A stretch of DNA of 64,000 nt from Selenobaculum gibii. GTDB taxonomy: Bacteria > Bacillota > Negativicutes > ICN-92133. The stretch spans positions 2,147,501-2,211,500 of the forward strand of contig NZ_CP120678.1 in NCBI RefSeq assembly GCF_030273445.1. Reading direction: 5' to 3'. Each line of letters opens with the position of its first letter. Position 1 is the first letter of the stretch. Below, piece by piece: positions 1 to 64,000 of this stretch. Below the pieces are notes generated by a model. The model searched no databases, was not told the origin of the DNA, and was given only the letters and a program-made list of their open reading frames with translations. A program made the position numbers and the translations under genes.

Positions 1-1160
1 GCATATTAACTTTTGATTATATTATTAATAAAACTATTTTAGAAAGACAAAATAATGATTTATTGAAATATTATCCATTATTTCTTTGGTGGAGGATCAC
101 TTCTATTATCCCTTTGCGCCCATCGGAATTTTTAGAAATAGAATTTGAGTGTTGCTGGAAGGATGTAAAAGATCGTTATTGGATAAAAATTCCACGAGAG
201 AAAATTAAAGAAACTACTGCAAAACGCAGAATTGAAAGAGTTGATATTTTAGAAACAACTTCAGACATTTATGGCTTTATTGAAGAGTATAAATCTTTAT
301 TAAAACCAGAGTTTCGGTCTCCTTATCTTATTTCTTGGAAAGCATTTAACAGTTTCTGCGTTACTCCTGATAACAACTTGAATAATAAATTAGATCAAGA
401 AATTATGTGTCTAAGTAGTATTAGTCACCTTTTTAACAATTTTTATAAATGTAAAATAACTGATACTGATATAGTACCATTAAAGCCAGGTGATTCTCGA
501 CACTTAGCTTTTTGCAACATGATATTGCAAGGATTTAACCCAATCGCAATAGCACGGATCGGTGGACATGTTAGTTTAGAATCGCAGTTACATTATTACA
601 ATCATTTAGAAACTTACGCTGAGAGCTATGTCTACACTATGTCAAGAAAACTTAAGATTGAAAACCACCTAAATACAAGAAACGCTTCGGGAAAATATGA
701 TGCAATCAAAAGAACAGGGCTTCTATGCACGTATTCTTTAGACCAAATTAGAGGATTCTTGGAAATCGAAAAAGGGTATTGCACTATAAAATCAAAAGAT
801 TGTAATGAGTTTTTTAATTGTGTAACGGAGTGTTGGTCATGTTTATACCACATTTTAGATGTAGATCGATATCCAGAAGTACAAAAAGAACTTCATGAAA
901 AATCCGATAATCTTGCAAAAATAATTAAGGAGCAAATAGATTTATTAAAAAATATATCTAAAAACATGTTTATTGATTTAGCTATAGAAAAAGGTTCAGT
1001 TGGTACAAATTCAAAAATTAAATCTACCGCTGAGCAATTACAAAATCTCATGGCACAAAAAATAGTAATTGATTCTAAATTATTGGACTATGTAAAGGAG
1101 GAGAATTTTGTTGAAAAACAACGAGATAATTCGGCACAGAAAACGAGGCAAACCCGCTAA
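1..1160 (+). CDS. Tyrosine recombinase, C-terminal part (gene runs off the left edge)
   Basis: The frame is open from base 3, so the true start lies outside the window; a TTG at 63 is not a convincing start. The visible part carries the catalytic signature of phage-integrase-type tyrosine recombinases: an Arg in LRPSE, an R-H pair in GDSRH, then IGGHVSLESQLHYYNH with the second box His and the nucleophilic Tyr. A Cys-rich stretch follows (CTYSLDQI...CNEFFNCVTECWSC), possibly metal binding. Multi-subunit recombinases of the Tn554 TnpA/TnpB/TnpC kind have a similar arrangement, and the next gene fits a small accessory subunit. It would cut and rejoin DNA to move the left part of the island. The family is fairly sure; the Tn554-like assignment is inference. 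Confidence 0.75.
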   Translation, partial: ILTFDYIINKTILERQNNDLLKYYPLFLWWRITSIIPLRPSEFLEIEFECCWKDVKDRYWIKIPREKIKETTAKRRIERVDILETTSDIYGFIEEYKSLLKPEFRSPYLISWKAFNSFCVTPDNNLNNKLDQEIMCLSSISHLFNNFYKCKITDTDIVPLKPGDSRHLAFCNMILQGFNPIAIARIGGHVSLESQLHYYNHLETYAESYVYTMSRKLKIENHLNTRNASGKYDAIKRTGLLCTYSLDQIRGFLEIEKGYCTIKSKDCNEFFNCVTECWSCLYHILDVDRYPEVQKELHEKSDNLAKIIKEQIDLLKNISKNMFIDLAIEKGSVGTNSKIKSTAEQLQNLMAQKIVIDSKLLDYVKEENFVEKQRDNSAQKTRQTR

Positions 1161-1776
1161 TGAAAGTTTTAATAGAGAAAATCTTTTAGTTAAGCTTCGT
1201 GAAATTTCATTAGTTACGGATGAAACATTGAACGCGAATAAATTAGAAAAACTAACTGGAATTAAGCGCCGAAACTGGAACAAAGTAAAAGAAGAAATAG
1301 ATTACATCAATCACTCTCGTCAAACAGGAATGGTAGACACTAACACGATAAGGTCCTTCCCATTACCAAATATTGAGGAAATTTTTGAATTATATTTTCC
1401 TCAAAATCCCAAAAAATTAAAAGAAATTTTTCAATCATTAATTGATATGGTAAGTAAGATGTATGAAAAAGTGCTAATCTTTGAAAAGACAAAAGAAAAT
1501 GCTATAACGGCATCGGCTGAGCAAGCTAGAGAAATAGAAAGATTAAGAAATGAACTCAAACAAGCAAAGGCTGATATAGAATATTATAAAACTAAGTATG
1601 ATGAAGTATGCGGAGATAGTACATATCATAGTAAGAGAGAAATTCTCAACATCCCCAAAAATGTAATCCATATACCAAAAGGACAAAAAAAACTTTTAAC
1701 TCTTGATTTTCAAGAACAATTTGGTAAGATCTTACTAGACTCAAATAAAGAGATTTTCATAAAAAAGAATGATTAA
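1111..1776 (+). CDS. Coiled-coil accessory protein of the recombinase (TnpC-like)
   Basis: This gene overlaps the recombinase by about 50 bases and is probably translationally coupled to it. An AGGAGG box at about 1097-1103 precedes two adjacent TTG codons (1108 and 1111); spacing favours 1111. The roughly 221-residue product has a basic N-terminus (RHRKRGKPANESFNRENL) and a helical region resembling a DNA-binding segment (NANKLEKLTGIKRRNWNKVKEEI). A coiled coil follows at about residues 125-165 (QAREIERLRNELKQAKADIE). This layout resembles the small TnpC-like proteins encoded after tyrosine recombinases in Tn554-type elements. I do not recognise a named domain, and the role is inferred from position. 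Confidence 0.55.
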   Translation: MKNNEIIRHRKRGKPANESFNRENLLVKLREISLVTDETLNANKLEKLTGIKRRNWNKVKEEIDYINHSRQTGMVDTNTIRSFPLPNIEEIFELYFPQNPKKLKEIFQSLIDMVSKMYEKVLIFEKTKENAITASAEQAREIERLRNELKQAKADIEYYKTKYDEVCGDSTYHSKREILNIPKNVIHIPKGQKKLLTLDFQEQFGKILLDSNKEIFIKKND

Positions 1777-1832
1777 CAAGCTTCATAGAATTATTTTAAA
1801 AAGCTTGTCAATACTGAGTTAGACAAGTTTTT
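1776..1832 (+). terminator. Terminator after the recombinase operon, with a competing hairpin
   Basis: CTTGTC (1804-1809) pairs with GACAAG (1822-1827) and is followed by a T run. An alternative perfect pairing, ACAAGCTT (1776-1783) with AAGCTTGT (1801-1808), would use the same left arm, so the two hairpins exclude each other. The stems are short, so the call is moderate. Confidence 0.5.
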
Positions 1833-1886
1833 ATAAATTAGATTACAAAAATATTATGTTAGTTTGATCACATGATCCAAAAAAGT

Positions 1887-1923
1887 GAATAAGCCATCAA
1901 ACTTTTAGTTTGGTGGCTTATTC
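1887..1923 (-). terminator. Rho-independent terminator of the caspase-like gene
   Basis: A 16-bp stem starts GAATAAGCCATCAAAC and pairs with a right arm containing one G-T pair. On the minus strand it is followed by a T-rich tail. It lies about 75 bases after the stop codon of the caspase-like gene. Confidence 0.7.
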
Positions 1924-1997
1924 GTATAGTTAATATATGAATTTTATAATAGTTCAGCGATAATTTGAAGAACTCTCAATATATTAGGAAATCATAC

Positions 1998-3737
1998 TTA
2001 ATACCAATCTAATCTTTTCAATAATTCCTCATAATTATTAGCAACTTTTTTAAAGTTTTCATATGATCCAGAAAACAAACCCGCTTTCAAAGGCGCCCAT
2101 TCATCTTTTTTCAAATCAGCTTCTTTTACAATTTCCGCAAAAGGGTTTGTTGAATAACCACGTCTATATTTCCATGCAAACCTTCCAGGTGGTCCCCAAC
2201 TATTTTTCGTAAGATCTGCAAAAATCAAAGCGATAAATACTTCTGCCTTATCAAACAAATATTCATAACTTTTACCTAAAAACAATATATCATCTAAAAT
2301 TGGCTGTACTACTTTAAACATATACTCACTTCTTGGAGCGTAATAATTTGGATTTTCTTCATGAACTGCTTGAAATACCTTCGATCTATCAAGTTCTAAC
2401 ATGGCCTTAACTGTTGCTTCAATAGCTGAGTTATTATCGGAACTTTCCTCTGATACGATTTCTGTAGTAAGTATACTAGCAATGGTATCATACCTTTCAT
2501 TTTCAATAGCAGCGATCGTTGCTACATAAATTAAAATAGATATCGGATACCATCGCATTTTCAGCCAAACTCCGGTTCCACTTTCTACCTCAATATGATC
2601 TGCTAATCGTGTTATTATTTTTCTCAATAGATGATTATGGGTAGGATATCCCCAATATGCAACAGTAACAACAATCTTTTGTAACCCCTGACTTATTCTC
2701 TCATATTCCTCCAATCGATTACGTACATCATTATTAGTAATGGGGCTTCCCCCCGAATCGATCGGAAAGTATTCTTTTGAAGATAAAGAAAGGTATCTTC
2801 GAATTTCTTGTGTAATAATTGTATCCAATTTTATACGAGTACTTTCATCAGAAAGATACAACTTAACATCCTCTAGAAGCTTATTTTCATCATTATCAAT
2901 ATTTCTATCTGAAATAATAGGAATTTCAATCAATTTATCTTCACTAAATTTATCCGCTTCTTTTAAACTAGAAGACATAGGAACATTAAATATAAAATCA
3001 CCATCCCCATCAAAATAACCATAATGAGGGCTCTGGTTAGAATACTGATCCCTTGAAACTTTGTCAGTAACATATGCCATTAATCTGTTAGCAGTTATTA
3101 TTCCGTCAGAACTTGCAGCTTCCCCCTCTAAACCGTTAATCAAATGGCCTGTAAATATAGAATGTTCTGGAATTGGCCCACCAGAATCGGCTACAACTTC
3201 ATCCGCCTTTCCTGCTGTTAATACCTGCCTAGAATATCGTTCTAACATATTCTTTAGATATCGGGTGCTTCCTGGTGGAAGAGAACGTGTAATAGCAAGT
3301 CCACTAAAACAAGCATCCATTATAAAAAAGATATGTTTAGCTTTAATTAGGTCAGTATTTCTAGTTAATTCATCCCATCTAATAAATGTTGAGATATCAT
3401 CAAGCGTTCCATCTACTGGAATCAGGTATCCTATATTGTTACGATTTCCCAATAAAGTATGCCCATGCCCAGCAAAAAATACTAAAATTCTATCATTCTC
3501 TTTAATATTTGATTGAGAAAAACTCATATAATTACTTAATATTGCTTTCTTTGTTGCGTCTTGATCAAACAAACTTATTACATTCTCCTTAGGAAAACCA
3601 AATTTAGTAATAAGTATCTCTACAATCGCTTCAGCATCATTGCGAGCATATTCAAGCGGATTTACGTACTGATATTTATTAATTCCAATTACTAATGCCC
3701 AACTATTATTGTATTTAGATAGATAATTAAATTCCAT
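1998..3737 (-). CDS. Caspase-like (peptidase C14) protein with unknown C-terminal half
   Basis: Residues 12-255 form a caspase/metacaspase p20-like domain: WALVIGINKY at the first strand, the catalytic His in FFAGHGH (His91), and the catalytic Cys in DACFSG (Cys143). Bacterial caspase-family proteases often act as effectors in regulated cell-death immunity, cutting host proteins or pore-forming partners. Residues 260-579 form a second region I do not recognise, mainly helical, with a Trp-rich end (NSWGPPGRFAWKYRRGY). It may sense a trigger or bind a partner. No gasdermin or STAND partner is adjacent. An AGGAG box sits just before the ATG, and a terminator follows the gene, so it looks monocistronic. 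The protease fold is confident; the defence role is inferred from the island context. Confidence 0.8.
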   Translation of the reverse strand: MEFNYLSKYNNSWALVIGINKYQYVNPLEYARNDAEAIVEILITKFGFPKENVISLFDQDATKKAILSNYMSFSQSNIKENDRILVFFAGHGHTLLGNRNNIGYLIPVDGTLDDISTFIRWDELTRNTDLIKAKHIFFIMDACFSGLAITRSLPPGSTRYLKNMLERYSRQVLTAGKADEVVADSGGPIPEHSIFTGHLINGLEGEAASSDGIITANRLMAYVTDKVSRDQYSNQSPHYGYFDGDGDFIFNVPMSSSLKEADKFSEDKLIEIPIISDRNIDNDENKLLEDVKLYLSDESTRIKLDTIITQEIRRYLSLSSKEYFPIDSGGSPITNNDVRNRLEEYERISQGLQKIVVTVAYWGYPTHNHLLRKIITRLADHIEVESGTGVWLKMRWYPISILIYVATIAAIENERYDTIASILTTEIVSEESSDNNSAIEATVKAMLELDRSKVFQAVHEENPNYYAPRSEYMFKVVQPILDDILFLGKSYEYLFDKAEVFIALIFADLTKNSWGPPGRFAWKYRRGYSTNPFAEIVKEADLKKDEWAPLKAGLFSGSYENFKKVANNYEELLKRLDWY

Positions 3738-4446
3738 ATTACACTCCTATGTCAAATTCCTAATAATTAACAATACACTGCAATAAACTACAAAATCCTT
3801 TTTATTTTTCAATTAAATATTATCGCCGATATGAAAAACAATTTGATAAAAATTATGTATCAACTCCTACCTAGCTACAAAGGAAAAGGTTTCAAAATTT
3901 TAATGATTAAAGTATATTTTGTGAATGAAAGATTTAAAGATAAGCTATAACAAATTTACGATTGTTATAGCTTATTTCGTATTGACTTTAAAATTTGATT
4001 ATGTTGCTCGTCAATAATAGCTCCATTTTCATACCTTATAATCTATATATCTGTTGGCAGAGCTATTTGATATTGCAATTATTCCAAGAGATAAAAGGTT
4101 TCAATGGCTCCAAACAAAAACACCTAATAAAAAAAAAGAAAAACAATTCATGGATAATAATTCCAAATAAAACTCAATACGTAATTGGTTCATAACCAAA
4201 GCTATAAGAGAACGTGACGAAAAAGCATTAAAACGATATTAATCTGAAGACTGTAAATTCCATGAACGTAAAGATGTTAAAATTTTTAATATTGTTTTAA
4301 CAGATACCACTAAAGATAGAAACAACCAGACTCTAAATTCAGCTTATTTTTAAAATTGTAAATTTGTTTTAATTCTCTATTTACAAAATTTACGTTAAAA
4401 ATTAATTTTTAAGGCATTCCTTTATTAAATGATACAAATATTAAAA
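3738..4446. other. 709-bp gene-poor stretch with a hairpin and decayed coding sequence
   Basis: This AT-rich spacer separates the caspase-like gene from the PD-(D/E)xK/HEAT pair. It holds a 12-bp perfect hairpin, AAGCTATAACAA (3942-3953) with its complement (3962-3973), and a coding remnant at 4192-4353. I see no intact gene; the short plus-strand open frame at 3995 has no ribosome binding site. Confidence 0.6.
4192..4353 (+). pseudogene. Degenerate coding remnant of unknown origin
   Basis: One frame reads about 54 codons with a single internal stop (ERDEKALKRY-stop-SEDCKFHERKDVKIFNIVLT...). Its composition looks like real protein rather than random AT-rich sequence. No start codon, ribosome binding site or recognisable family is present. 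It may be the tail of a gene lost during island rearrangement. Confidence 0.25.
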
Positions 4447-5931
4447 TTATCTTGAATAGTCTGATGGTGTTTTCATGTTACCATTTATAACAAAAACAAA
4501 TGCTTTAGATGGAAATTTCTTTGTATTGTCAATTCCACCATGAGTTTCAACATCTGTAAGAATAATATCATTACGAATATCCCCTGGAGGATTATCCTTG
4601 CTTGTTAGATCAAGAATTAGTAGAATACTCACCTGCCTTGCGTCCACACCAGCATATTGCACAGCTTGAGGTGCATACTTCTTAGAGATAAATTCTCTAT
4701 CACCTTTTTTCTTTTCGACTTTTAGTTCTACAATTACACCATGATAACTAATATCCGTAATCCCTCCAGCTTGGCTTGGATGTTCTTGAACTTTTTCTTG
4801 GTTTAACATTAATCTGAGGTCTCGAAGAACAGTTTTCTGAAACTCTGCTTCTGTCACATCGTTACGGCCTTTATAAATAGCCTCTTGAGCATATGTAGTT
4901 AGCAGGCGTGTAAGAGCTTGAAGGATTTCAAGCAAATCTGGTAGCTCGTCACGTACACTTGGGCAATCTCCTATCAGCTTAGTAACAAGTTTCTCAATAT
5001 GACTATCCATTCGTCGGTTTCCTGTCATTAGAGGGGTACTATCGTCATTAGTTATCCTTAGGCAAAGTTTACTATGTCCGATTACCGGTATTTCCGTAAA
5101 ACTCCCATCCTCGTTTAAGAATGCGCCCCTAACTATAAACACTATATCGTCTATCAGACTACTCTGTCCTGAATGGAAAATAATATTTCCAGACAATTCT
5201 CCGTTATATTCCCCATTTTCAATACAACAAGGCTTTTCTAATATGAATTCTGAAACTGAAAACACCCCATTTGGACAAGTTGTAAGTAAATCTAATCGTA
5301 GGCGTATTGCATTAGCGTTCCAGAATAGACCACAAACTTGAAATTTAAGCGGATATAAAATATTAGATTTCAAGAGTGTAGGACTAGCAATTGGTGCATT
5401 ATCCAAAAAAACGATAACCCTCAACATCGGATTCGATTCAACAACGTTTCCTTTAGGCTCTCTTATATTCACTTCTTTTGACTGCCAATAGAGCAATGGC
5501 AGTGGAATTAATAGCAAAAACGCTCGCAACTCTTCATAGCTAGATCCAGGTTGTAATAAAATCTGCCTTACTAACTCTGTACTACTATGTAACTTCAAGT
5601 TACTAGAAAGTAATAAACGACGTAGTTCACCAAGTAATATTTCGTATTTTGTACGTTCCTTAACAAGATCACCCTCACCAGTCTGAGCAATTGTTAAGCA
5701 TGTAATCTGACTAGCTAACGTATGAAGTCCAGCAATCATAATTGTCCATTCTATAGGGATATGAACATGAAAAGTTTTTTTGATTATTTCTTCAGCTCTT
5801 TCAATTAAAGAAGTAACTTCTTTTGACCATTCAGTATGATTACTATTTACTACATTCAGTGTTTTACGTATCTCCGAAAAAAGGGTCGCTGAATTAAGAG
5901 CATGTTTAAAATTTATTTCTTGTTCTTCCAT
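4447..5931 (-). CDS. PD-(D/E)xK nuclease-domain protein, partner of the HEAT-like protein
   Basis: The 494-residue protein ends in a restriction-endonuclease-like fold: an acidic residue in GGITD (Asp394), the ExK pair in VIVELKV (Glu403, Lys405), and a downstream QAVQYAG segment (Gln423/Gln426) as in many PD-(D/E)xK nucleases. The first 380 residues are not recognised; they are helical to about residue 150, then mixed strand and helix. The ATG shares its A with the TGA stop of the upstream HEAT-like gene, with GGAGTGA as ribosome binding site, so the two are translationally coupled. The likely role is a DNA or RNA cutting effector in a two-gene defence system. The nuclease fold is fairly confident; the pathway is inference. 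Confidence 0.65.
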   Translation of the reverse strand: MEEQEINFKHALNSATLFSEIRKTLNVVNSNHTEWSKEVTSLIERAEEIIKKTFHVHIPIEWTIMIAGLHTLASQITCLTIAQTGEGDLVKERTKYEILLGELRRLLLSSNLKLHSSTELVRQILLQPGSSYEELRAFLLLIPLPLLYWQSKEVNIREPKGNVVESNPMLRVIVFLDNAPIASPTLLKSNILYPLKFQVCGLFWNANAIRLRLDLLTTCPNGVFSVSEFILEKPCCIENGEYNGELSGNIIFHSGQSSLIDDIVFIVRGAFLNEDGSFTEIPVIGHSKLCLRITNDDSTPLMTGNRRMDSHIEKLVTKLIGDCPSVRDELPDLLEILQALTRLLTTYAQEAIYKGRNDVTEAEFQKTVLRDLRLMLNQEKVQEHPSQAGGITDISYHGVIVELKVEKKKGDREFISKKYAPQAVQYAGVDARQVSILLILDLTSKDNPPGDIRNDIILTDVETHGGIDNTKKFPSKAFVFVINGNMKTPSDYSR

Positions 5932-8534
5932 CAAACGTCACTCCAACTGCTGCAAAAACAATTATTTGCCTTTTCTTTATCATTATTTTGTAGTGCCGCA
6001 TTTCCTGCAGAAATGCTTGCTAATTTCCTTAATTCTTTACGAAGTGAATCATGTCTTGGCTCTTGCGGTAAACCATTAACTGCGCTTTCTAGTACAGCAG
6101 ATTCTAAATTAAATGCTCTATGGAGTGAAAAAATACTTGCAAAATAGCATGCCTCCCAAGCATCACGTTTTGCTATGCCGATTGCAGCAGCCAGTAATTC
6201 CTGTTCGACTCGCTGATAAGATTCTTCCGGCAAATTATGCAACCACCAGAGCATCTGAAATCTTTTCGAATATGCATAGTGATTGAAAAGATCTCGTTCA
6301 TAATTTCCAAGATAAGTAATAATATTTTTCGCAACAAGATGTGCCATAGCTTCTGTTGGTTTGCAGAAGAATAGTAAATTCCCAGCAATTTTAGAATCCA
6401 CAAGTTCTTCACCTGTAGGATAAACAGACTCAACCATATGTAAGGCCAATACCTTGAGGCGCTCACTATTTCGTGCAACTGCCATCAAGCCATCACAGAT
6501 ATCATCTAGTTGGTATTTGTCGCTCTTATATACTTTTAAATGATTCATAAGGCAGGAAAGAACTTCAACTGACTGCTTTTCGTCAAACCAATTCGCGTGC
6601 CAAGAAACAGCTCTCAAAGCAGATTGATGAACAGCTACATACGTGTCTTGCAAATGTATAATAATTACGTCCACAAGATTAGGCGGTGGAGTAGCACTGG
6701 AATGCGAGAACATTTCGATGGTGGCATTTATTGCTACAGCTCGTACCAAAGCTGAACTATAATCCATTAATGCGCGCCAAATGAGAGGCATAACCCGCAC
6801 GCGAAGCTGATACTCCTTGCCAAGTTGCCCTAACAAAGACACGCAAGTTGCTCTAAAGCTATCTTCCATTTGATCGTATGACTGGTTTAGACAATCTGCG
6901 ACTAGCTCGAATACCTCTGTTGGTCTATTTTCACAGATTTCCTCCAGGCATTTTTGCAATCTCTGTTTAAAAATTTCCCATTCCTGTTTACGATTGAAAT
7001 TATTTAATTCCTCAAGTTGGGGATTATTTTTTTGACCTGGGATAAAAATTTGAGGTGGAGAAACAGGTAGGTTTTTCTTACCACTTATGAGTGCAACGTA
7101 TCCTAGGAGAGCGTTAAAATGCGGAAGTACACCGGCAGTCGCATAATCACAAGCCATCTCAAATGCCTCAATCGCACAAGAACGGATATCTATTTCGATT
7201 CGATCATCTTTAGCCCACCCTAACAGTCGTTTGATTGCTTCTTCTTCGTTTTTCGATACCGTGTCTCTTTTTTTACTTTCAAGCCTTTGATCCCAACTTA
7301 TGGTACAATCAAAAAATTGATCACGGTATACTTTAATAATGTCCTCTTGAACTGCTGGGCGGACACGAATAAATGAATCTGAAAGCACCTTATCAACCCT
7401 CTCAGGATAATCCCGGAAAACTGCTTGTAAAAGATGAATGATCTTTCCGGAAGGTGTCTCTATTCCCGACTGCGCATCTTCATGCATTTCTAATGCTTTC
7501 ACAAGATTATCAAGAAGATTCAGCACAATTTGCGGTCTTTCCTCTTGAATCAGTTTTAGTGCCCCGCATAATTGAACACGTGAATGATCATCTTGTTTCT
7601 GTAAAATTCGGCTAATAACGTGCTGAACACTATTCGGTTCAGCATCAAAGCAATGAATAAGGACTGCTGTACTTTTAGGATATGCCAGCTTACTATCTCC
7701 CCTAATACCAAAATGGTGATAGTGATCTTGTGCTAGTATCAATTTTTCAATATACTCTTCATCAAGAGGATATGTAATAGAATTTCCAAGAGCCTCAAGA
7801 ACCGAAGCAGATAGTTCTACATGTAGCCTCTTTTCAATGTTATCTAAGGCTATCCTATAAAGTCGAGAAGATAAATCAGCGCGTTTCGCCGCTAATTCTG
7901 AGCATATTGGAAGTATTAGCCCACTAAATTCTGTCGATATCGCAAAACCAAAAATAAGATTGACTGCCACATCTGGAAAAATATCTGCAGCCAAATGTGC
8001 TGATTGCTTTAGACTTTCGGCAGCCCGTTTTCTTGACTTTTCATTCTCATCGAAAAAAGCTTCTAGAAATTCAATGATACGCTGGGATTCAGATTCCACC
8101 TCAACGGCAATCTTCTTAGACATTATGCGCATTTCCGAGCGAAGTTGCGATATACGTTCTGCTTCTTTTTTATTTTCCTGTTCGTATTTTTGCATCTCCA
8201 CTCGATTATCTTCAATTATTTTTGTTCCCCATGTCGTATTCCCATTAGGAATTTGATTACTACATACAGCACAATTCTTTATAAGAAATTCTGAAAATAT
8301 CCAGCGCAAATTCATAGATTGTGATTCGCCATGCACATATGGACATCCTAAACTATGAGTCGCAATAGGCAATCCCGACATTTGGGCATAAAGTCCTTCG
8401 GAAACCCTTTTAATCTTAACACTCTTACACCAACCTTGCATTTGCCGGAGGCAATCAGCATTATCATGTCCTAGCTTTAAAGCCCTCTCAAAATCATCTT
8501 TCTGTGATTCATCAAACCGTCGCAATATTTTCAC
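5931..8534 (-). CDS. Large helical-repeat (HEAT/ARM-like) protein with N-terminal zinc-finger-like motif
   Basis: This protein of about 867 residues is almost entirely helical, with many 30-40-residue helical pairs that look like HEAT or ARM repeats (for example SALVRAVAINATIEMF and QSALRAVSWHANWF). The N-terminal 100 residues contain a CxxxH (Cys64, His68) and a CxxC (Cys88, Cys91), plausibly a zinc site, followed by a Glu/Lys-rich coiled coil at about 110-145. No enzyme motif is visible, so it is probably a sensor or scaffold. The start is either GTG at 8534 or TTG at 8525; TAGGTGA fits the latter better. It is the first gene of a two-gene operon with the PD-(D/E)xK protein. I do not recognise this pair as a named defence system. 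Confidence 0.55.
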   Translation of the reverse strand: MKILRRFDESQKDDFERALKLGHDNADCLRQMQGWCKSVKIKRVSEGLYAQMSGLPIATHSLGCPYVHGESQSMNLRWIFSEFLIKNCAVCSNQIPNGNTTWGTKIIEDNRVEMQKYEQENKKEAERISQLRSEMRIMSKKIAVEVESESQRIIEFLEAFFDENEKSRKRAAESLKQSAHLAADIFPDVAVNLIFGFAISTEFSGLILPICSELAAKRADLSSRLYRIALDNIEKRLHVELSASVLEALGNSITYPLDEEYIEKLILAQDHYHHFGIRGDSKLAYPKSTAVLIHCFDAEPNSVQHVISRILQKQDDHSRVQLCGALKLIQEERPQIVLNLLDNLVKALEMHEDAQSGIETPSGKIIHLLQAVFRDYPERVDKVLSDSFIRVRPAVQEDIIKVYRDQFFDCTISWDQRLESKKRDTVSKNEEEAIKRLLGWAKDDRIEIDIRSCAIEAFEMACDYATAGVLPHFNALLGYVALISGKKNLPVSPPQIFIPGQKNNPQLEELNNFNRKQEWEIFKQRLQKCLEEICENRPTEVFELVADCLNQSYDQMEDSFRATCVSLLGQLGKEYQLRVRVMPLIWRALMDYSSALVRAVAINATIEMFSHSSATPPPNLVDVIIIHLQDTYVAVHQSALRAVSWHANWFDEKQSVEVLSCLMNHLKVYKSDKYQLDDICDGLMAVARNSERLKVLALHMVESVYPTGEELVDSKIAGNLLFFCKPTEAMAHLVAKNIITYLGNYERDLFNHYAYSKRFQMLWWLHNLPEESYQRVEQELLAAAIGIAKRDAWEACYFASIFSLHRAFNLESAVLESAVNGLPQEPRHDSLRKELRKLASISAGNAALQNNDKEKANNCFCSSWSDV

Positions 8535-8760
8535 CTACCCAATATTTTAGAGACACTTGTCATGATTTATCAGGTCTCCCAATATACATCTCGTTTATAT
8601 TTAAAATCGGAGAATTTTATGTATTTAAAAGAAGTAAGCCATCTGCTCATTATACTTTGTCTCTATACCCGAAATATAGGAATACAAAAGAAGTTCATTC
8701 ATCACCAATAATACCATATAAGTTTTTACACTCCCATTTTTATTGAAAGATTTGAGATAT
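8535..8760. other. Spacer between helicase gene and HEAT-like operon
   Basis: These 226 AT-rich bases presumably carry the promoter of the HEAT-like operon and the end of the helicase transcript. I found no clear hairpin terminator or promoter boxes good enough to call. Confidence 0.4.
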
Positions 8761-11502
8761 TTAGCTATCTAAACTTTGCTCTTTTGCCTTTAAACTTTGA
8801 ATAAGTTTATCATACAATTTTGCTTCTTCTCCGCTTTCATTAGTTTTAATTCTTAAAATAGGGATATCATATTTCTTTAAAATAGTATCTTTCAATTTAT
8901 CCCGTTCCAGTTGTTTAGGATTATTAGCATGAAACTCATAACCATCTACTTCAACTGCAAGTACTGGTGATTTATCTGACTTATTAAAAATGAGAAAATC
9001 CGTATGAGTTAATACATTCATAGTAAAGCTATATTCACTCGGATCTAGTTTTTCTGAATTGCGAATGAGCATTTTTAATGGCTGATGCAATACGCAATCA
9101 AGGTAATTAAATTCTGGCAAGTTTAGAACCTTTTCAATTACGATATACATTAGGTTCTCTGATTCATAATGCGATACATTCTTTTTCTTTTTCATAAGTG
9201 CAAGTAAACGATCAGAATAATCATGATATAGCAAATCAAATACTGAATAAATGCTGCTATTAATAATTTCAAAGTTATTATACTCAATGTATCTTACTAA
9301 ATCACCAATGTTAGAGCCAGCTTTCTTTTCACCTTCTGAAATAATAACGACTAACTTGTCCACCGCACGAGAAACAGCCACATTGATTAAATTAGGATTA
9401 TCTACAAAACTATTTATTTCATTTACAACTGTCGTGAGAATAACAACATCTTTTTCCCGACCTTGGTACTTATGAATGGTATCAACTTCAATATTTCGTG
9501 TTCCTATAGATTCTTTTACTTTATCTGTTTGAAGTCGATAAGGAGAAATAACCCCAACAGTTTGTTTTGGATCGTTATCAGTTTGATACGGAAGTACTTC
9601 TTGTAATATAACGTCAATTTGACGCTGGTTATAGTTCCCCCGCGCATGATTGCCTTTCACCGTCTTATATGCTACTAATGGATTTTTACGGCCATCATCT
9701 TCTGTAAGTATAATCAATTCATTATTGTAAAACTTCTGATTACAAAAACCAATAATTTGCGGATGACATCGATAATGTTCTTTTAGCAACGACCTAGGAA
9801 CATCATTAAACAATCCTGTAATTGATGAAAGCATGCTGTTATCTGCATAATGATATGCTTTATTTAACTGATACTTTTCAAATATCCGATTAGACTCTTT
9901 AGAAATGCTATTTGAAACCACATTAGGCAATTGCTTTAGATCACCCACAATAACAGCATTCCTAGCGCAAGATAAAGCTAATGATCCAGCAACAATATCA
10001 ACCTGTGAAGCCTCATCCATAATTACATAGTCAAATAAGTAGTCTGGACTGATACAACTCCTCAAAGAATGTGTCGTACTTAAAATAATTGGATATTCCC
10101 TATTAAATGAATCAATGTTTTTCCATAATGCATCTGCTGTAAAAGTTTCTCTTTCTTTATTTTTCGAGAATCTTTTAACAAGGGTAGCTTTGAATAACTT
10201 CATTGACTCTTCGCTATATTTTTTTATAGCTACATCAAATTGGTAATTCTCAAGTCGCTCTGTCAATCGCTTAATTTGTTCATTTAACTCTTTTTCTTTG
10301 AGATCATAATATAACTTTTGAAAAAACGCAATCATTTCTTCGTTTGAATTTTTATAAAAAGAAAAACTAATAATTCCATACCGGAATAGATTTTTGAGCT
10401 TGTAGATTAATGTGATATCAGTGCATGTTTCCATCATCAACTGATATTCTAGCCATAAATTCATAACAATATTTGAGCTATGCTTATACAAAGACTTGTA
10501 GGCTAAAATACTCTTGCTTGCTTCATTATAATATTTATCAAAATATTCTTTTTCTACCTTTAATGCTGCTAATTCTTGTTTTAAAATCGCATTTGTATTT
10601 TTTATTTTGAGCATATCTTCTAATTGTTTTCCACTCGTCTCGATACTTTTTCGTATAATATCATAATCTTGCTCATTTATCACCCAACTAGACATATCCG
10701 GATATATCTTAGCTTGGTTAGCAAAAAATTCTTTTTTGTTTTCATTTTTCCCCAGATAAGCTGCAATAAAATCTACACCGTACTTTTCTAATTTTTCTAA
10801 AACATTTGCCGTAGCCGCATTATTATTAGAAACAATAGCTACTGTTTTTTCATTAATAATTGCATTTGCAATAATATTAAGAATGGTTTGCGTTTTTCCC
10901 GTACCAGGAGGACCTTCAATGACACTAATTGGGTTCGCTAATGCTTTTTCAGTAGCATCTTTTTGACTTAAATTAAAACCAAATGGAAATATTGGTAGAT
11001 ATCCATTCAATTGGCTATTCAGTATAGTGGGATTTAAATATTTTGCCAAAACGCTATTAGAATTTACCTTCGATATTTTTTTATATTGATTACTTAGAAA
11101 ACTAGAATTCTCATCGCTACTAATGCTAACAATCTCCGCTAATTGTTTTAGATATTCAAAACGCTTAGAAGCATTTGGATTATTAAGACAGCTTTCTTCA
11201 AAGCGTATTTCTTGGCTCTTATAGATTTTTTTATATCCACTTGCAAAACAAATTCGTATATGTTGCTCAAAAACCAATATTTTTTCAATTCCAGATAAAG
11301 GTTGATCATTATAATATACATCTGTTGTAGTTGGATAACGTAAATCAGGTTCCTTAAAGCATTTAACCTTAGAATAATGGTAGAAATATGTCTTATCTTT
11401 CCCAAAATTAATTTGCCATTTGCCATTTTCATAGGCACAATGACTTATAGATTCAGTCTTATCCTCATCGTCTATAAGAATAAGGTGTTTTTCAATATTC
11501 AA
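8761..11502 (-). CDS. SF1 (UPF1/DNA2-like) helicase with C-terminal DUF2726-type nuclease domain
   Basis: The 913-residue protein has a Walker A GPPGTGKT (residues 197-204), a long coiled-coil-rich insertion at about 280-460, a Walker B-type box MDEASQ near residue 505, and the later SF1 motifs GDLKQLPNV, EHYRCHPQI, TIHKYQGREKD and NVAVSRA. This is the COG1112-type AAA_11/AAA_12 helicase arrangement. The last 100 residues (AVEVDGYEFHANN...ERDKLKD...PILRIKT) match the Vsr/DUF2726-like endonuclease pattern. Helicases of this group occur in antiphage systems such as Mokosh, but there the fused nuclease is of the PLD type, so this is at most Mokosh-like. The start is TTG at 11502, six bases after AAAGGGAAG. 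The gene appears to stand alone. Confidence 0.8.
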   Translation of the reverse strand: MNIEKHLILIDDEDKTESISHCAYENGKWQINFGKDKTYFYHYSKVKCFKEPDLRYPTTTDVYYNDQPLSGIEKILVFEQHIRICFASGYKKIYKSQEIRFEESCLNNPNASKRFEYLKQLAEIVSISSDENSSFLSNQYKKISKVNSNSVLAKYLNPTILNSQLNGYLPIFPFGFNLSQKDATEKALANPISVIEGPPGTGKTQTILNIIANAIINEKTVAIVSNNNAATANVLEKLEKYGVDFIAAYLGKNENKKEFFANQAKIYPDMSSWVINEQDYDIIRKSIETSGKQLEDMLKIKNTNAILKQELAALKVEKEYFDKYYNEASKSILAYKSLYKHSSNIVMNLWLEYQLMMETCTDITLIYKLKNLFRYGIISFSFYKNSNEEMIAFFQKLYYDLKEKELNEQIKRLTERLENYQFDVAIKKYSEESMKLFKATLVKRFSKNKERETFTADALWKNIDSFNREYPIILSTTHSLRSCISPDYLFDYVIMDEASQVDIVAGSLALSCARNAVIVGDLKQLPNVVSNSISKESNRIFEKYQLNKAYHYADNSMLSSITGLFNDVPRSLLKEHYRCHPQIIGFCNQKFYNNELIILTEDDGRKNPLVAYKTVKGNHARGNYNQRQIDVILQEVLPYQTDNDPKQTVGVISPYRLQTDKVKESIGTRNIEVDTIHKYQGREKDVVILTTVVNEINSFVDNPNLINVAVSRAVDKLVVIISEGEKKAGSNIGDLVRYIEYNNFEIINSSIYSVFDLLYHDYSDRLLALMKKKKNVSHYESENLMYIVIEKVLNLPEFNYLDCVLHQPLKMLIRNSEKLDPSEYSFTMNVLTHTDFLIFNKSDKSPVLAVEVDGYEFHANNPKQLERDKLKDTILKKYDIPILRIKTNESGEEAKLYDKLIQSLKAKEQSLDS

Positions 11503-11615
11503 AATTTACTTCCCTTTCGTTATTTAATATATATTCACACAATTATAAGTGAGTTTATACCAAATACATTAATCTAAATTTATAACTATGATTCAAAAAG
11601 GGATTAAAATATCTT

Positions 11616-11715
11616 TACCTGCTGCATTAAAACCTCTTTCTATAACTTCATCTATACGATTAAGTAATATATTTTTCCCCACTATATGCATACCTGCTAC
11701 TAACACTACAATTCA
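11616..11715 (-). pseudogene. Possible coding remnant
   Basis: The minus strand here reads as protein-like sequence, GKNILLNRIDEVIERGFNAA followed by GKDILIPF and a stop. There is no start codon or ribosome binding site in range. It looks like the C-terminus of a lost gene of unknown family. Confidence 0.25.
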
Positions 11716-11745
11716 CAGTGCAATTTGTGACTGAATTTCTACACT

Positions 11746-11991
11746 TTAATCTTGATTTATCAATATAAGAGCAATATCAAGTTTATCTAATCCTATTTGT
11801 ATTTTTTTAACTGAGTCCAGGTGATCTTTATTTTTAGGCAGGGCTATCGCTACTCTAATTTCACAATCTTCATTAAGAGAAAATATTTCATTGTTCTTAT
11901 ATAGTTCCTGTCCAATATGGGCTCTTACCTGACTACAAGTAAAATTTTTCCCAAATCGTTCTGTTGATTGAGAATTACGCCAGTATAACAT
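11746..11991 (-). CDS. Small hypothetical protein, possibly a gene fragment
   Basis: This is an 81-codon frame with no good ribosome binding site before its ATG. The second half (EIRVAIALPKNKDHLDSVKKIQIGLDKLDIALILIN) has the regular strand-helix-strand look of a folded domain end, so it may be the C-terminus of a larger gene that lost its 5' part. No family is recognised, and no partner is apparent. Confidence 0.35.
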   Translation of the reverse strand: MLYWRNSQSTERFGKNFTCSQVRAHIGQELYKNNEIFSLNEDCEIRVAIALPKNKDHLDSVKKIQIGLDKLDIALILINQD

Positions 11992-12156
11992 CTAGATAAA
12001 ACTATATCTTTTTCATAATTTAACAACGCAATACAAATTCAAGAAGGTGTTCCTATGCCCCGTCTAATCACTACAATCGAACAAAAAACTTCATTATAGA
12101 AAAAGCTATTTTTCTTTACGTAATAACGTATCATGATTAGAAACTTTAATAACTAA

Positions 12157-12384
12157 TCAATCCATTTTGCTTTTAATTCGATTAAGAGTATCGAAGATTT
12201 GTTCATTTACATCAAATTGAAGCTCATGGGCATCCAAGAGGGATTTAAATTTTTTACCATATTGATTCTTCATTTTACCTAAAGCTTGTTGAAACAATTG
12301 TTGACCAGCGATAAGTTCCTTTTGCCCTTGAGCAATTGCGGATATTTGTCCTAACATTAGTTTTTGAAAATCCTCATTTGTCAT
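12157..12384 (-). CDS. Short coiled-coil protein
   Basis: The 75-residue product starts MTNEDFQKLMLGQISAIAQG and is helical throughout with regular hydrophobic spacing, suggesting a coiled-coil oligomer. A GAAAGG box directly touches an upstream ATG (12393) but sits 9 bases before the ATG at 12384, so the latter is the better start. Similar small proteins occur in Firmicutes mobile elements without assigned function. It stands alone, with an AT-rich region upstream. Confidence 0.55.
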   Translation of the reverse strand: MTNEDFQKLMLGQISAIAQGQKELIAGQQLFQQALGKMKNQYGKKFKSLLDAHELQFDVNEQIFDTLNRIKSKMD

Positions 12385-12664
12385 AGTTAACATCCTTTCA
12401 AAAATTTAAGTATCTTGAGTAAAGCTTTTTTCTTCATCAATTATAAGAAATATTATCATATAGACCTCCCCCAAAATTAAAATTTCATCTAATTCTATAT
12501 TTATATGTCTTTTTATAAATTTTCCTTATTTTTCAATTATTTCTTTATAGTTAATTATACTATATAAATTTACAATATTAAACAAATAGCGCAACATATT
12601 TTATACTACTTCCTTTTTTTAGATATTACAAAATACTAATTTTGTAAATCAACTAGATTCTTTA

Positions 12665-12840
12665 TTTACAATTTAATTGTTAGTGTGTTATATATAAAGA
12701 GGTTTTAGTATGAAAAGCACAAGATTTATATGTTCTCGTACTCAAGTAAAATAAAAAAATTATACAATCTAATTAGATTGTAAGATAAAAAGTTTGAACA
12801 GATATAACTATTATAATAATTATATCTATTCAAACTTTTT
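12665..12840 (+). ncRNA. Candidate short transcript: promoter, 14-codon frame, palindrome, terminator hairpin
   Basis: TTTACA (12665-12670) and TATATA (12689-12694) are 18 bases apart and form a plausible sigma-A promoter. A GAGG box then precedes ATG at 12710, giving a 14-residue frame (MKSTRFICSRTQVK, stop at 12754). Next comes the perfect palindrome ACAATCTAATTAGATTGT (12764-12781). A hairpin with about 20-bp arms follows (12787-12807 and 12820-12840), its right arm ending in five Ts. A small regulatory RNA, a leader peptide of a lost gene or chance are all possible. Confidence 0.35.
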
Positions 12841-12848
12841 AACGTAAT

Positions 12849-13019
12849 TCACCTATTAGAAAACATAAATATAAAGTGTTCCATCAGCTTTATTAAATTC
12901 ACAGTAGTATCCCCACCAAATTTATACACCCACTTTTTTAGGATGAAAATAGACTTGAACGTACTTTCAAAAGCTTTAATAGCCTCAACATGAACAAATT
13001 TGGAATCAATATAAAGAGC
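12849..13019 (-). pseudogene. Degenerate coding remnant
   Basis: One minus-strand frame reads YIDSKFVHVEAIKAFESTFK and continues protein-like to a stop at 12849-12851 (ending MEHFIFMFSNR). A stop codon interrupts it just upstream, and no start is available. The family is unknown. Confidence 0.25.
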
Positions 13020-13167
13020 TTACCTAATAAAAATTGATATCGGATGACAATATTTAAATTGCACTCTAATCACTAAACTATTTAATGCCAATTATCTAAC
13101 GTCATAAAACCCTTGATTTATAAAAGGCTAAATTTATGCCAATCTATTTTATTGGTAAACAATTCGT

Positions 13168-13908
13168 ATGTGCGAATATTGCTATCTTAATACTCAGATG
13201 GCCAAACGTCCCTATATTAAAATTTATGCAAATTCCGAAGAAATATTTTCAAAAGCGGATGAATATATCAAATCCAGGTTACCAGAGATAACTATTTTTG
13301 AAGGGGCAGCTACTTCTGATCCATTGGCATTAGAACCTTATACTCATGTGCTTGAGGATGCTATACTTCATTTTGCTAAAACTAAGCAAGGACGATTTCG
13401 CTTTGTAAGTAAGTATGCTGATGTTAACAGTCTGCTAACTCTTGAACACAATAACCACACTGAAATTAGGTTAAGTTTAAATATAGATGCTGTGATTAAC
13501 GCCTATGAACACCGTACACCACCATTAGCTAAGAGATTAGACACACTTAAACAGCTTGCCGAAGCTGGATATCCTACAGGAATTATTATTGCACCAGTAT
13601 TTTGGACTAAGGAAAATAAGCCAAAATATAAAGCTTTAATTGAGCAAATTGGCATCTTGTTAGGCAAATATCCTATTACCTTTGAAATAATCTCCCATCG
13701 TTATACTGCCGCGGCAAAGAATAATATTCTTGAAATCTTCCCCAATACTCTACTTCCTATGAATGAAAAAGATCGAACTTTTAAATTTGGTCAGTTTGGA
13801 TATGGAAAATACGTTTATCCCAAAGAAACTTTTACTGAATATAAAGAATTCTTTTCTCAAGAATTAAGTAATTATTTTAATAACGAAAAAATTTTATATA
13901 TTATTTAA
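13168..13908 (+). pseudogene. splB: Spore photoproduct lyase, 5'-truncated (radical SAM cluster incomplete)
   Basis: The 246 residues match the middle and end of SplB, the radical SAM enzyme that reverses the spore photoproduct in UV-damaged spore DNA. Family-typical stretches are CEYCYLNTQMAKRPYIKIYA, GAATSDPLALEPYTH, RFRFVSKYADV and EAGYPTGIIIAPVF. SplB needs a CxxxCxxC triad; only the last two Cys remain, and the codon where the first should be is ACA (Thr), with an in-frame TAA one codon further upstream. About 90 N-terminal residues are missing. There is no ribosome binding site at the ATG. It is almost surely inactive, and it implies an origin in a spore-forming lineage. Confidence 0.85.
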
Positions 13909-14037
13909 CCTTTAATTATCTTTTTCTTCACTGTCTTTACATTTTCAGTCGGTAGTAAATCAATATTTTCCGTATCATCAGTCATTACGAAAGGGAGATA
14001 CTCAAATTCAAGAGTATCTCCCTTCATATTATTAAAT

Positions 14038-14099
14038 TATGCACATTTATTTTCTTCATTAAATATAATTTCAACAGCTTCATTATCTATAATTACCTT
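14038..14099 (-). pseudogene. Serine recombinase, last codons only
   Basis: The last 19 codons (VIIDNEAVEIIFNEENKCA, stop) are nearly the same as the C-terminus of the intact recombinase at 22031. They are followed, as there, by a hairpin with loop sequence CTCAAATTCAAGA (about 13992-14026). The rest of the gene was lost in a deletion that joined it to the micropeptide gene. Confidence 0.75.
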
Positions 14100-14149
14100 T
14101 TGTTAGCGATGATTTTTAATCCTAAGATCACTAGTTGTAACCAAGGCAT
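14093..14149 (-). CDS. MPWLQ micropeptide, second copy (18 residues)
   Basis: The product is MPWLQLVILGLKIIANKR, hydrophobic with a basic end. It is preceded by an exceptionally purine-rich ribosome binding site (GAGGGGGGAAG) about five bases before ATG. It parallels the copy at 31720-31782; the last two codons come from the deletion junction with the recombinase remnant, so the original C-terminus is probably lost. Its preservation beside ruined genes is notable. Function is unknown; a membrane peptide or type I toxin-like peptide is possible. Confidence 0.5.
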   Translation of the reverse strand: MPWLQLVILGLKIIANKR

Positions 14150-14177
14150 TATCTTCCCCCCCTCACAAAAGTAAAAA

Positions 14178-14310
14178 ATCCGCTAAATCGCAATATTTAC
14201 GATTTAGCGGATCAATTATTTTCTATTTGATTTTTCAAGGTGTTAATTCTAGCATTTCTTTGCAGATTTCGAAACTGTCTTCTGCTTTTTTGATTGCTGG
14301 TGGAGACACT
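14178..14310 (-). pseudogene. Fused remnant of the 118-residue gene and radC
   Basis: From 14178 to about 14257 the sequence follows the 3' end and terminator hairpin (ATCCGCTAAATCG stem) of the gene at 31842-32198, with a frameshift that creates an early TGA. From there to about 14298 it follows the middle of radC (32546-32596). The switch falls exactly in CATTTCTTT, which is present in both parents, so a deletion of about 660 bp between 9-bp direct repeats explains the join. Confidence 0.7.
14297..14307. repeat. Weak att-like site (CTGGTGGAGAC)
   Basis: This matches the first 11 bases of the ssrA-end repeat, but lies exactly where the radC-like sequence GATTGCTGTTGGTGG would continue. It may mark integration of an ssrA-targeting element into a chance match inside radC, or be coincidence. 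Confidence 0.4.
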
Positions 14311-14329
14311 TCAACTCAATAAATAGAAA

Positions 14330-14357
14330 AACCACTTAAGATTATTCCTAAGTGGTT
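14330..14357 (-). terminator. Terminator of the chemoreceptor gene
   Basis: AACCACTTAAG pairs with CCTAAGTGGTT and is followed on the minus strand by TTTTTC. It lies 36 bases after the stop codon of the chemoreceptor gene. Confidence 0.8.
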
Positions 14358-14392
14358 CTGATTCTTTTATATGATTTTTATCTTCACTCTTC

Positions 14393-16120
14393 TTAGTACA
14401 ACTTAAATCGTTTTATCATTTCATCCAAAATAGCTGCTCTGTCTTTAAGATTCTCACTAATTGCCGTGTTTTCTTCTGATGCAGCCGCCGTATTTTGCAC
14501 AGCACCCGCAATCTCCTGAATTCCCTGATCTATCTGCTCTAATGCCCGAGTCTGATTTTCTACATTTTGATTTGTCATTCGCGCAACTTCCGCAAATCCG
14601 TTCATCTCCCTTATTACTGCTTCAATAGCTTCAGAAGTGGATGCCGTAATTATATTTCCTTTTTCAATTTCCTCTAGTGTCTTACTTATCAATTCTCTTG
14701 TATTTACTGCTGACTGTGCACTATCAGCGGCCAATTTCCCAATCTGTCCAGCCACTACAGCAAATCCTCTTCCTGCACTTCCTGCCCTTGCTGCCTCAAT
14801 AGAAGCATTCAAAGAAAGTAAATTCGTCTGTGAAGCGATATTCTCAATCGCAGTGATGATATTTTCTATTTTCCTGGAAATTTCCGTGATGCTATTCATT
14901 TCCTCAGTAAGCTCTTTCATCTTCTGCTTTCCATATTCCGCTTTCTGCGTGGACTGTTTGACATCATCATAAGCTTTCTGTGTATCCTCAGCACTCTTTT
15001 CTGCAAGATTTACCACTGTAGCTATCGTAGCAGTTAATTCTTCAATTGCACTTGCCTGATTTGCTGCTCCATTTGCAAGAGATTGCGATGAAGCAGAAAT
15101 CTCAATTGAATTTTTTGATACAAGTTCAGACGTTTTCTGCATATTCGTAAGCGTAGAGTTAAAAGATTTTAATATATGTATCAAAGATTCTTTAATTTCT
15201 GCAAAATCTCCTAAAAAATCTGTAATCTCATTACTATCTTTAGTCAAATCTCCTTTTGCAATTTCACCTAAGGTAGATGAAATTTCTTCTATGTAATCCT
15301 GTAAATTCTTCATTGCTCCACGCAAAGAATCTGCAACAATACCAATCTCATCCGACGATTCATAAGTAATTAGTTTTCCTGCTGACATATCTCCCTGATG
15401 CATTCTTTTCACTGCTTCTTCAATCTGAGCAATTGGTTCTGTAATCATTCTTGTCACAATCCTAGCTACCATCGTTGCCACTACTATGGCAATTAGAATT
15501 AGAATAACAATTACCGCCACGATAATAATAAACATAAGATTTGCACTATCTTTTGCTTTTTGTAGTTCAACTCGTGCAAATTTTGTTAATTTATCGAAAT
15601 CTTGTTGAAAATCTTGATAAGTATCAAGTACATCTCCAATCATTAGTAAACCAGCATTTTTTGTATTATGAGCACGACTCGCTTCTAAAACCTGCTCACT
15701 CTTTGCTTTATATTTAAGCCACTTTTTATTAACCTCTGCAGATATCTTTCGTTCCTCATCGCTAGTGCTATATTTCATAAACCTTTCACTAATGATTGTA
15801 ATTTTCTTATCTATTTCAGAAAGTTCAGCTTCGTATTCCCTCATCTCAGCATCTGTTGTAGAAACTAAATGACCATACTGGTTTACTCTATAATTTGAAG
15901 TAAGTATATCCAATTGTTGCACACATTCCAACGTTGGTGCCCATACTTCTGTAATTTCTTTTAAGCGAAGATTCAATAAGAGACTAAGTACTATTACTAC
16001 AATTCCCAAAACAACAATAATGCCGAGCATATATTTCTTATATAGATTGAGTTTCTCCTTTACTTTTATGTTTTTCAATCGTTCAGCAAAATACATTTCC
16101 ATATTTTCTCTAATTTTCAT
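14393..16120 (-). CDS. Methyl-accepting chemotaxis protein
   Basis: This 575-residue transmembrane chemoreceptor controls the CheA kinase. It has a first membrane segment at about residues 30-53 (MLGIIVVLGIVVIVLSLLL), a four-helix-bundle-type periplasmic sensor at about 54-195, a second segment at about 197-220 (IIIVAVIVILILIAIVVAT), a HAMP linker with DEIGIVADSLRGAM, and a signalling domain whose tip reads [20 protein letters not shown]. The ligand cannot be told. The gene sits as cargo between two pieces of a ruined radC, so it was acquired with the island. The ATG is preceded by a GGAGAAAC box. Confidence 0.93.
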   Translation of the reverse strand: MKIRENMEMYFAERLKNIKVKEKLNLYKKYMLGIIVVLGIVVIVLSLLLNLRLKEITEVWAPTLECVQQLDILTSNYRVNQYGHLVSTTDAEMREYEAELSEIDKKITIISERFMKYSTSDEERKISAEVNKKWLKYKAKSEQVLEASRAHNTKNAGLLMIGDVLDTYQDFQQDFDKLTKFARVELQKAKDSANLMFIIIVAVIVILILIAIVVATMVARIVTRMITEPIAQIEEAVKRMHQGDMSAGKLITYESSDEIGIVADSLRGAMKNLQDYIEEISSTLGEIAKGDLTKDSNEITDFLGDFAEIKESLIHILKSFNSTLTNMQKTSELVSKNSIEISASSQSLANGAANQASAIEELTATIATVVNLAEKSAEDTQKAYDDVKQSTQKAEYGKQKMKELTEEMNSITEISRKIENIITAIENIASQTNLLSLNASIEAARAGSAGRGFAVVAGQIGKLAADSAQSAVNTRELISKTLEEIEKGNIITASTSEAIEAVIREMNGFAEVARMTNQNVENQTRALEQIDQGIQEIAGAVQNTAAASEENTAISENLKDRAAILDEMIKRFKLY

Positions 16121-16768
16121 ATCGTTTCTCCTTCCTGTTCGACAATATTCGACAGTTTTTATCTAAAAAAAAAGGATACTAAACATTACATATCTTGTCA
16201 ACCTTATTTATCCTAAAAAATGGTTGCATTTGCATTTGTATTTATAAGAAATAGATTTGTAAATCAGTAACATTCATATGTAGAATTTTACTAAAGTCAC
16301 GATTGAATAAATATAATTGATTATATTTATTTTTAAAATAATAAATCTGTATTACTAGTCAAAAAATTTTTTTGCTATATTTAAACGAAAAAGCAATTTT
16401 CTTCGCCAAATATAAAAATATAATTTAATAAAGTAAAACTTGATTCAATGTGACAAAGCTACTTCACTAGACTGGCTCTGAGGCTTAAAAAATCAGTTTC
16501 CTCAGTGTGAGTACCTATTAGACTCCACCATAAGTTGCAATCATCTCTTTTTCTGCACTACTAGGAATTATACTTTCTAGTAACTGTTCATCTTTTAGAT
16601 AGTCAAAATTAGGCATAAAAAAACCTCCTTGAAATTTACTTGGTAGTATTTCAAGGAGATAATATATATTGATATATGTAGTTGTTTCGATAAATAACTA
16701 CATCAAAATATCTTTATTTATGTTCAGACAAAAAGTCATATAAATTTTATAATAAAAAGCATTTAAGT
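16121..16768. other. Spacer holding the radC fragment
   Basis: Apart from the radC 5' fragment and its hairpin leader, this AT-rich stretch shows no gene. The part next to the chemoreceptor start (16121-16450) presumably holds its promoter; I could not single out convincing boxes. Confidence 0.5.
16518..16616 (-). pseudogene. radC: radC, 5' fragment (32 codons, then stop)
   Basis: The fragment MPNFDYLKDEQLLESIIPSS...ATYGGV-stop matches the first residues of the intact RadC at 32222-32821. Its leader hairpin and ribosome binding site are preserved at 16625-16658. Homology ends at the stop codon; a middle piece of radC lies 2.2 kb away beyond the chemoreceptor. The gene was split and largely deleted. 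Confidence 0.8.
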
Positions 16769-17590
16769 CTACAGTTCTTGTACTTTTCTTTTTAAAAATG
16801 ACCTATCTTTACTTAAATTTAAACTATGCATTTTTCTGTGACAATTTGCACATAAAGCAACAGTATTATTAACAGTATCACTACCACCTTCTGATAGTGG
16901 TATTATATGATGACATTCTAAATAAGGTTCGCCATTTTGTTTTTTAAACGGCGCATTTTGTTCACATAGTTGACATATTCCTTTTGCACGCCTTTTGGCA
17001 TATTCGGCAATATCTGCATCTCTATCATATACAATAGAGCTAATATTCCTTACACTAGATTCTCCACCAATCTTAGCTTTGATTCTATCTCTTAAATCCG
17101 ATTCAGATAACCTTCTTGCTTTTTTTTCTTTAACTTCTTGATTTCGCTTAATGATATCCAAAGGTATAATTTGGTTTCTTTCTGATAATTTTAATGGAAA
17201 CATCCAAACTGAACGTTCTACACCATCCTCACCTTTTTGCCTATCTTGATATGGCTCTGCTACAAGTTTAACCTCTCCTCTGTATATGTATTTAGTTGCC
17301 TCGAATACTTCAAACAAATGAACTTCTATACCATTTTCATTTGATTGGGCTAATGTCTTATTCTGTGCAAAATTAATTTTCTGATCACCTGATTTTCCCA
17401 TTCCAGTGTAATGTAATATATCTCTATCCCATTTATCCTCATACAAACCTTTAGTGTGATCAGAAATAATCATTAATGAATTAGTAACTCTAGAACGCCT
17501 CATTCCTCCCATATTACCACATTTAAATACATTTATAATTTGGCTATTTGATACTTCTTCTCCAATTTTAAATGTGCAGAAATTGCTCAT
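16769..17590 (-). CDS. SRA-like/HNH endonuclease (modification-dependent, type IV restriction)
   Basis: This 273-residue protein has an N-terminal domain like YDG/SRA modules that read modified cytosine (RRSRVTNSLMIISDH, then HYTGMGKSGDQKINFAQNKT and a following TLAQSNENGIEVHLFEVFE). The C-terminus is an HNH nuclease (CQLC, ECHHIIPLSEGGSD, NNTVALCANCHRKMH) whose four Cys bind structural zinc. This layout is known from ScoMcrA-type enzymes that cut modified foreign DNA. GAGGA sits 8 bases before the ATG at 17590, so I chose that start rather than the ATG at 17605. The gene is single, next to an att repeat, and looks like a swappable defence cargo. Confidence 0.8.
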   Translation of the reverse strand: MSNFCTFKIGEEVSNSQIINVFKCGNMGGMRRSRVTNSLMIISDHTKGLYEDKWDRDILHYTGMGKSGDQKINFAQNKTLAQSNENGIEVHLFEVFEATKYIYRGEVKLVAEPYQDRQKGEDGVERSVWMFPLKLSERNQIIPLDIIKRNQEVKEKKARRLSESDLRDRIKAKIGGESSVRNISSIVYDRDADIAEYAKRRAKGICQLCEQNAPFKKQNGEPYLECHHIIPLSEGGSDTVNNTVALCANCHRKMHSLNLSKDRSFLKRKVQEL

Positions 17591-17743
17591 TATACGATTC
17601 CTCATCTTAAAATTTTAAAAATGTACTTTTCTCATAAAGTCTATTTTCATTTTCAACTATATCTTTTCCTACAAAAGCCTTTTATTTATGGAATTAATCA
17701 ATTCCTCTTAAAGCTCAAAACTATAATTATATCTACTTATTAG

Positions 17744-17790
17744 TTTCTATATTTATATAAAACAATCCTTTTATTTTACCAAAATATTTC
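17744..17790. repeat. Direct repeat at a cargo boundary, copy 1
   Basis: TTTCTATATTTATA followed by a CCAAAATATTTC end closely resembles 21834-21879. Each copy lies upstream of a minus-strand defence gene (HNH here, the ABC-3C operon there). By eye about four in five bases agree. Confidence 0.5.
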
Positions 17791-17808
17791 TTTTTTCCAT
17801 ATAAGAAA

Positions 17809-17836
17809 GGCGCTAAGACCAAATAGTCTTAACGCC
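17809..17836 (-). terminator. Hairpin next to the att site
   Basis: GGCGCTAAGAC pairs with GTCTTAACGCC. The hairpin is followed by TTCTATAT and the copied ssrA terminator, the same order as at 32936-33008. Confidence 0.6.
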
Positions 17837-17876
17837 TGATTCTATATCCAAAACGATTTCCCAAATCGCATTATTT

Positions 17877-17890
17877 CTGGTGGAGACGAC
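17877..17890. repeat. att repeat (ssrA 3' end copy)
   Basis: CTGGTGGAGACGA repeats the 3' end of ssrA. The preceding bases, CGATTTCCCAAATCGCAT, copy the ssrA terminator as well. This marks the boundary between the serine-recombinase element and the next unit. Confidence 0.8.
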
Positions 17891-18086
17891 TCTCAACCGA
17901 CCTTAATGCGATTCTAGAAAGCAAAAAATTGAAATTACTTCATGATACTTTATCATATCACTCTTTTCTCTATTTTAGAATATATACATAACACATATCT
18001 ATGTTTTGTATTATTTAAGATACTCCAATTTATCATTATATCTAGTTAATTATTATATTTTAAACTCTTTATATAATAATTTTAGA

Positions 18087-19988
18087 TTATTCTTGAAGAA
18101 TCTTTTCATTTTTATCAATATCAATTAATCCTTTTAATTTTTCACCTGGATTTACTCTGTGAAAAATTAATTCTATATGTTCACTATTTATTTTAGGTGG
18201 AGTGTTATCAATGATAAAAATCTGATTATTCTCTGCTAACTTTATCAAATAATTATATATTTCTTGATACGTTTTGGGATCGATACTCTCTTTATCAGCT
18301 TTGTCTGTTCCAATATTATTACTCAGCGTATCAAGCATTAACAACCCTGGATGACAATTATTATCCTCCTCTTGATTTAATTCTAATATTGCTCCAAGGT
18401 AAGCAATTTGCATACATAATAATAAACACCCACTGCTGTGTTTCATCACACTAGCACCACTATAATATGGCAAATAATTCTCTTTATCTATATAACATCG
18501 TTCTTCATTAATATCTGTAAAATTAAACTGCTTCATCAGCATCCTATATTTGTAATTCAATCTGTTTAATATTAGTTCTTGCCTAACAGTTAACTTCTTT
18601 AAATCATTTTTTTTACTTTTTAATTTGCCTAATTTATCTTGTAACCTATTTAAATTAACTAAGTTATTATTTAATTCATTATGTATATCTACCAACGAAT
18701 TAATTTTATTTTTTTCTGTTGTAAGGTCTCTTATTATAGAATTAATTGATTCAATCTCTGACAAAAAAGGAACCTCTATATTCTTTTTATAAGTATCAAG
18801 CGCATGTAAATAAACTTGTTTTTTTTCATGCACTGCACTAAGTTCAGAATCAAACTGATTGATTTTTCTCTCTTCATTTTCCGAAAGAATTTTTAATGTT
18901 TCTATTTTATTTTTAAGTTTTTCAAGAACATTTTCTATATCTTCACATTGTTCTTCTTTATCCTGTAGTACTGATACAAAAGAATTACATAATGGACACT
19001 TTTCTTTATGATCAACTATTTTAATCTTTTTCATAGCTTCTACAGTTGCTTCTAATTTCACATTCTCATCATTATATTCCTCCAATAAAATTTCTTTATT
19101 CTTAATTGAAAGAATCACATTACTCTTTTCTTTTTCGATTTGCATTATTTTAACATTTATATTATTAATATCTTCCATTAATCGGTAATGAAGGTCTGTC
19201 TTTTCACTTTTATTATTTTCCAAAATAGCTTTTTTCTGCAATTTTAATTCGCCAATTTTTTTATCCAGTTTATCTCTGTCATTGTATAATTCACCAATAA
19301 TTATAGAGTCGCGATTATTAAGATAATCATTTAATCCATTATTAAGACCTTCTAATCTATTACATTCATTTTGTTTAATTTGAATTTCTTTTTCTATTTC
19401 TTCAATATCAGGAATAATTAGATCATTAATAATTTTAAATACTTCTTTATTTTTCCCACTTATAAATGGATTATTATTTTCTAAAAATTGATTAGTTCCT
19501 AATTCATTTTGTTCAATATAAATATACCTCATTAAATCTCGAAAAGATATTTTTTCAGGAGCCAAGTCTTTACTACCAGATTTTTTTCTTAAAATACTAT
19601 GAAAATTTATACTTAATTCATCTACTAAAAAGTCTAAAAGTTCATCTAACTTTTTCTTCCATGGAGAATATTCTTTATGTTCTTCATATGATGATAAGTA
19701 GACGTCTATATTATTTTTATTATTTTTCAACTGTCTACTTAACGTATATATTTTCTTATTTATAAAAATCTCTAAAAATACAATATCACAATACTCTTCC
19801 AATTCTGCCTGAACCGTCAAATTAATAGATTCACTTTTACTACCCAAGCAATATTCAATCAGCTTTAAAAAAAGTGATTTACCTGAAAAGCCATCGCCCT
19901 TAATAATTATTAATGATTTATCAATTATTAAACTTCTCTTATATTTTTCGCCTTCTAATACTAACTTAGAAATCCTTAAACTTCTCAT
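18087..19988 (-). CDS. ABC-3C system ATPase (SMC/Rad50-like)
   Basis: This 633-residue ATPase has a Walker A at residues 31-38 (GDGFSGKS), two long coiled-coil arms at about 190-310 and 345-480 joined by a zinc-hook-like CPLC, and a C-terminal SSGCLLLCMQ signature with a Walker B in GLLMLDT. This is the Rad50-like ABC layout used in ABC three-component (ABC-3C) immune systems, where the ATPase senses a trigger and licenses an effector. Its start overlaps the end of the middle-component gene by 4 bases. The three genes form one operon transcribed leftwards. Confidence 0.8.
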   Translation of the reverse strand: MRSLRISKLVLEGEKYKRSLIIDKSLIIIKGDGFSGKSLFLKLIEYCLGSKSESINLTVQAELEEYCDIVFLEIFINKKIYTLSRQLKNNKNNIDVYLSSYEEHKEYSPWKKKLDELLDFLVDELSINFHSILRKKSGSKDLAPEKISFRDLMRYIYIEQNELGTNQFLENNNPFISGKNKEVFKIINDLIIPDIEEIEKEIQIKQNECNRLEGLNNGLNDYLNNRDSIIIGELYNDRDKLDKKIGELKLQKKAILENNKSEKTDLHYRLMEDINNINVKIMQIEKEKSNVILSIKNKEILLEEYNDENVKLEATVEAMKKIKIVDHKEKCPLCNSFVSVLQDKEEQCEDIENVLEKLKNKIETLKILSENEERKINQFDSELSAVHEKKQVYLHALDTYKKNIEVPFLSEIESINSIIRDLTTEKNKINSLVDIHNELNNNLVNLNRLQDKLGKLKSKKNDLKKLTVRQELILNRLNYKYRMLMKQFNFTDINEERCYIDKENYLPYYSGASVMKHSSGCLLLCMQIAYLGAILELNQEEDNNCHPGLLMLDTLSNNIGTDKADKESIDPKTYQEIYNYLIKLAENNQIFIIDNTPPKINSEHIELIFHRVNPGEKLKGLIDIDKNEKILQE

Positions 19989-20443
19989 TTATTTTCCAAA
20001 ACTCCCTTTTCATTTCTTAAACTATAAGGCATAAATTTTTTCAAATAATTTATTTTCTTTATTTGCTGATCAAAATATATGTTTTCTAATTCATTAACTA
20101 ATTTAATTCCTGCATCCAAAATTTTAAAGTACATCGAATTCTTTTTATCTAATTTATCTATTTCAATCCAGACTAGCCCTTGATTAACTAAAATCCGTAT
20201 ATCTATTTTTAATTTTTGATCATAATTTAAATAATTATTTTGAAGAAACATTTTATCTAAATTAAATTCTTTATTTTTTAGTTTTACAGAATTCAAAAGG
20301 GTAAGCCAATACAAAAGCTCTTCATAATTAATTCCTTTTTTTCTTCTTTTAAATATATACAAAACACATAAAATATCTATATATTCTAGATATTTATTTT
20401 CAAACAAAAGCTTTATTGATATAGGTAGAGTATTATTTGTCAA
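19985..20443 (-). CDS. ABC-3C middle component
   Basis: This helical protein of about 152 residues sits between the SIR2 effector and the ATPase. A winged-helix-like region (YEELLYWLTLLNSVKLKNKE ... LVNQGLVWIEID) matches what is expected of middle components in ABC-3C systems. I chose TTG at 20443, six bases after GGGGGGAG; it overlaps the stop codon of the SIR2 gene, giving coupled translation. A longer frame from 20494 would lie inside the SIR2 gene. Identification rests mainly on gene order. Confidence 0.65.
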   Translation of the reverse strand: MTNNTLPISIKLLFENKYLEYIDILCVLYIFKRRKKGINYEELLYWLTLLNSVKLKNKEFNLDKMFLQNNYLNYDQKLKIDIRILVNQGLVWIEIDKLDKKNSMYFKILDAGIKLVNELENIYFDQQIKKINYLKKFMPYSLRNEKGVLENK

Positions 20444-21755
20444 AACGTTTCTCCCCCCACCAAACTGGTTGTTGTGATTTCTCATCATCAGCAACTAAAT
20501 GTATAAACCCCTTTTTATTCGCTTCATTGGGCATATTTTTATCTAAAAATTTTTCAACATGATTAAAATTTAATATACTTAATGCATTATGTACACTTTG
20601 CAAAAATTCATCGCTATTTTTATGACCTTCATACACTTGAATTAATAAATCTTTATATTTTAAATAACAGAAATGTAACATATGTGTTATTATTTTTTCA
20701 TTATTTTTAATTCCTGATTTTTTTAGCCATCTAATATATTGCTCTGCTGTAAAAAAACAATCTTTACTATAATCAATTTTATTTTCTTTAATATTTTCAA
20801 GCCTTAATTTTTGACAAAACAAATTTTTTTCTAATTCTCGTTTTTTCTCCAAATTAGGTAATACTTCTATTAACTCATCCATAAAATCATCAACTAAATC
20901 CTGTTTTTTAGTATCATTTTTTAATTCAGAAATTTCAAGTAAAATTTTTCTTATTTCTTCTACATGCGAAGAATCGTGACTATCATAAGATATCGTTTCC
21001 AGATTAAAATTACTTTTCAAAAAAACTATTTGTTCCGCAGTAGGGCGATCCAATACAATATAATGTTTTACTTTAAAAGCTTCATAATTCTCCTTGATAA
21101 TCTTTTGTATAAATATATCATTAAAAGAAAAACCAATAAATAAAAATGTCTTAGTATTTGTAAATGTAGAAAATAAGATTTTATATTTATCATCATTATA
21201 TAATTCCATATATTTATCATGACTAAGAACGATGCTACTAGAGTCTGAAATATGACCATGCAGATGAAATATTCTTTTTTCACTCTTTGAATTCACAATG
21301 TTTTGTATATTAGAATTAATATCTTTTAAATTAATTGGAATAAAATTAGACATCAAAAATTCGCTTAAAATATGATCATAATTAGTCGTGATATACGAAG
21401 TAAAACTCATTTTAGATAAATCTGAATAATTATGGTTAGATTTATCAACATCAAGATTAATACTTGCATTTACAGTACGTGCAACATATTGTTGAATATC
21501 CTCGTCTGACCGATTTAAATAGTTCTTAATTAACCTTACAGCTTCCCAATAATCATATTTTTCCAGATTATGTTCCACCATCTCTAATAATGGCAATTCG
21601 ATTTCTTTTATACCCATCTCTATTGCACAGTTTCTAATTAAATTCCCCCAATCTGGGACACTAAATGGTATGGATAATCCTGCTCCTATAAATGGAACTA
21701 AGTAACCATCCTCATATATATCTTTTAATTCATTTATAAAAGTTTTATTACTCAT
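20433..21755 (-). CDS. SIR2-domain effector of an ABC-3C system
   Basis: Residues 1-270 form a SIR2 domain: the NAD-binding LVPFIGAGLSIPFSVPDWG, SYITTNYDHIL, the catalytic His region IFHLHGHISD, and FLFIGFSFND. In phage defence such SIR2 domains hydrolyse NAD+ and starve the infected cell. Residues 280-440 are a helical C-terminal region that in ABC-3C effectors couples to the middle component. It is the first gene of the operon, followed by the middle component and the ATPase, a complete ABC-3C set as predicted by comparative genomics (Burroughs and Aravind). A GAGG-containing box lies about ten bases before the ATG. Confidence 0.82.
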   Translation of the reverse strand: MSNKTFINELKDIYEDGYLVPFIGAGLSIPFSVPDWGNLIRNCAIEMGIKEIELPLLEMVEHNLEKYDYWEAVRLIKNYLNRSDEDIQQYVARTVNASINLDVDKSNHNYSDLSKMSFTSYITTNYDHILSEFLMSNFIPINLKDINSNIQNIVNSKSEKRIFHLHGHISDSSSIVLSHDKYMELYNDDKYKILFSTFTNTKTFLFIGFSFNDIFIQKIIKENYEAFKVKHYIVLDRPTAEQIVFLKSNFNLETISYDSHDSSHVEEIRKILLEISELKNDTKKQDLVDDFMDELIEVLPNLEKKRELEKNLFCQKLRLENIKENKIDYSKDCFFTAEQYIRWLKKSGIKNNEKIITHMLHFCYLKYKDLLIQVYEGHKNSDEFLQSVHNALSILNFNHVEKFLDKNMPNEANKKGFIHLVADDEKSQQPVWWGEKRFDK

Positions 21756-21833
21756 ACTGCACTTTCCCTCTTTGTAACATTAATCGTATTACTTTCTCTA
21801 ATTTTAACATACATCATTTTATCTAACTTTATT

Positions 21834-21879
21834 TTTCTATATTTATACAAATAAACCCTTTATCCTATCAAAATATTTC
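21834..21879. repeat. Direct repeat at a cargo boundary, copy 2
   Basis: Partner of 17744-17790. Its right half is also one arm of the 22-bp inverted repeat at 21857-21908. Confidence 0.5.
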
Positions 21880-21908
21880 CGCAAAAAAATATTTTGATAG
21901 GATAAAGG
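21857..21908. terminator. Perfect 22-bp inverted repeat upstream of the ABC-3C operon
   Basis: CCTTTATCCTATCAAAATAT starts the left arm (21857-21878); its complement lies at 21887-21908 with an 8-base loop. It lies between serine recombinase 1 and the SIR2 gene, so it could stop readthrough into the defence operon. It could also be a boundary palindrome of the inserted cargo. Confidence 0.6.
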
Positions 21909-21985
21909 CTATATCAAAAATCTGCTTTCCCCGATAAAATTACACTTCACTTCCAATAATATTGCATTATCGGAATCTATAATAA

Positions 21986-22019
21986 AAGGCAGATACTCAA
22001 ATTCAAGAATATCTGCCTT
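21986..22019 (-). terminator. Terminator of serine recombinase 1
   Basis: AAGGCAGATA pairs with TATCTGCCTT; on the minus strand the stem is followed by TTTATTATAG. It begins 12 bases after the recombinase stop codon. A close copy lies beside the recombinase remnant at about 13992-14026. Confidence 0.8.
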
Positions 22020-22030
22020 CATATTATAAG

Positions 22031-23560
22031 TTATGCACATTTATTTTCTTCATTAAATATAATCTCAATATCTTCATTGTCCACTATCACCTTTTTGATG
22101 TATGAAGATAAGTAATTTTTTACCTTTTGGGTATTGTTAGCTTTTACATATTCGTTTAATCCTTGAATTGCTTCTTGTACCTGTTCTTGGGTAAATCTTC
22201 TTTGTTGCATTTCTTCCATTACTTGTATTTTCTCTTTAAATTCAGCTTGTTCTGCGGATAGTTCTTCGATTTGATTTGTTATTCTACTTATCATGCTATC
22301 AGATTTTGAATATTTTAAACTTCTGTAAAGGTTTTCTTCTTGCTGTTTTTGCTCTTTTAAGGCTTCCTTATACCTTTTGATTTTATGAAGCATGTCTTCA
22401 TCATTCTCGATTATGTGATTTATCAATTCAGTAATTTGCTCAATATTTGCATTTTGAAAGATTGACTTATGTAATAGCTCTAAAACAAAATCTTCAAGTA
22501 TAAACCGATTAACTGGTTTTACATCACAGGCTTTTACTTTTTTATTTGGACATCTGTAATGAGAACGTATTATAGATTTATTCTTAGAATCACGGTTCAC
22601 ATCTCCATGTAACATAGCTCCACAATTTCTGCATTGAATCATTCCCCTTAATATGTAATTATTTTTACTTTCTCTAGCTTTCCTTGATTTTAATTTTATA
22701 CGTTCTTGAACTCTAGCAAACATTTCTTTATCTATTATGGCAGGATGATTATCATGCACCCTTATAATGTCTTCATCATCTTTATATTTATGGGAATTGT
22801 TTTTTCCATTTGGATCTCTTGGATATGCTTTATTATAGCAGTATGTACCTTGATATTTTTCGTTTATTAATATGTCATGGATAGAATTTTTCTTGAATTT
22901 TAATTTTCTCTTTGTAAGATATCCCATTTCGTTAAGCCTTGCTGCTATATTTCCGTAACCATATCCATCATCATACATTTCAAATATTTTTCTAACAGCT
23001 TCCGCTTCTGTAACGTCAATTATTAATTTTTGTTCTTCATCTAACATATAGCCAAGTGGCGGAACTCCTCCACAATGCAAACCATCTCTAGCATTACTTT
23101 TTAAACCGTCAAAGCTTCTATCTCCAATCACCCCACGTTCGTATTCATTTACCGCATATTGTATATTTTTGTGAAATATTCCGGCTGTTGTTTCTGCCAT
23201 TTTTTCAGTTGCACTAATAAAACGTTTTTTATTTTCCAAAAGAATAGCTTCAAGAACTTTCATATCGTGAACATTACGACCTGCTCTATCGTAGCGATAA
23301 ACAATCAACGCATCAAAATCTAATAGATTATTTTTTATTTCATCTAACATTTTCAAATAATTTGTACGTTTTCCAGTTCCACCGCCACTTTTTGCTTCAT
23401 CTGCAAATGTTGCAACTATTTCATAACCATTCTTCTTACAGTATTCTCTGATTCCTTCGATTTGTATTTCTATACTTATTGGATTTTGATGATCTGATGA
23501 ATATCTTGCATATGCGATTACTTTTTTTATTGTTTCTGTCCTAGAAAAATATACAGCCAT
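22031..23560 (-). CDS. Large serine recombinase 1
   Basis: This site-specific integrase is of the resolvase/invertase superfamily. The N-terminal catalytic domain has the nucleophile Ser in YARYSSDHQ and the Arg-rich VYRYDRAGRN. A recombinase domain follows (GGVPPLGYMLDEEQ ... LINEKYQGTYCYN), then a zinc ribbon (CRNCGAML ... CPNKKVKACD) and a coiled coil at about 390-470. I chose ATG 23560 (509 residues) because AAGGAG lies 8 bases before it; a GTG at 23569 touches the box. Such enzymes integrate and excise elements between short att sites. The adjacent remnant at 14038 shows that a second element with the same enzyme once lay next door. Confidence 0.93.
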   Translation of the reverse strand: MAVYFSRTETIKKVIAYARYSSDHQNPISIEIQIEGIREYCKKNGYEIVATFADEAKSGGGTGKRTNYLKMLDEIKNNLLDFDALIVYRYDRAGRNVHDMKVLEAILLENKKRFISATEKMAETTAGIFHKNIQYAVNEYERGVIGDRSFDGLKSNARDGLHCGGVPPLGYMLDEEQKLIIDVTEAEAVRKIFEMYDDGYGYGNIAARLNEMGYLTKRKLKFKKNSIHDILINEKYQGTYCYNKAYPRDPNGKNNSHKYKDDEDIIRVHDNHPAIIDKEMFARVQERIKLKSRKARESKNNYILRGMIQCRNCGAMLHGDVNRDSKNKSIIRSHYRCPNKKVKACDVKPVNRFILEDFVLELLHKSIFQNANIEQITELINHIIENDEDMLHKIKRYKEALKEQKQQEENLYRSLKYSKSDSMISRITNQIEELSAEQAEFKEKIQVMEEMQQRRFTQEQVQEAIQGLNEYVKANNTQKVKNYLSSYIKKVIVDNEDIEIIFNEENKCA

Positions 23561-23758
23561 ATCTCTCACTCCTTGTGTTAAGTAGGTGGAGATATCTCAC
23601 AAAAGCATACCTCCACACGTACTATCAACTAAATTTTCTTTGCAGTATTTCAACTAATAAGGCTAAAAGAACGGTATTTAAAGAATTTTCGAGTTTATTG
23701 TCGAAATTTTCAAAATTATCTTTCGTTAACTTTATACGTCTAAGTTTAATATTATACA

Positions 23759-24184
23759 TCAGTCATCCTCCCTTTCCATATCAACAATCTGAATTATTGC
23801 GATAGGAGATTCGCCTGTTGTATCAACCTTAACACATGGGAAAGAAATACTTGTTCGATTACTATAATCCAAATTAAATGTCTCTGCCAACGATCTGACA
23901 AGCGGTTCGCTATATACTATCGGTCTTTTTTCTGAAACATTATAAGAAATTTTATTACTCAAATTTTCTCCTATTAGAAGCAATCCTCGTTTAGGAATAA
24001 CCATAAATTGTACTTTATCTGGGGAATTTAATTCAGTGTATAAATTTTCCGTAAAAGAAACTCTGTTTCCATTTCGGTTCTTCACTATAGAAATGCCAAG
24101 TAAACCTCTCCCTTTACTTGATTGAACTTTTGATACTTCTACTTCCATAGCTTCCTTACGTAAATTTTCTAAATTTAATTCCAT
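23759..24184 (-). CDS. Unknown protein, paralogue of the neighbouring 125-residue protein
   Basis: The 141-residue product has an N-terminal helix (MELNLENLRKEAMEVEVSKV) and a strand-rich body. The body aligns with the upstream neighbour: SPDKVQFMVIPKRGLLLIGENL here, SPKRIQLVVDNDNRYILVGK there, then a helix (LVRSLAETFNL versus VVKAILDAMHL). The pair therefore looks like an ancient duplication. An AAGGAG box precedes the ATG. It is the third gene of a DUF927-125aa-141aa operon, so it may work with replication or regulation of the element. No family is recognised. Confidence 0.65.
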   Translation of the reverse strand: MELNLENLRKEAMEVEVSKVQSSKGRGLLGISIVKNRNGNRVSFTENLYTELNSPDKVQFMVIPKRGLLLIGENLSNKISYNVSEKRPIVYSEPLVRSLAETFNLDYSNRTSISFPCVKVDTTGESPIAIIQIVDMEREDD

Positions 24185-24201
24185 AATAATAACACTCCTT
24201 A

Positions 24202-24579
24202 TTAATAATTAATTTTTATAGCTGAACAGTTTTTACCTTTTACTGGTACTACCTCAAAATCTGAAAAAGTTTTTATTTTTTCTTTGTTTTCTAAATGCAT
24301 AGCATCAAGAATTGCCTTAACCACACCATGTCCAAAAACAGCAACTTCATTTGCACAAATAATATCAAAATATGAAGAAGTCCCTAAATTTTTGCCTACT
24401 AAAATGTAGCGATTATCGTTATCTACAACGAGTTGAATTCGTTTTGGACTACCAATCGCCTTATATGCCAAGCGGGGTAAAACAATCTTAGAAATAATAT
24501 TATTCCTATATAGCTTGGCAGTCTCTACTTGTTTTTCTTTTTCTGGTTCGGGTTCTATTTCTATATCAACAATCCCCAT
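24202..24579 (-). CDS. Unknown protein of the DUF927 operon, paralogue of the 141-residue protein
   Basis: The 125-residue product has an acidic, proline-rich N-terminus (VDIEIEPEPEKEKQVET) and a strand-rich domain shared with its downstream neighbour. AGGAGG lies 9 bases before its ATG, within the last codons of the DUF927 gene, and the start is one base after that gene's stop, so translation is coupled. The shared fold has the look of a small DNA-binding or assembly domain, but I cannot name it. Confidence 0.65.
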   Translation of the reverse strand: MGIVDIEIEPEPEKEKQVETAKLYRNNIISKIVLPRLAYKAIGSPKRIQLVVDNDNRYILVGKNLGTSSYFDIICANEVAVFGHGVVKAILDAMHLENKEKIKTFSDFEVVPVKGKNCSAIKINY

Positions 24580-24580
24580 T

Positions 24581-26275
24581 TCAAGAAGCCTCCTCGCAAA
24601 AAAGATTATCTTCAGCTGCTACCGTTTTCTTGTCTTCATAGGTTGGATAGGATGAATCCTCTTTGGCAAACTGAATAATATACACTCTCGATCTAATACC
24701 ATTAATCGTACGTTTTGTGTCTAATCTACCTGGGTCAGAACCAATCAAAATTCCTTTCTCACGCCAAGCTTGCAATATGGTTTGAATTTTTGGAAATGTG
24801 CTTCTTTCAAAGACCTCCTGAAATTTTTTAGTTAATATGAGAACCTCAAGAACATTTTCCTTATTGTCTATTAATATTTTCCCAAAACTATTCACCCCAA
24901 AGCTACCATTAAAATGTGTATTTTTAGCATTGCGATACTGAGGAAGAATCTCATGATGAAACTGACTTTTCTTCTCGCTAATCCAGCTTTTAAAAAATTC
25001 TAACGCTTCGTCAGCTACATCAAAAGACCTTGTAATACTATCATGAATGGATATAATTTCCTTATCTATTGATTCTTCATTGACTTTTAAGCCAATGTTT
25101 GTATTCATAATAGATGCCGTTACTGATATTACAGCTAGTTTTTCTATAATACGGGATGATAGAGAGTTTCTTTTTCTAAGCTTATCTGATAAAGCATTGC
25201 GTCTAGTATGATATAATTGGATCATTTCGTCATCTTTTAAGCATATTAGAAAGTTTGCAAAAGGAATTACAGCATGCCCATAGTTTTGGGAAATCCCATC
25301 TACTATACGATTGGAATGTTCCGCAGAAGCAGTGAATTTCCTTTTTAATTCAAATAAACGACATCTTAAACCACCATGTTGTGCTGAGTTTTCAAGCATA
25401 GAGACTTCTGAGGTCATTACAACAGTCGTTCTCCATTCTCTTTGGTTACGTGCAATTAGATCTTTAGATAGTCTATTTTTTTCTGTTCCACCTTCAATCC
25501 TATAAATGAGATCCTCCCATCCAGTTCGATTATTCATCATCGCTTCGTCAAGCAGGACAGGAAATCCGCATTTATCACACATCAAGTTTATCAATGCATT
25601 ATGCGTAGCATCAAACGTATTTACTATCCCGTTTCTACCAATGCTTGGATTTCCGTATATACTAGCCATCAACTTTAAAGCAGTAGTCTTCCCCAATGAA
25701 GTATCGTTGTAAAAAAGAAATAACAAGTTACTAAACCCAATTAAAGAGGAAAGTCTCCCTACTACGATAGCCGAATACCCAATAGTTAAGGCAAATTCTA
25801 AAGCAGGATATCCTATAACCTCGTGATTTATGATATTTAACCACATTTCGTAAGTACCCCTTGGCAACAATTTTTCATTCTCAACATAAGTTGATGTTAC
25901 TTCCCCACCTATAGTTTTTGATGCTAGATACAATAAATGATCGTTGACCTTGTGAAAGCCAAGCTTATGGTGTTGATAATATTTAGGAGCACTTTCTTCT
26001 AAGTAGAACAAGTACTGTATTAACGCATTCGTATCCCAAGAATTTATACTAAGCCCTTTTCTCAGCAGTTCATTAATTATATCGATTTTTGTAAACCTGC
26101 CTCGTTCCATCGCAAATTCAACTTCTTCATTTTTTAAAATAAGTTTCAAATAAATTACTTTGTCATTAGAATGCAAATCACTAAGAACGTGTGAAATTTG
26201 CACCTCCTGACACACTTCTAGTTCTACTCCTTTTTCATTTAATTTGTACAGTTTACCGTTATGTAGATACAACAT
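24581..26275 (-). CDS. DUF927-domain replication-type ATPase
   Basis: This 564-residue protein belongs to the DUF927 family found in phages and integrative elements, usually beside primases or in place of a replicative helicase. Visible landmarks are YSAIVVGRLSSLIGFSNLLF, the P-loop-like DTSLGKTTALKLMASIYG, the acidic GFPVLLDEAMM (Walker B), and TTVVMTSEVSML followed by an Arg-rich sensor region. I chose ATG 26275, seven bases after GGGGGC; a TTG at 26296 precedes that box. It heads a three-gene operon divergent from the regulator at 26573. It probably unwinds or loads DNA during element replication. Confidence 0.75.
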   Translation of the reverse strand: MLYLHNGKLYKLNEKGVELEVCQEVQISHVLSDLHSNDKVIYLKLILKNEEVEFAMERGRFTKIDIINELLRKGLSINSWDTNALIQYLFYLEESAPKYYQHHKLGFHKVNDHLLYLASKTIGGEVTSTYVENEKLLPRGTYEMWLNIINHEVIGYPALEFALTIGYSAIVVGRLSSLIGFSNLLFLFYNDTSLGKTTALKLMASIYGNPSIGRNGIVNTFDATHNALINLMCDKCGFPVLLDEAMMNNRTGWEDLIYRIEGGTEKNRLSKDLIARNQREWRTTVVMTSEVSMLENSAQHGGLRCRLFELKRKFTASAEHSNRIVDGISQNYGHAVIPFANFLICLKDDEMIQLYHTRRNALSDKLRKRNSLSSRIIEKLAVISVTASIMNTNIGLKVNEESIDKEIISIHDSITRSFDVADEALEFFKSWISEKKSQFHHEILPQYRNAKNTHFNGSFGVNSFGKILIDNKENVLEVLILTKKFQEVFERSTFPKIQTILQAWREKGILIGSDPGRLDTKRTINGIRSRVYIIQFAKEDSSYPTYEDKKTVAAEDNLFCEEAS

Positions 26276-26572
26276 TAAGATAGCCCCCTTAAACAAATTA
26301 GCTTTATTGCTTACTGATATAATAAGCTAAGAATCACTTTTTGTTAAATAACATTATTGGAAACTTTATATCTTTTTATCATTTTTTATTGACAATTTCT
26401 TTATTAAATTTGTATAATATTCATGTTTTAGGAATGTATAATCATTTTCTCTTAGGACTTCCTTTACCAAACGACTTTCCCGATTTAACCTATGGAAAAC
26501 CATTACATTACCCTATTTTGAGCAATTATTCATGAAACTTTTTAACTTTCAACTATTTTTTTAGGAGGATTT
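26276..26572. promoter_or_regulatory. Divergent control region of the replication operon and its regulator
   Basis: This region lies between the leftward DUF927 operon and the rightward winged-helix gene. TTGACA (26389-26394) and TATAAT (26412-26417) are 17 bases apart, a consensus-like promoter on the plus strand for the regulator. The short plus-strand frame here has no ribosome binding site and is not called. Confidence 0.55.
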
Positions 26573-27097
26573 ATGAAGAAGTCTAATAACCCAATTGACA
26601 TATTGGATGAACAAAAATTTTCTTTAGCTAAGTTAAGCGAAACAAAAAAAAATATTTTATTCTTTATTCATGAACAGAATATGTTAGGAAATAAGGTAAA
26701 AAGTCAAAAGGAAATAGCTAGAATTTTAAACCTTAGTGCCTCTACAATAAGCAAATACTTGAAGGATTTGGAACAAGGTGGTTTTATTTCTTCTGCTGGC
26801 AAAAATCATACTAAAGAATATTTTATAAGTTCATCTTACAAATCAAATTCTTCACGCGACAAGCTAGAGAGGTTAAATTTACTATTTGGAAGTACACCCC
26901 ATGTGTCATTTGATGTTAAAACCATATTTATAAAAACCGCACCACATCAGGCTCAAGTATACGCTAATTTATTAAAAGAAATTTTTCCAAAAGAAATTTT
27001 ATCTACTTTTCACAATGACGAAGGTATTTTAGTTATCCTTTATGAACATACCTATGATATAGTGAAGGATTTTTTAAGTAAGCAATTTATTTCGTAA
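26573..27097 (+). CDS. Winged-helix regulator with ArgR-like C-terminal domain
   Basis: The 174-residue product has a winged helix at residues 20-75 (SQKEIARILNLSASTISKYL, then KDLEQGGFI). The C-terminal part (IFIKTAPHQAQVYANLLKEI ... ILSTFHNDEGILVIL) follows the pattern of the ArgR oligomerisation domain (TxPGxAQ ... GTIAGDDTI), with the arginine-binding DD replaced by DE. It may sense another ligand or simply oligomerise. AGGAGG lies just before the ATG. Divergent placement suggests it controls the DUF927 operon and itself. The HTH is confident; the ArgR relation is by eye. Confidence 0.7.
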   Translation: MKKSNNPIDILDEQKFSLAKLSETKKNILFFIHEQNMLGNKVKSQKEIARILNLSASTISKYLKDLEQGGFISSAGKNHTKEYFISSSYKSNSSRDKLERLNLLFGSTPHVSFDVKTIFIKTAPHQAQVYANLLKEIFPKEILSTFHNDEGILVILYEHTYDIVKDFLSKQFIS

Positions 27098-27125
27098 AAA
27101 AAATAGTCAGTTTATATAAATACAT

Positions 27126-27210
27126 GCCCCATCTGCCCCATTTACATATTCAGATTCCCCATTCACTTCTCTTATCAGGTAAGGGTTTCCCCAATCGCCC
27201 CATCTGCCCC
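27126..27210. repeat. Pair of 14-bp direct repeats (candidate origin iterons)
   Basis: GCCCCATCTGCCCC occurs at 27126-27139 and 27197-27210, 71 bp apart start to start. Related CCCC tracts lie between them (TTCCCCATT, TTCCCCAA). They are strikingly GC-rich for this AT-rich setting and lie in the element's replication region, so a replication or processing origin is plausible. Confidence 0.5.
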
Positions 27211-27248
27211 GTTATTTTCAGAAAAAAAATATTATAATATGTAGTATT

Positions 27249-27301
27249 AAAAATGCACTCCAAACACAGGTTTATCTTACCTGCCATTTGAAGTGCATTT
27301 T
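27249..27301. terminator. Bidirectional terminator between the regulator and serine recombinase 2
   Basis: AAAATGCACTCCAAA pairs with TTTGAAGTGCATTTT, with an inner AGGT/ACCT stem. It serves the converging regulator gene and recombinase 2. Confidence 0.75.
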
Positions 27302-27304
27302 CTT

Positions 27305-28879
27305 TTAACTACTCTTTTCCATTTTTACTGTGGAACTATATTCTTCATAGATAATTTGCTTTTTTATTTCAAGTGAAGTATCTAGTTCATCTATAATTCC
27401 TAAGCCTGTTTTTATTATGAAACAGACTTTATAGGGATAAATTACAACTTCTTCTATTACTTCTTGGATTAACGTTTTAAATTCTACGCTATTTTGCTCT
27501 AACATTTCAAATTGATTTTGTTTTTCTGTGAAGTCACTTTCTTCATATTCAGGATAGACAGCTTGTTTATTAAGTTTACAGAAGATTTCTTGTTTGCTTA
27601 TTTCTAACGTTTCTATCCGCTTTATTATCTCATCCGTTATCACGCCTTTTTCTATGAATTTTGTTAAATTTTCTATTTTACTCATCACTTCTTCATATTG
27701 AAGCTTTAATTCTTTATGAATATTTTCAGCGTTATCTTTTTGGGATTTCACATATTGGTTAATTTTACAGATATTTCTTTTACATGCTTGTTTATTAAAA
27801 ATATACCTTTTTAGCAATTTGACAATGTAATCGTCAAGGTAATCTTTGTTTACTTCCTTGTTTTTACATTCAATCCGATGGGTTTGGCATCTATAGGTTA
27901 CGTATCGGCTTTTGTTTCTGCCTGAATATCTCAAATCACCGACCATTTTTCTTCCACAAATCCCACATCTTATTTTTGTGCTTAGTAAGTAAAATTCTTT
28001 ACTGTCATATGCTCCACTAGATAGTTTATTTTTTATCATGCGTTCATTTGCTTTTGTAAAATCTTTTTTATCTATGATTTTAGGACAACCACCTTCTACT
28101 CGAATTACTTTATCATCTTTTTTATACAGGTGATTATTTCTTCTTTCTAAAGCATCTTTCGATTCTACTTTATTGTAAATGAATACTCCTGTATATTTTT
28201 CATTGATTAAAATATCGTATAGGGAATTTCGTTTGAAAATTTCTCCTCGCTTGTTTTTGTAACCTAGCCTATTAAGTTCAGCTATGATTTTTCCATATCC
28301 GTATCCTTGATTGTATAGTTTAAAAATCAGTTTTACTGCTTTTGCTTCTTGCTCATTGATTACGAGTTTTTTATTTTCGTCTAAATCATAGCCAATTGGT
28401 GGTTTCCCTCCTGTATGTTTACATTGCAGTGCATTTTCTGTCATGCCTTTCATTACTTCTCTGGCTAGGTTTTTAGAGTAGTATTCACTCATTCCTTCGA
28501 GTAAGGCTTCTAACATTACGGATTCTGGACTGTCGTCAATGTTTTCTAGTACACTGTAAACTTTGACTTTGTTCTTTTTGAGCTTGGTTTTGTAGATGGC
28601 GGAGTCGTAGCGATTTCTGGCAAATCGGTCGAGTTTGTGCACGAGGACGATGTCAAATTTGCCTTCGTTGCTTTCTTCTATCATCTGTTGGAAGGCTGGT
28701 CTTTTGTCTGTGGTGGCAGATTTTGCTTCGTCCATATAGATTTCGACAATTTGGTATCGCTTGGTTTGGCAGTATTTTTTCATGGCTCTGATTTGTGCAT
28801 CTATACTTTCACTTCTTTGATTGTCTGAGGAAAATCTTGCATATAAGGCGACTCTTTTAATTTCAATCATTTTCATCAC
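27305..28879 (-). CDS. Large serine recombinase 2
   Basis: The roughly 522-residue product has the catalytic Ser in YARFSSDNQR, VHKLDRFARN, a recombinase domain (GGKPPIGYDLDENK ... LINEKYTGVFIYNK), a zinc ribbon (CGICGRKM ... CQTHRIECKN) and a coiled coil at about 380-440. It is clearly related to recombinase 1 but diverged. The start region overlaps the end of the DUF1643 gene by up to 17 bases; GTG 28879 or ATG 28876 are possible and neither has a good ribosome binding site, so coupling to DUF1643 is likely. Two such enzymes in one element may mean a nested insertion, or separate jobs in integration and resolution. Confidence 0.92.
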   Translation of the reverse strand: MMKMIEIKRVALYARFSSDNQRSESIDAQIRAMKKYCQTKRYQIVEIYMDEAKSATTDKRPAFQQMIEESNEGKFDIVLVHKLDRFARNRYDSAIYKTKLKKNKVKVYSVLENIDDSPESVMLEALLEGMSEYYSKNLAREVMKGMTENALQCKHTGGKPPIGYDLDENKKLVINEQEAKAVKLIFKLYNQGYGYGKIIAELNRLGYKNKRGEIFKRNSLYDILINEKYTGVFIYNKVESKDALERRNNHLYKKDDKVIRVEGGCPKIIDKKDFTKANERMIKNKLSSGAYDSKEFYLLSTKIRCGICGRKMVGDLRYSGRNKSRYVTYRCQTHRIECKNKEVNKDYLDDYIVKLLKRYIFNKQACKRNICKINQYVKSQKDNAENIHKELKLQYEEVMSKIENLTKFIEKGVITDEIIKRIETLEISKQEIFCKLNKQAVYPEYEESDFTEKQNQFEMLEQNSVEFKTLIQEVIEEVVIYPYKVCFIIKTGLGIIDELDTSLEIKKQIIYEEYSSTVKMEKSS

Positions 28880-29531
28880 ATTTATTTATTTCAGGATGAT
28901 TTTCACTTACTTGAAGATTTTCTACTTCTTTATCAATTGGTAAGTCAGATGCATTTTGAGGGTTATGTTTTTCAACTGGTTCGGGTGGATTCATTAGTTT
29001 TTGTAATTTTTCCATTGTGATTTTTTCTAATATCCATTTATTCCGTATTTGTGGTGTTAATGGATGAAGTCCTCTTCTTCCGTGTTCATCTTTAATAATT
29101 CTAATTTTTTCTGCATAGGGTGCAAGAGCAACTAAGATTTCCTGCTGACGTTCTCTGACTCTTTTAGTATGCTGTCCGATCTGTCCCCATGCTAAGATAA
29201 TATAGTCTACTTTATCAGCAGATTTTTTCATATACTCGTCATTTTCATTGACCAGAAGTTCTTCATCGTCTTGAAAGCGAAAAGATATTTTATTGGTAAT
29301 GCGTGTATACATATTAAAAATATCTACCGAACCGACATTTAATTTGTCTAAGTTATTAATTACGCACATCGTTGTTAAGTCAGTTTGAACATTTTGTATT
29401 TCACTTGGATTTATCATGATAACCATAGCGGATTCTTTTGTTTTATCCCATTCCCTTTTAAGTAAGATTCTGTGTTCCTTATCTTCTGAATAGATACTTT
29501 CACATTTTATGATTGTTTTTTCAATTTGCAT
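28863..29531 (-). CDS. DUF1643 protein
   Basis: The product is 222 residues. The first 160 match DUF1643: an RILLKREWD-type opening, MVIMINPSEIQNVQTDLTTM, a VGSVDIFNMYTR strand and DYIILAWGQIG, ending near GLHPLTP. The family is common in phages and mobile elements, and its biochemical role is unknown. The last 50 residues are low-complexity and acidic. GGAGG precedes the ATG, and the gene leads into recombinase 2 with overlap, forming an operon. Confidence 0.8.
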   Translation of the reverse strand: MQIEKTIIKCESIYSEDKEHRILLKREWDKTKESAMVIMINPSEIQNVQTDLTTMCVINNLDKLNVGSVDIFNMYTRITNKISFRFQDDEELLVNENDEYMKKSADKVDYIILAWGQIGQHTKRVRERQQEILVALAPYAEKIRIIKDEHGRRGLHPLTPQIRNKWILEKITMEKLQKLMNPPEPVEKHNPQNASDLPIDKEVENLQVSENHPEINKCDEND

Positions 29532-29556
29532 GTTTTTATCCTCCTAAATAATAGAA

Positions 29557-29592
29557 AAAGACCAATATAGATTTTTGTCTATATTGGTCTTT
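29557..29592 (-). terminator. Terminator after the small membrane protein
   Basis: A 15-bp stem, AAAGACCAATATAGA with its complement, is followed on the minus strand by TTC and a T-rich tail. It ends the XRE-lipoprotein-membrane protein transcript. Confidence 0.8.
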
Positions 29593-29606
29593 CGTTTTGT
29601 ATTTTG

Positions 29607-29789
29607 TTATTTAAAAAATCCTATTACCAAAAGTATTATCCCTAGAACTACAACTAACCAGATAGGAAAAATCCACGATAATAGCCATACAAATAAGACA
29701 GTTACCCCTATTAGTAGAACATATGGCAAAAAGTAAATAGCCAGTCCTGCTCCAACTATTATCAGCAATGCAGTAAAGATTATATCCAT
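29607..29789 (-). CDS. Small membrane protein, 60 residues
   Basis: The protein consists of two or three hydrophobic segments with almost no soluble part (MDIIFTALLIIVGAGLAIYF, then VLLIGVTVLFVWLLSWIF and VVVLGIILLVIGFF). Its ATG follows the lipoprotein stop by one base, so the two are co-translated and may act together in the membrane. The family is unknown; the composition resembles small envelope or holin-like proteins. Confidence 0.65.
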   Translation of the reverse strand: MDIIFTALLIIVGAGLAIYFLPYVLLIGVTVLFVWLLSWIFPIWLVVVLGIILLVIGFFK

Positions 29790-29790
29790 A

Positions 29791-31005
29791 TTATTTTTCT
29801 TGTTCTAAAATGATATTTTTAATTTCTTGCGAATTTCTGTCTACTTTAAATTTTAATATACATTTTAATCCGTTTTCATAGGTTTTGTTATTCCTATACG
29901 TATATACATCTAAGCTGTCTTTTGATTCTTTCTCATAACCATCACCATATTTACGGAAAATGCTACTAACATCCATTCCCACATTTACGTCTCTTGGAGT
30001 TCCCTTATACAATTCTTTATTTAATCTTATTGAGTAAACTATTCCTTCTTTGTTTAAATAAACCATACACTTTCTATCTGTATCTTTATCATCAATAGTA
30101 TCGTTTTTTATATATTTATATTCATCACTTACATAACCTGAATTCTTAGTTGAAGATCCTATACGTATACCAGCTAAAGAAAAATCTAATTCATCTAAAG
30201 GTATAACTTCTTCTTGCTCGTCTTTCAAATTTATCTTTTGGGCTAGTTCTAATATATATTTATACTCTTCTGAATCATCCTTTTTAAAGTCTTCTTTTAT
30301 TTCAACAACAATTTCATTTAATTCATCTTCAGAAAAATTATCTCTGTATATTTTTACTATTTTTTTCATAGGATATTCATACTCAGCCCTACGAGAAAGT
30401 TCAAATATACTTTCATGTCGTCGATACTCTCTTATATTTAATACCTCCTTCTTTAGTTTTTCAATTTTATTATTTATTTCAGATAATTCTTTTTGCAAAT
30501 CATCTAATTTTTGTAAATCATTTTTTTCTTTTGCTTCATCTATTTTTATTTCCGTTATAATTTCGCTTGACCGTATCAACGCCTTTAACTCATTATATTT
30601 TTCCTTCTCATATTCAAGAGACTGAAATGCTAATTTACAGTTCTTTAACATTTCAATGTATTCTTTCTGAGCCGAACTAATTTTATCCTGCTCATCTTTT
30701 TTTAATGAACTAGGCATTTTCATATTATCTAACTCTTTTAATCTATCATCAATTTTCTTAATAATTTTTTCATTAAATAATTTAATTTGATCTAAATCTC
30801 TCTTATCCATATCGCTTGAAATCGCAAAACTCCCTTTACCTATTACATTCACATACTCATAAGATTGCTTTATACATTGTAAATCTTTTGAGTAAGCTTT
30901 AATTACCATTTTGAGCTCATCTTTTTTTTCATCACCACAACCACCTAACAACAATGCAATCAGAGGAATTAATAATAAGTACGCATATCTTTTTACATTC
31001 TTCAT
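29791..31005 (-). CDS. Coiled-coil lipoprotein
   Basis: The 404-residue product begins with a lipoprotein signal peptide (KRYAYLLLIPLIALLLGGC, lipidated Cys23). A long coiled coil covers about residues 30-200 (for example LDDLQKELSEINNKIEKLKK). A C-terminal domain at about 270-404 (SLAGIRIGSSTKN ... GIVYSIRLNKELY) resembles small strand-rich domains of surface lipoproteins. It would be anchored outside the cytoplasmic membrane. It lies in a three-gene operon with an XRE regulator and a membrane peptide, possibly an entry-exclusion or envelope-modifying function of the element; that is inference. Confidence 0.65.
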   Translation of the reverse strand: MKNVKRYAYLLLIPLIALLLGGCGDEKKDELKMVIKAYSKDLQCIKQSYEYVNVIGKGSFAISSDMDKRDLDQIKLFNEKIIKKIDDRLKELDNMKMPSSLKKDEQDKISSAQKEYIEMLKNCKLAFQSLEYEKEKYNELKALIRSSEIITEIKIDEAKEKNDLQKLDDLQKELSEINNKIEKLKKEVLNIREYRRHESIFELSRRAEYEYPMKKIVKIYRDNFSEDELNEIVVEIKEDFKKDDSEEYKYILELAQKINLKDEQEEVIPLDELDFSLAGIRIGSSTKNSGYVSDEYKYIKNDTIDDKDTDRKCMVYLNKEGIVYSIRLNKELYKGTPRDVNVGMDVSSIFRKYGDGYEKESKDSLDVYTYRNNKTYENGLKCILKFKVDRNSQEIKNIILEQEK

Positions 31006-31027
31006 CTTATCACCTTTTATTCATCTT

Positions 31028-31240
31028 TTATTTTAGCTCCGATACGGGTTTGATTAAGTCTACTGCATCTATGCCCAAAGTATCGGATAGGACAAATAGT
31101 ATATATAAGGAAAATGCTCTTGCTGTTTTCCCACTTTCAATTTTCTTTACGTAGCTTACACTTATGCCTGCTTTTTCTGCTAATTGCTCTTGATTTAATC
31201 CTCTTAGACTACGATAGAATGCTATTTTTCTCCCTATCAT
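31028..31240 (-). CDS. XRE-family regulator
   Basis: The 70-residue protein is essentially one helix-turn-helix domain (LRGLNQEQLAEKAGISVSYV, then KKIESGKTA). I chose ATG 31240, seven bases after AAAGG, because XRE proteins normally begin close to this point; an ATG at 31270 has GGGAG touching it. It lies 22 bases before the lipoprotein gene, as its operon's first gene. Two 10-bp direct repeats upstream are likely operators. Confidence 0.85.
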   Translation of the reverse strand: MIGRKIAFYRSLRGLNQEQLAEKAGISVSYVKKIESGKTARAFSLYILFVLSDTLGIDAVDLIKPVSELK

Positions 31241-31331
31241 TCTATACCTTTCAGCGTAAATTTTTCTCATCTCCCGTCTTTACATTACATATATAATTAT
31301 GGCATAAAGTAGCAGATTCTTAGGGACAATC

Positions 31332-31362
31332 ATAGTGTACTATAGAATATTTATAGTGTACT
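31332..31362. promoter_or_regulatory. Probable XRE operator: direct repeats 21 bp apart
   Basis: ATAGTGTACT occurs at 31332-31341 and 31353-31362, two helical turns apart. The pair lies between the XRE gene and the DUF960 gene, where a small repressor would bind. Confidence 0.55.
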
Positions 31363-31389
31363 TTTAACCATTTACTTACATTTGCTATT

Positions 31390-31689
31390 TTAATATTCAT
31401 CAGCTAATAGCATTGTGGCGTTTGCTCCATCATCTATTACGAAAATTTTAGTTTCAACAGCTTTATCTACATCAATAAGAAACGTCCTTTGATACTTAGG
31501 CTCTTCTTGTCTATGTATGATTTTCTGTCTAATTCCATCTTTTGTATTCATTTTGCTTAAACAGAATACTTGCAGATGATCTTTTTTAGAAACTTTCATT
31601 GCATTTATCGCCTGCCATATTTTAATCTGAGTCAGAATTGGTAATGTTGAACCTATTCCTTTTGTCAGATATCTCTTATTGTCAAACAT
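31390..31689 (-). CDS. DUF960 protein
   Basis: The 99-residue product matches DUF960: MFDNKRYLTKGIGSTLPI, QKIIHRQEEPKYQRTF, and the C-terminal IFVIDDGANATMLLADEY. The family is frequent in conjugative and integrative elements of Firmicutes, next to RadC and similar accessory genes, with unknown biochemical role. GGAGG precedes the ATG. It lies 30 bases after the micropeptide gene. Confidence 0.85.
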   Translation of the reverse strand: MFDNKRYLTKGIGSTLPILTQIKIWQAINAMKVSKKDHLQVFCLSKMNTKDGIRQKIIHRQEEPKYQRTFLIDVDKAVETKIFVIDDGANATMLLADEY

Positions 31690-31719
31690 TGTTTTCCTCC
31701 ATCCATCTTGTAAATTTTA

Positions 31720-31782
31720 TTAGTCTTCTTGATTGTTAACGATGATTTGTAATACTAGGATTGCAATTTGTAGCCAAGGCAT
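31720..31782 (-). CDS. MPWLQ micropeptide (20 residues)
   Basis: The peptide begins MPWLQIAILVLQIIVN and ends in acidic NQED. It is a single amphipathic to hydrophobic helix. Its ribosome binding site (GGGGGAGGGG, about 8 bases upstream) is far stronger than those of its neighbours. A second copy (14093-14149) keeps the first residues, the hydrophobic pattern and the purine-rich site while its neighbouring genes are ruined, which argues that it is a real gene. It follows the terminator of the 118-residue gene, so it may be expressed by readthrough. Membrane-active or type I toxin-like action is possible but unproven. Confidence 0.6.
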   Translation of the reverse strand: MPWLQIAILVLQIIVNNQED

Positions 31783-31810
31783 TTTCTTTCCCCTCCCCCT
31801 AGTAAAAAAT

Positions 31811-31840
31811 CCGCTTAATCGCATATTTACGATTAAGTGG
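31811..31840 (-). terminator. Terminator between the 118-residue gene and the micropeptide
   Basis: CCGCTTAATCG pairs with CGATTAAGTGG and is followed on the minus strand by GATTTTTT. It starts right after the stop of the 118-residue gene. It is conserved, with compensating changes, in the decayed copy at 14178-14212. Confidence 0.75.
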
Positions 31841-31841
31841 A

Positions 31842-32198
31842 TTAGTTATTGTTTATTTGATTTTTCCAAGGTGTTAGTTCCAACATTTCTTTTGTCATGA
31901 TGATTACTATTGAAAAATCACTATTTAGTAGGATTAGTGTTTCAACATAGGTTTGCTTATCTTTATTTTTTATCATTTCTACATATTCTGGAATTGCACT
32001 TTCTACGTATAGATGATATTCTTCCAGTTTTTTTAAATCTGCAATATCTTCAAGAAGTACAACAAAACCGCCCTCATCATGATAAATAGTCCTATCATAG
32101 GATTCTTCAAAAATTTTTATTGTTTTAGTAATTCTATCCTTTACTTCTATTGGCAATGATAATGCAGATATTTGATTTTGGTTTGTAATTTTTATCAT
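31842..32198 (-). CDS. Unknown 118-residue protein of the RadC operon
   Basis: The small mixed alpha/beta product (MIKITNQNQISALSLPIEVK ... GGFVVLLEDIADLKKL ... SDFSIVIIMTKEMLELTPW) has AAAGGA nine bases before its ATG. It follows radC by 23 bases in the same direction. The same pair, in ruined form, exists at 14178-16616, so the association is stable. I recognise it as a typical accessory protein of mobile elements but know no function. Confidence 0.7.
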   Translation of the reverse strand: MIKITNQNQISALSLPIEVKDRITKTIKIFEESYDRTIYHDEGGFVVLLEDIADLKKLEEYHLYVESAIPEYVEMIKNKDKQTYVETLILLNSDFSIVIIMTKEMLELTPWKNQINNN

Positions 32199-32221
32199 AT
32201 TCTATATTCCTTTCTAGATTG

Positions 32222-32821
32222 CTAAAATAGTCCTTCTTCCTTGAAACTAAAATACTGCCCTTTGCCTATGATTACATGGTCAATTACTGGTATTTCTAAT
32301 AGTTTACCAACTTCTATGATTTTTTTTGTAAAGATTTTGTCTTCATCGCTTGGCTTTGGTATGCCTGTCGGATGGTTGTGGACGAGTGCAACGTGAGCTG
32401 CCCGAATTCTGACGGCTGGGCAGAAAATTTCCCGCGGTGTGACGAGGGTTGCGGTTAGGCTTCCCCTTGATATTTTACTTTGCGTTAGAATGGCATTTTT
32501 GGCGTTTAGATGGACAACACGGAATTCTTCGATTTCGAGCGTTTGCATTTCTTTGCAAATTACGAAAATGTCTTTTGGCTTTTTGATTGCTGTTGGTGGC
32601 GGATTGAGTTTGCTGTGCAATCTTTTGGCGAGTTCTGTTATGTAGCAAAGTTGTTTTGCTCGGCTGACTCCGATGCTTGGAAAAGCTTCGAGTTCTTTTA
32701 CCGTGCTGTTGAAAAGAGCCTGCTGGACTCCACCGTAAATAGCAATCATTTCTTTTACTGCACTAATAGGAATTATACTTTCTAGTAATTGTTCATCTGT
32801 TAGGTAATCAAAATTAGGCAT
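32222..32821 (-). CDS. radC: RadC-family JAMM/MPN protein
   Basis: This is a 199-residue RadC: a helix-hairpin-helix at about residues 33-62 (LEAFPSIGVSRAKQLCYI) and an MPN domain at about 75-199 with the metal-binding HNHPTGIPKPSDED. The chromosomal family is about 220-230 residues, so this is a short mobile-element type. The old role in recombinational repair is doubted; element-borne copies may act in DNA processing or counter-defence. Its ribosome binding site (AAGGAGG) lies inside a perfect 11-bp hairpin, suggesting translational control. Confidence 0.9.
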   Translation of the reverse strand: MPNFDYLTDEQLLESIIPISAVKEMIAIYGGVQQALFNSTVKELEAFPSIGVSRAKQLCYITELAKRLHSKLNPPPTAIKKPKDIFVICKEMQTLEIEEFRVVHLNAKNAILTQSKISRGSLTATLVTPREIFCPAVRIRAAHVALVHNHPTGIPKPSDEDKIFTKKIIEVGKLLEIPVIDHVIIGKGQYFSFKEEGLF

Positions 32822-32829
32822 AAAAAAAC

Positions 32830-32863
32830 CTCCTTGAAATTTACTTTATAGTATTTCAAGGAG
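32830..32863 (-). promoter_or_regulatory. radC leader hairpin that would hide the ribosome binding site
   Basis: CTCCTTGAAAT (32830-32840) and ATTTCAAGGAG (32853-32863) pair perfectly. In the minus-strand transcript the 3' arm contains AAGGAGG, the radC ribosome binding site. The hairpin is kept at 16625-16658 before the ruined radC with a changed loop. Confidence 0.65.
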
Positions 32864-32935
32864 ATAATATATGTTTGATTTATGTAGTTGTTACAATGGT
32901 TAATTTCCGTATAACATTTCCCCCTAATAGTACAA

Positions 32936-32970
32936 AAGGGCATTAGAACTCCAAAAGTCCTAATGCCCTT
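32936..32970 (-). terminator. Hairpin at the right end of the serine-recombinase element
   Basis: AAGGGCATTAG pairs with CTAATGCCCTT. It is followed by TTCTATAT and an ACAATATT/AATATTGT hairpin just before the att core at 33009. Confidence 0.65.
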
Positions 32971-33008
32971 ATTCTATATAGAACAATATTTACAATATTG
33001 TGTCTTTG

Positions 33009-33023
33009 CTGGTGGAGACGACC
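33009..33023. repeat. att repeat
   Basis: CTGGTGGAGACGACC. The next 20 bases keep the spacing of ssrA and again reach CTGTCC, so this is a diverged ssrA 3' end rather than a bare core. Confidence 0.8.
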
Positions 33024-33081
33024 GTCGTGGGAATCCTGTCCAAAAATTTATTATCCCATCTACGCTTTATTTATAATTTTT

Positions 33082-33477
33082 TCATTTAGATTTCCTATGG
33101 CTTCTTATCCATTCTGCTATTTTCTCAACAAAAATAGTTTTTTCTGCGATACCTACTGCTAGCTCTTCTATTTCTAACTGCGTATATTCTATATCATACT
33201 CATTTAATAGTAAAAATACAAGCATACAGTGCAAACCCGTTCTTTTATTTCCATCAACAAACGGATGGTTATTTATAACCCCAAATGATAATCTTGCGGC
33301 TTTATCCTCAATATTTTGATATAAATCTTCACCAAACATTGATTGAAACGGATTGCTTATTGCCGATTCTAATAATTTTATATCTCTAATTCCCTCTAAG
33401 TTCCGATATTCCTTGGTTAAATCACTATGAAATTCTATCGCATCACTAAGTAGTATTTCTATCGTTTGTTGTGACAT
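33082..33477 (-). CDS. doc: Doc-type Fic toxin, copy 1
   Basis: The 131-residue death-on-curing protein has the motif HPFVDGNKR (residues 71-79), the Fic/Doc active site. Doc proteins phosphorylate elongation factor Tu and stop translation when the unstable antitoxin is lost. The length fits the family (P1 Doc has 126). Its ATG follows the antitoxin stop by two bases, so it is translated after the antitoxin. It would penalise loss of the unit. An identical gene lies at 33907. Confidence 0.9.
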   Translation of the reverse strand: MSQQTIEILLSDAIEFHSDLTKEYRNLEGIRDIKLLESAISNPFQSMFGEDLYQNIEDKAARLSFGVINNHPFVDGNKRTGLHCMLVFLLLNEYDIEYTQLEIEELAVGIAEKTIFVEKIAEWIRSHRKSK

Positions 33478-33479
33478 TT

Positions 33480-33605
33480 TTATCTTTTCGCAAGATTAGA
33501 ATAAGCTTGTTTATTTTTTTCCATTAGCATCTGCGAAATCTTTCTAACCTTTTCCTTTCTTTCTTCTTCTTTCATCGAAATTTCAAATTTATTTTTCTTT
33601 TCCAT
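33480..33605 (-). CDS. Antitoxin of the Doc pair, copy 1
   Basis: I chose ATG 33605, nine bases after AAAGGAGAG, giving a 41-residue basic, helical protein (MEKKNKFEISMKEEERKEKV ... AYSNLAKR). A longer frame from 33749 would read through the control hairpin and lacks such a site. The length fits only the toxin-neutralising tail of a Phd-type antitoxin; no DNA-binding domain is present, so autoregulation through this protein alone is doubtful. Confidence 0.7.
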   Translation of the reverse strand: MEKKNKFEISMKEEERKEKVRKISQMLMEKNKQAYSNLAKR

Positions 33606-33648
33606 AATATTTTTCTCTCCTTTCAAAAAATAGAGCTTCATTTTACAA

Positions 33649-33735
33649 ATAGAGGGGTAAAGAACACATATTTTACTGTCCTTTACCCCTTTATTATTTA
33701 CCATCGGACGCGGTATCCGCATCCGTCCACGTCCA
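33649..33735 (-). promoter_or_regulatory. Control region of the Doc pair, copy 1
   Basis: An 11-bp inverted repeat, GAGGGGTAAAG with CTTTACCCCTT (33650-33692), and a GC-rich near-palindrome, GGACGCGGTATCCGCATCC (from 33703), lie upstream of the antitoxin. The GC-rich block stands out from its AT-rich surroundings. A second copy lies 825 bases to the right. Confidence 0.45.
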
Positions 33736-33833
33736 CTGGTAATTTCCATTTGATTTTAAAAACTTCACAATATATTGATTTTACTAAGTTTTATAATTCT
33801 ATATTCAAAACGATTTCCCAAATCGCATGATTA

Positions 33834-33848
33834 CTGGTGGAGACGACC
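33834..33848. repeat. att repeat
   Basis: CTGGTGGAGACGACC, preceded by a full copy of the ssrA terminator, marks the border of the two 825-bp units. Confidence 0.85.
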
Positions 33849-33906
33849 GTCGTGGGAATCCTGTCCAAAAATTTATTATCCCATCTACGCTTTATTTATA
33901 ATTTTT

Positions 33907-34302
33907 TCATTTAGATTTCCTATGGCTTCTTATCCATTCTGCTATTTTCTCAACAAAAATAGTTTTTTCTGCGATACCTACTGCTAGCTCTTCTATTTCT
34001 AACTGCGTATATTCTATATCATACTCATTTAATAGTAAAAATACAAGCATACAGTGCAAACCCGTTCTTTTATTTCCATCAACAAACGGATGGTTATTTA
34101 TAACCCCAAATGATAATCTTGCGGCTTTATCCTCAATATTTTGATATAAATCTTCACCAAACATTGATTGAAACGGATTGCTTATTGCCGATTCTAATAA
34201 TTTTATATCTCTAATTCCCTCTAAGTTCCGATATTCCTTGGTTAAATCACTATGAAATTCTATCGCATCACTAAGTAGTATTTCTATCGTTTGTTGTGAC
34301 AT
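33907..34302 (-). CDS. doc: Doc-type Fic toxin, copy 2
   Basis: The protein is identical to the copy at 33082, including HPFVDGNKR. Two identical toxins with two identical antitoxins keep the dosage balanced. Together they also provide 825 bp of homology for easy expansion or collapse of the array. Confidence 0.9.
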   Translation of the reverse strand: MSQQTIEILLSDAIEFHSDLTKEYRNLEGIRDIKLLESAISNPFQSMFGEDLYQNIEDKAARLSFGVINNHPFVDGNKRTGLHCMLVFLLLNEYDIEYTQLEIEELAVGIAEKTIFVEKIAEWIRSHRKSK

Positions 34303-34304
34303 TT

Positions 34305-34430
34305 TTATCTTTTCGCAAGATTAGAATAAGCTTGTTTATTTTTTTCCATTAGCATCTGCGAAATCTTTCTAACCTTTTCCTTTCTTTCTTCTTCTTTCAT
34401 CGAAATTTCAAATTTATTTTTCTTTTCCAT
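34305..34430 (-). CDS. Antitoxin of the Doc pair, copy 2
   Basis: Identical to the copy at 33480-33605, with the same start choice (ATG 34430 after AAAGGAGAG). Confidence 0.7.
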   Translation of the reverse strand: MEKKNKFEISMKEEERKEKVRKISQMLMEKNKQAYSNLAKR

Positions 34431-34630
34431 AATATTTTTCTCTCCTTTCAAAAAATAGAGCTTCATTTTACAAATAGAGGGGTAAAGAACACATATTTTA
34501 CTGTCCTTTACCCCTTTATTATTTACCATCGGACGCGGTATCCGCATCCGTCCACGTCCACTGGTAATTTCCATTTGATTTTAAAAACTTCACAATATAT
34601 TGATTTTACTAAGTTTTATAATTCTATATT

Positions 34631-34651
34631 CAAAACGATTTCCCAAATCGC
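34631..34651 (-). terminator. ssrA terminator
   Basis: GCGATTT-GGG-AAATCG followed by TTTTG on the minus strand, nine bases after the encoded CCA end of tmRNA. Copies lie before the att repeats at 33834 and 17877. Confidence 0.8.
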
Positions 34652-34659
34652 ATGATTAC

Positions 34660-35012
34660 TGGTGGAGACGAGGAGAATCGAACTCCTGTCCGAAAGTATT
34701 GTTTCATAGGCTTCTCCGAGTGCATTTTGTGTTTTAAATTTAAAACCGCCGACGCTCACAAACTGGCTTCATTGGTTCGATCTCGATAAAATTTCCCAGT
34801 CAAGCCTCCGAGAATTGGCTCTCAGGTATCCCACTATTTGCCCCTGTTCAGTCCCGCGGGATTAGACTGAGAGAGGTTAGCATTAAGCTGCTAAAGCGTA
34901 ATCTTCGTTAGCTTTTATATTTAATATAAAAGGTTCACCTTACTAACGGGTTGATGACCCCCCGACTCGCTACCTATGCACCAACTACCCCCGTCGAAAC
35001 CATTACGTCCCC
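34660..35012 (-). ncRNA. ssrA: tmRNA (ssrA)
   Basis: This 353-base tmRNA starts GGGGACGTAATGGTTTCGAC and ends with a tRNA-like T arm and encoded CCACCA. The tag reading frame (34883-34912) reads ANEDYALAA then TAA; with the charging Ala the tag is AANEDYALAA, ending in the protease signal ALAA. tmRNA rescues stalled ribosomes with SmpB, encoded at 36543. Its 3' end is the insertion point of the whole island and is intact, as expected when integration restores the gene. Confidence 0.97.
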
Positions 35013-35022
35013 AATTGAGCAG

Positions 35023-35085
35023 TGTACAGTATTCTTTTTCTTCTACTGTACATGATAGTATATCACATCTAGAAAATTTTTTCAA
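35023..35085 (-). promoter_or_regulatory. ssrA promoter and 5' leader hairpin
   Basis: TTGAAA (35080-35085) and TATACT (35057-35062) are exactly 17 bases apart on the minus strand. Downstream, TGTACAGTA and TACTGTACA (35023-35031 and 35044-35052) form a perfect 9-bp hairpin in the precursor, ten bases before the mature 5' end, perhaps guiding RNase P or another nuclease. Confidence 0.8.
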
Positions 35086-35120
35086 TTGTAAACTTTAGGA
35101 AGGGATAATATGTATCAATT

Positions 35121-36233
35121 TTAAATACGATTAAAGGTAGAAAATATTGCCATTAATTCATATTCATCAAGAACCAATTCTATTTGTAAATCTCTATTTT
35201 GATATAAATCTACTCGTTTTGGATTTTTAAATGGTTTCATATTTTTATCTGCAATAATATGTACAATTGGAGTTTGCGTTCTACCAGTCTGTACATGAAC
35301 AACAATTGCATAAGATCCTTCGTTTAACTTCAATATCGTCCCTACTGGATAAATTGCTACATTATCAAAAAAAAGTTTTAGTAAATTCGCATCGAAATGG
35401 CTCGCATTAAATTTTGTCATAATATTAAACGCTAAATCAGGTCTATAGGCTTTTTTATAGGGGCGGTCTGAAGTCAAGGCATCATATACATCAGCGATTG
35501 CCACAATTTTCGCAAATTCATTAATCTCCTTACCTTGCAGCTGATGCGGATAACCCGTCCCATCGCATTTTTCATGATGTTGCTGAGCAATATAAATCGG
35601 AATATCTGAGGCTAATGAAGCTCTTTCTAGTATCTCTGCACCTTTAAGGGGATGCCGACGCATAATTTCTTCTTCAAAAGGAACTAATTTACGAGGTTTC
35701 TTCAAAATTTCTATAGGCGTTTTCGTTTTACCTATATCATGAAGTAACGCACCAAGAGTAAGGATGTTTAACTGTGATTTCGTATAATTTCTCATCGTGC
35801 CAAGCATCGTAGATAAAATAGCAACATTTACTGAATGCGAAAATGTATAATCATCATAGCGACGAATATCTGTAACTTGAATTAAGTTGTTGTGATTAGA
35901 AATCAAATCTTCTACAATTGAAGACGCTGTCTGCTTCATGAAATCAACATTGATTGATTCCGTCAATTGACAATTATTAAAAACCGCAAAAACATTTTGC
36001 AATGCGTGGGTACGTGTCTTTTCTTTTACGATATCATCAGTTTCGGGAGAAATGTCTAATATAGGATTCCCAGATAAAACATAAACAGAGGGAATATTCA
36101 ATCGTGTTAATCTCTGAATATATGTTATTGTTAGTACTTGCCCACGAGTTAACAAAAAACATCCTTCTGGATTATAAATGCTCCGCCCAATTACCATCCC
36201 AGGTTTCAAAGCTTTTATTGATAACTTGTGCAT
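35121..36233 (-). CDS. HD-GYP cyclic-di-GMP phosphodiesterase
   Basis: The 370-residue protein has an N-terminal region of about 100 residues and an HD-GYP domain at about 125-300: HDIGKTKTP, the metal-binding HP in RRHPLKGAEIL, HHEKCDGTGYP and IADVYDALTSDRPY. A C-terminal strand-rich segment follows. Such enzymes break down cyclic di-GMP, affecting motility and surface growth. I chose ATG 36233, six bases after AAGGAG, not the ATG at 36248. It lies between ssrA and smpB on the same strand but with its own gaps. Confidence 0.92.
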   Translation of the reverse strand: MHKLSIKALKPGMVIGRSIYNPEGCFLLTRGQVLTITYIQRLTRLNIPSVYVLSGNPILDISPETDDIVKEKTRTHALQNVFAVFNNCQLTESINVDFMKQTASSIVEDLISNHNNLIQVTDIRRYDDYTFSHSVNVAILSTMLGTMRNYTKSQLNILTLGALLHDIGKTKTPIEILKKPRKLVPFEEEIMRRHPLKGAEILERASLASDIPIYIAQQHHEKCDGTGYPHQLQGKEINEFAKIVAIADVYDALTSDRPYKKAYRPDLAFNIMTKFNASHFDANLLKLFFDNVAIYPVGTILKLNEGSYAIVVHVQTGRTQTPIVHIIADKNMKPFKNPKRVDLYQNRDLQIELVLDEYELMAIFSTFNRI

Positions 36234-36248
36234 ATTTTCTCCTTCCAT

Positions 36249-36542
36249 TTCTATAAATTAAACAGAAGATTTTCCGCATCTACCATCACACAAATCCATT
36301 ATCTAAAATAAACCTTTTCACGATAAACAACGTTCTATTTTATGAATAGTATACAATTATTTATTATATACTATTTATTAATTAATTTGAATATTTAACA
36401 GAAAACTATCTGCCAAGTCACTAGACAATTTTACACAAGGATATATAATTCCTTTTTCTTTTTTTAACTTTAATTTTTATAATAATTTATCTATAGGATA
36501 TAAAAATGGGGGTGTATTTTATAAATACACTCCCATTTTTCT
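36249..36542. other. Spacer between smpB and the HD-GYP gene
   Basis: This AT-rich region holds the smpB terminator (36503-36539) and presumably the HD-GYP promoter. Nothing else is seen. Confidence 0.5.
36503..36539 (-). terminator. Terminator of smpB
   Basis: AAAATGGG plus GTGTATTT pairs with AAATACAC plus TCCCATTTT, with a T-rich tail on the minus strand, immediately after the smpB stop codon. Confidence 0.85.
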
Positions 36543-37019
36543 TTAATAACTTCTTTGCCGTTCTTTTAGTGCACGGTCTACTTCTCGTTTAGCTGAGCGT
36601 TCAGCTAAATCTTGACGCTTATCGTAGTTCTTTTTCCCTGAAGCTAATCCTAGTTCTAGCTTTGCTTTTCCTTTTTTAAAATATATTTTTAAGGGAACTA
36701 AGGTAAACCCTTTTTCTCGCGTTTGGCTGAATAGTTTAATAATCTCAGCTTTATGCATCAAGAGTTTACGTGTACGAAGCGGTTCGTGATTAAAGATATT
36801 GCCTTCCTCATATGGACTGATATGCATATTATGCAACATAATTTCACCATTTCTAATTTGTGCAAAGCTATCTTTTAAATTTGCTTTTCCAGCTCGTAAT
36901 GATTTTACTTCTGTTCCCGTTAAAACCATTCCTGTTTCAAAGACTTCGTGTATATGATAATCATGTCTCGCTTTACGATTTTCTGTCGCAATTTTAATTC
37001 CTTCATTTCCTCTACCCAT
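36543..37019 (-). CDS. smpB: SsrA-binding protein SmpB
   Basis: The 158-residue product matches SmpB, the partner that loads tmRNA into stalled ribosomes: [36 protein letters not shown] and the basic C-terminal tail [20 protein letters not shown]. The length is normal for the family. It lies directly downstream of rnr, an order common in Firmicutes, and close to ssrA. A terminator follows the stop codon. Confidence 0.97.
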
Positions 37020-37109
37020 ATTCTCACTCCATAACTCAGTCGCCCGAAAACCCTCTACTATCAGCTTTGAAATATCGGCCTATTTTATCTATACTATGTC
37101 AAATAGGTT

Positions 37110-39455
37110 TTACTTTTTCTTTACCTTAGTCTTGGTTTTTCTTTTGACGGTACTACATTTTTTCTTATCTGAGCGACCTTTTCCTTTCGGTGCAGATTCA
37201 TACCATTTTGCACCACTCTTTTTCTTTTTCGATTTTTCTTTGCGTTCATCCTGCTTTTCTTCTTGTATTTCTAGGTTTCGAATAGATGAACGTGTTTTTT
37301 TTGGTGCAACTGGTCTAAAGGTTCCATTATCAGCCAGGATAAAGTCAATTGTTTTATCTTCTACATTTGCATTCACAACAATAATTTTCGCTGGATCACC
37401 AAGGCGATAAACTTTCTTTGTCCGTTCACCGACAAGTGCATATTGTTCTTCTACATATTGATAATAGTCATTTTCCATACTGGAAACTCTGACAAGACCT
37501 TCTACGCCATTATCAAGCTCTACAAATATACCAAACGCTGTAACGCCATTTATTATTCCATCAAATTCTTCCCCAATAAATTGCTGCATATATTCAACTT
37601 TTTTCATTTCAACAGTTTCACGTTCTGCTTCTGCCGCAAGGCGTTCACGTTGTGATGAAGATAGTGCAATATCAGGTAAAATAGTTTTTAGTTTGTCTTG
37701 ACGCTTTGGTTTTAATAAGCCATTGAAGTTTTCTCTTAACAATCGGTGAACAATTAAATCTGGATAACGACGAATCGGCGAAGTAAAGTGTGTATAGTAC
37801 TTTGCCGCTAAACCAAAATGTCCAAGGTTTTGCGACTCGTAACGTGCTTGTTTAAGAGATCTAAGCATGACTGTACTGATAATTCTTTCCTCCGGTTTGC
37901 CGGCGGTGGCCTTTAATATCTTTTGGAGTATTGCTGGCTGAATTTCTTCGCCCTCTTTTAGACTTGGTAAACTTAAGCCAAAGGATTTTAACAAATCTTT
38001 TAATTTTTCAAGTTTACTCAAGCCCGGCTGTTCATGTACACGATACATAAACGGTAATTTTAATTTAAACATATGCTCAGCTACCGTTTCATTGGCAACG
38101 AGCATACATTCTTCAATTATAGATTCCGCTAAGTTTCTTTCCCGTTTTACCAGCTTAACTGGTTTTCCTGCTTCATCCAATTTTACTTTAATTTCCGGGA
38201 AGTCAAAATCAATTGCACCGCGATTCATTCGCCGTTGTCTAAGTACGTGACAAATCGCTTCTAAATTGTGGAGCATTGGCAAAATATCTTGATTATCTTG
38301 CGTTAATGCTTCATCTCTATCTACGAGAATTTTACGGACTATATTATACGTCAGTCGACGATATACTTGAATAACACTTGGAAAAATCTCATATTTTTGA
38401 ACGTTACCGTTTGGGTCAATAATCATTTCAATTGACATTGCCAGGCGATCTTCACCGGCATTTAAACTACATATTCCATTAGATAACCTTTTGGGTAACA
38501 TGGGAATTACTCTATCAACTAAATAAACACTTGTGCCACGATTTTTTGCTTCATAATCGAGTGCGGTATTTTCTCTGACATAGTAACTTACATCCGCAAT
38601 ATGCACACTAAGAAAGAACGTTCCATCCTCGCGCTTTTCAACATAAACACCATCATCTAAGTCTTTTGCATCATCGCCATCAATCGTAACGATACTGAAC
38701 TCACGTAAATCACGCCGTCCTGTGATTTCTGCCTGATCAATTGTTTCTGGAACATTTTCTGATTCTTTTACGACTTTCGCCGGAAATTCTAACGGCAAAT
38801 CATGCTTTTTAATGACAGTAAGAATATCTATTCCCGGGTCACCAATATACCCGATAACTTCAATGACCTTTCCTTCTGCACTTCTTCTATTTTCAGGCCA
38901 CTTTGTGATTTCAACAACTACTTTTGCACCAATTTTTGCCCCATTAAAAGAGGCTTTCGGAATAAAAATATCCTGTCCTATTTTAGGATCATCCGCCGTA
39001 ACAAAACCAAAACTCTTACTACTTTCAAACGTACCAACGATTCTTTTGTTTGCTCTTGTAATAATGCGGATAATTTCGCCTTCACGTGCTTTGCCAATTC
39101 CAGCAGCTCCATGGAGTCTTACGACAACTCTATCATTATTCATCGCACTGTTGAGCGCCGAAACTGGAATAAATACGTCCGTCTCTTCTTCACTATTTTT
39201 TACATCAGGAATTACAAAGCCAAATCCTTTACTGGTCATACTAAGTGTACCGACAACTAGATTCATGCGCTCGGGTACACCAAATTTATCATAGCGCGTG
39301 CGAATAATTTGCGCATGATGCTCCATTTGATCGAGCAAAACCCAAAACTCCGTCAATTCCTCCCCTTTTATTTCTAAAGCTTCTGCTAAATCTTCCGCAC
39401 TAAGAGGTCTATAGGCTTCATGTCTCATAAAATCAAGAATTTTTTCTTGTAGCAT
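37110..39455 (-). CDS. rnr: Ribonuclease R
   Basis: This 781-residue 3'-5' exonuclease degrades structured RNA and works in tmRNA quality control. Seen in order: a helical N-terminus, cold-shock OB folds (STSKGFGFVIPDV), the RNB catalytic domain with TIDGDDAKDLDDGVYVEKRE, a C-terminal S1 domain (GIINGVTAFGIFVELDNG) and a very basic Lys-rich tail. I chose ATG 39455, six bases after GGGGGA; an upstream TTG at 39470 overlaps that box. smpB follows downstream. Confidence 0.96.
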   Translation of the reverse strand: MLQEKILDFMRHEAYRPLSAEDLAEALEIKGEELTEFWVLLDQMEHHAQIIRTRYDKFGVPERMNLVVGTLSMTSKGFGFVIPDVKNSEEETDVFIPVSALNSAMNNDRVVVRLHGAAGIGKAREGEIIRIITRANKRIVGTFESSKSFGFVTADDPKIGQDIFIPKASFNGAKIGAKVVVEITKWPENRRSAEGKVIEVIGYIGDPGIDILTVIKKHDLPLEFPAKVVKESENVPETIDQAEITGRRDLREFSIVTIDGDDAKDLDDGVYVEKREDGTFFLSVHIADVSYYVRENTALDYEAKNRGTSVYLVDRVIPMLPKRLSNGICSLNAGEDRLAMSIEMIIDPNGNVQKYEIFPSVIQVYRRLTYNIVRKILVDRDEALTQDNQDILPMLHNLEAICHVLRQRRMNRGAIDFDFPEIKVKLDEAGKPVKLVKRERNLAESIIEECMLVANETVAEHMFKLKLPFMYRVHEQPGLSKLEKLKDLLKSFGLSLPSLKEGEEIQPAILQKILKATAGKPEERIISTVMLRSLKQARYESQNLGHFGLAAKYYTHFTSPIRRYPDLIVHRLLRENFNGLLKPKRQDKLKTILPDIALSSSQRERLAAEAERETVEMKKVEYMQQFIGEEFDGIINGVTAFGIFVELDNGVEGLVRVSSMENDYYQYVEEQYALVGERTKKVYRLGDPAKIIVVNANVEDKTIDFILADNGTFRPVAPKKTRSSIRNLEIQEEKQDERKEKSKKKKSGAKWYESAPKGKGRSDKKKCSTVKRKTKTKVKKK

Positions 39456-39490
39456 GGTTTTGTCCCCCAAAACTTTTTTTCGTTAAAAAC

Positions 39491-40246
39491 TCAAATAGGA
39501 TTACTGCGGTCTTTGTCAAGAAATTCCACAATCTTAGCAAAAACAATTTCTTTTTCTGTATCTAAAGTAACTAAATGGCCTGAGTTTTCAAGCCAAAATA
39601 ATTCTTTTTCTTTACTTCCAGCCGAACGATAAATATATGCCGCACTATGATATTTTACAGTATGATCATTTTTGCTTTGCACGACTAAAAATGGTCTTTG
39701 CAAATCAGGTAAATGCTTGGCAATATGGCGAATTAACGCCAATAGACTATGAACACTTGTCAATGGCATCTTATTATAAGCAACTGTATAAATCGAATCA
39801 ACACCTTGGATTTGTCGCCTTTTTTTCGGCACATATCTTCCCTTACAATCTTTTGGAGCTGGAATAAAACGCACTGCCTTATTCATAATATAAATAGGAG
39901 AGCTAAGTGCCACGACTCTATCAATATTATTATCTATTGCTAATTTAATCGCAAGTAATCCTCCCATGGATAACCCAATAACAGAAATAGATGTACAAAT
40001 TCCTTTTAATAAATGATATCCATCTCGTACAGAATTATACCAATTTGCCCAATTGGTGACTTCCATTTCTTCCGGTGTGGTCCCATGTCCAGATAAGCGA
40101 GGTGCTAAAACAGTATATCCACAAGCATTTAAATGTTTTCCTAGTAAAACCATCTCCGCTGGCGAACCAGTAAACCCATGAATAAGTAACACCCCTTTTT
40201 CACTACCGTATAATAAAAAAGGTTCAGCTCCTTTTAATATTGCCAC
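39491..40246 (-). CDS. Carboxylesterase/lipase (alpha/beta hydrolase)
   Basis: The 251-residue protein matches the thermostable carboxylesterase group: VLLIHGFTGSPAEM at the oxyanion loop, nucleophile elbow GLSMGG, the acid in VQSKNDHTV, and the catalytic His in ENSGHLVT. The gene commonly sits between secG and rnr in Firmicutes, as here. It hydrolyses short-chain esters; the physiological substrate is unknown. Confidence 0.9.
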   Translation of the reverse strand: MAILKGAEPFLLYGSEKGVLLIHGFTGSPAEMVLLGKHLNACGYTVLAPRLSGHGTTPEEMEVTNWANWYNSVRDGYHLLKGICTSISVIGLSMGGLLAIKLAIDNNIDRVVALSSPIYIMNKAVRFIPAPKDCKGRYVPKKRRQIQGVDSIYTVAYNKMPLTSVHSLLALIRHIAKHLPDLQRPFLVVQSKNDHTVKYHSAAYIYRSAGSKEKELFWLENSGHLVTLDTEKEIVFAKIVEFLDKDRSNPI

Positions 40247-40347
40247 AAAATCTTCCCCCAGATTTATCGTCTTAAATTATCATTACAATATATATTATTA
40301 TACTTTATTTAAATTAATTTTCATAACAAAAATCGCCATATATAAAA

Positions 40348-40374
40348 ACGTCCTGCACAAATCATGCAGGACGT
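40348..40374 (-). terminator. Terminator of secG
   Basis: ACGTCCTGCA pairs perfectly with TGCAGGACGT and is followed by TTTTTATAT on the minus strand. Confidence 0.85.
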
Positions 40375-40392
40375 CATAAGTAAAAATATCTA

Positions 40393-40623
40393 TTAAGCTT
40401 GCATTTTTGCAATAATCAATGTAATAATTGCGAATAGTGCGCCTAAAACCATTGTTGTTTTTGCTAATAAAGCATCAATGCCTTTAGCTTTGCCACCAAA
40501 TACAGCGTCAGCACCGCCAGATATTGAGCCGCCCATACCCGAACTTTTGCTAGATTGTAAAATTACGCTTACAATTAACGCTAAACAAATAATAGCATCA
40601 ATTACCATTAATGTTGTGGTCAA
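40393..40623 (-). CDS. secG: Protein translocase subunit SecG
   Basis: The 76-residue protein has two membrane helices (LMVIDAIICLALIVSVIL and MVLGALFAIITLIIAKM) around the conserved SSGMGGSISGGAD loop, typical of SecG. It is an auxiliary part of the SecYEG export channel. GGGAGG precedes the start. Its own terminator separates it from the esterase gene, so it may be transcribed alone. Confidence 0.95.
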   Translation of the reverse strand: MTTTLMVIDAIICLALIVSVILQSSKSSGMGGSISGGADAVFGGKAKGIDALLAKTTMVLGALFAIITLIIAKMQA

Positions 40624-41124
40624 AATCCTGCACCTCCCTTAAACTAATCCTATTTATTTTATCATATAAAGATGAATATTAGCAAGAGATAGAACCGCAT
40701 AATCAAGAATTTAATAATTTCTTTTTTGCATTTTTAGTTATAAAAAAACTCCCTATTCATAAAATTTATAAATTTAATTTTTAATAAAACAAATTTATAA
40801 ACAATTGATTCTATTTATAAATTCATGAACATAATTTATAATAATAAAAATCAATGAGATTTATTTTTCACGATTATTTTCTTTTAAGGTACTACTTAGT
40901 AATAATAAATTAAATTTATAATTGTTAGAATATTTTAAAAAATCTAAATATTTTCAGAAAATTAGGAAGGTATTTTAAAATATTTGTTGAAATTTAACAA
41001 ATATATAAAGAGGCAATGATAAATGAATCATAAATTTTGTTGAAATTTAGATATAGTATAAAATCAGATTACCCAAGTTTATTTACTTTTAGTATATACT
41101 TACCATTACGGTTTAAGGGAAAGG
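40624..41124. promoter_or_regulatory. pckA upstream region with a palindrome
   Basis: This 501-bp stretch is very AT-rich. ATTTGTT and AACAAAT flank GAAATTT (40982-41002), forming a symmetric site, and a half match TTTTGTTGAAATTTAG lies at 41037-41052. It resembles a Rex-like operator but the spacing is one base off. No gene is seen. Confidence 0.45.
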
Positions 41125-41133
41125 ATGATTTAT

Positions 41134-42714
41134 ATGACTAACTTATCATGCGGCGGAAGCAAGGATTTCTTAAAAGGAGCTCGTAAAATTAAACGCAACC
41201 TTACTTATGTTGAATTAATGGAGGAAGCAGTAGTTCACAAAGAAGGGGTTATTTCTCACAAAGGTGCGCTTTGCGTTACTACAGGAAAGCACACTGGCCG
41301 TTCACCTAAAGATAAATTTATCGTTGATACGGCTGCTGTTCACGACAAAATTAGTTGGACAAATAACGCACCATGCAGTGAAGCAACTTACGATAGTTTG
41401 TACAAAATTATGACAGACTATGTAAGAGATCATCAGGTATATGTTGGCGATGGTTTTGCGGGTGCTGATCCTGAAAATCGTCTTCAAGTTCGCTTTATTA
41501 CTGAGTTTGCATGGCAGAATCTTTTTTTACAACAATTATTTATTAAAGCAAAACCAGAGGAATTGAAAGAAGTTGAAGATTTCACTGTAATTTGTTTGCC
41601 AGGTGTACAGGCGGTACCTGAAGTAAATGGAACAAATTCGGAATGCTTTATTATTATAAACTTTGACACCCATACAGTTCTAATTGGCGGTAACCGCTAT
41701 GCGGGAGAAATGAAAAAATCTATTTTCTCCGTAATGAATTACATCTTACCGCAAAAAGGAATCTTGACAATGCACTGCTCAGCAAACGTTGGTAAAGATG
41801 GTAAATCCGCTTTATTCTTTGGGTTAAGCGGTACAGGTAAAACAACTTTATCAGCAGATCCAAATCGCTATCTGATTGGTGATGACGAGCATGGCTGGAG
41901 CGAAAATGGGATTTTTAATATTGAAGGCGGATGCTATGCAAAATGTATTAGACTTACAGAAGCAACTGAACCTCAAATTTGGAATGCAATAAAATTTACA
42001 AGCGTACTAGAAAACGTCATTATTGATCCGCAAACGCGTATTCCTGATTTTGATGATGGTTCACTTACGGAGAATACAAGAACGGCTTATCCACTTGATT
42101 TTATTCCAGGAGCAATTATCCCTAGCGTTGCTGAACATCCTTCGACTGTGATTTTCTTAACAGCTGACGCATTTGGCGTACTTCCTCCAATCGCTAAATT
42201 AACCAAAGAGCAAGCAATGTATCATTTCTTATCCGGATACACAAGTAAAGTTGCTGGTACGGAACGCGGCATCACTGAACCACAAGCTACCTTCTCCACT
42301 TGTTTCGGTGAGCCTTTCCTTCCACTTTCTCCGCTTAAATATGCAAGATTACTAGGAGAAAAAATAGAAGAACACAACACTGATGTTTATTTAATTAATA
42401 CGGGCTGGTCCGGTGGTCCTTATGGCATTGGAAAACGCATGAACCTACCTTACACTAGAGCGATGGTGACTGCTGCTTTAGATGGCAAATTAGATAGCGT
42501 AGAATGGGAACTTGACCCTATCTTTAATATTGCAATTCCTAAGTATTGTCCAGATGTCCCTTCTGTTATCTTAAATCCTCGCAATACTTGGGAAGATAAG
42601 GAGGCCTATGAAAGACAAGCAAAAAAACTTGCTGAATTGTTTAATAAAAATGTCGTAAAATTCAAAGGTGAAATGACCGACGAAATTTTAAATGCCGGTC
42701 CAAAGCACGAATAA
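41134..42714 (+). CDS. pckA: Phosphoenolpyruvate carboxykinase (ATP)
   Basis: The 526-residue enzyme interconverts oxaloacetate plus ATP with PEP, CO2 and ADP; in anaerobes it often runs towards oxaloacetate for succinate or propionate formation. It shows the substrate loop GKHTGRSPKDKF, the P-loop FFGLSGTGKTTLSADP, the metal-binding DDEHGW and GWSGGPYGIGKRM. I chose ATG 41134, since AAAGG abuts the ATG at 41125 but lies at normal distance from 41134. It is the only core gene here on the plus strand, facing pyk. Confidence 0.97.
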   Translation: MTNLSCGGSKDFLKGARKIKRNLTYVELMEEAVVHKEGVISHKGALCVTTGKHTGRSPKDKFIVDTAAVHDKISWTNNAPCSEATYDSLYKIMTDYVRDHQVYVGDGFAGADPENRLQVRFITEFAWQNLFLQQLFIKAKPEELKEVEDFTVICLPGVQAVPEVNGTNSECFIIINFDTHTVLIGGNRYAGEMKKSIFSVMNYILPQKGILTMHCSANVGKDGKSALFFGLSGTGKTTLSADPNRYLIGDDEHGWSENGIFNIEGGCYAKCIRLTEATEPQIWNAIKFTSVLENVIIDPQTRIPDFDDGSLTENTRTAYPLDFIPGAIIPSVAEHPSTVIFLTADAFGVLPPIAKLTKEQAMYHFLSGYTSKVAGTERGITEPQATFSTCFGEPFLPLSPLKYARLLGEKIEEHNTDVYLINTGWSGGPYGIGKRMNLPYTRAMVTAALDGKLDSVEWELDPIFNIAIPKYCPDVPSVILNPRNTWEDKEAYERQAKKLAELFNKNVVKFKGEMTDEILNAGPKHE

Positions 42715-42747
42715 AATCTTTCTCACTTACAAGTTCACTTCAATATA

Positions 42748-42782
42748 AAAAGCTGCATTCGTCTAAAGCGAATGCAGCTTTT
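42748..42782. terminator. Bidirectional terminator between pckA and pyk
   Basis: AAAAGCTGCATTCG pairs perfectly with CGAATGCAGCTTTT, with A and T runs on the two sides. It serves the converging pckA and pyk genes. Confidence 0.92.
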
Positions 42783-42836
42783 CTATGTTTATTTTACAAA
42801 ATCCAAAGTTTTAATAAATCGCTAAAGATTAGAAAA

Positions 42837-44255
42837 TTAAACTATATGAACTTTAATCATATTTGTGTTGCCAGCGGCACTTAAAGTAATACCAGCAGTT
42901 ACAACAGCAATGTCACCTTTTTTTAAGTAGCCTTCTTCAACGGAAGTTTTCATTGCACCTTCAATCATTTCGTCAGTGCTGCTCCAGCAAGATCCAACGA
43001 TTGGGTATACGCCCCAACGTAAGTTTAATAAACGTTGTGATTTTGCATTAGGAGTTACAGCAATAACACCAGCTTTTGGACGGTATTTGGATACCATGCG
43101 AGCTGTGTAACCACTTTCAGTTGGAGTTACAATTGCAGAAGCATCTAATTCATAAGCAAGTTGTACAGTTGCATGGCTGATTGCATCTGTAGTGTTAGCT
43201 TGTCTTTCAATACCTTTATTTGTAAGAAGCTCATTGTATTGTAAAGAGTTTTCTATACGATGCGCAATTTTATTCATTGTTTGAACAGCTTCTACAGGGT
43301 AGTCACCGGAAGCTGTTTCACCACTTAACATGATTGCATCTGTACCATCCATAATTGCATTTGCTACGTCACTAGCTTCGGCTCTTGTACAACGAGGATT
43401 GTTAACCATGGATTCAAGCATTTGAGTTGCAACAATAACTGGTTTACCAAGTTTGTTACATTTTTCAATGATCATTTTTTGAATTAATGGTACATCTTCA
43501 GCTGGAATTTCTACACCAAGGTCACCACGAGCTACCATGATTCCATCGGAAGCTTCGATGATTTCATCAATATTTTGAACGCCTTCCATGTTTTCAATTT
43601 TAGAGATGATTTCCATTCTAGCACCATTTTCTTCAACTAATGTACGAATTGTTTTTACATCAGAAGCACGTTGAATGAAGGAAGCTGCAATAAAGTCCAT
43701 ATCATTTTTAATACCAAAAAGGATATCTTGGCGGTCACGATCGGAAATTGGTGGTAAGTTAACAGCTACGCCAGGAGCTGCAACTCTTTTTAAAGTTCCC
43801 ATGATACCAGAGTTCATAACTGTTGTAACGATATCTGTACCGTTAATTTCTTCTACAGTCAAACTAACTAGACCATCAGAAAGTAAAATTGTGTTACCTG
43901 GTTTTACTTCTTTGTAAAGTTCTTTATGACTAACGGATACACGTTCTGCTGTACCAGGAGTTGAATCATCAGTTGTTAAAGTAAATTTTTGACCTGCAAC
44001 TAATTGTACTTTACCATCAGCGAATTTACCAAGACGCATTTCTGGCCCTTTTGTATCTAATAATAAAGAAGGCATTTTTCCAGTAGCTTTACCAGCTTCT
44101 CTTACTTTATTAATGCGATCAAGATGCTCTGCATGATCACCATGAGAAAAGTTGAAACGAGCAACGTTCATTCCGTTTTGCAATAACGCTTCAATAACTC
44201 CTTCTTTTTCTACGCTAGGACCCATAGTACAAACAATTTTCGTTTTCTTTAGCAT
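42837..44255 (-). CDS. pyk: Pyruvate kinase
   Basis: The 472-residue enzyme makes pyruvate and ATP from PEP and ADP. It shows the N-terminal KTKIVCTMGPS, NFSHGDHAEH, the active-site stretch MVARGDLGVEIPAEDVPLIQ and MLSGETASGDYPVEA. It ends with the regulatory C domain and lacks the extra PEP-utilising domain of some Bacillus enzymes. A promoter-like pair, TTTACT and TATAAT 16 bases apart, overlaps the hairpin at 44306-44335. Confidence 0.97.
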   Translation of the reverse strand: MLKKTKIVCTMGPSVEKEGVIEALLQNGMNVARFNFSHGDHAEHLDRINKVREAGKATGKMPSLLLDTKGPEMRLGKFADGKVQLVAGQKFTLTTDDSTPGTAERVSVSHKELYKEVKPGNTILLSDGLVSLTVEEINGTDIVTTVMNSGIMGTLKRVAAPGVAVNLPPISDRDRQDILFGIKNDMDFIAASFIQRASDVKTIRTLVEENGARMEIISKIENMEGVQNIDEIIEASDGIMVARGDLGVEIPAEDVPLIQKMIIEKCNKLGKPVIVATQMLESMVNNPRCTRAEASDVANAIMDGTDAIMLSGETASGDYPVEAVQTMNKIAHRIENSLQYNELLTNKGIERQANTTDAISHATVQLAYELDASAIVTPTESGYTARMVSKYRPKAGVIAVTPNAKSQRLLNLRWGVYPIVGSCWSSTDEMIEGAMKTSVEEGYLKKGDIAVVTAGITLSAAGNTNMIKVHIV

Positions 44256-44305
44256 TTTAAACTATCCCTACCTATTTTTATAAATTTATTCTTATTATAT
44301 TACAT

Positions 44306-44335
44306 CATGGCTTTAAGTAAACACTTAAAGCCATG
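44306..44335. terminator. Hairpin between glpC and pyk
   Basis: CATGGCTTTAAGT pairs perfectly with ACTTAAAGCCATG over a 4-base loop. It lacks a strong T run, and its left side overlaps the likely pyk -35 box, so it could end the glp transcript, control pyk, or both. Confidence 0.6.
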
Positions 44336-44359
44336 ACCAACCGCAATAATAATCAATTA

Positions 44360-45565
44360 TTATTTGCTATACGCTCTGCTTAAAATAGTCAATGGATGCA
44401 ACGACTCTAAACCACTACCACTTGTCATTTGTAAACGGCAAGTACCACATTCAGAAAGAGCTGTTTTTGCACCAGATTGTTTAATACGATTAAACAATTT
44501 TTCACCAACTTTAAGAGAAACAGGACGCTTATCCTTTTTAAAACCATAACTACCAGAAATACCACAGCAACCAGCATCGGCATTTTCAATTTCAAGACCT
44601 GGAATCAAGCTAAGCACTTCAAGACTTGGCAAACCAAAACCATGTGCACGTAAATGGCAAGCTGCATGGTAAATAAATTTCTCGTTAATTGGTGCAAAGT
44701 TTGTATTTAACTTGCCTTCTTCATGAAGAATTTCAAGATATTCAATAGAATCGTACAAGTGTTTTGCGTTATTTTCTGCATCTTCAGAATGAAATAACTC
44801 TTGATATTCCTGTTTAAGCATTAAGCCACAGCTTGTGCATGCAGTAATTACATCATACCCTTTATCAATCCATTTTTTGATTAAGGCAATATTTTTATTT
44901 GCATTTTCATGAGCTTCATCTAAATATCCACCAACAACTAATGGAGACCCACAGCAAACGAATGCGTCATCAACGATAACTTCAATTTTGTTTGCTTGGT
45001 ATACTTTTACAAGATCTACACCAACTTCTGGTTGGTTATAGTTAATAAAACAACCAGGGAAGAATACAACCTTTTTAGGGTAGCTAGTTTGTTTAATTTT
45101 TTTGAATTTGCTTATAAAGGATTCACTAGCAAAAGCAGGAGTTGGTGCATCAGCAGCAATTCCCATTGCTTCCATAATGCCAAGACCTTTACCAATTGAC
45201 ATTCCCATATTAACTAAGCTAGAACCAAATGGAATAGAAGTCACTAATTTACCCATTTTTTCGCTATGTGCAAGCATATCGTCAGCTTGAGTTTTGCGTT
45301 TATGAGTTTTATAGTATTCAGCACGAGCAAGCATATTTAATGTCGATACAGGAACACCAGATGGGCAAGACATATCGCAATTTTTACAGTTTGAACAATA
45401 GTCAAGCATAACATCGTCGCCATCTGTTAACTTTCTCATTCTTTCAAAAGCAGGACCAGTCATTTTAGGTCCGCGGAATTCTCTTGTAGCTGCAGTTACA
45501 GGACAATTTGCAACGCACACAGTACAAGCGGTACATTTATCTGGATCAATTAAATGTTTAGTCAT
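44360..45565 (-). CDS. glpC: Anaerobic glycerol-3-phosphate dehydrogenase subunit C
   Basis: The 401-residue iron-sulfur subunit anchors the GlpAB dimer and passes electrons to quinone. It has two 4Fe-4S clusters (CTACTVCVANCP and CSNCKNCDMSCP) and two CCG-type domains (CFINYNQPEVG ... CCGSP, and HAACHLRAHGFG ... CCGISGSYG). It follows glpB by 18 bases. This points to respiration or electron transfer from glycerol-3-phosphate without oxygen. Confidence 0.95.
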   Translation of the reverse strand: MTKHLIDPDKCTACTVCVANCPVTAATREFRGPKMTGPAFERMRKLTDGDDVMLDYCSNCKNCDMSCPSGVPVSTLNMLARAEYYKTHKRKTQADDMLAHSEKMGKLVTSIPFGSSLVNMGMSIGKGLGIMEAMGIAADAPTPAFASESFISKFKKIKQTSYPKKVVFFPGCFINYNQPEVGVDLVKVYQANKIEVIVDDAFVCCGSPLVVGGYLDEAHENANKNIALIKKWIDKGYDVITACTSCGLMLKQEYQELFHSEDAENNAKHLYDSIEYLEILHEEGKLNTNFAPINEKFIYHAACHLRAHGFGLPSLEVLSLIPGLEIENADAGCCGISGSYGFKKDKRPVSLKVGEKLFNRIKQSGAKTALSECGTCRLQMTSGSGLESLHPLTILSRAYSK

Positions 45566-45583
45566 CTTATCATCTGCACTCCC

Positions 45584-46825
45584 TTATAAAGATATAGCCG
45601 CTTTATAAGCTGTCGCTATCGCTACACCATTACCTGATTTTTCAAAGCAATAATCGTAACCTGCTAGGCTGCGACCAACCACTTTAACATTGGAAAGAAG
45701 TTCATTTCCTTCACCGTCAACTGGTGCAAGTGAGCTATTTACAAGAACACCCAATTGCGCAAATAGTTGTTTTTCTTCAGAGAATAAGTTTTTGTTAGAC
45801 CAATCAGTTTGTACTGTTGGTGCAGGAATTGGTAACCCAAAAACAGGCTCAACCATTTTACCAATTTCAGCTTTTAAACCGCCGCCAAAAACGCCGCCAC
45901 TAGCTAAAATAAATTCTTTTGCATAGTATTTACGTTCTCTATCAAAACCTTCTGTAACAACATATTCGCATTTACCGTTCTCGATATGTGAAGATGTTAC
46001 TTTTGCTTTTTCAATAATTTTAACGCCTAATTTTTTAGCATAGTTTAAAAGCATAACGCGTAATCTATAGCCTGTTACAGATGGAGGCATAGCTGAAACT
46101 TCAATAAATTTGCAAGATAGGCCTTTTTCTAAAGCTTCTAAAACTTTATAATCTGGAGCAGTTCCAAGCACTGGAGGTACCACAACTGCCATACCAGGTT
46201 TAACTTTATCTTTAATTTGAGCAGCAAATTCATTGCGGCCTTCAGCTGAATCTAACCAGCGAGCAACGTCCATAGCGTTTACATCACGTCCAGCGAAATT
46301 CAAACTCACAACTGTTTCACTAACGGATTTTTTATCGCCATAGAATTTTTGTAGATTTTTTGCAACAATATGTGCATAAAAATCTTTTAAAGTATCAAAA
46401 CCTACAACTAATACTTCTTTCGCATTTTCTAAAACAGTAACATCCATAGTTTTAGAAGTTAAGCAACTTGGTTTGAATGTGCCAACAGCCGTTGGAATCC
46501 ATTGATTGTGATCTAATTCACCAATATAAGCATAACCTTCAGCTTCAGTAATTTTTTTGAACGCATTGAAAGCTGCACTTACTACTGATTTACCAACTTT
46601 GGCATAAGGATGTGATTCTGCTACATTTGCTAAAGCAACGCTTGGTTTTGCAACTGGTTTTGCATCATCAGTATACCCAATTGCATCAATAATACCACCG
46701 CCGATAGTTAATGTACCAGCACCATACGTAAGAAGTTGAACTTTTTTCCCTTTTTCAGCTGCCACACATGCAGCTACTAAACCTGCTAAACCGCCGCCAA
46801 TTACTAATACATCACTATTTCTCAT
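45584..46825 (-). CDS. glpB: Anaerobic glycerol-3-phosphate dehydrogenase subunit B
   Basis: The 413-residue flavoprotein subunit has the N-terminal dinucleotide-binding fold DVLVIGGGLAGLVAACVAAE and family-typical GGGIIDAIGY and ILASGGVFGGG. Its start overlaps the end of glpA by 11 bases, so translation is coupled. The length matches E. coli GlpB. Confidence 0.94.
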   Translation of the reverse strand: MRNSDVLVIGGGLAGLVAACVAAEKGKKVQLLTYGAGTLTIGGGIIDAIGYTDDAKPVAKPSVALANVAESHPYAKVGKSVVSAAFNAFKKITEAEGYAYIGELDHNQWIPTAVGTFKPSCLTSKTMDVTVLENAKEVLVVGFDTLKDFYAHIVAKNLQKFYGDKKSVSETVVSLNFAGRDVNAMDVARWLDSAEGRNEFAAQIKDKVKPGMAVVVPPVLGTAPDYKVLEALEKGLSCKFIEVSAMPPSVTGYRLRVMLLNYAKKLGVKIIEKAKVTSSHIENGKCEYVVTEGFDRERKYYAKEFILASGGVFGGGLKAEIGKMVEPVFGLPIPAPTVQTDWSNKNLFSEEKQLFAQLGVLVNSSLAPVDGEGNELLSNVKVVGRSLAGYDYCFEKSGNGVAIATAYKAAISL

Positions 46826-48428
46826 CGTTAATCATCGCTCCATTTATGTTTAAAGTCGCATCATAAATTCCGCGCGTAAGTTCAGTATCTCTAAACATAT
46901 TGCCCCAAAGAACAGGACGGATACCTTTCCAGCGGGATTCGATAAATTCTTTGAACAAGAAAGTTGTATCTTTTGCCCAAGGGAATTCTTCATTATCTAA
47001 CGCACCAACTGCACGGTAAGCACAGAAAGCCCCTTGGCAAGTACCCATACCTAAACGAGTTCTACGACGTACGTCACTTACTGTATGACTGCTTGGTTCA
47101 GCAGCAATTTCTTGAATTTCTGCAAGTGTAACGTTTTCACATTCGCAAACCAATTGTTTTGTTTCTGGTTTAGATTCAATACGATCCATTACACGTTCTA
47201 ATTTTTCGTTACCAAGTCTGGAAGCTGCAAGTTCAGCACCATACGTTGGGAATACTTTTCTTGCTCTGCTCATCAAAGCAGGCGTTGGATCATCTACTAA
47301 ATTTTCTTCAGCTGTACGACATTTTGTAGTAACACCTAATTGAGCACAAACCATGTCACATACTTTTTCAGCCATTAATCTATAAGTTGTGAATTTACCA
47401 CCACATACACTCATAAAGTGTTTTACGCCATCATGCGCATGGTCAAGAGCAACGAATCCACGGGAAGCGTTACGACCACCAGCATTAGGATCAGCACTAT
47501 AAAGTGGACGAGTACCTGCAAATACACGTAAAATACGGTAATCATAAATATTTTCAAAAGTTGCTTTACCAACTTCCATCATTTTTAATACTTCATCTGT
47601 TTCAGTATGCGTATCTTCTGGAGCACTATCAATAGAACTAGTACCTAAAATTGTAATAGAACCATGTGGAACGAAGATATCAGCATCAGAAGGCTTATGA
47701 AGTCTATGAATTACACGATCGCAAATACGATGATTGAATGCAATCAAAGTACCTTTACTTGGTTTAACGTTTACGTTAAGACCTGCCATCGCAGCAACTC
47801 GACCTGCAAAAGAGCCGGCAGCACTGATTACATAATCACAAGCGATTTTATCGACTTTGCCAGTCCATCTATCTTTGATTGTAACCCCTTGAACAACACC
47901 ATTTTGTACATCAATACCGATAACTTCAGTATAAGTCATGCAACGTCCGCCATATTTTTTTGCGGAGGCAACGTTTTGCCATGTCATTCTAAAACCATCA
48001 ATCGCAGCACCAGGGCAACGATATGCAGATAAAATTTTGCGGCTTAAATTTGGTTCTAACCGGCAAGCTTCATCTACAGAAATAGGAATCGCAGAAATAC
48101 CACATTCTTTACAAGCTTTTACCCATTCTTCTTCGAAAGCTTCATCATCTTCCGGAGTACGAACGAATAAGCTTTCTGTAGCTTCTACACAGTGTTTACC
48201 AATTTTGCGTAAGATCATATTTTCTTCAATACATTCTTTTGCTGCCTCTTTATCCTTTACAGCATAACGACCGCCACTATGAAGTAATCCATGATATCTC
48301 GAACTAGTCCAGTAGCCCAAATCATCACGTTCTACCAAAATTGTATCTACTCCACGCATACACAAGTCACGAAGTATCCCAACCCCAGTAGCTCCACCAC
48401 CAATTACTACAACTGTTGCTTTTTGCAT
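46815..48428 (-). CDS. glpA: Anaerobic glycerol-3-phosphate dehydrogenase subunit A
   Basis: The 537-residue catalytic subunit oxidises sn-glycerol-3-phosphate to dihydroxyacetone phosphate, which feeds tpiA nearby. It has an FAD fold (VVVIGGGATGVGILRDLCMR), HGLLHSGGRYAV near the active site and a C-terminal BFD-like 2Fe-2S domain (CECENVTLAEIQEI ... RTRLGMGTCQGAFC). AAAGGAGAG lies just before the ATG. It heads the glpABC operon behind a leader with a terminator hairpin. Confidence 0.96.
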   Translation of the reverse strand: MQKATVVVIGGGATGVGILRDLCMRGVDTILVERDDLGYWTSSRYHGLLHSGGRYAVKDKEAAKECIEENMILRKIGKHCVEATESLFVRTPEDDEAFEEEWVKACKECGISAIPISVDEACRLEPNLSRKILSAYRCPGAAIDGFRMTWQNVASAKKYGGRCMTYTEVIGIDVQNGVVQGVTIKDRWTGKVDKIACDYVISAAGSFAGRVAAMAGLNVNVKPSKGTLIAFNHRICDRVIHRLHKPSDADIFVPHGSITILGTSSIDSAPEDTHTETDEVLKMMEVGKATFENIYDYRILRVFAGTRPLYSADPNAGGRNASRGFVALDHAHDGVKHFMSVCGGKFTTYRLMAEKVCDMVCAQLGVTTKCRTAEENLVDDPTPALMSRARKVFPTYGAELAASRLGNEKLERVMDRIESKPETKQLVCECENVTLAEIQEIAAEPSSHTVSDVRRRTRLGMGTCQGAFCAYRAVGALDNEEFPWAKDTTFLFKEFIESRWKGIRPVLWGNMFRDTELTRGIYDATLNINGAMINDEK

Positions 48429-48659
48429 ATCCGACTCTCCTTTGTAAAAAAATAGAACAATCCACCTTACACTGGCGCATATCTCACCAACAGGGACTGC
48501 TCTGATTAATTATGACTTGGCTTATTTTACTGCAACCGGCAAAATAAGCAATCCCAAAAAAGGCACTCTTCATGCCTTCACTCGGATTCTCAAGTTCTCA
48601 TCCGACGCTATTAAATTTCACGCCAATACTATTATAATCGCATAATGTAAATAGAGCAA
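48429..48659 (-). promoter_or_regulatory. glpABC promoter and attenuator-like leader
   Basis: TTGCTC (48654-48659) and TATAAT (48631-48636) are 17 bases apart. The leader of about 195 bases contains CGGAT...ATCCG (48583-48604), then an intrinsic terminator GGCAT-GAAGA-GTGCC followed by six Ts (48555-48578), then a further hairpin GCTTATTTT...AAAATAAGC. A terminator between promoter and coding region suggests antitermination control, as GlpP does with glycerol-3-phosphate in Bacillus. I recognise no known riboswitch class. Confidence 0.7.
48555..48578 (-). terminator. Leader terminator of glpABC
   Basis: GGCAT and GTGCC form a stem around GAAGA, flanked by AAGGC/GCCTTTTTT. It lies about 127 bases upstream of the glpA start codon. 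Confidence 0.75.
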
Positions 48660-48840
48660 TACTTTTATACTATAATTTTGACATAAATACACAATATTTT
48701 CTGGTAAAATGCAAAATATTTTGAAAATAATTTTTAATTAAATTTTGCTTAAAAACATCAAAAATTTTTATTTTTCTGCAATATAAACACAAGACTCAAG
48801 GCATATAAAATGTCCTGAGTCTCTGCAATATATATTACAA
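48660..48840. other. Spacer upstream of the glp promoter
   Basis: AT-rich sequence with the terminator of the chemoreceptor gene at 48792-48822 and nothing else that I can see. Confidence 0.5.
48792..48822 (-). terminator. Terminator of the MCP-PhnD fusion gene
   Basis: AGACTCAAGGCAT pairs with ATGTCCTGAGTCT with two mismatches, shortly after the stop codon of the fusion gene. Confidence 0.7.
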
Positions 48841-50769
48841 CTATTGTACTAACGACGAAGCTTTTCTTACCACTTCATAGTCACTATCGTTAGTTTTTAC
48901 AAATCCATTAATCTTTGTTTTACTGCATTGTGTCTGCGTTTCTGAAAGCGATTCGAAAGCCGTACGAAGTTTTTCAACGATTTCTCCATCAAATCCAGGG
49001 GAAGCTGCGATAACATCCTTTGGAATTGGCTCTGTTTGCGAAATAATTCTTAGTCTATCTACTGGAATTCCTGCCTTTCTCGCTGCATCCATAGCCTCAG
49101 AATAAGTTGCTCCAGCATCAATCCCACCGTTAAGTACTTCTTCAATTACCCGATTATGACTGCCAAGGAAATGAGTTTCAGCAAAGTATGTATCAGGATT
49201 TTTTCCCTGCTCTACGAGTAAAGCCTTTGGATATACATAACCGGATGCTGATTTTTTATCAACAAAGCCAAAACGTTTTCCCTGCATATGATTAACACTA
49301 TCAATATCACTATCATTCCGCACAACAATATATCCTAAGTAAGAAGTTGCTTTGTTTACTATCGGCGTTACAATTGGGATAATATCGGCTCTTTCTTTCG
49401 TTGAAACATAAGCAAATGGTGAAAACCAACCGACATCAACCATTTTTTGTTCTACGGCTTTTCCCAATGCATCATAATCCGAAACAATAATTACTCTAGC
49501 TTTGCAGCCAATGCTTTTTGCCGCTTGTTCTAAAATAGGTACATAGTTTTCTTTAATCACTTGTGGAGAAACGAAAGGATTTACACCAAATATGATTTCA
49601 TCTGATTGTTTATAACGACTAGCAATTCTTTGCATTTTTTCTGCTGTTGACAACATGGATTTTGCATGTCCAAAAATCTCTTCGATATTTTTCTCTTGAC
49701 CGTTCACACTTTCTAATGAAGTATGTGTACTCCCCGCAATATGTACAGTTGCATGGCCAATTGTCTCAATCACTTTTGCCATTTGTTCTGTTGTATCCCT
49801 TTGGTTACCAGCTAAATTGCACAAATGATTTACATTTTTCTCAATACCTTGTACATCATTGACGATTTCATTAATCGCGTCTGCTGAACTCTTCGCTAAA
49901 GCTTCTACTGTCTGCAATTCAGTATTTCCCTCTTGCATATTACGCGTTACTTCTGCCGTTTTTTCAGTAATTTCACGAACTATATCCTCAATTTCTTTCG
50001 TCGTTAACTCGCTTTCACCAGCTAATTTTCTAACTTCTTCTGCTACGACTGCGAATCCTCTACCGTTTTCGCCTGCTCTAGCTGCCTCAATTGCAGCATT
50101 TAATGCTAATAGATTAGTTTGACTCGCTATCCCACGAATTTTTTCTACGAAATCTGTAATTTTGCTCGACGCAATATTTAAATCATCAATATCACGAACT
50201 GCAGTTTGTACTACTCGTACAACATTCAACATAGATTGACTTACCTCTTCAATTTGCGCATGATGTTTACGCGCAATCTGGGTAGAAGTCTGACATTGGG
50301 AAAAGCTATCTTGGGATGCCTGTGAAACAGTAGTAGCTGCAGAAGCAATTTCTTCTACTCCAGCAGTAGCTTCTTCGATATTGCTTGCATTAATTTCACT
50401 ATTACGACTAATCTCATCAGATAACTTACCTAGACGTTGTAAAACATTTTGATATTGCGATACACCCCAAACAAGTTGTTGCGCTGAAAATCCCAACTCT
50501 TCTGCCATACCTAACATATCTTGTTCAGGATCCAACTCTTTTACGTTTGTATCTTTCTTGACTTCTTTTGGCTTAACAGTCGAAGGCTCTAGATTTCCAC
50601 TATGTTGTGCACAATAGCTCTGTCCCATAATCAAACTTGCTCCCACTGCAACTACTAAAGCACCCCCTAGAGCTAAAAGGGTACTATTTGTCGCACCATA
50701 AACAAAGATACCAATACCGCTTCCAATGAATGTAATAAATGCTTGATACAACACTACTTTTTTGTCCAC
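48841..50769 (-). CDS. Chemoreceptor fused to a PhnD-like substrate-binding domain
   Basis: The 642-residue protein starts with two membrane helices (about 8-27 and 29-48) and has no large external sensor. The signalling domain follows (tip [20 protein letters not shown], then [20 protein letters not shown]). From about residue 395 to the end lies a periplasmic-binding-protein-like domain of the PhnD (phosphonate/phosphite) group: [43 protein letters not shown] and GYVYPKALL. Since it follows the cytoplasmic signalling part, it should lie inside the cell and read an internal metabolite. The ligand is unknown. Confidence 0.88.
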
Positions 50770-51022
50770 GATTATGCCTCCTCCATACTCGTTCTACTAT
50801 ATGCAAAAATCAGCAAATTATTTCTATTAAATCACCTCAAATTATTCATGATACGCCTCATGCATATAAAAATAAAGTTAATATATATTAACTTTATTTA
50901 AACATTTAATTGATTTTTCCTCTATTTTACGAGACATATTTCCTATATTTTTTAAAGAAAAAAACTACTGAATTTTATATGAACGATTTAAGTCCATTAT
51001 AATTTCCAGTAGTTTTTGCAAC

Positions 51023-52336
<1,314 letters not shown>

Positions 52337-52519
52337 TCAACCATAGTATGCATTTTCATATTGCATATTATGTAAAAGTAATACTATTACAAACTATAAC
52401 AACCTTTAATATCTAAGTGAAAAGGCTGTAACCAAACTCTTCTTGCAATTTATAACAAAATGTGTTATACAAATAGTATAAAGAAGGGTTTGTAAATACT
52501 TATGAAAGGAGTTTTAATT

Positions 52520-53230
52520 ATGAATGTTAATTCTGTTGCTTCTATGAGTCAGATATCTTATAAAATTTTTCATACATCACAAAATAATGCATTGTTTAAT
52601 CATGTTTTAAATCAAGGTTCAAGTACTAATTCTTTATTTGGTTCAACTAACAACACTCTAAATTATAAAAATTTACAGGATATTTTATCAAATCGTTTAA
52701 ATGAGCACAAACAATTCCTTAGTGATTTAGATACATATAATAAAACTTCAACAAGTTTTTATAATGATTATTTGCCCGCAATGAAAAATTTAAAAAATTC
52801 TTCTACTGCATTGAACAATACCTTATCAGATTCCACAGCATCAGCTGATACAATAATAGCCAAAGTTAAAAACTTTGCATCAGATTATAATAAAACTGTA
52901 GATGTTTTAAATGCGAATAGTAACTTATCTAATAAAATATCCAACCTTGCAGAATCCTTTGCTTCGCCGAAATATAACAGTCGTGCATTTACCTCCATAG
53001 GGATTAGTGTAAACGATAAAGGAACTCTTACGATTGACGAAAACAAACTAATGACTGCCTTAACAAATAATTTAGGAAAAGTAAATGAATTGTTAGGCGG
53101 CAGTAATGGCTTGGCGAACAAGACCGCACTTAAGGCGGATTCTTCTATCGCAAATTCTACAAATTTAATTTCATTTCCTAAGCTGGTAAACAGCTTCATG
53201 CCTGGAATATTTCTTGACTTATATGCATAG
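52520..53230 (+). CDS. FliD-like (flagellar cap C-terminal) orphan protein
   Basis: The 236-residue product has a C-terminal part like the end of the flagellar filament cap protein FliD: FTSIGISVNDKGTLTIDENK followed by LMTALTNNLGKVNELLGGSN. The N-terminal half is Asn/Ser-rich and helical (VKNFASDYNKTVDVLN). It is far shorter than FliD (over 400 residues) and no other flagellar gene is nearby. I chose ATG 52520, nine bases after AAAGGAG; the ATG at 52502 precedes that box. A promoter-like region with the palindrome TATAACA/TGTTATA (52451-52469) lies upstream. It may be a cell-surface or flagellar accessory protein. Confidence 0.7.
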   Translation: MNVNSVASMSQISYKIFHTSQNNALFNHVLNQGSSTNSLFGSTNNTLNYKNLQDILSNRLNEHKQFLSDLDTYNKTSTSFYNDYLPAMKNLKNSSTALNNTLSDSTASADTIIAKVKNFASDYNKTVDVLNANSNLSNKISNLAESFASPKYNSRAFTSIGISVNDKGTLTIDENKLMTALTNNLGKVNELLGGSNGLANKTALKADSSIANSTNLISFPKLVNSFMPGIFLDLYA

Positions 53231-53231
53231 A

Positions 53232-53268
53232 AGATCTGAATCGCTTTTAGCGATTTAGATCTTTTTAT
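53232..53268 (+). terminator. Terminator of the FliD-like gene
   Basis: AGATCTGAATCGC pairs with GCGATTTAGATCT and is followed by TTTTTATT. Confidence 0.88.
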
Positions 53269-53681
53269 TCTGCAATTTTATTTAAAATCTCTTTTGCATA
53301 GTAGTTAATAATATCACTCCGTCTAATAATCCCGATAAAAATACCGTTATCATCTAAAACAGGCACAAAGTTTTGCGCACTCGCGAGTGTAAGTAAATCT
53401 TCAATTTCAGCATCAATCTTTACTGGTGCATTCGTCATTCGCCAATTGATTTCCGTGATTTTAATATGCGAAGTTTTTGCAAACGTCAATCCAGGCGTAT
53501 TTTTTAACTTCCATAATAAATCTCCCTCAGCTAATGTTCCTACATATCTTCCCTTATCATCAATAATGGGAACCGCAGTATAGCGATGATATTCCATTCT
53601 TTCTAATGCTTGCCGCATATTTGAATTCACATTTAAAGTTACAACTTCTTCTTTGGGTATTAGAAAAAAAGCAATATTCAA
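53265..53681 (-). CDS. CBS-domain pair protein
   Basis: The 138-residue protein consists of two CBS motifs (YHRYTAVPIIDDKGRYVGTL and AQNFVPVLDDNGIFIGIIRR). CBS pairs bind adenine nucleotides or related ligands and act as energy or ion sensors. It has no fused catalytic domain. It is a single gene between eno and gpmI; its partner is unknown. Confidence 0.88.
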   Translation of the reverse strand: MNIAFFLIPKEEVVTLNVNSNMRQALERMEYHRYTAVPIIDDKGRYVGTLAEGDLLWKLKNTPGLTFAKTSHIKITEINWRMTNAPVKIDAEIEDLLTLASAQNFVPVLDDNGIFIGIIRRSDIINYYAKEILNKIAE

Positions 53682-53792
53682 GCAACCATCTCCTCTTCAC
53701 CATAATGCCCCATAATCCTATACAAACTTCTCTCTAAAATTAAGCATATAGCAAAGAGTATGAAAAAGCAACAAAAGAAATGAATATTATAC

Positions 53793-53836
53793 AAAAAGAG
53801 CACTAGAAAAATAAACCTCATTCTAGCGCTCTTTTT
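53793..53836 (-). terminator. Terminator of the gap-pgk-tpiA-gpmI cluster
   Basis: AAAAAGAGCACTAGAA pairs with TTCTAGCGCTCTTTTTT, with one G-T pair, just after the gpmI stop codon. Confidence 0.9.
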
Positions 53837-53848
53837 TATTAATTCATC

Positions 53849-55390
53849 TTATTTTAATAAGGATTTTCCAGTCATTTCTGCAGGAACTTTAATACCAAGA
53901 ATATCAAGAATCGTTGGTGCAATATCAGCTAAACGACCATTGTTTACAGTCCTACCAATTTTGTCTTTTCCAACAACGATAAACGGTACTTTGTTCGTTG
54001 TATGTGCAGTGAATGGTCCACCAGTGATTGGATCAACCATTTGATCTGCATTACCGTGATCAGCAGTAACACATACCGTACCACCAATTTTAAGCATAGC
54101 GTCTACCAAACGACCAACACAAGTATCTACAGTTTCAACGGCTTTAATTGCTGCAGGAATCACACCTGTGTGCCCTACCATATCACCATTTGCATAGTTT
54201 AATATAATCACATCATGATTTTTTGCTTCAATTTCAGCAACAACTTTATCAGTAACTTCAATTGCACTCATCTCTGGTTGTAAATCATAAGTTGCAACTT
54301 TTGGTGAAGGTACTAAAATACGTTGTTCATTTTCAAGTGGAGCTTCTACGCCACCATTGAAAAAGAAAGTTACATGAGCATATTTCTCAGTCTCAGCAAT
54401 GCGCAACTGCCTTAATCCATGATCTCTTAACACTTCACCAAATGTGTTTGTTAAAGTTTGTGGATTATAAGCAATTTCTACATTAAGACCTTTTTCATAT
54501 TGTGTCATTGTTGCAAAGGCAATTTCCATATAACCTTTTTGACGAGCAAAACCATCAAATTCCACATCCGTAAATGCATGTGTCAACTCTCTAGCTCTGT
54601 CTGGTCTAAAGTTAAAGAAGATTGCACCATCTTTTGCATTCATGCCAGTATAATCGCCAATTACTGTAGGCACAACAAATTCGTCTGTTTTATCATCTGC
54701 ATAGGAATTCTTTACACATTCTACTGCTGTAGCTGCTTTATTTCCTTCTGCACACGCAATCGCTAAATATGCTTTTTCAACACGATCCCAACGTTTATCG
54801 CGATCCATTGCATAGTAACGTCCTGATACAGTTGCAATTTTGCCTACACCAATTTCAGCTATTTTTTCTTCTAGCGCTTCGATAAATTCAACTGCGCTAG
54901 ATGGAGGAACATCACGCCCATCAAGGAAAGCATGTACATAAACATCTTTAACCCCTTGTTTTTTTGCAAGTTCCAATAATGCATATAAATGGGTGTTGTG
55001 ACTATGCACACCACCATTAGATAAAAGTCCCATTAAATGTAATGCTCCACCAGCAGCTTTTGCTTTTGCAATTACATCTAAAAGTACAGGATTTTCAAAG
55101 AATTCGCCTTCGCGAATCGCTTTTGTAATTCTAGTAAGCTCTTGATATACTACACGGCCTGCACCAATATTCAAATGACCTACTTCAGAATTTCCCATTT
55201 GGCCATCTGGAAGTCCTACAGCTTCGCCAGAACAAGCTAGGGAAGTATTCGGATATTTTGCAAGAAGTCCGTCCATTACTGGTGTATTGGCTACAGCTAT
55301 TGCATTGTTAGGATCATCTGCTTTACCAATACCCCAGCCATCAAGAATAACTAACGCCACAGGTGCAGTTAATTTTTCCATTTCTTTCAT
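53849..55390 (-). CDS. gpmI: Phosphoglycerate mutase, cofactor-independent
   Basis: The 513-residue manganese enzyme interconverts 3- and 2-phosphoglycerate. It shows [20 protein letters not shown], the catalytic Ser in [37 protein letters not shown] and the metal-binding TADHGNAD. It lies ten bases after tpiA and is the last gene of the glycolytic cluster. Confidence 0.97.
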
Positions 55391-55400
55391 TCCACCTAAA

Positions 55401-56147
55401 TTAAAATTTTACGATTTGACTGAAGTCTTCAGCTTTAAGAGAAGCACCACCAACTAAAGCACCATCAATATCGCTTTTACCCATAAGTTCAGCAATTGTA
55501 GCAGGTTTTACGCTACCGCCGTATTGAATTCTAACTTTATCAGCAGCATCTTTACCGAAATCTTTTGCAACAACGCCACGGATAAATGCGCATACTTCGT
55601 TTGCTTGATCAGAAGTTGCAGTTTTACCTGTACCAATTGCCCAAATTGGTTCGTAAGCAATTACAAGGTTAGAAACTTGTTCAGCAGTTAAACCAGCAAG
55701 ACCAGCTTCTACTTGTGCCCCAACGAATTCATTTGTAGTACCAGCTTCACGAGTTTCTAAGCTTTCACCACAACACATAATTGGCACAATTCCACCAGCG
55801 ATTGCAGCTTTTACTCTTTTATTTACAGTTTCATCAGTTTCACCGAAATATTCACGACGTTCGGAGTGACCGATAACCACGTATTCAACGCCAATTTCTT
55901 GTAACATAGGTACGGAGATTTCACCAGTGAAAGCACCTTTTTCTTCCCAATGTACGTTTTGTGCGCCAACGTGAACGTTTGTGCCAGAAGCAGCTTTAGT
56001 CGCAGCTTGAAGAGCAGTATAAGGAGCGCAAACTACAACAGTAGCTTTTGCATCTTTTACTAAAGCAGCTAAATCTTTTACTAATTTAGTACCTTGTTCC
56101 ATAGTGTTGTGCATTTTCCAGTTACCCGCAATAATAGGTGTACGCAT
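55401..56147 (-). CDS. tpiA: Triosephosphate isomerase
   Basis: The 248-residue enzyme interconverts dihydroxyacetone phosphate and glyceraldehyde 3-phosphate, linking glpABC output to glycolysis. It shows [11 protein letters not shown], the catalytic His and Glu in [11 protein letters not shown] and [14 protein letters not shown], and the phosphate loop [14 protein letters not shown] lies before the ATG. It follows pgk by 66 bases. Confidence 0.98.
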
Positions 56148-56213
56148 GTGAATAATCCCCCTAATAATTTTTATTTTATTTGAATTTATTTGTTGCCGAT
56201 ATTATTTAATCGC

Positions 56214-57401
56214 TTATTTATCTGCAAGTGCAGCAATTCCAGGTAATACTTTACCTTCTAAGAATTCTAATGTTGCACCGCCACCAGTTGAGATATGTGT
56301 GATTTTATCGGAAAGACCAGTTTTCTTAAGTGCGGAAATAGAATCTCCACCGCCAACGATACTAGTCGCACCGGAATCAGCTACAGCTTGTGCAACATCT
56401 TTTGTCCCTTGTGCAAAAGCATCCATTTCAAATACGCCCATAGGTCCGTTCCAAACAACAGTTTTTGCACCTTTTAAAGCATCTACATATTTTTCAGAAG
56501 TTTTAGGACCACTATCAAGACCTAACCAACCTTCTGGAATTTCTTTAACATCAACGATTTGTGTATTTGCATCTGGAGCAAATTTATCAGCTGCAATAAT
56601 ATCAACTGGTAAAACAAGATTTACATTTTTTTCTTCTGCTTTTTTGATCAATTCTTTTGCTAAATCGATTTTATCTGGTTCGCAAAGAGATGCCCCAATT
56701 TTGTATCCTTTAGCAGCATCAAAAGTATGTGCCATACCGCCACCGATAATTAATGTATCTACTTTTTCAAGTAAGTTAGAAATTACACCAATTTTATCGG
56801 AAACTTTCGCCCCACCAATAATAGCAACAAAAGGGCGCTGCGGATTTGCTACAGCTTGACCTACGAATTTAATTTCTTTTTCCATTAAGAAACCTGCAAC
56901 TGTAGGAATGTATTTTGTAATTCCTTCAACAGAAGCATGGGCACGGTGAGACACACCAAATGCGTCATTCACTGCAATATCAGCTAAAGAAGCCAATTGT
57001 TTTGCAAATTCAGGATCATTTTTTTCTTCTTCACTATGGTAACGAAGGTTTTGTAATAATAAAACTTCACCTGGTTTTAAATCAGCAGCCATTTTGCTTG
57101 CTTCTTCACCAACACAATCCGGAGCCATTTTTACTTCTTTGCCAAGTAATTCACTTAAGCGTTTTACAATTGGCGCAACGGAGAACTCAGGAACTGGTTT
57201 TCCTTTTGGACGACCAACATGACAAGCAAGAATAACAGCAGCATTATTGTCTAGTAAGTAATTTACAGTCGGTAATGTAGCTCTGATTCTTGTATCATTT
57301 GTGATATTTTGTTCAGCATCCATTGGTACGTTATAATCGACACGAACAAAAACTTTTTTGCCATTGACATCAATATCAACGATAGATTTTTTGTTAAGCA
57401 T
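56214..57401 (-). CDS. pgk: Phosphoglycerate kinase
   Basis: The 395-residue enzyme makes ATP and 3-phosphoglycerate from 1,3-bisphosphoglycerate. It shows [44 protein letters not shown] and the nucleotide-binding [17 protein letters not shown] precedes the ATG. It follows gap by 72 bases that contain a strong hairpin. Confidence 0.98.
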
Positions 57402-57427
57402 TTATGTGCCTCCCTAAATTTAAAAAT

Positions 57428-57451
57428 GGTCCGGCCCAACAAGGCCGGACC
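57428..57451 (-). terminator. Hairpin between gap and pgk
   Basis: GGTCCGGCC pairs perfectly with GGCCGGACC and is followed by ATTTTTAAATTT on the minus strand. It may end part of the gap transcripts or protect the gap message, so that gap is made in excess over pgk. Confidence 0.75.
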
Positions 57452-57473
57452 TTAAAGATCATATTTTTAAAGA

Positions 57474-58487
57474 TTATGCAAGTTCAGCAAAATATTTAAT
57501 AGTACGAACCATTTGGCTAGTATAGCTGTTTTCATTGTCATACCAAGAAACAACTTGTACTTGAGTATCGCCATTTTCCATAGGAGCTACCATTGTTTGA
57601 GTAGCATCGAATAAAGAACCGTATCTGATACCAATGATATCACTGGATACTAATTCTTCTTCAGTGTAACCGAAAGATTCGTTAGATGATGCTTTCATCG
57701 CTGCATTGATTTCTTCTTTAGTTACTTTGCCTTTTACAACTGCTACTAAAATAGTAGTGGAACCAGTTGGAGTTGGAACGCGTTGTGCAGAACCAATTAA
57801 TTTACCGTTTAATTCAGGAATAACTAAACCGATAGCTTTTGCAGCACCAGTAGAGTTAGGAACGATGTTAACTGCAGCAGCACGGGATCTTCTTAAGTCA
57901 CCTTTTCTTTGTGGACCATCAAGAGGCATTTGATCACCAGTGTAAGCATGAATAGTGCTCATGATACCACTTTGAATAGGAGCTAATTTGTTTAATGCAT
58001 CAGCCATAGGAGCTAAGCAGTTTGTAGTACAAGAAGCAGCAGAAATTACTGTATCGCTAGCTTTTAAGATGTCATGGTTAACATTGAATACAACTGTAGG
58101 AAGATCGTTACCAGCTGGAGCAGAGATAACAACTTTTTTAGCACCTGCTGTAATATGAGCAGAAGCTTTTTCTTTAGAAGTATAGAAGCCTGTACATTCT
58201 AAAACTACATCAACGCCGATTTCACCCCAAGGTAATTCAGCTGCATTAGCTTTTGCATAGATTTTAATTGTTTTGCCATCAACAGTGATGGAATCTTCAC
58301 CAGCAACTACTGTATCGCCTAAAGCATATCTTCCTTGTGCAGAGTCATATTTTAATAAGTGAGCAAGCATTTTAGGACTAGTTAAATCATTGATAGCAAC
58401 AACTTCGTACCCTTCAGCTCCGAACATTTGTCTAAATGCAAGACGACCAATACGGCCAAAACCATTAATAGCTACTTTTACTGCCAT
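57474..58487 (-). CDS. gap: Glyceraldehyde-3-phosphate dehydrogenase
   Basis: The 337-residue NAD-dependent enzyme shows the Rossmann start [18 protein letters not shown], the catalytic Cys in [12 protein letters not shown], and [14 protein letters not shown] at the end. It heads the gap-pgk-tpiA-gpmI cluster. AGGGGG lies before the ATG. No CggR-type regulator gene precedes it, unlike in Bacillus. Confidence 0.98.
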
Positions 58488-58969
58488 TGTGTAAATACCC
58501 CCTAAAAATTTTAAAAAGTTTTCTGAGCTTTCTCAGAATTTTATTATTGACTGAATATGTACACCAACAATGAAACATCAATTTAAAAATATAAATTGAC
58601 AATTGACCTCAATCATTGTCATACAATTCAGACGAAAACCTCATTAAACTATACCTTCTAATTCTTCTTCATTCAATTGAAATATCCTGCTTTACTATGA
58701 TATTTTTTTTGAATTTTATGAAAGAATTTATTTTTTTTAGTACCTAGAACCATTATTAATCATAATCTTTATTCTTCTTTCATGCAAGTTTTTTTTGTAA
58801 GAAAAACACGAAAATTTATGAAAAATACTTACAAAAATAAAAAACCCTAGTATATCATTTCATAAAAATCTTTTTTTATACATCATTACAAAAAATAATC
58901 TTCAAATAGATGCAAATTATGAACATCCACGCTACAAATAGCACGTCTAGTATTTAATAAAAGATTTTA
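58488..58969. promoter_or_regulatory. gap upstream region with a spaced inverted repeat
   Basis: TGACAAT (58597-58603) and ATTGTCA (58615-58621) form a perfect inverted repeat with an 11-base spacer. TTCTGAG/CTCAGAA makes a small hairpin in the leader (about 58519-58537). The rest is AT-rich with no gene. The repeat is a candidate binding site for a regulator of the glycolytic cluster. Confidence 0.5.
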
Positions 58970-60328
58970 TTATTTCATCGCGAAATACGCTTGAATCATC
59001 AAAGCACATTCCATCCGTTTTTTCTGTAATTCACAACCGATTTTATAAGGCTTTTTAATATCATCATTAAATAAATCCGCATTTGCATGGCAACCACCAC
59101 TACAGTAGAATCTAGCCCAGCAATTACTACATTCAGGTTTATTTAAGACATGCGCTTGTCTAAAATGTTCGGGCATCTCTTTTTTCTTTACACCTTCAAA
59201 AATAGTTCCTAATAAATATTGGTCACGTCCAACAAATTGATGACATGGATACAAATCTCCATTTGGCGCAACTGCAAAATATTCATGACCAGCACCACAG
59301 CCGCTTAAGCGTTTTGCTACACATGGACCATTATTAATATCCATATTAAAATGGAAAAACTCGAAGCCATTACCATTTTCTTTACGTGTAATAAATTCTT
59401 TTGCTAAACGCTCATATTCCTCATACAGTTTCGGCAAATGTTCCTCTTTTAATTCATAATCACAATCCTTTGCAACTACAGGCTCTACCGATAATAGATT
59501 AAATCCTTTATCCGCCATATCAAGTACATCGGTAGTAAAATCAAGATTGTACGCTGTGAACGTTCCACGTAAGAAATAATTCTGCCCATCTCGCGCTTTC
59601 ACTAACTTTTTAAAGTTAGCTAAAATTCCATCATAACTGCCTTTACCAGCAACATTCAGTCGCATATTATCATGTACTTCTTTGCGACCATCTAAACTTA
59701 ATACGAGACTAATATTATTATCATTTAAATATTTAATATTTGCATCGTTTAATAATACGCCATTTGTCGTAAGCGTTAATTTAAATTCTTTTCCCGTTTC
59801 TTTTTCTCTTTTACGAACATATTCAACGACATGCTTTACTACTGGCATATTCATTAACGGCTCACCACCGAAAAAGTCCAATTCACAATGTTTACGTTGA
59901 CCACTATTTTCAATGATAAAATCAACTGCTTTTTCGCCAACTTCCTTACTCATTAAGCTACGGTCATGACCAAAGTCACCAGTTCCCGCAAAACAGTATT
60001 TACAGCGTAAGTTACAATCATGCGCTACATGCAAACAAAGCGATTTAACTAAAGGTTTTGCACTAAAGGTTGGCGGTACATCTAAGTCCGGTGCAAATAA
60101 TTCTTTCCGCGCAACAAGCGTTCCTAACTCCTCCACCGCTTCTATAAGCTCCGCCTTATCATATTGATTACTTAATGCTTCAACAACTTTATCGCCGTTC
60201 GTTCCATCATAAATATCCATCATATCATAAATCATTTTATCAATTACATGTACTGCACCGCTGTTAATATCCAGCATAATATACATGCCATTTAGGTAAA
60301 ACTTATGAATTCTTTCTCTGTCTCCCAT
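58970..60328 (-). CDS. scfB: SCIFF maturase, radical SAM/SPASM (ScfB/CteB-like)
   Basis: The 452-residue radical SAM enzyme forms thioether bonds in the SCIFF peptide encoded upstream. It has an N-terminal peptide-binding region, the triad HDCNLRCKYCFAG, the FGGEPLMN motif and a C-terminal SPASM domain with extra Cys (CGAGHEYFAVAPNGDLYPCH, CSNCWARFYCSGGC). ATG 60328 lies ten bases after GGGAGG; I chose it over the TTG at 60346. The precursor gene scfA is 340 bases upstream on the same strand. Confidence 0.93.
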   Translation of the reverse strand: MGDRERIHKFYLNGMYIMLDINSGAVHVIDKMIYDMMDIYDGTNGDKVVEALSNQYDKAELIEAVEELGTLVARKELFAPDLDVPPTFSAKPLVKSLCLHVAHDCNLRCKYCFAGTGDFGHDRSLMSKEVGEKAVDFIIENSGQRKHCELDFFGGEPLMNMPVVKHVVEYVRKREKETGKEFKLTLTTNGVLLNDANIKYLNDNNISLVLSLDGRKEVHDNMRLNVAGKGSYDGILANFKKLVKARDGQNYFLRGTFTAYNLDFTTDVLDMADKGFNLLSVEPVVAKDCDYELKEEHLPKLYEEYERLAKEFITRKENGNGFEFFHFNMDINNGPCVAKRLSGCGAGHEYFAVAPNGDLYPCHQFVGRDQYLLGTIFEGVKKKEMPEHFRQAHVLNKPECSNCWARFYCSGGCHANADLFNDDIKKPYKIGCELQKKRMECALMIQAYFAMK

Positions 60329-60462
60329 CAAAAAACTACCTCCCAAATATATAAACTTAATCTATATCACAAACCCCTTCAAGCATTCGCTTTCTTAGAC
60401 AGTACCGCCCCTATAAACAAAAGATTAGAAGGCTTTGGATTTTATCATCACACAAAACAAAA

Positions 60463-60485
60463 GGATGTTGCAAAATGCAACATCC
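60463..60485 (-). terminator. Terminator between scfA and scfB
   Basis: GGATGTTGCA pairs perfectly with TGCAACATCC over a 3-base loop, followed by TTTTGTTTTG on the minus strand. It would let the short scfA message be more abundant than scfB. Confidence 0.8.
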
Positions 60486-60511
60486 CCTTAAAAGATTATA
60501 AACTAGCACGA

Positions 60512-60652
60512 AGATGAATTGCCGGCTGCTGAAAAGTGCTTAGATGCTAGGCGCACCGCAATGGCGTGAGGAAGTCGTACGTCTGTACGTCGACCGAACC
60601 CATGAGGAGCAACGACGCAGATGAGTGCTTTTCAGCTGCCCGCGATTCATCT
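60512..60652. repeat. MITE-like GC-rich hairpin element
   Basis: The ends are imperfect inverted repeats: AGATGAAT, a CGGCTGCTGAAAAG block and AGTGCTT on the left pair with AGTGCTTTTCAGCTGCC and ATTCATCT on the right. Inside lies a second near-palindrome, GTCGTACGT-CTGT-ACGTCGAC. GC content is much higher than the surroundings. It has no coding capacity. Confidence 0.65.
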
Positions 60653-60670
60653 GTCCCCGCTACTAGATAA

Positions 60671-60811
60671 CTACTTCGCGCAAACTTGGTTTCCTACAGT
60701 GCAGGAAGTTTTGCAAGCGGATTGGCAAGATGCTTGGCATTCTCCGCAACCGCCAGTATGTACTGTGCTTTGTAGTGAAGCTTTGTTCACAGTTGTAATA
60801 CGTTTAGCCAT
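60671..60811 (-). CDS. scfA: SCIFF peptide precursor
   Basis: The 46-residue precursor MAKRITTVNKASLQSTVHTG continues with a core starting CGECQASCQSACKTSC and ending VGNQVCAK. Six Cys lie within the C-terminal half, the defining feature of SCIFF (six cysteines in forty-five), one of the most conserved ribosomal peptides of Clostridia and relatives. ScfB links Cys to nearby Thr or other residues through thioether bonds. The role of the mature peptide is not established. GGAGG lies nine bases before the ATG. Confidence 0.95.
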   Translation of the reverse strand: MAKRITTVNKASLQSTVHTGGCGECQASCQSACKTSCTVGNQVCAK

Positions 60812-60889
60812 AGTAAAAGTCCTCCTTAAAACAAAATCATCATACTTCATTTATTTTAGCCTTTTTTACTTAAGTTCGCAAGAAAAAAA

Positions 60890-61969
60890 TCATTCAACTG
60901 GTGCCAAAATAAGTTTTACCGGTAAGTTAGATGCTCCTGGTGGAGAGAACTCGATCCACAATGGATGTCTATTTTCATATTTCCCCAAATAGGCAATTTC
61001 ATCTACCTTTTTCTCCGTTCCAAAAAACGGCTTTTCACTTGGAGTCTCTATAACTGTCATATCATTAAACACATTGTCTTTCACGCCGATAACACCAGCA
61101 TAAACTCCGCCTCTTGGAGAGAGGTAATAATTTGTACTGGCTCTACCTTTTGTCGGAATATTGATTTTGTATAAAATTCCATAATTGCCGTAATTCTCTG
61201 TAATACTTCCATCAGTCGCATCAATACCAGTACGATATTGATCAATTTTTCCATCTGCTAATGTAATTGAAACTATACCATCTTTTTTAGGATCGTATTC
61301 GCGTTCACTTTTAATAACTCTATCCATTCCCGTAAAAGTCCCACGAAGACCATGTTTATCTCGTGGTAAAACTTTCGCAGTTTTTAAAAATTCTATTGGA
61401 TCTGCATTCATTGGCATAATTGCAACTGTAACTTTTATAGGTGTTTTTGCTTCAAATTCAAAAATTCCATTTACTAACTCATCTTTATCGATTTTTTGTT
61501 GTTCCATCATTGGATGAATTACTTTACTTTGATTTGCTTTTAAATGTACATAGGTCATATATTTACCATCAAAAAAATCTTTTTGGGCAGTTTTCCCAAC
61601 GTATAAATAATCTTTACTTGGTCCTGTTAATGCATAACGGTTAACAACAATACTCACTTTATCATCCATTAAATTTTCCATTACTGCAACAACCTTTTTA
61701 GGTTTGTTCGTTGCATTTGTATGATAGTAAAAAAGTCTTGTCTTTCCTTCTACTTTATCGGTATACAAAATTCCATCTTCTTTAGCTTCCTCTGGGCTAT
61801 CGGAAAATAACAGCGTTCCTCCAGTATCAGCAGAACTTACTTTCCATTCATTCACATTGACAAGATCCGCACGTTTTACATTTTTATGCTGACTAGCTTC
61901 AGCAAATGTTGAACTAATACAAGTCATTGATATAAATAAAGCCAAAACCACTTTAACAAAAAACCTCAT
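60890..61969 (-). CDS. Secreted protein of unknown function
   Basis: The 359-residue product begins with a clear signal peptide (MRFFVKVVLALFISMTCISS, cleavage near TFAEA). The rest is strand-rich and soluble: GGTLLFSDSPEEAKEDGILY, TRLFYYHTNATNKP, then GRASTNYYLSPRGGVYAGVI and a PLWIEFSPPGASNLPVKLIL ending. There are no enzyme motifs or sugar-binding repeats I can name. It is transcribed alone between scfA and the deacetylase gene. Confidence 0.75.
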   Translation of the reverse strand: MRFFVKVVLALFISMTCISSTFAEASQHKNVKRADLVNVNEWKVSSADTGGTLLFSDSPEEAKEDGILYTDKVEGKTRLFYYHTNATNKPKKVVAVMENLMDDKVSIVVNRYALTGPSKDYLYVGKTAQKDFFDGKYMTYVHLKANQSKVIHPMMEQQKIDKDELVNGIFEFEAKTPIKVTVAIMPMNADPIEFLKTAKVLPRDKHGLRGTFTGMDRVIKSEREYDPKKDGIVSITLADGKIDQYRTGIDATDGSITENYGNYGILYKINIPTKGRASTNYYLSPRGGVYAGVIGVKDNVFNDMTVIETPSEKPFFGTEKKVDEIAYLGKYENRHPLWIEFSPPGASNLPVKLILAPVE

Positions 61970-62063
61970 CCTTTTTACAATTCTCCCCTCTTTACAAACT
62001 GCCTATATTATATAATGTTCCTTTTCTGCTGTAAATGAAAGACGCATTGGTAAATTTACATAA

Positions 62064-62828
62064 TTACCAACCCATATGCGCAGCAACATTTGCTCTCATA
62101 AAACGCAATTTAAATTCCGTCAATCCAAAAAACGGTTGTGGAATGTTAATTCGATGCAGTTGATAAGGATTTGTTGCAAAAGTATTAAGGCCTGTATCTC
62201 CAGTAAGTCCACCCAAATATTCACCATCTTTTAACATTTGTTCAACTTCTTTATCATAGCTTCCATTTGGATATGCCATAAAAAATACAGTTTTTAACCC
62301 TTTCCATTCTAAAAGTAGCTTTGATTTATCTATTTCTGATTTTTTCTCTTCACTAGATAACGTTGCTAAAGGCAAATGATTAGCCGTATGCGAACCAATT
62401 TCAATATTACGTTTTTCCAAATCCTTTAATTGATCAATCGTTAAGTAACGTTCTTTACCAATTTCATTCACTACCATAAAAATTGTACCACGCATACCAT
62501 ATTTTTCCATAATAGGTACTGCATTTGTATAATTATCTACATATCCATCATCAAAAGTAATAATGATCGGTTTTTCCGGTAAATTAAATTTACCTTTTTT
62601 CGCTTTTGCAAATTCAAGTAAAGAAATTGGGGCGTAGCCCTCTTCTTTTAAATATTTCATTTGCTCTTCAAAGTCGGCGATTGAAATACTATAATGATTA
62701 TCTTCATCACTTACCATATGGTAAGCCAAAATTGGTATTCCATCCGCTGGAATGCTCCCTAATATTCCAAATCCAATGGCGAAAGCAACAGCTAACGCAA
62801 TTGCCGTTATTTTATACTTTACTTTCAT
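62064..62828 (-). CDS. Polysaccharide deacetylase (NodB domain)
   Basis: The 254-residue protein has an N-terminal membrane anchor (about residues 7-25) and a NodB domain: IPILAYHMVSD, metal-binding TFDDGY, SHTANHLPL with its two His, and MAYPNGSYDKE. It probably deacetylates cell-wall or surface polysaccharide outside the membrane. I chose ATG 62828, six bases after AAGGTG. The start overlaps the end of whiA by 17 bases, so the two are co-translated. Confidence 0.9.
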   Translation of the reverse strand: MKVKYKITAIALAVAFAIGFGILGSIPADGIPILAYHMVSDEDNHYSISIADFEEQMKYLKEEGYAPISLLEFAKAKKGKFNLPEKPIIITFDDGYVDNYTNAVPIMEKYGMRGTIFMVVNEIGKERYLTIDQLKDLEKRNIEIGSHTANHLPLATLSSEEKKSEIDKSKLLLEWKGLKTVFFMAYPNGSYDKEVEQMLKDGEYLGGLTGDTGLNTFATNPYQLHRINIPQPFFGLTEFKLRFMRANVAAHMGW

Positions 62829-63768
62829 GAATGTCACCTTCTACTAATTCCATAGCGATCTGTTCTAATTTGCGCAATCTATGATTTATCCCTGATTTCC
62901 CCACGGTGTTTCCCATGACTACTACTAGCTCTTGTAATGTTGCTTCCGGATAATTTAAGCGTACCTTCGCAACCTCTTGCAAATTTTCTGGCAGCTTATC
63001 TAAGCCGATTTTTTCTTTAATTAAGTTGATTCTCTCCACTTGCCTGCAAGCTGCATTTACTGTCTTTTGAAGGTTCGCCGTTTCACAATTCACTAAACGA
63101 TTTACTTGGTTACGAACATCTTTTACATTTTTCGCAACTTCAAATTCAACTAAAGCCCCTTCAGCTCCAATAATGCCTAGAAAATCCATAATAGCATCAC
63201 TATCTTTTAAGTAGATAATATAATCATTTTTGCGGTCTGTGATACCAACTGGTAAATCAAGTTTCTTGAATAAAGAAACTAGAACTTGCGCAAAGCTATA
63301 ATTTCCTGTAACTAATTCTAAATGATAGTCACTCTCTGGCTTATTTACCGAACCTCCGCCAAGGAATGCTCCCCTTAAATAAGATTGCCGGCAGCATTCC
63401 CTGCGCAAAATACCAACATCTTTCCCAACATTAAGATTGTCTCCCTGCATAATTCCTAATGTGGTCAACAATTCATTCACAAGCGGAGATGGTGCAACTT
63501 TGATAAAGTAATGATTATTCTTTTTTAACCGACGCGCCTTACTCACCATTACAGAAGTCTCAACTGGATAACTTTCTTTTAACAGCGTTAACGTTTTCCT
63601 CGCAATTGCAGCATTTTCTGTAGTAAAATTCAAGCCAAAATTTCTACCGCCGATCGACATCGTTGCTCCCATGCGCATCAATGCAGCAAGTTCAGCAATT
63701 TTACAGCATTCTGTATCACTGATAAACCGCGCCAATTCATTTTTAACCTCTGTTGAAAACGATGGCAT
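62812..63768 (-). CDS. whiA: WhiA sporulation/cell-division regulator homologue
   Basis: The 318-residue protein is conserved in Gram-positive-type bacteria. It has an N-terminal homing-endonuclease-like domain without catalytic acids (SYLRGAFLGGGSVNKPESDY) and a C-terminal helix-turn-helix (TLQELVVVMGNTVGKSGINH). WhiA influences cell division and chromosome segregation. It lies just after yvcK, the usual order rapZ-yvcK-whiA. Confidence 0.95.
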   Translation of the reverse strand: MPSFSTEVKNELARFISDTECCKIAELAALMRMGATMSIGGRNFGLNFTTENAAIARKTLTLLKESYPVETSVMVSKARRLKKNNHYFIKVAPSPLVNELLTTLGIMQGDNLNVGKDVGILRRECCRQSYLRGAFLGGGSVNKPESDYHLELVTGNYSFAQVLVSLFKKLDLPVGITDRKNDYIIYLKDSDAIMDFLGIIGAEGALVEFEVAKNVKDVRNQVNRLVNCETANLQKTVNAACRQVERINLIKEKIGLDKLPENLQEVAKVRLNYPEATLQELVVVMGNTVGKSGINHRLRKLEQIAMELVEGDIHESKV

Positions 63769-63774
63769 TATGCT

Positions 63775-64000
63775 TCATTCCTTTTTAACTTTTTCTTTAT
63801 TCTCTTTCTTTAATTGTTCTTTAAGAAAGTAATAATCAAATAAACCTACCTTATCCGTCCCCGTTCTAAGTTTATAAATCATTTTCATAATAATATGCGA
63901 CAACTTTCTTGGATCATGACGAACCAAATTCGTTTCACTGACGATATCAGCTTTTATCGTCCGAATCCCTAAAGACTCTATTGCTTCTTCATCTACTCTT
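63775..64000 (-). CDS. yvcK: YvcK/CofD-like gluconeogenesis factor, C-terminal end
   Basis: Only the last 75 codons lie in the window; the start is beyond the right edge. The sequence IKADIVSETNLVRHDPRKLS and a Lys-rich end are typical of YvcK, which binds UDP-sugars and links cell-wall synthesis to carbon metabolism. The stop lies 6 bases before the whiA start codon, so the genes form one operon. Confidence 0.85.
   Translation of the reverse strand, partial: RVDEEAIESLGIRTIKADIVSETNLVRHDPRKLSHIIMKMIYKLRTGTDKVGLFDYYFLKEQLKKENKEKVKKE

Follow-up and report, generated by a model that had tools for sequence, protein, structure and literature searches.

An exactly duplicated 825-bp Doc toxin-antitoxin unit at the ssrA end of Selenobaculum gibii, a probable recombinase-free cassette beside an SCC-like element

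Staphylococcal cassette chromosomes (SCC), known for methicillin resistance in staphylococci, typically combine recombinases with Cch, DUF1643 and DUF960 genes, and to our knowledge the way in which their recombinase-free partners move is still unsettled. The Cch protein has been linked to DUF927 in SCC (PMC7581432). A comparable arrangement at a different target is found in Dehalococcoides, where genomic islands specific to ssrA are associated with the CcrB-family serine recombinase DsiB and lie in tandem at that gene (McMurdie et al. 2011, PMC3146451). An integration module is absent from 15 of the 31 Dehalococcoides islands, which were proposed to be cis-mobilisable elements, and no strain holds the same island in duplicate (PMC3146451). 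The locus considered here lies in a window of 64,000 nucleotides from Selenobaculum gibii (contig NZ_CP120678.1), a member of the class Negativicutes, and positions given below are those of the window unless stated otherwise.

Two units of 825 bp each, cassette C (33009-33833) and cassette D (33834-34658), stand head to tail and are 100% identical, and with the adjoining 13-bp core the exact repeat extends to 838 bp (33009-33846 and 33834-34671). This letter-for-letter identity bears out the exact tandem duplication reported in a preliminary description of this DNA. Both units are interior to a single 2.68-Mb contig (2180509-2182158), away from the contig ends. Each closes with CTGGTGGAGACGA, the 13-bp ssrA 3' end, which is made up of the tmRNA 3' CCA end plus one base (the preceding C); the ssrA gene itself, located with ARAGORN, is intact (34660-35012, minus strand) and encodes the tag ANEDYALAA. 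The same core marks the distal end of a larger element (att0, 17877-17889), the junction of that element with cassette C (att1, 33009-33021), the boundary between the two cassettes (att2, 33834-33846) and the true ssrA 3' end with its preceding C (att3, 34659-34671). Its 12-mer form thus has four mismatch-free copies in the 64-kb window, starting at 17878, 33010, 33835 and 34660, against a chance expectation of 0.08 with up to one mismatch allowed. The whole genome holds five copies, the fifth of which (C1:2331373, within a 32-bp stretch 97% like the ssrA end) is probably a tRNA end.

Toward ssrA the order is relic A, att0, element B, att1, cassette C, att2, cassette D and att3. Each cassette comprises a core, a right arm, a Doc/antitoxin pair and the left arm of the next core, the last of these consisting of TTCTATAT and the palindrome CGATTTcccAAATCG (33796-33833 in C, repeated at 34621-34658 in D) and being 94% like the sequence to the left of att0 (17839-17890). 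Since unit sequence flanks att2 on both sides, att2 corresponds to the attP junction expected of a circularised unit. Promoter-like sites were no more frequent in the 825-bp unit than in shuffled sequence, and a search of the unit for an ssrA terminator found none. Dyad symmetry around the core was considered as proof of serine-recombinase half sites and set aside, being weak and inconsistent.

Between att0 and att1 lies element B (17877-33008, 15.1 kb), whose genes named below are all on the minus strand. These include two CcrB-like large serine recombinases, LSR1 (22031-23569) and LSR2 (27305-28879), the latter with its nearest kin linked to ssrA, and a Cch-like protein carrying DUF927 and the HTH_56 'Cch helix turn helix' domain (24581-26296). 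They are accompanied by a DUF960 protein (31390-31689), a RadC-like JAB-domain protein that recurs beside the recombinase (32222-32821), and two proteins that recur in ssrA elements, one with DUF1643 (28863-29531) and one of 118 aa (31842-32198). The recombinases score as CcrB-like with E values of 9e-50 and 4e-50, which fall below the NCBIfam equivalog cut-offs. As defence cargo the element carries a Lamassu system of LmuB, LmuC and an LmuA of the SIR2 type (18087-21755). By its gene content and ends, element B is an SCC-like element at ssrA, and with the fourth core at 17877 cassettes C and D belong to the same composite island. The preliminary description contained neither this core 15 kb away nor the two serine recombinases encoded in the intervening DNA, and had proposed a minimal mobile or stabilising unit. 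That proposal stands insofar as the unit has no integrase inside and att on both sides, and cassettes lacking a recombinase are a common feature of ssrA loci in the class, but the unit is not self-sufficient, sitting instead in a composite island whose SCC-like element supplies two large serine recombinases.

Beyond att0, the region 13990-17876 (relic A) holds an MCP gene, an HNH nuclease gene and fragments that match element B at 82-91% identity, namely in the LSR1 end, the 118-aa gene and RadC; these fragments are the remains of an older, decayed relative of that element. A RadC fragment at 14252-14309 continues into a degenerate copy of the core, CTGGTGGAGACAC, which may be the joint of an old recombination at a pseudo-att site inside radC. 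Further left, over L005 12815-19276 and positions 1-13168 of the window, come three successive genes, at least two of them tyrosine recombinase-like (Tn554-like by eye); the two in the window matched no Pfam family. Together with some 17 kb of cargo these three genes appear to interrupt the spore photoproduct lyase gene, the C-terminal part of which remains at 13168-13908. The tyrosine recombinases were rejected as movers of the unit because they appear to be part of this separate element, and the lyase gene was dismissed as a conserved ssrA neighbour as it had no match in other ssrA regions.

The gene content of the unit is a Doc gene and a small ORF two bases upstream, all on the minus strand, in agreement with the earlier statement that each copy contains only a Doc/antitoxin pair and one ssrA-end repeat. 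Doc (33082-33477 and 33907-34302) is a protein of 131 aa with an intact Fic/Doc motif, HPFVDGNKRT, which conforms to HxFx(D/N)GNKR, and it carries the PF02661 and DOC_P1 signatures of the family, with profile matches to PF02661 (E 2e-18) and, above the cut-off, to TIGR01550 (E 8e-20). The small ORF (33480-33605 and 34305-34430, start codon picked by homology) encodes 41 aa, matches no family and lacks the N-terminal Phd/YefM DNA-binding domain. The Doc partner in related genomes is usually short too, with a common C-terminal tail of roughly S..LM.RN..AY..L..K that is present in the 41-aa protein, and the clostridial partner is a full Phd-type antitoxin bearing the same tail. On these two grounds the 41-aa protein is most likely the antitoxin, cut down to its toxin-neutralising end. 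Across the Doc loci L203-L231 the class-typical partner is likewise an antitoxin of 40-60 aa with the conserved C-terminal tail and without a Phd domain. By analogy with its family, the pair may act as a stabiliser through addiction.

The preliminary description had held that Doc pairs found elsewhere without att repeats at their borders would count against it. Such pairs do occur: Doc relatives, with identities reaching about 52% at most, turned up in 77 other genomes, and an ssrA core was absent from all 29 loci examined. Five of these loci are near tRNA genes, with a tRNA-end repeat flanking the pair in none, and Doc pairs as att-bounded units elsewhere were rejected for these 29 loci. The result concerns the cargo, which it shows to be an ordinary toxin-antitoxin pair, and has no bearing on the cassette.

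Across the class, the closest LSR2 relatives adjoin ssrA in nine genomes (G065, G045, G037, G055, G043, G114, G146, G254 and G271), and in a tree LSR2 groups with the ssrA-linked sequences of G254 and G271 (support 99/99), most of the next neighbours also being ssrA-linked. More distant relatives adjoin genes for tRNA-Ala, tRNA-Leu and tRNA-Arg (L047, L048, L050, L051, L056, L057 and L065) and in two cases tmRNA, which suggests a wider group of serine recombinases targeting tRNA and tmRNA 3' ends. The element in G271 has its own exact core, TGGTGGAGATGG, at both ends (5791 and 17006) and the gene set LSR1-Cch-DUF960-DUF960-DUF1643-LSR2-RadC, the same set as element B. The repeated core always equals the host's own ssrA end (GACGA, GATGG, GATGA or GGCGA), which is the behaviour required of an attachment site and fits the reading of the repeats as att cores. 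A viral origin of the recombinase was discounted, viral hits being distant (at most 48%), and the left arm of the unit had no match among viral contigs.

Two further features were seen at ssrA loci. In G048 a partial second tmRNA (C1:2686389-2686560), which matches the first 173 bases of the query at 79% identity, is located downstream of ssrA at a distance of 4.6 kb, and a larger portion of the gene may thus be carried by an element at this site. At three loci (L109, 19015-19131; L118, 3014-3131; L119, 95-211) a second core-like sequence, GGTGGAGGCGA, lies about 117 bp from the ssrA-end core, the distance being 23 bp in other genomes. A terminator-like hairpin sits between the two, and GGTGGAGGCGA is possibly an accessory recombinase site or a replacement ssrA terminator.

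Att-bounded intervals stacked at ssrA are not peculiar to S. gibii. Twelve of about 58 ssrA 3' flanks have at least one exact copy of their own 12-bp core within 20 kb, where simple arithmetic gives an expectation of about 0.001 per genome for a random 12-mer. Stacked cores with no LSR1- or LSR2-type recombinase between them occur in G094, G082, G063, G012 and G086, 'recombinase-free' here meaning the absence of a tblastn match to either protein, so that the larger intervals may hold unrelated integrases. The array in G094 has five intervals (2781, 1235, 1567, 4728 and 2374 bp) and that in G082 two (1187 and 2405 bp), each array including one mismatched core. The arms have motifs in common, 'tccgtgacc..gcaaatcc' on the right and 'tccggattt' on the left. 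An EamA transporter, DUF2442 with nucleotidyltransferase and HNH genes, DUF5343/Hypoth_Ymh and others are among the genes carried. One cassette, with EamA as its single gene, occurs in the ssrA arrays of both G082 and G094, genomes of different families, with 93% DNA identity over 551 bp, and an 89%-identical EamA protein is encoded just past the ssrA array of G031; among 300 genomes searched, copies at least 89% identical were found in these three genomes only. Among 70 cassette ORFs encoding 100 aa or more, 57 run in the same direction as ssrA, which leading-strand bias could explain. The 825-bp unit itself, for which the preliminary description had advised a search of other ssrA loci, had no copy in 379 other genomes of the class, and its matches there were confined to Doc-coding similarity of about 70% at the DNA level and short chance stretches.

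We consider it likely that the 825-bp unit belongs to an ssrA-specific SCC-like family as a cassette without a recombinase of its own, on which a CcrB-type recombinase would act in trans, and that its second copy arose by recent re-integration. Such a cassette would consist of an attachment core formed by the final 12-13 bp of ssrA, element-type arms and one Doc/mini-antitoxin operon as sole cargo. A CcrB-type large serine recombinase, most likely LSR2 and perhaps together with LSR1, supplied by the adjacent 15-kb element B or by the now-decayed element A, would, acting in trans, excise it and integrate it at the ssrA end. LSR2 is favoured on account of its ssrA-linked kin; against this, the arms of element B differ in sequence from those of C and D, the right arm of C and D being unlike that of B, so that acceptance of the cassette by element B's recombinases is presumed. 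Every insertion would restore ssrA and add a new core, allowing head-to-tail stacking, and the second copy would most likely stem from an excised or replicated circle that recently re-integrated at an att site already present. The toxin-antitoxin pair would make losing the final copy costly and thereby stabilise the cassette, and once two copies were present RecA could alter their number further. Neither a free circle nor an unoccupied site nor a single-copy strain was observed, and since the unit is present in no other genome of the class that was searched, its own mobility is putative.

The duplication could also have come about in other ways. In the one-copy state att1 and att3 share just 13 bp, a length that makes a poor substrate for homologous recombination, and this favours site-specific re-integration over homologous exchange, but slippage or illegitimate recombination between these repeats could give an exact duplication too. 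The unit might accordingly be an immobile remnant of a larger ssrA element of the element A type that kept its ends and toxin-antitoxin pair and was copied by replication slippage or RecA-type unequal exchange. This reading, which we regard as unlikely, draws on the 94% identity between the unit's left arm and the arm beside the decayed element A, on the relic pieces of that older element next door, on the absence of the unit from the other genomes of the class and on the fact that the 13-bp core repeat would yield the same junction. Apart from the poor recombination substrate, it is opposed by the right arm of C and D, which is unlike that of element B, and by the stacks of non-identical cassettes at other ssrA loci, which are beyond the reach of slippage. 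That the chromosome has one unit and the second is an assembly artefact, as the 100% identity known from the assembly alone might suggest, is very improbable, given that both copies lie well inside the single contig of the genome, away from its ends, and that the repeat has its junctions exactly at the biological core and not at an arbitrary point.

As part of a class-wide ssrA counterpart of SCC, with a toxin-antitoxin pair as sole cargo and apparently just duplicated, the 825-bp unit offers a very small test object for the action of large serine recombinases in trans and is relevant to the question whether a mobile unit can persist on a toxin-antitoxin pair alone, while ssrA-specific recombinases are candidate tools for targeted integration. 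More speculatively, the ssrA 3' end may serve throughout the class as an integron-like platform on which recombinase-free cassettes of one or a few genes, mostly co-directional with ssrA and shared between families, are stacked and owe their movement to SCC-like serine recombinases acting in trans. The Doc cassette would then be the smallest selfish member, caught just after copying itself. We put this wider view forward tentatively, as a possibility rather than an expectation.

Among described systems, the Dehalococcoides ssrA islands resemble this locus in having a CcrB-family integrase, matched here to DsiB by description, and an ssrA-end repeat, although theirs is a 20-bp repeat with the insertion placed in the T-loop (PMC3146451). 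Their module of DsiB, DsiA, RecF, ParB, Mom and an RNA-polymerase-like protein differs from the LSR1, LSR2, Cch, DUF1643, DUF960 and RadC set of element B, and the cassette here, unlike theirs, is exactly duplicated, 825 bp long and furnished with a toxin-antitoxin pair only. SCC, SCCmec and pseudo-SCC of staphylococci share with the present island two CcrB-like recombinases, a Cch-type DUF927 helicase with the 'Cch' HTH, DUF1643 and DUF960, direct-repeat att sites at the 3' end of a conserved gene, and tandem composites with recombinase-free members. The recombinases here fall far below the CcrA/B/C cut-offs, however, cassettes C and D hold none, and the att core is a tRNA-like CCA end; as the target is ssrA and not rlmH, we call element B SCC-like and not SCC. 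The Enterococcus cassette chromosome ECC is likewise an SCC-like element with ccrAB outside staphylococci and has multiple attR in half of its elements, but lies at rlmH with the core TATCATAA (PMC6222049).

The CIMEs of ICE/IME accretion are att-bounded segments without a recombinase, stacked in tandem beside an element that has one; they are known mainly from ICEs with a tyrosine integrase and reach far greater sizes, whereas serine recombinases and 825 bp are concerned here. With att on both sides and no recombinase inside, the unit has the hallmarks of a CIME or pseudo-SCC, and its mobilisation in trans would complete the parallel. The cargo resembles Phd-Doc in its Doc/Fic toxin with an intact motif and in an antitoxin tail like the C-terminal tail of Phd-type partners, and departs from it in an antitoxin of about 41 aa without the N-terminal Phd domain of clostridial partners, a short form that is usual in the class. 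The open-access literature searched contained no ssrA-specific SCC-like family in this class. The kind of element is thus already known from the Dehalococcoides ssrA islands and SCC, and what is new, as far as searched, are the hosts, the gene module, the 825-bp size, the toxin-antitoxin-only cargo and the exact tandem copy.
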